From a virus: 25,674 nucleotides of DNA. This document shows positions 1 through 25,674 of the stretch, piece by piece (within the stretch, counting starts at the first letter, position 1; every line of letters begins with the position of its first letter). Both the position numbers and the translations under genes were made by a program. A model generated the notes under the pieces. The model ran no database searches. It saw nothing but the letters and a program-made list of their open reading frames with translations, and had not been told where the DNA came from. The DNA lies in IMG/VR virus record IMGVR_UViG_3300001720_000023, positions 1-25,674 of that record. One strand, written 5' to 3'.

Positions 1-717
1 CTCCTCGTCTGAAACTTTTTCTGTTACATTTTTACCACCTTGAGCTTTAGGTGCATCATGACCCCAACCTTTTTTCTTAAGAGCTAAGTGCTCTTTATAA
101 GTCATAGCTTTCTTACCCTTCTTAGTCTTAGGGTCATACATCATATGAGGTGTAAACTTTTCAACCTTACCACCTTTCTTCATATGATCTGAATTTTTCA
201 TAAGTGATCCATCAGGCATTTTATGATAACCCTTTTTAACCTTACCACCTTTTTTTGCCATTCCACTAATCATGCTACTCATACCTTCACCACCACCTTC
301 ACCAAAGATAGAAGTAATATCTGCCATACCTTGTTCACTACCTAAGAAGTCCATTAAACCACCACCAGAATTTTGATTAGCATACAGAGCATCCACCTTT
401 GCTTTATACTCATAGTCTTCTTTTTCATCTTTAGTGGTCATAGAATTAACACCAAGCTCATAAGCTCTATCCTTTAACTGATCAAAATTACCAAGAACAT
501 CTTTATTAGTACTTTGTATAAGTTCAGTACCATCAATAACTTTACGATTATTACCAGCTTCTACATCAGTGTATTCTATAACATCACCTACCTCAGCCTT
601 CTTAAGCTTAGCTAGTTCTTTTCCATGCTTCTTCATAAAAGCTTCTTCTGTAGGAAACTTCTTGTAGAATTCTTTTTCAGACTTAACGCCTGCTATTTTT
701 AATATTTGAGCTTTCAT
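1..717 (-). CDS. Basic Gly/Lys-rich virion-associated protein, C-terminus outside window
   Basis: The frame is open for 239 codons from the ATG at 717 to the left edge with no stop, so the C-terminal end is missing. It starts four bases after the stop of the 1568-aa gene and is part of the same operon. The N-terminus has an FPTEEAFMKKHG stretch (residues 21-32) that I recall as a recurring motif in large Bacteroidota-phage proteins. The middle (about 115-155) is rich in Gly and Met. The C-terminal part is very basic, with two KKGGKV repeats (156-161 and 180-185), MPDGSLMKNSDHM (167-179) and a MMYDPKTKKGKKAMTYKEHL segment (192-211). KAQGG (224-228) also occurs in the upstream 1568-aa protein (707-711). 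I recognise no enzyme domain. Role as a minor or internal virion protein is inferred from position and shared motifs. Confidence 0.88.
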   Translation of the reverse strand, partial: MKAQILKIAGVKSEKEFYKKFPTEEAFMKKHGKELAKLKKAEVGDVIEYTDVEAGNNRKVIDGTELIQSTNKDVLGNFDQLKDRAYELGVNSMTTKDEKEDYEYKAKVDALYANQNSGGGLMDFLGSEQGMADITSIFGEGGGEGMSSMISGMAKKGGKVKKGYHKMPDGSLMKNSDHMKKGGKVEKFTPHMMYDPKTKKGKKAMTYKEHLALKKKGWGHDAPKAQGGKNVTEKVSDEE

Positions 718-721
718 ATTG

Positions 722-3700
722 TTAGTATTTATCTAACCAGCCTACTGGTTGTGGGGTGTTATAATTTGTAAAGTTAGTAAATTGAGCCTTCTTCTCCAAG
801 GATCCTCCCTGTTTCATCTGTTTCATATCTAGTATTTTCTTAGTTTTTGGGTCAAAATATATTCTTTCATATATTTCAAATGGTTTTCCTGCTCCAAATA
901 TTTCGGACACTTCTGAATTTTCAGTAGCGTTCTTACCACTTTTTGTATTAAAAAGCTTTAGTAATGCTTTACCAGTTCTATTTATAGACGATCCTTCGCC
1001 TGTGGTATTGAATGGGTTCAAGTCCCATATATCATATATAGATATATAGCTTCCATTTTCATCCTCTCCCATATCAAATGTAAAATCTCCTAAAGCGTTA
1101 TCTGCAGTAGGCCATGGTTTACCATCCCCTTCATATTCTCCTCTTGATAATGATCTTTCATTACCTCTTCCTCTTTTACCGTTAAAAAGCCTAGTATCAA
1201 GGAGACTAAAATAATTATCTAGTAATTCTTGTCTAATTTCTGGATTTTTAAAATAAGTAGGTTTTAAATAAACCATACTTTTATCTTCTGAATCACCAGG
1301 TCTGTGATTACTTACAGAAAAACTATTATTAACTTGTGGCATTCCTAGATATAGTCTAAATGCATCTTCTCGGTTAGGTATAGTATATTTTCTTGGATTA
1401 TCACTTTTTGGGTCGTCATACCACAAAGCGTCTTCAGGACGTCCTAGATTTCCCTTAAATCTTCTGTATCTATCAAGATTTTTTGTTATGTCTCCATAAT
1501 CTTGAGGGATTATATTGTTTAATGCTCTTTCAGATAGATTAGGTACATAACCTTTTGCTAATTCATTGGTTATTCCATACTTTTCCATTTGTTCTTTAGC
1601 TGATGTTATAGGACCTTTTGCAGTAACAACTGCTGGATCTAACATAACCAATTGTTGAGGCTCACCTTCATTAGTTTGGAACACACTACTTGGATAAGTC
1701 AGACTTTTTAATTCACCAAACTCATTAACTGTTTTAAGAGGTATGTTATCACCTTCTTGTGCATATGCCATATTAGAAGGACCAGAGGACTTACTGTTAT
1801 CTGATACAGTATTTAAAAGTTCTAGTATCTCATCATCATCATATACTTCTCTTAATTCTTTAAACTGAGCATTGTCTTTCATTACTTCCATCATCTCAGG
1901 AGTTACCTCTGAATCCATGATACTAGGCATTCCTTCCTCTTTTCCAATTGGACTAGTTTCATAGAAATATCTAATAGAATTAAGTCTTGCTCTAGTTTCT
2001 GTTGGGTCACCTATATAGTTAACTCTATTCTTAATATCCTTCTTAGTCTTTCTCTCCACATCTAGATTCTTTGTCTCTTTAAGAGCTTTCTTTCTATAGT
2101 TTTTAATGAGCTTTTGATCACTAAATGGCATAGTTAATCTGTTAAACTCAGCACCTGGTGAAAAGTCTTGAGCGTGTGAGAGTTCATGAAGTATTACATC
2201 TTCATCTTGATTACCTATTAGTTTAGGTTCTGATGTATCTAGAAGACTAGAGTTTAATTTAATGTCATGCCTGTTACGATTATATCTACCTAAGAAATCA
2301 CTAGCATGATCATCCATACTAATATCAATATTATCTAAATTGTTTATTCTTTTATTAGTTACTCTCTCTATATCTTTTTCATCTCCATCAAAACTATTAC
2401 TTAATAATTCTTGACCTCTTGGAGAATTTGTCCAGTTCTTTAAAAACTCTACTTGAGGTGAAGTGTCAGGCACTCTGTTTATATATGGAAAACTTGGTGT
2501 TGCTTTTTTAAGTTTAAGTCCTTCTTGAGCCATTGGATACTCTGTTACAGAGTTACCACCAAACTTGTAATCTTTACCTGGTTGCATCATCTTCTTGTCA
2601 CCAGTATCAGATATTCCAAGTACAGGGTAGTTAACACCCTTCATTGTTATTTTGTTGGAGTTGATTTTAGTTATTTTTCCTGGGTGTGCCCATTGCCCTC
2701 TGTCATCTTCTATCACACCACCTTCTTGAAACTTATCTAACCACCCACCATTTTTGTTTTGTTTAGTATATCTAAATGCTCTGAATGGATCCTTCTTGTA
2801 TTCTTTTCCATCCCTAGTACCTGTATACATACTTTGTCTTTGAATAGGAGCTTCACTATCACCATCTCCAATATACTCTCCAGGATTTACATAAACACCC
2901 ATGTGATATGGAAAGTTTAAATATGATGGGTCTTCTTTTACATCTTCACCATCTGGACCATAGTAGTATTGTAATATATCTCCTGGTTGAAGATTTTTCT
3001 GATCTAATATTTCTTCAAACCCATACTCTTTAAAGTTCTTTAAAAACGTTCTATTATTATAAACATCTTTAGGCATAGCCTTTACACCAGCTTTACTATA
3101 AAAATCTTTTACTGTTTGAACACATGTATTATCTCTACACAAACCTTCTTTATCAAAAAATGCCCTGGCATAATCTGGTATACTTAAAGGCGGTCTTCCT
3201 CCATCTTCTTCATTAGCTTCCATAGAACTTGCTATATCAGCAACCTTTTGACCTATTCCTTTGACAGATTCTTTCTCCAGATTGTTTCTCAGAATACCAC
3301 CTTGAGCTTTAGGTACATTACCACCATGTTTATATTCTAATAATCCATCAGCTCCTATAGCCATTGGTATAGTGGCATATAATCCCTTCATTAATTTCTG
3401 AAGTCCTTTTTTATCTATCACTCTAAAAAAGTCTGCATGTATTTTACTCTTACCAGAGAGTCCATCTCTAAATATTCTGTCAATTAACTTATCTGGTATA
3501 TCATATTGTTTACCAGTTCCCCAGTATTTTGGGTCAATGTATTGTCTTCTAAGCTCCATCACCCTTGCAACCATCTCTGTCTCATCTTGTAAATATTTTG
3601 TCCAGTCTTTAAAAGTTGCTTTAGGATCCTTAAAAAACTTTTGAACCCACTCAGACGTTCCGTCTTTTATTTTGGGATTGGGTTTAAGTGCACCTCTAAT

Positions 3701-5428
3701 TAAATCATTAGTTTGTTTAGTTAAAGCATATCCTCCTGCATTACTAGCATGACCAAGGGTTTCATGTATACCAGTTAGCATTTCCTTTGTTCTTTCTGCA
3801 TTTTTAACAGCTTCAGTAGCTCCTACAGGCACTTCTCTTAGCTTAACAGCACTATTGTTACCTATACCCACTGTGTTTGGTTGATTTGGAAACATATATT
3901 TCCAAGTGTTCAGGGGTTGATTAGCAGTAGGAGGCCAGTATGTCCCTCCTACTCCAGGACCAAGATCTGCACTACTGAAGGTAGTCTTAAACGTACCAGC
4001 CTGTATTGCTTCCATGTTCTTTCTTGCTATAGTAGGATAATACATATTCCAAAAGCCATTAATGTTCTGTTCTAATTGAGTAATTGACTTTTGTAAAGCT
4101 TTGGCTTTAGGAAGAACATGAGCACCTGGAGTTTTTATGAATTCATCTAATTGTTGTTGTAACACATTTAGTTCTCTTGTCTGAACTCTAAGATAATTTT
4201 CATTCATCGTTCCACCAGGAAAAGGCTTCATTATCTGATCATCAAATCTAGACATAAAAGCTGAATTCTTAGGATTTGTATATATTTGCATAAAACGATC
4301 TGCATCTATCTTAGAATTACCTATAAGTGGGTTTGGTGGAGTCTTACCTCTAGTAAGAAAGGTTGGTATATCAGGATTATCCATCCCTATTTTATAAGCA
4401 TCTCCTAAAGGCTTTGTATAGTACTTAGTAATATTTCTGACCCTCTTTGGAAGGACTGCATCAGTAAACCTTTTATTTAATAAAGGAGTAAGTGATAAAG
4501 CATCTAAACCTACATTTCCTGCAGCAGACCAACTAGGATTATTATATAGTTCTTTTACATCTGGAGCAATGTTATAACCACCATAACCTACACTAGCAGC
4601 ATCAGCATAGTTCCCTATACTAAATGGTCCACCTCCTGGTTTATAGTTCGTAAACCTTTTAAAGGGTTCTCCTATATACTTAAAAGCAGCTTTTCCAACA
4701 GGACTATTAGCAGTAAAGTTGTAAGCTTGTCTAACAGGACCAGCAAGAGCTTTATATGCTTGTGGTGTTCTGGACAATAAACTAGCACCACTTATTGGAC
4801 TAGGTATTAAGGATGCAAACAGAGCAACGTTTTTTGCTGCTGTGTTAGTAGCACCATGAATTCTCCTAATCAACTCTTCACGTTCAGGCTTATAGGAGTT
4901 TAAATAATTAAACTCATTTCCTGCATTGTCCTTACTATAAGATGTTCCAAAATATTCATTGTAACTAGCTACGTCTGTAATACCTAGATCTTTAAGTTGT
5001 TGTTGTTGTTCCAATGAAAGAACACGATCATCATCTCCATATCTTAAATAATCAGGCATATCCTTAAATAACTCCTCTCTTATTTCATCTTTCTTTTTTC
5101 TCTCGTTTGACCTTCCAGTTATAACAACCTCATCTAACTGTATACCATCTTCTGGTACTATTGTATACTTGTCACCATATTGAGCTTTAGTAAGGTTAGG
5201 AGGAGACATTGCAGAAGAACCAGAGTTACGTGAATACATCATACCTGATGCACCTGGAAGACTTCCTCCCATTGCATACTTATCTAACCAACCACCATTG
5301 ATTGCTTTCATAGGTGTTGCCCCTCCAGCTATAGCACCGAAGTATCTCTTCTGTTTATCTGACAAAGATTGACCATGGACAGTTCCATCGCTTAACATCT
5401 TTTTTGCTTTACCTGGTGTTAGTGCCAT
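722..5428 (-). CDS. Giant internal virion protein with two zincin-like domains and an NlpC/P60-like domain
   Basis: This 1568-aa protein carries several enzyme-like modules. Residues 555-560 read HETLGH (HExxxH), followed by ExxAR at 618-622. Residues 1081-1085 read HELSH (HExxH), followed by ExxAR at 1144-1148. Between them lies an NlpC/P60-like cysteine peptidase or amidase module: Cys769 in TCVQTVKDFY, LQPGD at 813-817, His842 in YHMGVYV and IGDGD at 853-857. The C-terminal part (about 1270-1537) contains GDFTFDMG and YISIYDIWDLNPF, a domain I recall from other Bacteroidota phages without a known role. Short motifs separate the modules: GGWLDKY (45-51), KAQGG (707-711), GGWLDKF (894-900), MAQEG (966-970), YAQEG (1222-1226), KQGG (1539-1542) and a terminal GWLDKY. 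The start overlaps the previous stop as TAATG. Likely role: cargo ejected through the tail, with peptidoglycan- and protein-cutting activity. The domain calls are by motif; the ejection role is inferred. Confidence 0.9.
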   Translation of the reverse strand: MALTPGKAKKMLSDGTVHGQSLSDKQKRYFGAIAGGATPMKAINGGWLDKYAMGGSLPGASGMMYSRNSGSSAMSPPNLTKAQYGDKYTIVPEDGIQLDEVVITGRSNERKKKDEIREELFKDMPDYLRYGDDDRVLSLEQQQQLKDLGITDVASYNEYFGTSYSKDNAGNEFNYLNSYKPEREELIRRIHGATNTAAKNVALFASLIPSPISGASLLSRTPQAYKALAGPVRQAYNFTANSPVGKAAFKYIGEPFKRFTNYKPGGGPFSIGNYADAASVGYGGYNIAPDVKELYNNPSWSAAGNVGLDALSLTPLLNKRFTDAVLPKRVRNITKYYTKPLGDAYKIGMDNPDIPTFLTRGKTPPNPLIGNSKIDADRFMQIYTNPKNSAFMSRFDDQIMKPFPGGTMNENYLRVQTRELNVLQQQLDEFIKTPGAHVLPKAKALQKSITQLEQNINGFWNMYYPTIARKNMEAIQAGTFKTTFSSADLGPGVGGTYWPPTANQPLNTWKYMFPNQPNTVGIGNNSAVKLREVPVGATEAVKNAERTKEMLTGIHETLGHASNAGGYALTKQTNDLIRGALKPNPKIKDGTSEWVQKFFKDPKATFKDWTKYLQDETEMVARVMELRRQYIDPKYWGTGKQYDIPDKLIDRIFRDGLSGKSKIHADFFRVIDKKGLQKLMKGLYATIPMAIGADGLLEYKHGGNVPKAQGGILRNNLEKESVKGIGQKVADIASSMEANEEDGGRPPLSIPDYARAFFDKEGLCRDNTCVQTVKDFYSKAGVKAMPKDVYNNRTFLKNFKEYGFEEILDQKNLQPGDILQYYYGPDGEDVKEDPSYLNFPYHMGVYVNPGEYIGDGDSEAPIQRQSMYTGTRDGKEYKKDPFRAFRYTKQNKNGGWLDKFQEGGVIEDDRGQWAHPGKITKINSNKITMKGVNYPVLGISDTGDKKMMQPGKDYKFGGNSVTEYPMAQEGLKLKKATPSFPYINRVPDTSPQVEFLKNWTNSPRGQELLSNSFDGDEKDIERVTNKRINNLDNIDISMDDHASDFLGRYNRNRHDIKLNSSLLDTSEPKLIGNQDEDVILHELSHAQDFSPGAEFNRLTMPFSDQKLIKNYRKKALKETKNLDVERKTKKDIKNRVNYIGDPTETRARLNSIRYFYETSPIGKEEGMPSIMDSEVTPEMMEVMKDNAQFKELREVYDDDEILELLNTVSDNSKSSGPSNMAYAQEGDNIPLKTVNEFGELKSLTYPSSVFQTNEGEPQQLVMLDPAVVTAKGPITSAKEQMEKYGITNELAKGYVPNLSERALNNIIPQDYGDITKNLDRYRRFKGNLGRPEDALWYDDPKSDNPRKYTIPNREDAFRLYLGMPQVNNSFSVSNHRPGDSEDKSMVYLKPTYFKNPEIRQELLDNYFSLLDTRLFNGKRGRGNERSLSRGEYEGDGKPWPTADNALGDFTFDMGEDENGSYISIYDIWDLNPFNTTGEGSSINRTGKALLKLFNTKSGKNATENSEVSEIFGAGKPFEIYERIYFDPKTKKILDMKQMKQGGSLEKKAQFTNFTNYNTPQPVGWLDKY

Positions 5429-6297
5429 TAATGATATGATATTTGTGCTGGTGTTACAATAAACTGACTTACTATATGTGTTATAGAAGAGTTATCTAAT
5501 ATGTGTCTCACCTTTAAATTCTTAGCTCTTAGTTGTGACTTCTTAAATGATAGGTCACCATAATTCATGTTGTCCTGATTAACTACTTTATCTATTGATT
5601 TCGATTCACATGATGTCTTAAACAAAGGTACTTGATCATCTTTCTGTAGTGCCCAGAAAGTATTGTATTGATAAAAACTATCTGTCTTTGCATATGTAAT
5701 AGTCTTACTGTCACTATTTAATATAGGATACTGTAAGTATGAACTTAAGTCATTCATAGGTTTAGGCACAAGTTCTATTATACCTGTAGATTGCTGACCA
5801 TTATAAAGAACAGCTTTATTAAAATACTTATCATCAACTTGCACCTTACTATTAGAATCAAATGATCCTAACGTAGAAGGTAGGTATACATACACTTTAC
5901 TATAATCTTTTACATTCTGTAGTATCTCATCGTAATATTTATATGCAAAAGGATACTCAATTATATAAGGAGCTATATCTCCATAGTAATAATTATATAA
6001 AGTATCATTTCTTAAATGAGTCCATAAACATCCAGTTCTTGTTGGAGTATATTTAGCATTTATATATGTTTGATTAGGTATATTTTTAACACTAAAATTC
6101 TTTGTAAATTCACAATTACCATTAGACTTAATTGTTACCACTTCTACAGATGAATCTACTATATAACTTATACCAGAAATAAAATCACTTAGTGAAACAT
6201 TAGTTCCCACAGTAACTCCGTTATCAGTAATGACATCAAAAGGTCCTACATTAGGACTAGAGCTCGTTATTTTTAAATTTATTATTTTTGTTGCCAT
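5428..6297 (-). CDS. GPFD domain fused to a muzzle C-terminal-like segment (split muzzle fragment)
   Basis: The protein has 289 aa. Residues 1-75 are a divergent copy of the domain shared with four fibre-block genes (NVGPFDVITDNG, then SDFISG and an NGNC end). From about residue 91 the sequence (LWTHLRND, YYYGDIAPYIIEYPF, YFNKAVLYNGQQSTGIIEL, YNTFWALQKDDQVPLF, RAKNLKVRHIL, VSQFIVTPAQ) resembles, from memory, the C-terminal end of crAss-like muzzle proteins, which normally continues in the same chain. The ATG is in the same frame as the 2216-aa muzzle-like gene and separated from it only by TAA plus two codons. So either a separate subunit completes the muzzle, or stop readthrough makes a 2508-residue product. 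The stop overlaps the next start by one base (TAATG). Homology to the muzzle end has not been tested by search. Confidence 0.88.
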   Translation of the reverse strand: MATKIINLKITSSSPNVGPFDVITDNGVTVGTNVSLSDFISGISYIVDSSVEVVTIKSNGNCEFTKNFSVKNIPNQTYINAKYTPTRTGCLWTHLRNDTLYNYYYGDIAPYIIEYPFAYKYYDEILQNVKDYSKVYVYLPSTLGSFDSNSKVQVDDKYFNKAVLYNGQQSTGIIELVPKPMNDLSSYLQYPILNSDSKTITYAKTDSFYQYNTFWALQKDDQVPLFKTSCESKSIDKVVNQDNMNYGDLSFKKSQLRAKNLKVRHILDNSSITHIVSQFIVTPAQISYH

Positions 6298-6303
6298 AGT
6301 TAA

Positions 6304-9300
6304 TTATAAAGGACATGCTCCTAATAAAGTTATACCTGTACCAGTTATAGTATTATCTGAAGAACAGAACTGTAAAGTTTCTCCTGTAGGTACAGATATT
6401 GATTGATCATCTCCTACACAGTTAGGATACCACACTACTTGAGGTCCTACTACTTCATATCCGTAACATGGATATATTGATGTTGTGGTAGTAGTAGTTG
6501 CAGGTGCAGTGGTTGTAGTAGTTGTTGTTCCAAATTGATCTGTGCCTTTAGTAACACAAGATGCTTGCTGAGTTACATTTGTAATATTAAGTTTACTCCA
6601 TATAGGTGTGACATCATCTAAGGTAGGTGGGTTTGCTACATAGTCTAAACATCCTATTCCTACCACTCTAAAAGGAGAGGCTGTTTCTACTTGGAATAAA
6701 TAATTCTCACAAGTAGAACCTTCTGCCACAATAGTGATCTCACAATCACATGACATAATCGCTCTACAACTTACAAATTCTGAATTAATTATCTCAGTAT
6801 TTATTTCTGGATTTGCAACTTCATTATCATAATCCCACTGGAAATAATGAAAGTTTCCTGACGCAGTATTTTTTCCTATTGTTATTAATTTACCTGTTTT
6901 AGTATATAATAAGTTAGTTGAGTATGTATAATTACCTCCCACTAGAATTTTCTGTGAAGGGATTCCAGTTGATGCGTCTATTTCTACTATATATCCTTGA
7001 GATGTATCTATTGCAATTAGTGTATTGTCATCTTTAACTACTATCCCAGCCGTTGTACCAAAGGAATTATCAGCTATTGTTAAATCTGAAGCTACCTCTA
7101 CAGTCCATGGGTTTGTTGTAATCTTCCATTTCTTAAATGTAGTATTAAAACCTGGTGAAACTCCATATAAAGTACTCGGTCCAATTGCTAACTTACCAGA
7201 AGTATAGTTAGGAATTGTAACTGGAATACCATTCATATCTGGTATATTTTCTTTATATATATTAACAGTTCCATTGTCATCATTCATTAACCATGTGCAA
7301 CATTGATCAAATGCTCCTGCATATACAGTTGTAGTAGTTGTAAGAGTATTACAATTACATGGTTGTTCTATTTTTACAAATCCATTTTCTACATAGAATA
7401 CTGTTCCAGTCTCATATTGAACACTATACCAACCATCAGGAACTATAGTACAGTCTTGACTTATTCCTAAATAGACTTGAGAGTTAAGTATACTAGTAGA
7501 ATTATCTAGTACACGATATTGATAATTAAAAGTGATAGGTACAATTTCTGTACTTGTATCATTAAATGAAAATGCAGCTACACTACATGCTTCTTGTGCA
7601 GTAGCTGTTCCTACTACTGGTGAAGTTGTACCTTTTATTTGATATCCTTCTACAAAGGTTGAAGTAGTTAAAGGAGTAGGTCTTACACACAAAGTTGTAG
7701 TAGTAGGAGTAGGTACTGTTATGTATCCTACACCATCTATATCACAACTCAACTCTTCTGTTAATGATATATTAAAATTACAATCCGGTGTATATATTGT
7801 AGTGGTAGTTGTAAATAAAGGAGAAGTAGTAGTTGTTGTACTTGTTGTTATAAGAACAACTGCATCTAGTACTCCTACCATCATTTCCAAATTAGGTTCT
7901 TCTTTATCAATTCTACTTCTATCTGGAGTATCAAGAATAGCAGTAAAGTTTGTACAGCATCCATTAATTCCTGAATAGTAGAAGTTATTTTCTCCTATAT
8001 AAAAGTTTGGTAAATAACTATGAAACGATATCCAGCTTTTTGTACTAAAATCAAATGACATAGTCCAAGACTTATTACAAAAGTATTTCGTATCACTTAA
8101 GAATATTTGTTGATCTATTCCATTATTTAATAAAGATGGCAGATAAAAGTTTTGTGTAACTATATCAAAATAAATCAAAGAGTTTATAGGAATATAATCT
8201 AGTTTTGTAATAATAATTCTATCAAACTTACTATCATATACTCCGTGTAGTCCAAATCCTGTAAAGTTATTATCTATGTTTACTTCTGGGAAGTATTCTA
8301 ATATCTCAAAAGGTAAACTGTTTGTCATAAATCTGTTTACTCCTGATCCAAATCCTGTTATATCTACAGCTTTATTTCCACTAATAAGAAATAACTGTCC
8401 TCTTTTTGCATCTGCAGTAATCTGACCGTATGGTAGTTTAAGTAAAAACTTGTGTTGAGATCCTACATACCCAAGATCTGTTTCTGCAAAATCTATCGGA
8501 GGAGAACTAGAAAACATTTTAGGATTACCTATGTAAGCTGCTTGTGGATTACTAGTGTCAATAGTTAAAAGCTTATTATATAATAAAGCTTTGTTTTCAA
8601 ATCGTGCTAATACTGCCTTATCTTGAATACCATCTAATGATATAAGATCACCATAGTTTTGTGGAAAGTCAAATAAATTAAGAGCCCTATACACTAGCCA
8701 ATTGTTTACTCTATTATCAGGAGTATCTGATTGTGAGTCAGAGTAAATTGCTCTAAATGGGAAAAATGTAAAACATAATTCCTCTCTCCAATCTGGAGGA
8801 AGTTGACTAAATGAATTCTCTTTGTTTTGTTTAGAGTAAGTTACATTATAGTAATAAGTATTATCTTGAGCAATTGGAACATTTACTTCTTGAAACCACT
8901 CGTCTGGAATACCACTACTTACATGAGGCCAAAAGTCTCCTTCTTTAGTATTAAAAGCCTGTCTTAAATCTGTATTATATACACTTTCACAATAGAAGTT
9001 AGGAACACCATAAGCCCATAAATACATGTAACCATTATAAAATGTTCTGTATGTACCTGCAATAGGATTATCTGTATTTGCATCATATAAAGAAGGATCG
9101 CTAGGACAATCAAAATTATTAGCCTTAGTAGAAATAAGGTTAAACATATTTTGAGGAGCATCCTCACCTTTAGTTACTGTGTAATTACTCAGTATAGATC
9201 TAGCAGAATGCCAATATTTAGGATAAGCTACATTACCTAACTCATCAAAGAATATGTCTGAATCATCAGGTGCTTCTACTCTATTATCTATAAAGAATGG

Positions 9301-12300
9301 TAGTTTAGTTTTAAATGTAAATCTAGATATAAATACATCACCACCAAATATAGTATCACTATCAGATGAATTTAATAGTTTTTGATATCCTGTATCTATT
9401 CTTTTAAATGAATTTATTTGACCCCACTGATTAGGTATAATATTTTTCATAGAAGCATAATAGGAAACCACCTTTATGTCTTGTTCTCTTTCAGGAGTAC
9501 TACAAGCACCACTATCTCCTATAGCAAATCTTGAATACTCTACCATACTAGAAGTTCCATCTGAAGCCGCTAAACTATTTGTATCTTGTGGAATAGGTAA
9601 TGCTAATAAATTGTCATTAGTTTTAGTTTTAATATATACTGATGATTCTCTATTCCAGTTATTTATAGGGGCATCATTATTATTAAATGATTGAACTCCT
9701 GGTATTAAATACCTTGCAAGCTCTATCTCTCTTTGTTTGATACCACTGCTAACATTATTGTCAATAGGAAAAGAATAATCATAATTTGCTCTTGAGTTGA
9801 AAGACATTGCATAGTTCTTTCTTGTTATACCATTTATGTATATAGTAAGATAGGATTGGTATACTGTAAACATTACACCAGCATTCCATTCAGCTCCCAT
9901 GTTAGCTACTCTTTCTGAACTATCTAAAGCATCTTGTTGAGCCTCTTTAGTTAGAAGTTTATACTTAGCGTTGTCTTTAACTTCTACAAAATGAGCCTTC
10001 CCAGCTCCAGCCATGACACTTTCTAATTTTAGTACACCACCTAAAAATGGCTGCCCAAAGGATGTGTCAGGAGAATTAAATATTAATTTATCTAAAATAT
10101 CTTTTGCTCTTTCAGCATCAGGACCATCCAAAGGTGTAATAGGTGTATCTTTATCACAATTTAAACAAGACCTTCTTCCTTGACGACTATTTGTACCACT
10201 AAGAGAAGCACTTCCACCATCTTCCAAAGCTGTTTGAGGAGTAAAAGTATTTGTCGAATCATCAGGATTAGGTACTACTGCAGGAAGAGGATTAGTAGGT
10301 TCTCCAAAACCAGAGGGTTCACCATTAACTGTATCAATACAACATTGACATGCCTCTCCATTAGGACCTTCAGTACATTGGTTTGAAAAACAACCTGGAG
10401 AATAATTACCATTAGCAGCATTAGTTCCATCTTCATTTACACAAACTCCATTATTACCAAGAGGTGCTAGTTTTAACATAGGTCTACGACCATTACTTCC
10501 ATTAATTGATACACACTGTTTAGTTTCAATACCTGGTCTAAAAGCATGACCTCCAGCATCTTCATTAAATTGACCATCATAATCAAAGTCAGGATCAAAA
10601 TCAGTTATTACAGTACCTGTTTTATCAGTAAGAAATGGTAAGAAATATGCAGCCCACCATTTTTTTCCAACAAGAGTTCCATCAAAGTTTATATTATTAA
10701 AAGGATTTTGAGTTACTGATCTCCAACCACAATATGCACCACTATCATGAAAGCATTTCCATATATCATAATCTCCAGGACCTATAGTCATTACTCCTTT
10801 AAGAGCTACAGGTCTTGTAATAGAACATACTTCTATAATACAATTAGGTTTAATAACTGCCTCTGTAGGTCTTCCATTAGTGACACTGGTATATGAAAAT
10901 ACACCATCCTCACTATTTACTACTATGTTAAGATCTACTCCTGGAAGAGCAGTTGATGCAGAATCTGGCATATATACAAGCCATGCTTTAGATTTATAAT
11001 TCCAAGCATTGTTATTCTCTTGTAGAAATGAGTCTTCTCCAGAAATTTGATTGTATGGATAGTTAGGATAGTAGTACTCTTGATCTTGTCTTATATAAGA
11101 GTTTACATTTCTAAGTATACCTTTAGCTATAATTGAACGATTTGTACCACGATCTCCTCTAACTATTTTAAATCCTACAATATCATCTTTTTGATCTTGT
11201 GTTAAATCAGAAGTTAATATTAAGTTTGAAATTTGATTGTCATTAATCTTTACTCCCATAGGGAATACTGGATTACTATCTTGCATAACAGGAACCATAT
11301 TGTTTCCGTCATAAGTAATAACAGGACTTTCTATAATGGGACTAATTAATACATCTGGAAATTTATGATGTCTAATAGGTTGATCTGCTAAATTACCCCA
11401 TACATCTTTATTACAAGGATACTTTTCAGTAGACTCCCAGTATGCAAACTCTCCAAACTCATAAGGTCCTTTGTAGCTTTCAGTAGAAAGATAGCCAGGT
11501 GAGAAACCTAGATTTATAGCATTGTTATATATCTTCCAATATGGACTATATCCTATACCGTTTTGAAAGTAATCTGGCTCACCTATAAAATCATCATTAG
11601 TGTTGGGTATGTCAGGTTGTACATTAAGATTGTTAGGACCTGGGATATGAAAAGAATCTGTTTGTTTTCCATTCTTAAGAAGAAATACTATTTCAAAAGC
11701 ATACACTTCATCACGCATATATCCACGTAAGTTTGTAGCATTCTCTTCATCAGCATAATTTTCATCAGCAGGTAATCTATGAGTTTCCCATTGTAAGGTT
11801 ATATCATTAGCAATCTGTTGATAGTTGATTCTATCTATAGATGTTAAATTATCCCATACTAATACATCTTGAACTGATGTTAAATCTTTAGCAATATCAT
11901 AATAAGGATACTTTTCAAATATATCATTTATTGATAATCTTATAGCTGTCTGATCTGCTCCTGTATAGGTTATATCTTCTGTAGTTTCTGTAATGTTATA
12001 AACACCTACTAGTTCTACTGAAGTAATATTATTTATAGTTTTAATTACTGCTAAGTTGAAGTAATTAAATTGTCCTGATATATCTAAATTAGATACTTTT
12101 ACTATAATAGATTTACCTACTGGATAGTTAAAGTTTACTGTTGTTATAAGAGGATCAGCAATAGGACAAGGGTTGGTTACTGAATAATAAGATGTTAAAT
12201 CATTACCTGTAGCATCAGAGTATTGAATAGCAAACTGATACATTCCAGCTTCTAATGATCCTACATTAGTTACTTCATTAACATCTAAAAAAGGTATGTC

Positions 12301-12954
12301 AAAGTTAGGCTGTATCTTTAGTTGATTACAGTCTAATATATCACTATATACAGGATCACAATTAGGACTTCCAGAAATTAATGTATAAGGAAGACCAATT
12401 GGTTCTAAGTTCTCGTCTGTTTCTACATTTAAATATCTTCTAGCATTAAATCCATCAGTCCAATATATCTCTGTGGTACAGTTTGTTATTTTATGTACTA
12501 CCTTTGGTATAGGGTGATCAACACTAAAGTTTAAACATGGAGCATTGATTAGCGTGCGATACTGACAATCATTATTAAACATGAAGCCAATTTCACTTCC
12601 ACCAGTTAAAGGGTTTACTAAAAAGAATATGTTTTTCTTTTTCTCAGGAATAGTATGCTTTCCTATAAGTTCATAACCATCAGGAAAACTAAGACAAGGC
12701 TCATTACCAGGTTCATTTTGATAATTAATAGAACTAGAATCAAAGTTCTCAACCGTTGCATTTAAAGCATAGGTAAGGTTCCCTGTTTTCACCTGGTTAA
12801 TTGTACTGTCCATATTAAGTCCAGACTGAGCTTGATTAAACTCCATTCTCACTTGACCTTTCTGAGCAGATTCCATCTTCTTAGCTTCTGCAGCTTTCTT
12901 CTTAGCTGCAGTTAAGCCTGAAGCAGAGTCATCCATTTCTTTTCTAGTAGCCAT
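6304..12954 (-). CDS. Giant tail muzzle-like protein with appended Thr-linked modules
   Basis: This 2216-aa protein follows the P22 gp4-like ring gene, the usual place of the tail muzzle/stabilisation protein in crAss-like phages. The N-terminus (1-35) is a charged Lys/Ala segment. Up to about residue 1690 lies a long beta-rich region with landmarks I recall from this family: GVYDSKFDRIIITKLDY, YFCNKSWTMSF and WISFHSYLPNFYIGENNF. A Cys-rich patch (CFSNQC, CQCCID, CLNC) sits in the middle. After that come additions: a Thr linker near 1701-1720, a small domain opening with DCNF, a Cys-bounded domain ending EQPCNC, a short Thr run near 1870, a propeller-like domain (about 1880-2135), a Thr linker near 2140-2160, and a C-terminal Cys domain beginning CYGYEVVG. 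The expected muzzle end is missing and appears in the next ORF. Likely role: distal tail channel and receptor contact. The muzzle assignment rests on synteny and recalled motifs. Confidence 0.92.
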   Translation of the reverse strand: MATRKEMDDSASGLTAAKKKAAEAKKMESAQKGQVRMEFNQAQSGLNMDSTINQVKTGNLTYALNATVENFDSSSINYQNEPGNEPCLSFPDGYELIGKHTIPEKKKNIFFLVNPLTGGSEIGFMFNNDCQYRTLINAPCLNFSVDHPIPKVVHKITNCTTEIYWTDGFNARRYLNVETDENLEPIGLPYTLISGSPNCDPVYSDILDCNQLKIQPNFDIPFLDVNEVTNVGSLEAGMYQFAIQYSDATGNDLTSYYSVTNPCPIADPLITTVNFNYPVGKSIIVKVSNLDISGQFNYFNLAVIKTINNITSVELVGVYNITETTEDITYTGADQTAIRLSINDIFEKYPYYDIAKDLTSVQDVLVWDNLTSIDRINYQQIANDITLQWETHRLPADENYADEENATNLRGYMRDEVYAFEIVFLLKNGKQTDSFHIPGPNNLNVQPDIPNTNDDFIGEPDYFQNGIGYSPYWKIYNNAINLGFSPGYLSTESYKGPYEFGEFAYWESTEKYPCNKDVWGNLADQPIRHHKFPDVLISPIIESPVITYDGNNMVPVMQDSNPVFPMGVKINDNQISNLILTSDLTQDQKDDIVGFKIVRGDRGTNRSIIAKGILRNVNSYIRQDQEYYYPNYPYNQISGEDSFLQENNNAWNYKSKAWLVYMPDSASTALPGVDLNIVVNSEDGVFSYTSVTNGRPTEAVIKPNCIIEVCSITRPVALKGVMTIGPGDYDIWKCFHDSGAYCGWRSVTQNPFNNINFDGTLVGKKWWAAYFLPFLTDKTGTVITDFDPDFDYDGQFNEDAGGHAFRPGIETKQCVSINGSNGRRPMLKLAPLGNNGVCVNEDGTNAANGNYSPGCFSNQCTEGPNGEACQCCIDTVNGEPSGFGEPTNPLPAVVPNPDDSTNTFTPQTALEDGGSASLSGTNSRQGRRSCLNCDKDTPITPLDGPDAERAKDILDKLIFNSPDTSFGQPFLGGVLKLESVMAGAGKAHFVEVKDNAKYKLLTKEAQQDALDSSERVANMGAEWNAGVMFTVYQSYLTIYINGITRKNYAMSFNSRANYDYSFPIDNNVSSGIKQREIELARYLIPGVQSFNNNDAPINNWNRESSVYIKTKTNDNLLALPIPQDTNSLAASDGTSSMVEYSRFAIGDSGACSTPEREQDIKVVSYYASMKNIIPNQWGQINSFKRIDTGYQKLLNSSDSDTIFGGDVFISRFTFKTKLPFFIDNRVEAPDDSDIFFDELGNVAYPKYWHSARSILSNYTVTKGEDAPQNMFNLISTKANNFDCPSDPSLYDANTDNPIAGTYRTFYNGYMYLWAYGVPNFYCESVYNTDLRQAFNTKEGDFWPHVSSGIPDEWFQEVNVPIAQDNTYYYNVTYSKQNKENSFSQLPPDWREELCFTFFPFRAIYSDSQSDTPDNRVNNWLVYRALNLFDFPQNYGDLISLDGIQDKAVLARFENKALLYNKLLTIDTSNPQAAYIGNPKMFSSSPPIDFAETDLGYVGSQHKFLLKLPYGQITADAKRGQLFLISGNKAVDITGFGSGVNRFMTNSLPFEILEYFPEVNIDNNFTGFGLHGVYDSKFDRIIITKLDYIPINSLIYFDIVTQNFYLPSLLNNGIDQQIFLSDTKYFCNKSWTMSFDFSTKSWISFHSYLPNFYIGENNFYYSGINGCCTNFTAILDTPDRSRIDKEEPNLEMMVGVLDAVVLITTSTTTTTSPLFTTTTTIYTPDCNFNISLTEELSCDIDGVGYITVPTPTTTTLCVRPTPLTTSTFVEGYQIKGTTSPVVGTATAQEACSVAAFSFNDTSTEIVPITFNYQYRVLDNSTSILNSQVYLGISQDCTIVPDGWYSVQYETGTVFYVENGFVKIEQPCNCNTLTTTTTVYAGAFDQCCTWLMNDDNGTVNIYKENIPDMNGIPVTIPNYTSGKLAIGPSTLYGVSPGFNTTFKKWKITTNPWTVEVASDLTIADNSFGTTAGIVVKDDNTLIAIDTSQGYIVEIDASTGIPSQKILVGGNYTYSTNLLYTKTGKLITIGKNTASGNFHYFQWDYDNEVANPEINTEIINSEFVSCRAIMSCDCEITIVAEGSTCENYLFQVETASPFRVVGIGCLDYVANPPTLDDVTPIWSKLNITNVTQQASCVTKGTDQFGTTTTTTTAPATTTTTTSIYPCYGYEVVGPQVVWYPNCVGDDQSISVPTGETLQFCSSDNTITGTGITLLGACPL
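6482..6530. repeat. Thr-codon repeat before the C-terminal domain of the 2216-aa gene
   Basis: Two runs of ACN codons around an Ala-Pro-Ala break, just before the final Cys domain. Plus-strand reading is GTN repeats. Confidence 0.8.
7799..7853. repeat. Thr-codon repeat at the muzzle/insert boundary
   Basis: Two Thr runs around Ser-Pro-Leu-Phe mark where recalled muzzle sequence ends and the appended modules begin (near residue 1701). Shorter Thr runs follow at about 7325-7345 and 7690-7715. Confidence 0.8.
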
Positions 12955-12959
12955 ATATA

Positions 12960-13964
12960 TTAATTAAAACCATTACGTCTCCAACGTCTATTTGAATATC
13001 TACCTGATACTTGAGATTTTGCATCTGGAAGTTCATATTGGTTAAAACGATTTAAGTCAGTAATAATTTTTCTTTGCTTTTGATAAACTGTTTCTTTTTT
13101 AAGTTCTGTTTCTGCCATTACCCAGGCTTCATCCATTACTTGTTTATGATACATAAGTTTAGTCTGTAGTTGATTGAATGTTTCGTCTACTGTTTGATTT
13201 GTAAGAGTTTCAAATACTTTAAATTTAATAAATGCTTCAATGTATTCTCTAACACGAAAGTTATCAGGTATTAATTGATTGCCTATTTTATCATAGTCTG
13301 TTGCATAAAATACTAGATGTACTGTTCCTGATCTAAAATTTGTTACGAAGTTATTATCTCTGATATCAAAAGAGTCAAAAGAAGAAGCACCAGGTGTAAA
13401 CTCACGACCTGCTAAAGTTAATTGGTTAAATTGTGACCAAGAATTAGTATAGGATAAATTACAACTTTTACGTGCAGATATATTTCCTGGCTTTAATAAA
13501 TAAGAACGTCTCCAGGATCTAGGAATTTCACTATTTGTTTTATATACAGCTTGTACTACTGTAGGCATACATGTACCATCACAACTAGGATGTTGACATG
13601 ATGGATTATCACAAGGAGTTCCTCCTATTGTTAGAGGAGCTACTTGAATAGTAGTAGCGTTAACTGCTTGAGTATATAAAGAAGATGCTGCAGGATAAGG
13701 ATTTCCTTGCACTACTGCACACATCCATGCTTCTCTTACTGCATAAAAGTTATCAGGAAGTCTTGCTTGAAAGTCGTCCACAAATAAAATCTCAGTAGTA
13801 ATTTGAAATGTAGTCCTACCCATCTTCCTAAGACACTTATCTAGGTAGGTAGGGAATAATAAATCATCTACAGCTCCAGTATCAAAATAACTTTTAAGTT
13901 CTTCTTTTACTGTTGCATATAATGGTTCTGGGGATACAAAATCGTATTTATAATAGTATGACAT
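12960..13964 (-). CDS. P22 gp4-like tail ring/connector protein with a Cys/His cluster
   Basis: This 334-aa protein begins YYYKYDFVSPEPLYATVKEE (3-22) and continues SYFDTGAVDDLLFPTYLDKCLRKMG and LPDNFYAVREAW (69-80). This pattern is one I recall from crAss-like ring or head-tail connector proteins of the P22 gp4 type, which sit below the portal and extend the DNA channel. An insertion holds C118, C123, H125, C128 and C132 (CDNPSCQHPSCDGTC), a spacing able to bind a metal. The C-terminus is basic and ends in RRWRRNGFN, which would suit a flexible or DNA-facing tail. It starts three bases after the upstream stop and precedes the muzzle-like gene by five. It belongs to a compact tail-assembly operon. 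Function is inferred from motif recall and synteny; the metal site is only a pattern. Confidence 0.92.
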   Translation of the reverse strand: MSYYYKYDFVSPEPLYATVKEELKSYFDTGAVDDLLFPTYLDKCLRKMGRTTFQITTEILFVDDFQARLPDNFYAVREAWMCAVVQGNPYPAASSLYTQAVNATTIQVAPLTIGGTPCDNPSCQHPSCDGTCMPTVVQAVYKTNSEIPRSWRRSYLLKPGNISARKSCNLSYTNSWSQFNQLTLAGREFTPGASSFDSFDIRDNNFVTNFRSGTVHLVFYATDYDKIGNQLIPDNFRVREYIEAFIKFKVFETLTNQTVDETFNQLQTKLMYHKQVMDEAWVMAETELKKETVYQKQRKIITDLNRFNQYELPDAKSQVSGRYSNRRWRRNGFN

Positions 13965-13967
13965 AAG

Positions 13968-14447
13968 TTATTTTTTCCATTCATGGTATATGTGTTGGTA
14001 TTTATTGTCTGCTTTTAAGTAGTGAGAAAGATCTCTTGAAGTTCTTCTAGAAGGTTTAAAGTACCATAGATCAGAATTTCTAAATCTAGCACTTTGTTTA
14101 AACCACATCCAACCAAAGAAGTATCCTTCTGTGTGATAGTTAAAGTTATATATAACCTTTCCTTTCTGTTTAGTTTTCTGCCAATCAATAGGAAGATTTA
14201 CAAATTCCTTACCGTCAATTCCTTTAGTTCTTCTTCTTTTCTTTTTGTTAATAGAAAACTCTCCAAACCCAGTAGGTAATTTTTCTTTCTCTCCTGTCTC
14301 TAAAATGTAGTATTTGAATGATTCATTAAATGCATACAGAATATTTCTCCACTCATCAAAAGTAAGAGATATCAAAGGGTTCTTTTTACAGAAGTCTTCG
14401 TAATTATTTTTACTTGCACTTCTCCAGTCAACTGCTACTCTTGACAT
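13968..14447 (-). CDS. crAss-like conserved tail ring/completion protein
   Basis: This 159-aa protein is basic and aromatic-rich, with no signal peptide or membrane segment. Recognisable stretches are LSFDEW-like ISLTFDEWRNILYAFN (26-41), ILETGEKEKLPTGFGEFSI (48-66), a KKKRRR run and LPIDWQKTKQKGKVIYNFN (84-102), then HTEGYFFGWMW. I recall the LETGEK-xx-LP-GFG and LPIDW-KT patterns from a small conserved protein in crAss-like tail gene clusters, likely one of the ring proteins. It lies eight bases after the 242-aa gene and three before the P22 gp4-like gene, so all three are probably translated from one message and assembled into the same tail neck. Biochemical role is not visible from sequence. 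An enzymatic role looks unlikely, since no catalytic motif is evident. Confidence 0.9.
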   Translation of the reverse strand: MSRVAVDWRSASKNNYEDFCKKNPLISLTFDEWRNILYAFNESFKYYILETGEKEKLPTGFGEFSINKKKRRRTKGIDGKEFVNLPIDWQKTKQKGKVIYNFNYHTEGYFFGWMWFKQSARFRNSDLWYFKPSRRTSRDLSHYLKADNKYQHIYHEWKK

Positions 14448-14455
14448 ATATAGTT

Positions 14456-15184
14456 CTAGTTTGTAGGTTGAGCATTTGGAGCTTGTCCATCTATGCCTTC
14501 ATTACTCATATCATCCTTAATTTGGAAATATGTTGACAATAACTTTTGAGAAGTTAATGATAATGCTTGTTGTTCTAAATAACCAGGTAATGCATATTCC
14601 TTGTCTAAAGGATTTTTACAATACTCTTCATCTGTATATTCAGGACTTCCACATCCACATTCTGGATACATGATCTCGTTAGGTACATCTTCTTCAAAGA
14701 ATGCTGTTAACCTTATTGCTTTTAATAAAGGATTATTTACATAAAGATACCCACTAGATATCCAGAAGTAATAATCATTTTTTATTATAGGTAGTTTTAA
14801 TAGATTAATATATCTATTGATTGTTATTTCTTTTAATTTAGTACCTCTTCCACCCATGGCATCTATAGAATATACACCTTGAATTACATACTGATAGTTA
14901 CCTTCGGAGATCCTAGGCAACTTAAATACTGTTCGTGACACACTACACTCGTCTGCATACTCACAACATTCAGAGATAGGTACTTCCTTCATCTCTAAAC
15001 AAGGTATTGTAGTAAACAATGTATCACTTGCCCATAGCTTTCTTAAGTTAGTTTCTCTTTTAATTAACAATTGAGCAGTATTCTTAACCTCAGAAGCGAT
15101 TGCTCGATCTGTTATAAGTGCATCCGTTGATAAAATCTTGTGCATTGATCGCACGTCTGAAACTAATTTTCTTAATGTTGCCAT
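14456..15184 (-). CDS. crAss-like conserved tail ring protein, 242 aa
   Basis: The protein carries stretches I recall as strongly conserved in crAss-like phages: SVDVRSMHK-like SDVRSMHKIL near the N-terminus, ITDRAIASEVKNTAQLLIKRE (25-45), RKLWASDTLFTTIPCLEMKEV (48-68), PISECCEYADEC, LPRISEGNYQYVIQGVYSID (90-109) and INRYINLLKLP. A C-rich segment (YPECGCGSPEY) follows, and the C-terminus is helical and polar. It ends in TAG, one of only two genes here that do. Its position upstream of the 159- and 334-aa ring-type genes suggests it is another tail ring or tail-hub component at the neck. No catalytic motif is visible. The family assignment is from memory and the exact ring position is not known. 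Confidence 0.9.
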   Translation of the reverse strand: MATLRKLVSDVRSMHKILSTDALITDRAIASEVKNTAQLLIKRETNLRKLWASDTLFTTIPCLEMKEVPISECCEYADECSVSRTVFKLPRISEGNYQYVIQGVYSIDAMGGRGTKLKEITINRYINLLKLPIIKNDYYFWISSGYLYVNNPLLKAIRLTAFFEEDVPNEIMYPECGCGSPEYTDEEYCKNPLDKEYALPGYLEQQALSLTSQKLLSTYFQIKDDMSNEGIDGQAPNAQPTN

Positions 15185-15185
15185 T

Positions 15186-15332
15186 TTATATTTTCTTTCT
15201 GTAATTACCGAATCCTTGTATGCCTCCCATTTGATCAGCTTCTCTCATATAATTACGCTTCATATTATAAGGACGAATCTTAGGAGCTTTTACATTTTTG
15301 CCTGGTGTAGGCTTTCCATACTTTGTTGCCAT
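15186..15332 (-). CDS. Small basic conserved hypothetical protein, 48 aa
   Basis: This short gene fits exactly between its neighbours: it starts two bases after the stop of the metallophosphoesterase gene and stops one base before the ATG of the 242-aa ring-type gene. The 48-residue product begins MATKYGKPTPGKNVKAPK and continues with PYNMKRNYMREADQMGG. It is strongly basic (about 12 Lys/Arg, only two acidic residues) with a Gly-containing end (GGIQGFGNYRKKI). No domain is recognised. Its exact fit in the operon and lack of any other frame to fill the space support it as a real gene. It may be a small nucleic-acid-binding or virion accessory protein, but that is a guess from charge alone. Confidence 0.75.
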   Translation of the reverse strand: MATKYGKPTPGKNVKAPKIRPYNMKRNYMREADQMGGIQGFGNYRKKI

Positions 15333-15334
15333 AT

Positions 15335-16579
15335 CTATATTCTTTCTTCAAATTCAGCTACCTTTCCTACTTTAAAGTCATAGACTAACGCTAAGGCAGC
15401 TCGTACACTATGTACAAAATTATTATCTTTATGCCATCTATCTGTTCCAGATAAACTAGGCATTTGTTGTATTCTTACTCCCTTTATTTCCTTTGCCATA
15501 TAGTGATGTTTATCACCTGTGTGAACTTCTCTATATGTAGCATCTCCAAACCATTTACTATAAACTGGATGTGTTGCAAACAATAAAGGTAACGCATCAA
15601 TTTTACAGTTACCATGATGAAAACCAATAAATGTACTACCAACTACGGTAGCTTTGATTAATCCTTCCTCTCTAACAAATGATATGTTTTTATCATTCTT
15701 AAAGAATATATCTAACGCATGAGCTAAATAATAGGATTTAGTTCTATCATGATTACCTTGTACTAGAATAACCTCAACATGCTTGGAGTTAGTCTTAAGC
15801 ATCTTAATAGTATCTACTAGAATATTAAATCCCATTTCATACTCTGAAGCATAGTCTAAGATTATATCCTGTGGAGTACCATTGGTTGTAGTGTTTTGAT
15901 AATTATCAGTATGAAAGAAATCATTAGATATAGGAAACACTACTTTATTTATATCATAAACAGATCTAACTTTATGTGTTAAAGCTTCTGCTATATGTAC
16001 AAACCTTGTAGCTCTAGTCTCTGGATCATTATCTCCATCAACATATCTTTTACCTAAATGGTAATCAGATAAAGATAATTCAATATCTACAAGAGATTTA
16101 TCATTATCTAGTTTAGGAGAAGAAATAGGAATGTAGTTTGATTTGTAGTTCTCTAGGAACTTGCTGAAATCATCAGCTGTATAATCTTGTGGACCTTTTC
16201 TTTTTGAAAAGATCGAAGATGTAAACTTACCAGTTGGAAGTACTTTAGACCAATAGTTAGTAATTATATACTTTTCTAAATCTATCTTGTGTAATTGTGC
16301 TAATTCTATATCACTCTTTGGTTCAAAGTCAAGAGTTATTGTACTTTCTATTGTTCCCTTATCGTTACTTACCTTCCGCAGTGCCTGTTCAAATTCTTTA
16401 CTGTGAGTTGGTTCATTTAAAAACTCTTCTCCTTCATCTACATTCTTACCCCTCATCTCTTTTAATAATTCATTTACTTCAGACAGTGTTATTTTCAGTT
16501 GTTCTGCATACCACTGTTTGCTTCTTTTTCGCTTTAGTAATGATTTTAACTCATTAAGAAGCCCTTGATTTTCAGCCAT
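15335..16579 (-). CDS. Calcineurin-like metallophosphoesterase (Mre11/SbcD-like nuclease candidate)
   Basis: This 414-aa protein shows the ordered motifs of the calcineurin-like phosphoesterase fold: DxH at D172/H174 (LSDYHLGK), a D220 block in SNDFFHTDN, GNHD at 275-278 (VQGNHD), HH at 321-322 (FHHGN), and HTGDKHH at 353-359 in place of the usual GHxH. These residues normally bind two metal ions and cleave phosphodiesters, often DNA ends in phage relatives. The first 45 residues are basic and look like a helix-turn-helix (RKRSKQWYAEQLKITLSEVNELL), perhaps for DNA binding. It is the first gene after the terminator hairpins, with AGGA three bases before the ATG, an unusual Shine-Dalgarno-like start here. 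It ends in TAG. Substrate is unknown: DNA end processing is likeliest by family, and a role in tail assembly is not excluded. Confidence 0.92.
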   Translation of the reverse strand: MAENQGLLNELKSLLKRKRSKQWYAEQLKITLSEVNELLKEMRGKNVDEGEEFLNEPTHSKEFEQALRKVSNDKGTIESTITLDFEPKSDIELAQLHKIDLEKYIITNYWSKVLPTGKFTSSIFSKRKGPQDYTADDFSKFLENYKSNYIPISSPKLDNDKSLVDIELSLSDYHLGKRYVDGDNDPETRATRFVHIAEALTHKVRSVYDINKVVFPISNDFFHTDNYQNTTTNGTPQDIILDYASEYEMGFNILVDTIKMLKTNSKHVEVILVQGNHDRTKSYYLAHALDIFFKNDKNISFVREEGLIKATVVGSTFIGFHHGNCKIDALPLLFATHPVYSKWFGDATYREVHTGDKHHYMAKEIKGVRIQQMPSLSGTDRWHKDNNFVHSVRAALALVYDFKVGKVAEFEERI

Positions 16580-16607
16580 TTGTCCTGTATTTAATTAGTA
16601 AATATGG

Positions 16608-16640
16608 TAAAGATAGATAAATTATTTGACTAAACATAAA
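16608..16640 (-). promoter_or_regulatory. Weak candidate promoter for the tail-assembly operon
   Basis: On the minus strand TATCTTTA (16615-16608) resembles the Bacteroidota -7 box TAnnTTTG, and TTTA (16640-16637) lies 21 bases upstream, near the expected place of the TTTG -33 box. It lies about 30 bases before the ATG at 16579 and just after the terminator. Both boxes depart from consensus, and the phage may use its own polymerase, so this is weak. Confidence 0.25.
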
Positions 16641-16683
16641 AAATTTAATCGTGAGGGTTATTCTTTATAATTAATTTGATTAT

Positions 16684-16720
16684 AAATAAAAACTCCCAAG
16701 GGCTATTTAGCCCCTAGGAG
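16684..16720 (-). terminator. Intrinsic terminator at the end of the adhesin operon
   Basis: On the minus strand CTCCTAGGGGCT and AGCCCTTGGGAG form a 12-bp stem (with two G-U pairs) closed by an AAAT loop (16720-16693). It is followed at once by TTTTTATTT. It ends transcription of the block that runs from 25654 or further upstream. Confidence 0.85.
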
Positions 16721-16753
16721 AAGTTCTCTAAAACCAACAAAAGAGAACTTTTT
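16721..16753. terminator. Second hairpin, opposite-orientation terminator-like
   Basis: AAGTTCTCT (16721-16729) and AGAGAACTT (16742-16750) form a perfect 9-bp stem around a 12-base A-rich loop. On the plus strand a T-run follows, so it could stop antisense transcription. On the minus strand it sits directly behind the TAA of the 221-aa gene and before the main terminator, where it could also protect the message 3' end. Confidence 0.65.
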
Positions 16754-17417
16754 ATGGGTTGAAGTCATTACAACATTGACTGTGTATCCATGTAAAATTA
16801 AAGCTATCTCCAGAGCTTCCACTAAAATTAAAATCTTGAACTACACAAGGTGTTTCTAATGAGGTATTTACTACATTGTAGTTTCTTATTGAGAGTGTTC
16901 CTACATTACCATTTCCATTGTTCTGAGTGTTTGTCATTGTTATACTATTTCTATATGATATAAGATCAGGATCAAAAAAGAATAACTGCATATTACCTAA
17001 AGGACAAGCAAAGTCTGGTTGTGTTATAATTTGAGTAACATTACTTCCTACCATTACTGATCCTACTTGTGCACTTTGATTTAAACTTACATCTCCTATT
17101 TTTATACCATTTAAAAATATATCAAAGTCATCTTGTACAGTAGCACTAGTATTACATAGTTGAAAAACTATTGTTTGATTTGTACAAACAGGTGGAATAT
17201 TAATAACTATATCTTCATGATTATTACAATTAGAATTAACCGACAGTAATCTTACTACTGTAGTTCCATCAGGAACATTGTAAGATACAAAACCTACAAT
17301 AAGCTGTGCTGCAGTTATTCCAGTTTCAAAAGCTTCTGTATACCCATTAACTTGAGAGAATATATCAAATGGTCCTGCATCACTTCCTATATTATTAGCT
17401 TGTATTAATACTGTCAT
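16752..17417 (-). CDS. GPFD-domain fibre protein, 221 aa
   Basis: Residues 1-75 are a copy of the domain shared by five genes in this window (DAGPFDIFSQVNGY, AFETGITAAQLIVGF, VPDGTTVVRL, then a Cys near the end). The rest is a beta-rich, Asn-rich region: CTNQTIVFQLCNTSATVQDD, FDIFLNGIKIGDVSL, FACPLGNMQLFFFDPD and a C-terminal domain ending FTWIHSQCCNDFNP. It is the last gene of the adhesin operon and its stop abuts the hairpins. There is no signal peptide or membrane segment. The arrangement of a common N-terminal domain plus a variable C-terminal part suggests a virion-attached adhesin, with the GPFD part as anchor. That role is inferred from architecture; no family with a known function was recognised. 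Confidence 0.88.
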   Translation of the reverse strand: MTVLIQANNIGSDAGPFDIFSQVNGYTEAFETGITAAQLIVGFVSYNVPDGTTVVRLLSVNSNCNNHEDIVINIPPVCTNQTIVFQLCNTSATVQDDFDIFLNGIKIGDVSLNQSAQVGSVMVGSNVTQIITQPDFACPLGNMQLFFFDPDLISYRNSITMTNTQNNGNGNVGTLSIRNYNVVNTSLETPCVVQDFNFSGSSGDSFNFTWIHSQCCNDFNP

Positions 17418-17419
17418 TA

Positions 17420-17665
17420 TTATGTTATTATAATTACATCTACAAAGTTATCATTGCAATCATGATTAGTAAGAGAATTTTGTATTCTTATAGTAGTAGT
17501 TCCAATTGGTGCAGCAGATGTATTATATCCTAAAGCACTAGTTAGTACTGTAATAGATATATTACTAGCAAAAGCATTAACATAGTTATCTGCATCTGAA
17601 TATAAATCTACAGGACCAGAACATGCCCCTGCAGAAGTTAGTTGTATTTTAATTTGTTGTGCCAT
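17420..17665 (-). CDS. Stand-alone GPFD-domain protein, 81 aa
   Basis: The whole protein is one copy of the shared domain: CSGPVDLYSDADNYVNAF, then an ISITVLTSALGY helix-like stretch, PIGTTTIRIQ, and NHDCNDNFVDVIII at the end. The central Phe of GPFD is Val here. It starts 11 bases after the upstream stop and ends two bases before the next start. The lack of any C-terminal addition suggests the domain folds and works alone, perhaps filling anchor sites on the virion or acting as an adaptor between fibre proteins. Function is not known. Confidence 0.85.
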   Translation of the reverse strand: MAQQIKIQLTSAGACSGPVDLYSDADNYVNAFASNISITVLTSALGYNTSAAPIGTTTIRIQNSLTNHDCNDNFVDVIIIT

Positions 17666-17676
17666 AGATAATTAGT

Positions 17677-18807
17677 TTAAGCAAAGCATGTGTCTACATA
17701 TGAAATTATTCCGGTTGCTCCTACTCTTATAGTGTAGGTTGTGGATGCTCCACTTGTTTGATAATGCCAGTAGTTATTACCTCCATTAAATGTTGAACCA
17801 CCAGTTGATTGATCATAAAGAATATCTCCAATTTGTGGAACAGGTTGTCCACTTTTAAAAGTAAATTGATTTAAAGCATAATCACAAATACCTATTGATA
17901 AAGCTACATCAAACAGAGTAGATCTTACAGCTAATAGTCTAGTTCCTCCAGCTTGTGTTGTTGTAGTGGTAGTTGTAGCTGGAACTTGTGTTGTTGTTGT
18001 TCCTGCAGTAACAATTGCTGTTGCACCATTTAAAGAACAATCACATGTTGTAGTTGTTGTAGTGGTTGAAGAACTACTACTTGTAGTTGTTGTTGTAGTT
18101 GCTGCTATAGTTGTGGTAGTTGTTGTAGTAACTTCTTCTTTAATAGTATCACCTACAAAAGAGAAATCAACATCAACTCCTGCTCCTACATATTGTGGGC
18201 TAAGATCTGTTTGGTAAAAATTACTACATTCGTCACATGTATCTTGTGCTTGATAGAATATACCATCTTTTATAATACTGTTAACAAAGTTATATACTCC
18301 TGTTCTATCAGTTCTTAAAAAAGCATTTACAGTATCACCTGGATATATGTCTATTACTCCACTTTGTGAAGAAGCATTGCCTGTAATTTCTACATCTACT
18401 ACTGGTATTCCATTAACTTTTATTCCTAGATTTGATAGTTGAGGGTCAGCAGCAAGTAGAGAACCTGGGGTATTTGTTATAAGTTCCCAATTAAGTTTAT
18501 TTGGTGGAACTTCTGTAGTAGTTGTGGATGTTGAAGTTGAAGTACTTGTAGTAGTAGATGTACTAGAACTAGTTGTAGTGGTAGTTGTAGGACAGTTAGT
18601 AAGAATGTCTATACAGTTAGTACAAACACCAGTAGAGCAAACTTTAACAGTAGAGGTTCCTGGAGGGGCTACTACTGAATAACCAGCAGTTAAACTTGCA
18701 GCAGGCACTTGTGTAGCAAAAGGTGATCCAAAGCTGTCTACATTTGAAAATAAATCAAATGGTCCTGCTTGTCCGTCTATTGTTAATGTTATCTCTATTA
18801 AGGCCAT
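17677..18807 (-). CDS. Modular fibre protein: GPFD domain plus two domains on Thr/Ser linkers
   Basis: This 376-aa protein has a clear mosaic structure. Residues 1-72 are the shared domain (QAGPFDLFSNVDSF). A Thr/Ser linker spans 73-98. A beta-type domain follows (about 104-225) with a CDEC pair. A second Thr/Ser linker (227-254) leads to a mini-module TCDCSLNGATAIVTAG (253-269 region), then a third Thr linker (270-284) and a C-terminal domain (288-376) with GDILYDQ, FNGGNNYWHYQ, IRVGATGIISYVDTC. I recall the C-terminal pattern from other Bacteroidota-phage proteins, and a related Cys-bounded domain occurs inside the 2216-aa muzzle-like protein. Linkers of this type give flexible, possibly glycosylated spacers. 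Likely an adhesin exposed on the virion; the receptor is unknown. Confidence 0.9.
   Translation of the reverse strand: MALIEITLTIDGQAGPFDLFSNVDSFGSPFATQVPAASLTAGYSVVAPPGTSTVKVCSTGVCTNCIDILTNCPTTTTTTSSSTSTTTSTSTSTSTTTTEVPPNKLNWELITNTPGSLLAADPQLSNLGIKVNGIPVVDVEITGNASSQSGVIDIYPGDTVNAFLRTDRTGVYNFVNSIIKDGIFYQAQDTCDECSNFYQTDLSPQYVGAGVDVDFSFVGDTIKEEVTTTTTTTIAATTTTTTSSSSSTTTTTTTCDCSLNGATAIVTAGTTTTQVPATTTTTTTQAGGTRLLAVRSTLFDVALSIGICDYALNQFTFKSGQPVPQIGDILYDQSTGGSTFNGGNNYWHYQTSGASTTYTIRVGATGIISYVDTCFA
17953..18008. repeat. Thr-codon repeat, third linker of the 376-aa gene
   Basis: Plus-strand GTTGTTGTAGTGGTAGTTG-type repeats, read on the minus strand as ACN codons. It encodes the Thr linker before the C-terminal domain. 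Confidence 0.8.
18046..18133. repeat. Thr/Ser-codon repeat, second linker of the 376-aa gene
   Basis: An 88-base stretch of ACN and TCN/AGN codons, near-identical at DNA level to the linkers in the 1031-aa and 2216-aa genes. A likely substrate for slippage or recombination between modules. Confidence 0.8.
18511..18592. repeat. Thr/Ser-codon repeat, first linker of the 376-aa gene
   Basis: ACN/AGT/TCT codon mixture coding alternating Thr and Ser right after the GPFD domain. Similar to the Ser/Thr mix at 24542-24629. Confidence 0.8.
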
Positions 18808-18809
18808 AA

Positions 18810-19055
18810 TTATATTGTTGTTGTAGTGGTAGTTGTTTGCTGTAATATAATATCAAAACTATTCTCACATAATGAATCTGATGCCACTCTAATTGTAGTG
18901 GTAAAATCAGCAACAGCTGATGTTGTGTATCCAGCTAATAACTGAGTTTTAGTTATTCCAGTTTCAAAAGCAGTAGTGAACCCATCTATATCTGAGAACA
19001 GATTGAAAGGTCCAGTGTTATTTCCTGCAGTAGTTAGTTTTATAAATGCTTCCAT
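18810..19055 (-). CDS. GPFD-domain protein ending in a bare Thr run, 81 aa
   Basis: I place the start at the ATG at 19055, which overlaps the upstream stop as TAATG, rather than at 19067 inside the upstream gene. The product is one shared domain (NTGPFNLFSDIDGFTTAFETGITKTQLLAGY, written here in two parts: residues 12-28 and 29-42), with CENSFDIIL near the end. It finishes in a run of seven Thr and Ile before TAA. In its neighbour the same kind of Thr run continues into further domains, so this gene looks like an anchor plus linker that has lost, or never gained, its distal domain. The next gene starts two bases after the stop. Role: likely virion anchor; unknown otherwise. Confidence 0.82.
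   Translation of the reverse strand: MEAFIKLTTAGNNTGPFNLFSDIDGFTTAFETGITKTQLLAGYTTSAVADFTTTIRVASDSLCENSFDIILQQTTTTTTTI
18815..18838. repeat. Thr-codon repeat at the 3' end of the 81-aa gene
   Basis: Low-complexity ACN repeats (GTTGTTGTAGTGG on the plus strand) encode seven Thr directly before Ile and the stop. Similar to the linkers in neighbouring genes. Confidence 0.8.
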
Positions 19056-19366
19056 TATGATGCACAACAGGTATTTAATGTTTGATTTATCAGTATAACT
19101 TGTTCTTTAATAGTAGCAATATCTGATGTATTGGTTACTTGTTGAGTCTTCAATATACAAAGAAGTTCATCAATTTTAGACAAAGCAACGTTTAAATCGT
19201 CACAAGGCTCTACATTTGAACAAGGTAATGTGGGTCCATTATATATAATAGATTTTGAATAGTGTACTGCAGTATTACATGGGTCAGCAGTTGTAGTGCT
19301 TGAGCATCCACAAGTAGAGTTTAATGTTATATCGGTACAACAAGGATTTGTAGCTAAGTATGCCAT
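19055..19366 (-). CDS. Cys-rich 103-aa protein with a YxG-LP anchor-like motif
   Basis: Twelve of 103 residues are Cys (CC at 9-10, CGC, CC near the end). Residues about 35-70 read HYSKSIIYNGPTLPC, then CDDLNVALSKIDELLC; the pattern of Tyr-x-Gly, Leu/Val-Pro, a later Asp-x-Leu and a helix also occurs at the N-terminus of the next gene upstream, the collar-domain fibre protein (CVKYTGVDVPILGIKTGDSL). The C-terminal 40 residues look helical with a heptad-like spacing (IATIKEQVILINQTLN). It lies 11 bases after the collar gene stop and its own stop overlaps the next start. I infer a small structural partner or adaptor of the collar fibre that trimerises or docks by the helix. No function is known. 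Confidence 0.85.
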   Translation of the reverse strand: MAYLATNPCCTDITLNSTCGCSSTTTADPCNTAVHYSKSIIYNGPTLPCSNVEPCDDLNVALSKIDELLCILKTQQVTNTSDIATIKEQVILINQTLNTCCAS

Positions 19367-19377
19367 AGTTTTTAGTA

Positions 19378-20514
19378 TTAAGGTATGTAAATTATATAAT
19401 ATGCTCCCATTCCAGGTTGATAGTTATTGTGACCTAAGCCTCCACCAGTTACATCAATAGTAACAGTGTGTGTATGGTTTCCTTCTAATTCTGTATATGC
19501 TGCATCATAACTACCAACACCAGAAACACCAGAATCCATTGTTCTTCTCTCACCTCTTCTTTCTCCTCCTGGATTAGAATAATCAGGGTAAACAGTAGCT
19601 CCACCTTGTCCCATTACACCTGGTTTAACTAACATTTGATGTGTGTGAGTTTCTGGACTAGGAGCACTTACTGTTCCTATATGGGTATGAGAAGGAATTT
19701 CTGCTGTTGTTAATACAACTTGATTTGTTCCTACTAAACTAGTTAGGTTATATGTAGGGTTTCCACTATTTCCTGGATCGACAGCACTATCCATAGATTG
19801 ACCTGGCATATCAGTAGCTCCTACTGGAACTCTACCTCTAAGATCTGGTGTTCCATTATTTCCGTTACATAAGAATATTCTATCCCATATCCCTATGCCA
19901 GCACCAGATGCATCAAATGGTGATAATGATCCAAAATAAGGCTGAGAAGAAAATGGAACCATTCTACTATTCAGCAACTGTTGTTGAGGATTAGTATTTA
20001 AATAGTTCTCTATATATGTATTTATGTCAACAATCTGTACGTAGTTATTTGTAACATCAGTAATAAAAGTATTCAGTGATTGCTCAACTTCACATAACTT
20101 TACTATGGTTTGTTGTAGTACCTCTGATGTGCTAGATGTATTTTGAACATTTTCTACACATCCTACATTGTAAACTGTACTAGGATTAGAAACTTCTATA
20201 GCTTCTATCTGTATGTTTAAATCACAAATAGTTTTGATAATACCTACAAGATAATTATTTAAAGATAGAGGATTACAATTATCTAGATTAGCATCTACTA
20301 TAGGACATATATCTGATGCAGGAACTACAGGTTGTATACCTGTGCCATCTAAAGTAGAACCTAAAAAGGTAATAAGAGCTTGCTCTACAAAAGATAGAGA
20401 GTCTCCAGTTTTTATTCCTAGTATAGGAACATCTACTCCTGTATATTTAACGCACTTGTCTGAAGTAATTTCAGTACAGCCGTTGTAACAATTTGAGCAA
20501 TTTTGTGTTGACAT
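19378..20514 (-). CDS. Tail fibre protein with phage collar domain and three HxH motifs
   Basis: This 378-aa protein has a C-terminal phage tail collar domain: GIGIWDRIFLCNGNNGTPDLRG-type segment (206-228), RVPVGAT (228-234), LTTAEIPSHTH (268-278), and a closing HNNYQPGMGAYYIIYIP (362-378), as in T4 gp12-like and microcystin-dependent-protein-like collar families. Three HxH pairs (276/278, 290/292, 347/349) match the metal-binding pattern of trimeric T4-type fibre tips. The N-terminal half is Cys-rich with YTGVDVPILGIKTGDSL and helices, probably for attachment and trimerisation. The leader is A/T only (ACAAATAAAATAATAAAATT) with no Shine-Dalgarno site. Neighbours are the serine peptidase and the Cys-rich 103-aa protein. 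Likely role: receptor-binding short fibre or tip. The collar call is strong; metal binding is inferred. Confidence 0.92.
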   Translation of the reverse strand: MSTQNCSNCYNGCTEITSDKCVKYTGVDVPILGIKTGDSLSFVEQALITFLGSTLDGTGIQPVVPASDICPIVDANLDNCNPLSLNNYLVGIIKTICDLNIQIEAIEVSNPSTVYNVGCVENVQNTSSTSEVLQQTIVKLCEVEQSLNTFITDVTNNYVQIVDINTYIENYLNTNPQQQLLNSRMVPFSSQPYFGSLSPFDASGAGIGIWDRIFLCNGNNGTPDLRGRVPVGATDMPGQSMDSAVDPGNSGNPTYNLTSLVGTNQVVLTTAEIPSHTHIGTVSAPSPETHTHQMLVKPGVMGQGGATVYPDYSNPGGERRGERRTMDSGVSGVGSYDAAYTELEGNHTHTVTIDVTGGGLGHNNYQPGMGAYYIIYIP

Positions 20515-20538
20515 AATTTTATTATTTTATTTGTTTGT

Positions 20539-21870
20539 TTATGGACAATTATTTTGTAATGTATCTGTAAATCCTGTTTGCCAGTATTCTAAATTATCGC
20601 ATGTTATTGTTTTTTGATCACTTGTTCCTTCTACAGTTTTATATTGGACACTATCAGGATCTATCATTATTTCACTTCCTACTCCACCTTGAGTTACATA
20701 TTGTTCTATTCCTAACTGAGCTGCAATGTCATCTATTCTACATGCCAGACCATATTCTACAGGATTACCAGCACCAGCATAACACAGTCCTACTATTTTA
20801 ATAGTTCCGTTAAAATCTGCTAATAACATAGATCCGGAATCACCACTATATATAGGATTTGGACATCCTGGAGTTTGAGCGTTAGGAGTTTCTTGTGCTG
20901 GTTTTACAAATTGGATAGATCTTGTAAATGTACATGCTACAGCATAAGGACTCTGATTACCTAGAGATAAATCAGCTTGTGTAGGATTTTGCATTTGATA
21001 ACTTATTGGAGTTACAAGCTGAGGACTTGCACTCACTCTAAGAGGACAATCAGGTTCTAATCCTTTTGGTCCAGTTGTTCTTCCAGCTGTATATAAAGGA
21101 GGATTAGTAGCTAATATATTATCTAACTCAGATGTACTAGCAAAAGGTGGAGCGTCTGATCCCATTATTAATTCTAGTCCTACTTGTAACCAAGAGGCAG
21201 TTGTTGAGAAGTCTTCCTGTGCTACTGAACATATTGCAGCATCTACTTGATTTACTTGTCCTGAAGCAATCGAGTGTATAGGAACATATCTTAAACTTAT
21301 TCCAAAGTTATTAGACGTAGGGGTGTTAGGACCTTGTACATTATTGTAAACTCTATTTACTGCATATGAGTCATTTAAATAAGGACCATTAATATCTCTA
21401 TCGGATGTAAAGAAAGCATCATTGATTGAAACATGATTGTTTGTTAAACCAACCACACCATTAGTATCACTGTGTATTACAAAACCTCCTAGGGTTCCTA
21501 CAGTTGAATCATTGTTTCTACTTGATACAGCTATTCCACCTTTTAAAGGTCTTGTGTACGCTCTATTTGCGGCATTGTTTGGACCAGCATTTATATTACC
21601 ACAAGTCTGACTACAAGTCATGCGTTGATTTATAGCTATTTCTATTATATCAGTTTTTATTTTTACACCATTTAGATCAACCTCAGAACTGATTAGTTCA
21701 TTTGCTAAGACTTCAGAAAGTGGTTTCTTTTTTTTAACTGCTATTTGAAAAGCAAATTCTCCAGTATCTACTCCATCTACAATCTTCTTGCCCCATCCAA
21801 TACCAGTAGCATGAGGATACTGTTTGTGTAGTTCTAAAATCTTATTATGTATGTCTTGAGTTGCTTCCAT
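20539..21870 (-). CDS. Trypsin/chymotrypsin-like serine peptidase in the tail-fibre cluster
   Basis: This 443-aa protein has a full S1-type triad: His146 in GLTNNHV (141-147), Asp210 in QVDAAI (208-213) and Ser345 in SGDSGS (342-347). GTLGGFV (125-131) and AGRTTGPKG (262-270) fit beta-barrel positions of the same fold. The first 80 residues (ATGIGWGKK, FQIAVKKKKPLSEVL, GVKIKTDIIEI) match the N-terminal extension I recall in bacterial and phage members of this group. The last 55 residues are an extra C-terminal part with two Cys. No signal peptide is visible, so it acts inside the infected cell or on the virion. It sits between two fibre genes. Possible roles: virion-borne cutting of host surface protein, or maturation of fibre proteins. 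The enzyme call is strong; the target is unknown. Confidence 0.93.
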   Translation of the reverse strand: MEATQDIHNKILELHKQYPHATGIGWGKKIVDGVDTGEFAFQIAVKKKKPLSEVLANELISSEVDLNGVKIKTDIIEIAINQRMTCSQTCGNINAGPNNAANRAYTRPLKGGIAVSSRNNDSTVGTLGGFVIHSDTNGVVGLTNNHVSINDAFFTSDRDINGPYLNDSYAVNRVYNNVQGPNTPTSNNFGISLRYVPIHSIASGQVNQVDAAICSVAQEDFSTTASWLQVGLELIMGSDAPPFASTSELDNILATNPPLYTAGRTTGPKGLEPDCPLRVSASPQLVTPISYQMQNPTQADLSLGNQSPYAVACTFTRSIQFVKPAQETPNAQTPGCPNPIYSGDSGSMLLADFNGTIKIVGLCYAGAGNPVEYGLACRIDDIAAQLGIEQYVTQGGVGSEIMIDPDSVQYKTVEGTSDQKTITCDNLEYWQTGFTDTLQNNCP

Positions 21871-21872
21871 AA

Positions 21873-24800
21873 TTATGTTGGATTATTATTAATTCCAAAT
21901 CTAGTAAATATAGTTCTTACACCAGGTGGTACTGTAGTGGTGGTTGTTGTTGTATTAGGATCTGTTGTAGTTGTAGTAGTTGTTACATTAGGATCTATAA
22001 TAAACCCATTACTTATTCTACATCCAGGTATTTGACTTGCTCCACCAGCTGGATCAGGTGTACCAGGAGCATTAGGCACTAATTCAGTCCATCCATATGG
22101 AGACTCTAGATCTATTGTAGCCCATCTACTACCACCTACATAAAGTTTTCCGTCAAATAGAGCAATAGCTGCTCCACCTATAGGATCAACCCCAAAGTCT
22201 TCAGCTCTTGTAGTTACCTCTAAAGCTCCTGTTTCATAATCATATTGTTGAACTGCAAGATGAGCAGTTATAAAATTATTATCAACGTAGGGATCTACAG
22301 TTCCTAAAACTATTACTTTATTTGGTGTTACACCATCTTCTTTATATGTAATTAGTAAATCTCCTGCATTACCAGCATTGTTAACACCTGCTCCAGCAAG
22401 TGCAAACTTTTCTACAGTAATCATTTCTGTACCAGTTTGAGGGAATGTACACTCTAGAAATCTAGTATCATATAAAGGATCAAAACCACCACTTGTTGTA
22501 CTTACAGTTAAACCTATTGTGTTATCATTTATTACTTCAATGTTTGGAATAAAACCGTTATTGAACTGGTCCCAGACAGGAGGTAATACATATCTCACCC
22601 CATCCCATTCTAAATTGGTAGGAACCTCAGCTACACTATCATAAGTATATTTTATAAAACACTGATCTGTAGGAGGTGCTGCTGCATTTTGATAGTTAAA
22701 GTTAGCTGATACTACAATTATATTATTAGACATACCAATATCGCCAGAAGCAAAACCTTCACCTGGTGGAGGTCCTACTTCTGTAATTACACCTGTCGTT
22801 TTATTCCATACCTTAATTGGTTGATAAGAAGTCTGTGCTACTGGAACATTTGGTGGAGCTACACAACGTCCTGCTTCTTCAGGATCAGAACAAGTCAATC
22901 CTCCAAATCTTACGTATACCATATTATCGCAATTTAAAGGACGACATCCTAAAAACAATGGTCCACCAGTTGGTGCATTACCATATATAGTCATAGATGT
23001 AAAGTCGGAAGGAGTAGTAACTTTAACCTCTCCATATCCTGGATTATATATAGGGTTTTCATTAGGAAGATTAGGATTTTGTACTCCACCCCATAATTTA
23101 TTATCATCAACTTGAAGATAACATCCTTGATTTATAGAAAGTACAGGGTCACCTGTATTAGTGCTAACATAATATACATCACCACTTGTACCACCTGCAT
23201 TACTATTTAAAACACCAGCTCTAATTGGAATATTATTAACTAATTGAGGGAAATCAATTGTAACACTAAAGTTATTACCTTGTACTATTCGAGTTACACT
23301 AACTCCTTCAGATGATGGTTTAACAAGTCCACTACATCCTAAGAAGCCACTAGGAGTTGTTCCCATATACCAGGCATCTAGATTTTCAGATAAGCTTGCT
23401 GTACATGTCATTCCAAAGTACTCAAATGTCTGGGGTCCTAAATAATTACCCTCAGTATCAAGTAATGCAGGTAAATAAGTAAGGCCACAATCAGGGGTAT
23501 CATTTATTTTAAATTCAATATTAGAACAGTGTGTAGCTGAACTTAACCAATCATTTGAACTAATCACATTAGTAGTCAATGATAATGAATAGGAAGGTAA
23601 TTGATTTAGAGTATACACCGCTAAAGTTTCTGCATGTGATAATTGTGCTAATCCATTTATACCCCAGAAAGGTGCATCTTTGGATCCATTATAACTTGCT
23701 GTAAATTCTGGATATCCATTGTCTTGAAGTTTAATCCATGGAATGGCTGTATCATTTATACTAAATGCAGGATCAGCAGGAGTTGCAGGAAATACTTTTA
23801 ACCAATTACCTACTATATTTCCAAGTCCAGATCCATCAGGATTAAGATCTATTCTATATCCTAATACAAGTTGCCCTGAATTTGTATAAGTAAGATTACT
23901 CATTTTACCTGCATTGGTCCCTGAAGCAGCTACCCATTCAGCAGATATATCATTTCCTGTAACTGTAATATCTCCTGACGCAGCAATGCTGAATTCAAGA
24001 GCATACATGTTACCAACTCCACCAGTACCTGCTGGTATTGATCCATATTCATTACCTGTTCCAATAATAAGTGTATCATTATCTTTTGCAGCCATGGCCT
24101 GTACAGAAGTTCCTCCAAGATTATATCCACTGTATGTTCCTGTGTTAACTGTTATCTCTCTTACGTAAGTTAATGTAGGGGCATTTGGTGTAGTTCCATC
24201 TATATCCCACTCTCTAATATATACCTTATCACTTGTATCATTATCAAGAGGATTTTGATCAACTATACTAACTAACCATAGTTTATCTTCTGTAGCACAA
24301 ATAGGTCTTTCAATACCCACTGTCTCATTAAAGTCGTTAGGAACTAATACTGTAGTAGCTGTATTAGTATCAAAGCTGTATACAGCTAGATTTCCTGGAT
24401 TGCCTCCATTAGTAGACCATAGACATGGTACACCAAATGGATCTGGGAAATAAGTTGATGTAGTAGTTGTAGTAGGGGCAGGTGTAGTAGTGGTTGTTGT
24501 TGTAATACTACAATCAATTACACCAGTAAAGTTACAGTTAAGTGTTGTTGTACTTGTTGTTGTACTACTTGTAGAAGTTGTAGAAGTTGTACTTGTACTA
24601 GATGTACTAGTAGTAGTAGTTGTAGGATTAGGAGATGGTTTAATAGCACGTGTAGTTATCTCACACACAGTTGGTTCATTACATAATGAAACACAACCAG
24701 TAGTAAGACGAATAACTTTACTAGCAATATCCTCTGTACTTATCTCTGGGCATCTTGTTGCATAATGTGTATCACAATATCTAAACATCAGTACACGTTT

Positions 24801-24968
24801 GTATACTAAAAGTTGTGATATATCAGTAACCGCTATAGGTTTATTCAACATAAATACAACATTATTGTATAAGTTGTTCCCTAGCTCTGCTAATTTACAG
24901 TCTATTCTTCTAAGTAAATCAGGAATGTCTGCACATCCTTTGCAATTGGTTAATCTTGGTGATAACAT
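21873..24968 (-). CDS. Large fibre-like protein with Thr linkers and propeller-like region, 1031 aa
   Basis: Residues 1-110 form a compact Cys-rich domain (NCKGCADIPDLLRRIDCKL, YNNVVFMLNKPIAVTDISQL, YKRVLMFRYC) that I recall at the start of other Bacteroidota-phage fibre proteins and probably docks on the virion. Thr/Ser linkers follow at 115-143 and 156-172, flanking a mini-module NCNFTGVIDCSI. From about 175 to 990 the chain is beta-rich with repeated Gly/Asn/Asp turns (PCLWSTNGGN, KLWLVSIVD, GKLYVGGSRW), suggesting one or two beta-propellers. The opening of this region resembles the propeller-like insert in the 2216-aa protein (QCCTWLMNDDNG). Two more Thr runs lie near the C-terminus, followed by RTIFTRFGINNN. 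Likely a long receptor-binding fibre or spike. Propeller and homology are judged by eye. Confidence 0.92.
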   Translation of the reverse strand: MLSPRLTNCKGCADIPDLLRRIDCKLAELGNNLYNNVVFMLNKPIAVTDISQLLVYKRVLMFRYCDTHYATRCPEISTEDIASKVIRLTTGCVSLCNEPTVCEITTRAIKPSPNPTTTTTSTSSTSTTSTTSTSSTTTSTTTLNCNFTGVIDCSITTTTTTTPAPTTTTTSTYFPDPFGVPCLWSTNGGNPGNLAVYSFDTNTATTVLVPNDFNETVGIERPICATEDKLWLVSIVDQNPLDNDTSDKVYIREWDIDGTTPNAPTLTYVREITVNTGTYSGYNLGGTSVQAMAAKDNDTLIIGTGNEYGSIPAGTGGVGNMYALEFSIAASGDITVTGNDISAEWVAASGTNAGKMSNLTYTNSGQLVLGYRIDLNPDGSGLGNIVGNWLKVFPATPADPAFSINDTAIPWIKLQDNGYPEFTASYNGSKDAPFWGINGLAQLSHAETLAVYTLNQLPSYSLSLTTNVISSNDWLSSATHCSNIEFKINDTPDCGLTYLPALLDTEGNYLGPQTFEYFGMTCTASLSENLDAWYMGTTPSGFLGCSGLVKPSSEGVSVTRIVQGNNFSVTIDFPQLVNNIPIRAGVLNSNAGGTSGDVYYVSTNTGDPVLSINQGCYLQVDDNKLWGGVQNPNLPNENPIYNPGYGEVKVTTPSDFTSMTIYGNAPTGGPLFLGCRPLNCDNMVYVRFGGLTCSDPEEAGRCVAPPNVPVAQTSYQPIKVWNKTTGVITEVGPPPGEGFASGDIGMSNNIIVVSANFNYQNAAAPPTDQCFIKYTYDSVAEVPTNLEWDGVRYVLPPVWDQFNNGFIPNIEVINDNTIGLTVSTTSGGFDPLYDTRFLECTFPQTGTEMITVEKFALAGAGVNNAGNAGDLLITYKEDGVTPNKVIVLGTVDPYVDNNFITAHLAVQQYDYETGALEVTTRAEDFGVDPIGGAAIALFDGKLYVGGSRWATIDLESPYGWTELVPNAPGTPDPAGGASQIPGCRISNGFIIDPNVTTTTTTTDPNTTTTTTTVPPGVRTIFTRFGINNNPT
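21930..21986. repeat. Thr-codon repeat near the 3' end of the 1031-aa gene
   Basis: Two Thr runs separated by Asp-Pro-Asn, encoded by near-perfect ACN repeats. Confidence 0.8.
24455..24629. repeat. Two Thr/Ser-codon repeats flanking a mini-module in the 1031-aa gene
   Basis: Positions 24455-24507 and about 24542-24629 are ACN/AGT/TCN repeats coding Thr/Ser linkers on either side of an NCNFTGVIDCS mini-module. The same linker-module-linker pattern appears in the 376-aa and 2216-aa genes. Confidence 0.8.
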
Positions 24969-24975
24969 ATATATC

Positions 24976-25086
24976 TTACTTTTTACCTTGATTTTCTTTT
25001 AACTTCGCTTGACAGGCTCCACATAGACCATTATTTAGTCTACAGCTACATCCCACCTGAGCTCCACATCCTGCACACTGTGCCAT
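24976..25086 (-). CDS. Tiny Cys-pair (zinc-ribbon-like) protein, 36 aa
   Basis: This short gene fills the space between the 188-aa and 1031-aa genes exactly: the ATG lies one base after the upstream stop and the TAA seven bases before the next ATG. The product begins MAQCAGCGAQVGCSCRLNNG and continues LCGACQAKLKENQ. Cysteines lie at 4, 7, 13, 15, 22 and 25, so two CxxC knuckles flank a CxC, a pattern able to hold one zinc ion. The C-terminus is Lys-rich. I recall similar short Cys-pair proteins beside fibre genes in related phages. It may be a structural adaptor or assembly factor. Zinc binding is inferred from spacing only. Confidence 0.8.
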   Translation of the reverse strand: MAQCAGCGAQVGCSCRLNNGLCGACQAKLKENQGKK

Positions 25087-25087
25087 A

Positions 25088-25654
25088 TTAAATGAAGTTT
25101 ACTCTGTAATTGTTTCCTGTACAACCACAGTTTGATTTTATAAATGTATCAAGCATGTTACCAGCTTGACTGTATAATTTTAATGCTTCTTTTTCAGCAC
25201 AGTTATTAGCAGCTGCTAAAGAACCCTGAATAAAGAAGTTAATTGTATTTAATGTAATATTTGATTGTGTTTTTAATTCACTTGCACATTCCATCATGTT
25301 AAGTTTTAAAAATGCAGAATCAAACTTCTCTTGAAGTTTGTCTATACGCATAATTGTTTTCTCAACATAATTTAGATATGCAGGTGCTACAGAATACTTC
25401 AAATGGTAAATACCATCCGGAAGATCCTGCTTACATCCAGCTTCAGTAATACCTAAGGTATCTGATGCAAAAATGTTTGTCTCTAAAGGTACAAAAGGTA
25501 ATATCTTGGTTCCAAATCCTGGAACCTGAATTTCAATACTTGGTGATGATACAATAGGTGGGTTATCTGGATAGATAGACGCATCTGTAACAGCAAGTAA
25601 TTTTACACTATAACTAGGAGGGACAATAAGATCTAACTGAAAATTGGCTGCCAT
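25088..25654 (-). CDS. Conserved phage protein of the fibre block, 188 aa
   Basis: The N-terminal half is beta-rich (FQLDLIVPPSYSVKLLAVTD, IEIQVPGFGTKILPFVPLE, LPDGIYHLKYSVAPAYLNYVEKT), like an immunoglobulin-type sandwich. The C-terminal half is helical (RIDKLQEKFDSAFLKLNMMECASELK, in two heptad-like parts around 104-129; FFIQGSLAAANNCAEKEALKLYSQA around 142-166) and ends SNCGCTGNNYRVNFI. I recall close relatives in other Bacteroidota phages with no assigned function. The start follows an A/T-only leader with no Shine-Dalgarno site. It is the first gene of the block visible here; the upstream region is cut by the window edge 20 bases away, so whether it opens the operon cannot be seen. Probably a structural or fibre-assembly protein. 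Confidence 0.9.
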   Translation of the reverse strand: MAANFQLDLIVPPSYSVKLLAVTDASIYPDNPPIVSSPSIEIQVPGFGTKILPFVPLETNIFASDTLGITEAGCKQDLPDGIYHLKYSVAPAYLNYVEKTIMRIDKLQEKFDSAFLKLNMMECASELKTQSNITLNTINFFIQGSLAAANNCAEKEALKLYSQAGNMLDTFIKSNCGCTGNNYRVNFI

Positions 25655-25674
25655 AAGTTTTATTTAAAAAAAAA

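Follow-up and report, generated by a model that had tools for sequence, protein, structure and literature searches.

The muzzle is a hallmark of crAss-like phages and is thought to gate ejection and to touch the host. What, then, is one to make of a muzzle gene that seems to be cut, close to its end, by a single in-frame TAA? The stretch of DNA considered here (all 25,674 nucleotides of it, which we call the window) is a genome fragment from a crAss-like phage, and on its minus strand an ORF of 2216 aa is followed almost at once by one of 289 aa. A sequence-only reading of the window had offered two options: a muzzle that is now an assembly of two chains, or a stop codon that is sometimes read through. 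In other words, is the TAA a switch, or is it merely where one gene ends and the next begins? Of these options, we favor the first and infer the assembly itself: very probably, the muzzle of an environmental clade of crAss-like phages is encoded by two, sometimes three, neighboring genes and put together from their products.

Two ORFs and the muzzle that they cover

The muzzle locus of the window lies beside tail ring genes in a crassvirus genome, with ring protein 2, ring protein 1 and the muzzle in that order and close together; the major capsid protein of a 115-kb relative matches Pfam Crass_capsid (E 9e-31). One further ORF (13968-14447) sits between the ring protein genes. The genes and their parts, all on the minus strand, are as follows.

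14456..15184, minus strand: tail ring protein 2 (Pfam CrAss_Ring_2, E 3.3e-18)
12960..13964, minus strand: tail ring protein 1, upstream neighbor of chain 1 (Pfam CrAss_Ring_1, E 1.7e-8)
6304..12954, minus strand: chain 1, the muzzle N-terminal chain, 2216 aa (Pfam crAss_MUZ, E 1e-31; PHROG 37948, E 1.3e-105)
7954..12954, minus strand: muzzle-homologous part of chain 1, residues 1-1667, to near strand B of the last propeller blade (profile)
6307..7848, minus strand: end of chain 1 (residues 1703-2216), with Thr-rich linkers and variable modules (11 relatives at 30-76% identity)
5428..6297, minus strand: chain 2, the 289-aa ORF, muzzle C-terminal chain (399 relatives found; its own ORF in the best 80)
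6052..6297, minus strand: GPFD module, Ig-like, chain 2 residues 1-82 (pLDDT about 90; profile matches)
5431..6051, minus strand: muzzle C-terminal part, chain 2 residues 83-289 (homology; dN/dS 0.05-0.08)

That the longer ORF is a crAss-like muzzle, as had been proposed, is borne out by its match to Pfam PF25731 (crAss_MUZ), which at 110.4 bits is above the curated cut-off of 27. A chain-1 profile running to residue 1700 matches single-chain muzzles up to the turn where the chains break; the strand at which the muzzle part ends was assigned by eye, from the sequence pattern and the DSSP of a model described below. No Pfam or PHROGs family matches the 289-aa ORF (Cytidylate_kin, at 0.12, is a chance-level hit), and neither ORF has a PDB match by sequence. 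With tblastn, the 289-aa ORF matches 32 of 50,697 phage records (E limit 0.1), 29 of them from Flavobacterium phages, the best being Lbo-JY46 (E 7e-14), MT837925 (1e-9), csAssE-Sib (4e-7) and Fpv1 (7e-7), and in all three gene tables inspected (Fpv1 gp30, the csAssE-Sib muzzle and Lbo-JY46), the match is the C-terminal end of one long gene. A chain-2 profile built from 66 distinct ORFs, whose E-values hold for sets of five and two sequences, finds residues 1445-1647 of 1654 in Lbo (E 1e-29), 1164-1343 of 1362 in MT837925 (E 2e-20; an ORF open at the contig start), 1588-1781 of 1783 in Fpv1 (E 3e-16), 2062-2220 of 2257 in csAssE (E 8e-15) and 2098-2246 of 2289 in phi4:1 gp42 (E 2e-5 in the set of two, weak by itself); crAss001 gp44, with 0.036 for its best domain in the set of five, falls short of significance.

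On this homology, the C-terminal ~205 residues of the 289-aa ORF correspond to the end of a muzzle. The final positions of the chain-1 profile overlap the chain-2 match by about 20-40 residues in single-chain muzzles, and because the two matches overlap at the same turn, the two ORFs between them extend over these muzzles as far as the C-terminus, and the searches show no gap. The muzzle family is therefore not complete within residues 1-1690 of chain 1, and the proposal that the 2216-aa ORF lacks a C-terminus that the 289-aa ORF carries holds up in tblastn, in the profiles and in the structural alignment given below. That is, no single polypeptide here contains the whole muzzle, the C-terminal part being in the next ORF, and to judge by its homologs, the locus is a split form of which neither ORF alone is complete. 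Residues 83-289 of chain 2 would comprise the last strands of the final blade and, presumably, the ring-joining domain.

Not all of the extra modules sit on the upstream ORF: chain 1 does end in such modules (30-76% identity in 11 relatives vs. 60-88% for its muzzle part), but the 289-aa ORF opens with an Ig-like module of its own, ~82 residues long. A comparison of the chain-1 modules, which may act as adhesins, with 12 other ORFs in the window gave no significant match, the lowest E being 2.3. A GPFD profile matches two stand-alone genes of the 115-kb relative, both within the window (E 1.5e-8 and 1.5e-6). Two shorter ORFs of the window (17420-17665 and 18810-19067), below the size limit of the search, resemble the module in a five-row alignment. 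By itself, the predicted module aligns to 8gl8_D, a T9SS C-terminal domain of the RemZ/RemA CTD type (length 75), over 65 residues with Z 6.0, and a Z below 8 may reflect a common arrangement only.

Structure prediction speaks to the same division. Chain 2 alone (55 sequences) gives a block of pLDDT 77-94 over residues 1-80 and mostly values below 50 over the remainder (pTM 0.36). We also folded the relative L083, whose two ORFs are likewise in frame, as one chain of 916 aa with its TAA read as Tyr, using 53 rows picked from several row sets so that chain-1 and chain-2 rows both lined up. In that model (pTM 0.41), muzzle residues 1-212 have pLDDT below 50, residues 213-355 have block means of 57-88 and the C-terminal part reaches 52-71 over residues 731-900, with lower edges. 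Mean pLDDT is about 51 in both models, and the rise of the C-terminal part in the second is only suggestive, as different sequences and alignments are being compared. Foldseek gave no match at E <= 0.001 for either model and no muzzle among the 50 matches listed. When VIA-align was applied to the L083 model and Foldseek's 1000 best chains, the crAss001 muzzle ranked first and second (7qol_P, Z 11.7; 7qok_A, Z 10.9), and the rows that follow, other phage nozzles, reach at most 7.6. The alignment to 7qol_P pairs model residues 211-913 with gp44 1122-1371 (229 residues, rmsd 7.1). It crosses the break, because the chain-1 stretch from residue 211 to the clasp strand discussed below has ~180 residues, fewer than the 229 aligned, and because the alignment finishes at the end of chain 2 on one side and at the final residue of gp44 on the other. 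The high rmsd indicates that the parts of the model are poorly placed relative to one another.

How widespread is the arrangement? Among the closest 80 of the 399 relatives, the muzzle is in two genes at 59 loci, in three at 15 (one of these, L076, with a possible sequence error) and in two separated by an additional ORF or a long interval at 4 (L005, L048, L079 and L081), and 2 loci are unscorable; counted by distinct chain-2 protein, these states number 51, 10, 3 and 2 of 66. A single-chain muzzle occurs in none of the 78 scorable loci among these best 80 of 399. Single chains are found at ten further IMG/VR loci reached with Fpv1 and csAssE queries (L097-L101 and L104-L108, several being near-copies; L109, which is phi4:1 itself, is not counted). 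In a tree of the C-terminal part with 73 rows, a branch supported at 100/99 separates the 64 split rows from the nine single-chain rows, most of which sit on very long branches. This grouping of sequences is consistent with one origin of the split, and no fewer than three changes are required to explain the three-gene state on the same tree. No relative appeared in viral contigs with the C-terminal region of Lbo-JY46 as query (34 stretches) or in genome contigs with the 289-aa ORF as query (45 stretches), and no host is named.

The C-terminal part of chain 2 is under purifying selection, with dN/dS of 0.05, 0.08 and 0.08 against L004, L005 and L006, vs. 0.45, 0.44 and 0.61 for the GPFD module; over 2145 pairs, mean identity is 74% for the former and 42% for the latter. 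Judged by these rates, conserved cores flank the break with faster-changing modules between them, as is expected of exposed binding parts, and the modules may well be what meets the receptor.

Could chain 2 instead be a stand-alone tail protein that merely descends from a muzzle end and binds elsewhere, with chain 1 a shortened muzzle that serves alone? It does begin at a start codon of its own and brings an additional module at its N-terminus. We think this improbable: the chain-1 match ends at a turn near the muzzle end, and the rest is in a separate ORF in every scorable relative (78 of the 80 loci read); chain 2 follows as the next muzzle-derived gene, with 57-91% identity to the window in 54 rows; and its C-terminal part is the one that changes slowly.

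The stop codon between the two ORFs

Readthrough of the TAA would make a minor full-length muzzle of 2508 residues carrying the extra modules, and its attraction lies in the frame. The coordinates, the frame and the letters of the junction are as the sequence-only reading had them: the ORFs run at 6304-12954 and 5428-6297 on the minus strand, the junction reads CCT TTA TAA TTA ACT ATG and 12954-6297 equals 3 x 2219, which puts the two in the same frame.

6298..6306, minus strand: TAA stop and 6-base spacer ahead of the next ATG, an ordinary junction

Neighboring genes are expected to share a frame about one time in three, so the common frame is a one-in-three coincidence that does not go beyond chance. 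Of the 16 gaps between genes in the window, 13 measure from -13 to +24, which makes a 6-base gap usual, and the other gene junctions of the window resemble this one. An assembly slip at the junction is unlikely, because another IMG/VR record of 115,478 bp (L049, which may not be independent) is 99.86% identical across all 25,674 bases, with 28 mismatches and 4 gap openings, and because a separate record, L004, has the same junction letters at 91% protein identity.

What happens to the frame in relatives? In all 80 of the loci read (the best 80 of 399), the homolog of the 289-aa ORF is its own ORF with an in-frame stop upstream, and from a conserved ATG, it is 286-291 aa long (79 loci, and L017 with its ATG). 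Three of the 80 are left out of the frame count: L017 and two loci at contig ends, L010 and L023, which have only ~215 bases upstream and are out of the gene-state count as well. In the 77 scored, the homolog stands in frame 0, 1 or 2 relative to the upstream ORF 10, 34 and 33 times (10, 28 and 26 of 64 once identical proteins are removed), the in-frame loci including the window, L049 and L004. The shared frame on which readthrough leans is, then, not kept. Gaps range from -4 to +12 bases, with +250 once, and at three loci, a further ORF lies between the two muzzle ORFs: one of ~212 aa that begins with a GPFD module in L079 and L081 and one of 142 aa in L005, which may reflect a frameshift. 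Even in frame, 6 of the 8 relatives inspected have two to three stops within four codons. Nor can the TAA be a sense codon, since it is the main stop of the 115-kb record (51 of 71 nonoverlapping ORFs of >=100 aa, vs. 11 for TAG and 9 for TGA). We consider readthrough very improbable; the TAA is an ordinary gene border, not a switch.

Two further ideas fare worse still. Introns and inteins are common in crAss-like phages (PMC7886860; PMC10136315), and one might imagine that RNA or protein splicing (a group I or II intron or an intein) joins the parts, which we hold to be most improbable: no Rfam family reaches its gathering cut-off in the window and six related loci (an absence that is not proof), no Pfam intein family matches either ORF at E up to 1 and what lies between the parts is open coding sequence in which the chain-2 start is conserved. 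That the gene is simply broken, by degradation or sequencing error, finds some encouragement in the interrupted module region of L005 and the early end of the first ORF in L076 (both possibly errors themselves), but it deserves scarcely any credence given identical junction letters in the window, L049 and L004, a split in 78 of 78 scorable loci and a dN/dS of 0.05-0.08 in the C-terminal part.

A turn, its modules and a possible clasp

Where in the fold is the muzzle cut? The place seems to be a turn in the last blade of the propeller; single-chain muzzles have a short turn at the junction, for example FETGIQKNSRSSVWSH in Lbo. We call the break of the window site 2, and two features near it are needed here.

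8107..8133, minus strand: break site 1, unbroken here, about residues 1608-1616; the second cut point in three-gene relatives
7849..7890, minus strand: possible clasp strand LEMMVGVLDAVVLI, chain 1 residues 1689-1702, past break site 2 (proposed from a recurring pattern and the L083 model)

By eye, sites 2 and 1 correspond to positions near residues 1236 and 1199 of gp44. At site 1, the single-chain phi4:1 gp42 carries an in-frame insert of roughly 290 aa, and L054 has an in-frame Thr/Ser-rich stretch. From the strand order of the L083 model and a blade-like sequence pattern, the two sites would occupy the B-C turns of successive blades at the end of the propeller, and the likely order of events is that insertion came first and breakage later.

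We can now sketch the two-chain muzzle that we favor. By sequence comparison, chain 1 carries the muzzle as far as a turn close to the muzzle C-terminus, followed by Thr-rich linkers and variable modules, and chain 2 carries the small Ig-like GPFD module and then the remainder of the muzzle to the C-terminus. Each would be translated from its own start, as selection and the conserved start suggest for chain 2, and the C-terminal part of chain 2 would pair with the last propeller blade of chain 1 at its open edge; the propeller would thereby gain its full seven blades, and the ring-joining domain, which docks on the tail barrel, would be complete. Each hexamer would then consist of 6+6 chains, or 6+6+6 in three-gene relatives. 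The break would be an exposed turn that serves as the attachment point for receptor-binding modules, with those of chain 1 ending the chain there and that of chain 2 beginning it, and readthrough would not be needed.

What might hold such chains together? Between the break and the Thr-rich linker lies a short, hydrophobic strand with glycine. Its pattern recurs after the break in strict form in 47 of 60 distinct sequences and more loosely, by eye, in the other 13 (L010, L023, L077 and L082, for which the search pattern gave no sequence, are not counted); four single-chain muzzles lack the strand at their short turn, and the fifth, crAss001 gp44, is unmatched by the pattern used. In the L083 model, the strand (residues 384-391) lies in a block of pLDDT 87 between disordered flanks below 50. 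Three Ig-like chains (8gl8_D, 5g56 and 8ave_B) have alignment ranges that run from this strand into the GPFD module. With the strand, 8gl8_D, the T9SS-CTD, aligns from its residue 1040 (model 382-698, 72 residues, Z 6.7) vs. only from 1047, seven residues later, for the module alone (65 residues, Z 6.0); the two Z values are tied and low, and the model joins the chains artificially. As ranges only are reported, it is by supposition that the clasp strand itself fills 8gl8_D 1040-1046. We therefore offer only tentatively, and with less than even confidence, the idea that donor-strand complementation staples the chains, a strand of chain 1 acting as the missing first strand of the Ig-like GPFD module. 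If it were true, the muzzle subunit would be a multichain propeller with a built-in clasp, and propeller turns would be plug-in points at which receptor-binding modules could be exchanged at gene ends, leaving the core untouched.

With or without a clasp, the existence of a clade whose muzzles are spread over two or three genes suggests that cuts close to the end of the propeller can be tolerated, and it offers natural split points for laboratory dissection of the tail machine. It also suggests a route by which tail-tip receptor-binding modules are acquired: insertion in a turn and then a break of the chain there. For annotation, the lesson is plainer: either ORF taken alone misses the other half of the muzzle gene.

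Comparison with known muzzles and nozzles

Published descriptions, in what PMC10172136 and PMC12386605 say of the muzzle, treat it as one polypeptide per subunit, and among the titles and abstract openings of the open-licence literature, we found no description of a muzzle encoded in two genes. The muzzle of phi-crAss001, gp44 (PDB 7QOK and 7QOL), has a ring-joining domain and a seven-bladed propeller, both described as similar to those of T7 (PMC10172136). It shares with the window its tail gene neighborhood, and its last 250 residues align to the L083 model; unlike the window, it is one chain of 1371 aa, in which the break sites (near 1199 and 1236, by eye) are short turns. In the Cellulophaga phages (Lightbulbvirus), phi4:1 gp42 and phi17:2 gp43 are isolate muzzles whose break site 1 carries the insert of roughly 290 aa; yet gp42 of phi4:1, annotated from MS/MS according to its database record, is a single chain of 2289 aa with only a short turn at break site 2. 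Flavobacterium phage Fpv1 gp30, the csAssE-Sib muzzle and XAI97387 of Leptolyngbya phage Lbo-JY46 have a C-terminal end homologous to chain 2, but each is a single chain with a short turn where the chains of the window break.

The related nozzle of T7, gp12, also has a seven-bladed propeller, and its C-terminal platform domain is completed by N-terminal strands (PMC6702177). It is a single chain, and what PMC6702177 says of it, in the parts drawn on here, makes no mention of modules at the corresponding turns. Because gp44 and T7 gp12 are built in this way, chain 2 would carry the end of the propeller together with the part that docks on the barrel, and T7 gp12 is like the muzzle proposed here in that distant segments build one domain (PMC6702177).

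A second cut of the muzzle

The muzzle, or tail-tip protein, of the three-gene relatives is cut a second time at about residue 1608 (window numbering), and their middle gene begins with a short new N-terminus, followed by a YFCNKSW-like stretch.

About 7700-9160 in each locus: second muzzle cut (related loci L045, L047, L059, L061, L063, L065, L066, L068-L072, L074-L076)
L005:9450-9993: interrupted module region of the muzzle chain

In L005, another related locus, a separate 142-aa ORF lies ahead of chain 2 (the C-terminal muzzle ORF); the interruption reflects a frameshift error or else one more break in the muzzle.

ORFs around the tail genes

722-5428: 1568-aa ORF after chain 2, repeated GGWLDKY-like stretches
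15335-16579: 414-aa DNA repair exonuclease-like protein between tail genes (PHROG 704, E 4.9e-53)
20539-21870: 443-aa ORF among tail genes, LTNNHV and GDSGS motifs

The 1568-aa ORF has a weak SprT-like match (E 0.019), and the ORFs at its place differ greatly in length among the relatives compared. The two motifs of the 443-aa ORF resemble those of a trypsin-like serine protease; a Pfam search at 0.01 returned no match for it.

The chain 2 module and its likenesses

16752-17417, 17420-17665, 17677-18807, 18810-19067: row of small genes, N-terminal module resembling that of chain 2

Some of these small genes run on, after the module, into Thr-rich linkers. For chain 2 itself (5428-6297), the nearest solved folds to its Ig-like GPFD module (residues 1-82) include the C-terminal domains found in substrates of type 9 secretion (RemZ, NucA, RemA; Z 4.8-6.0), a likeness that may reflect only a common Ig-like arrangement.
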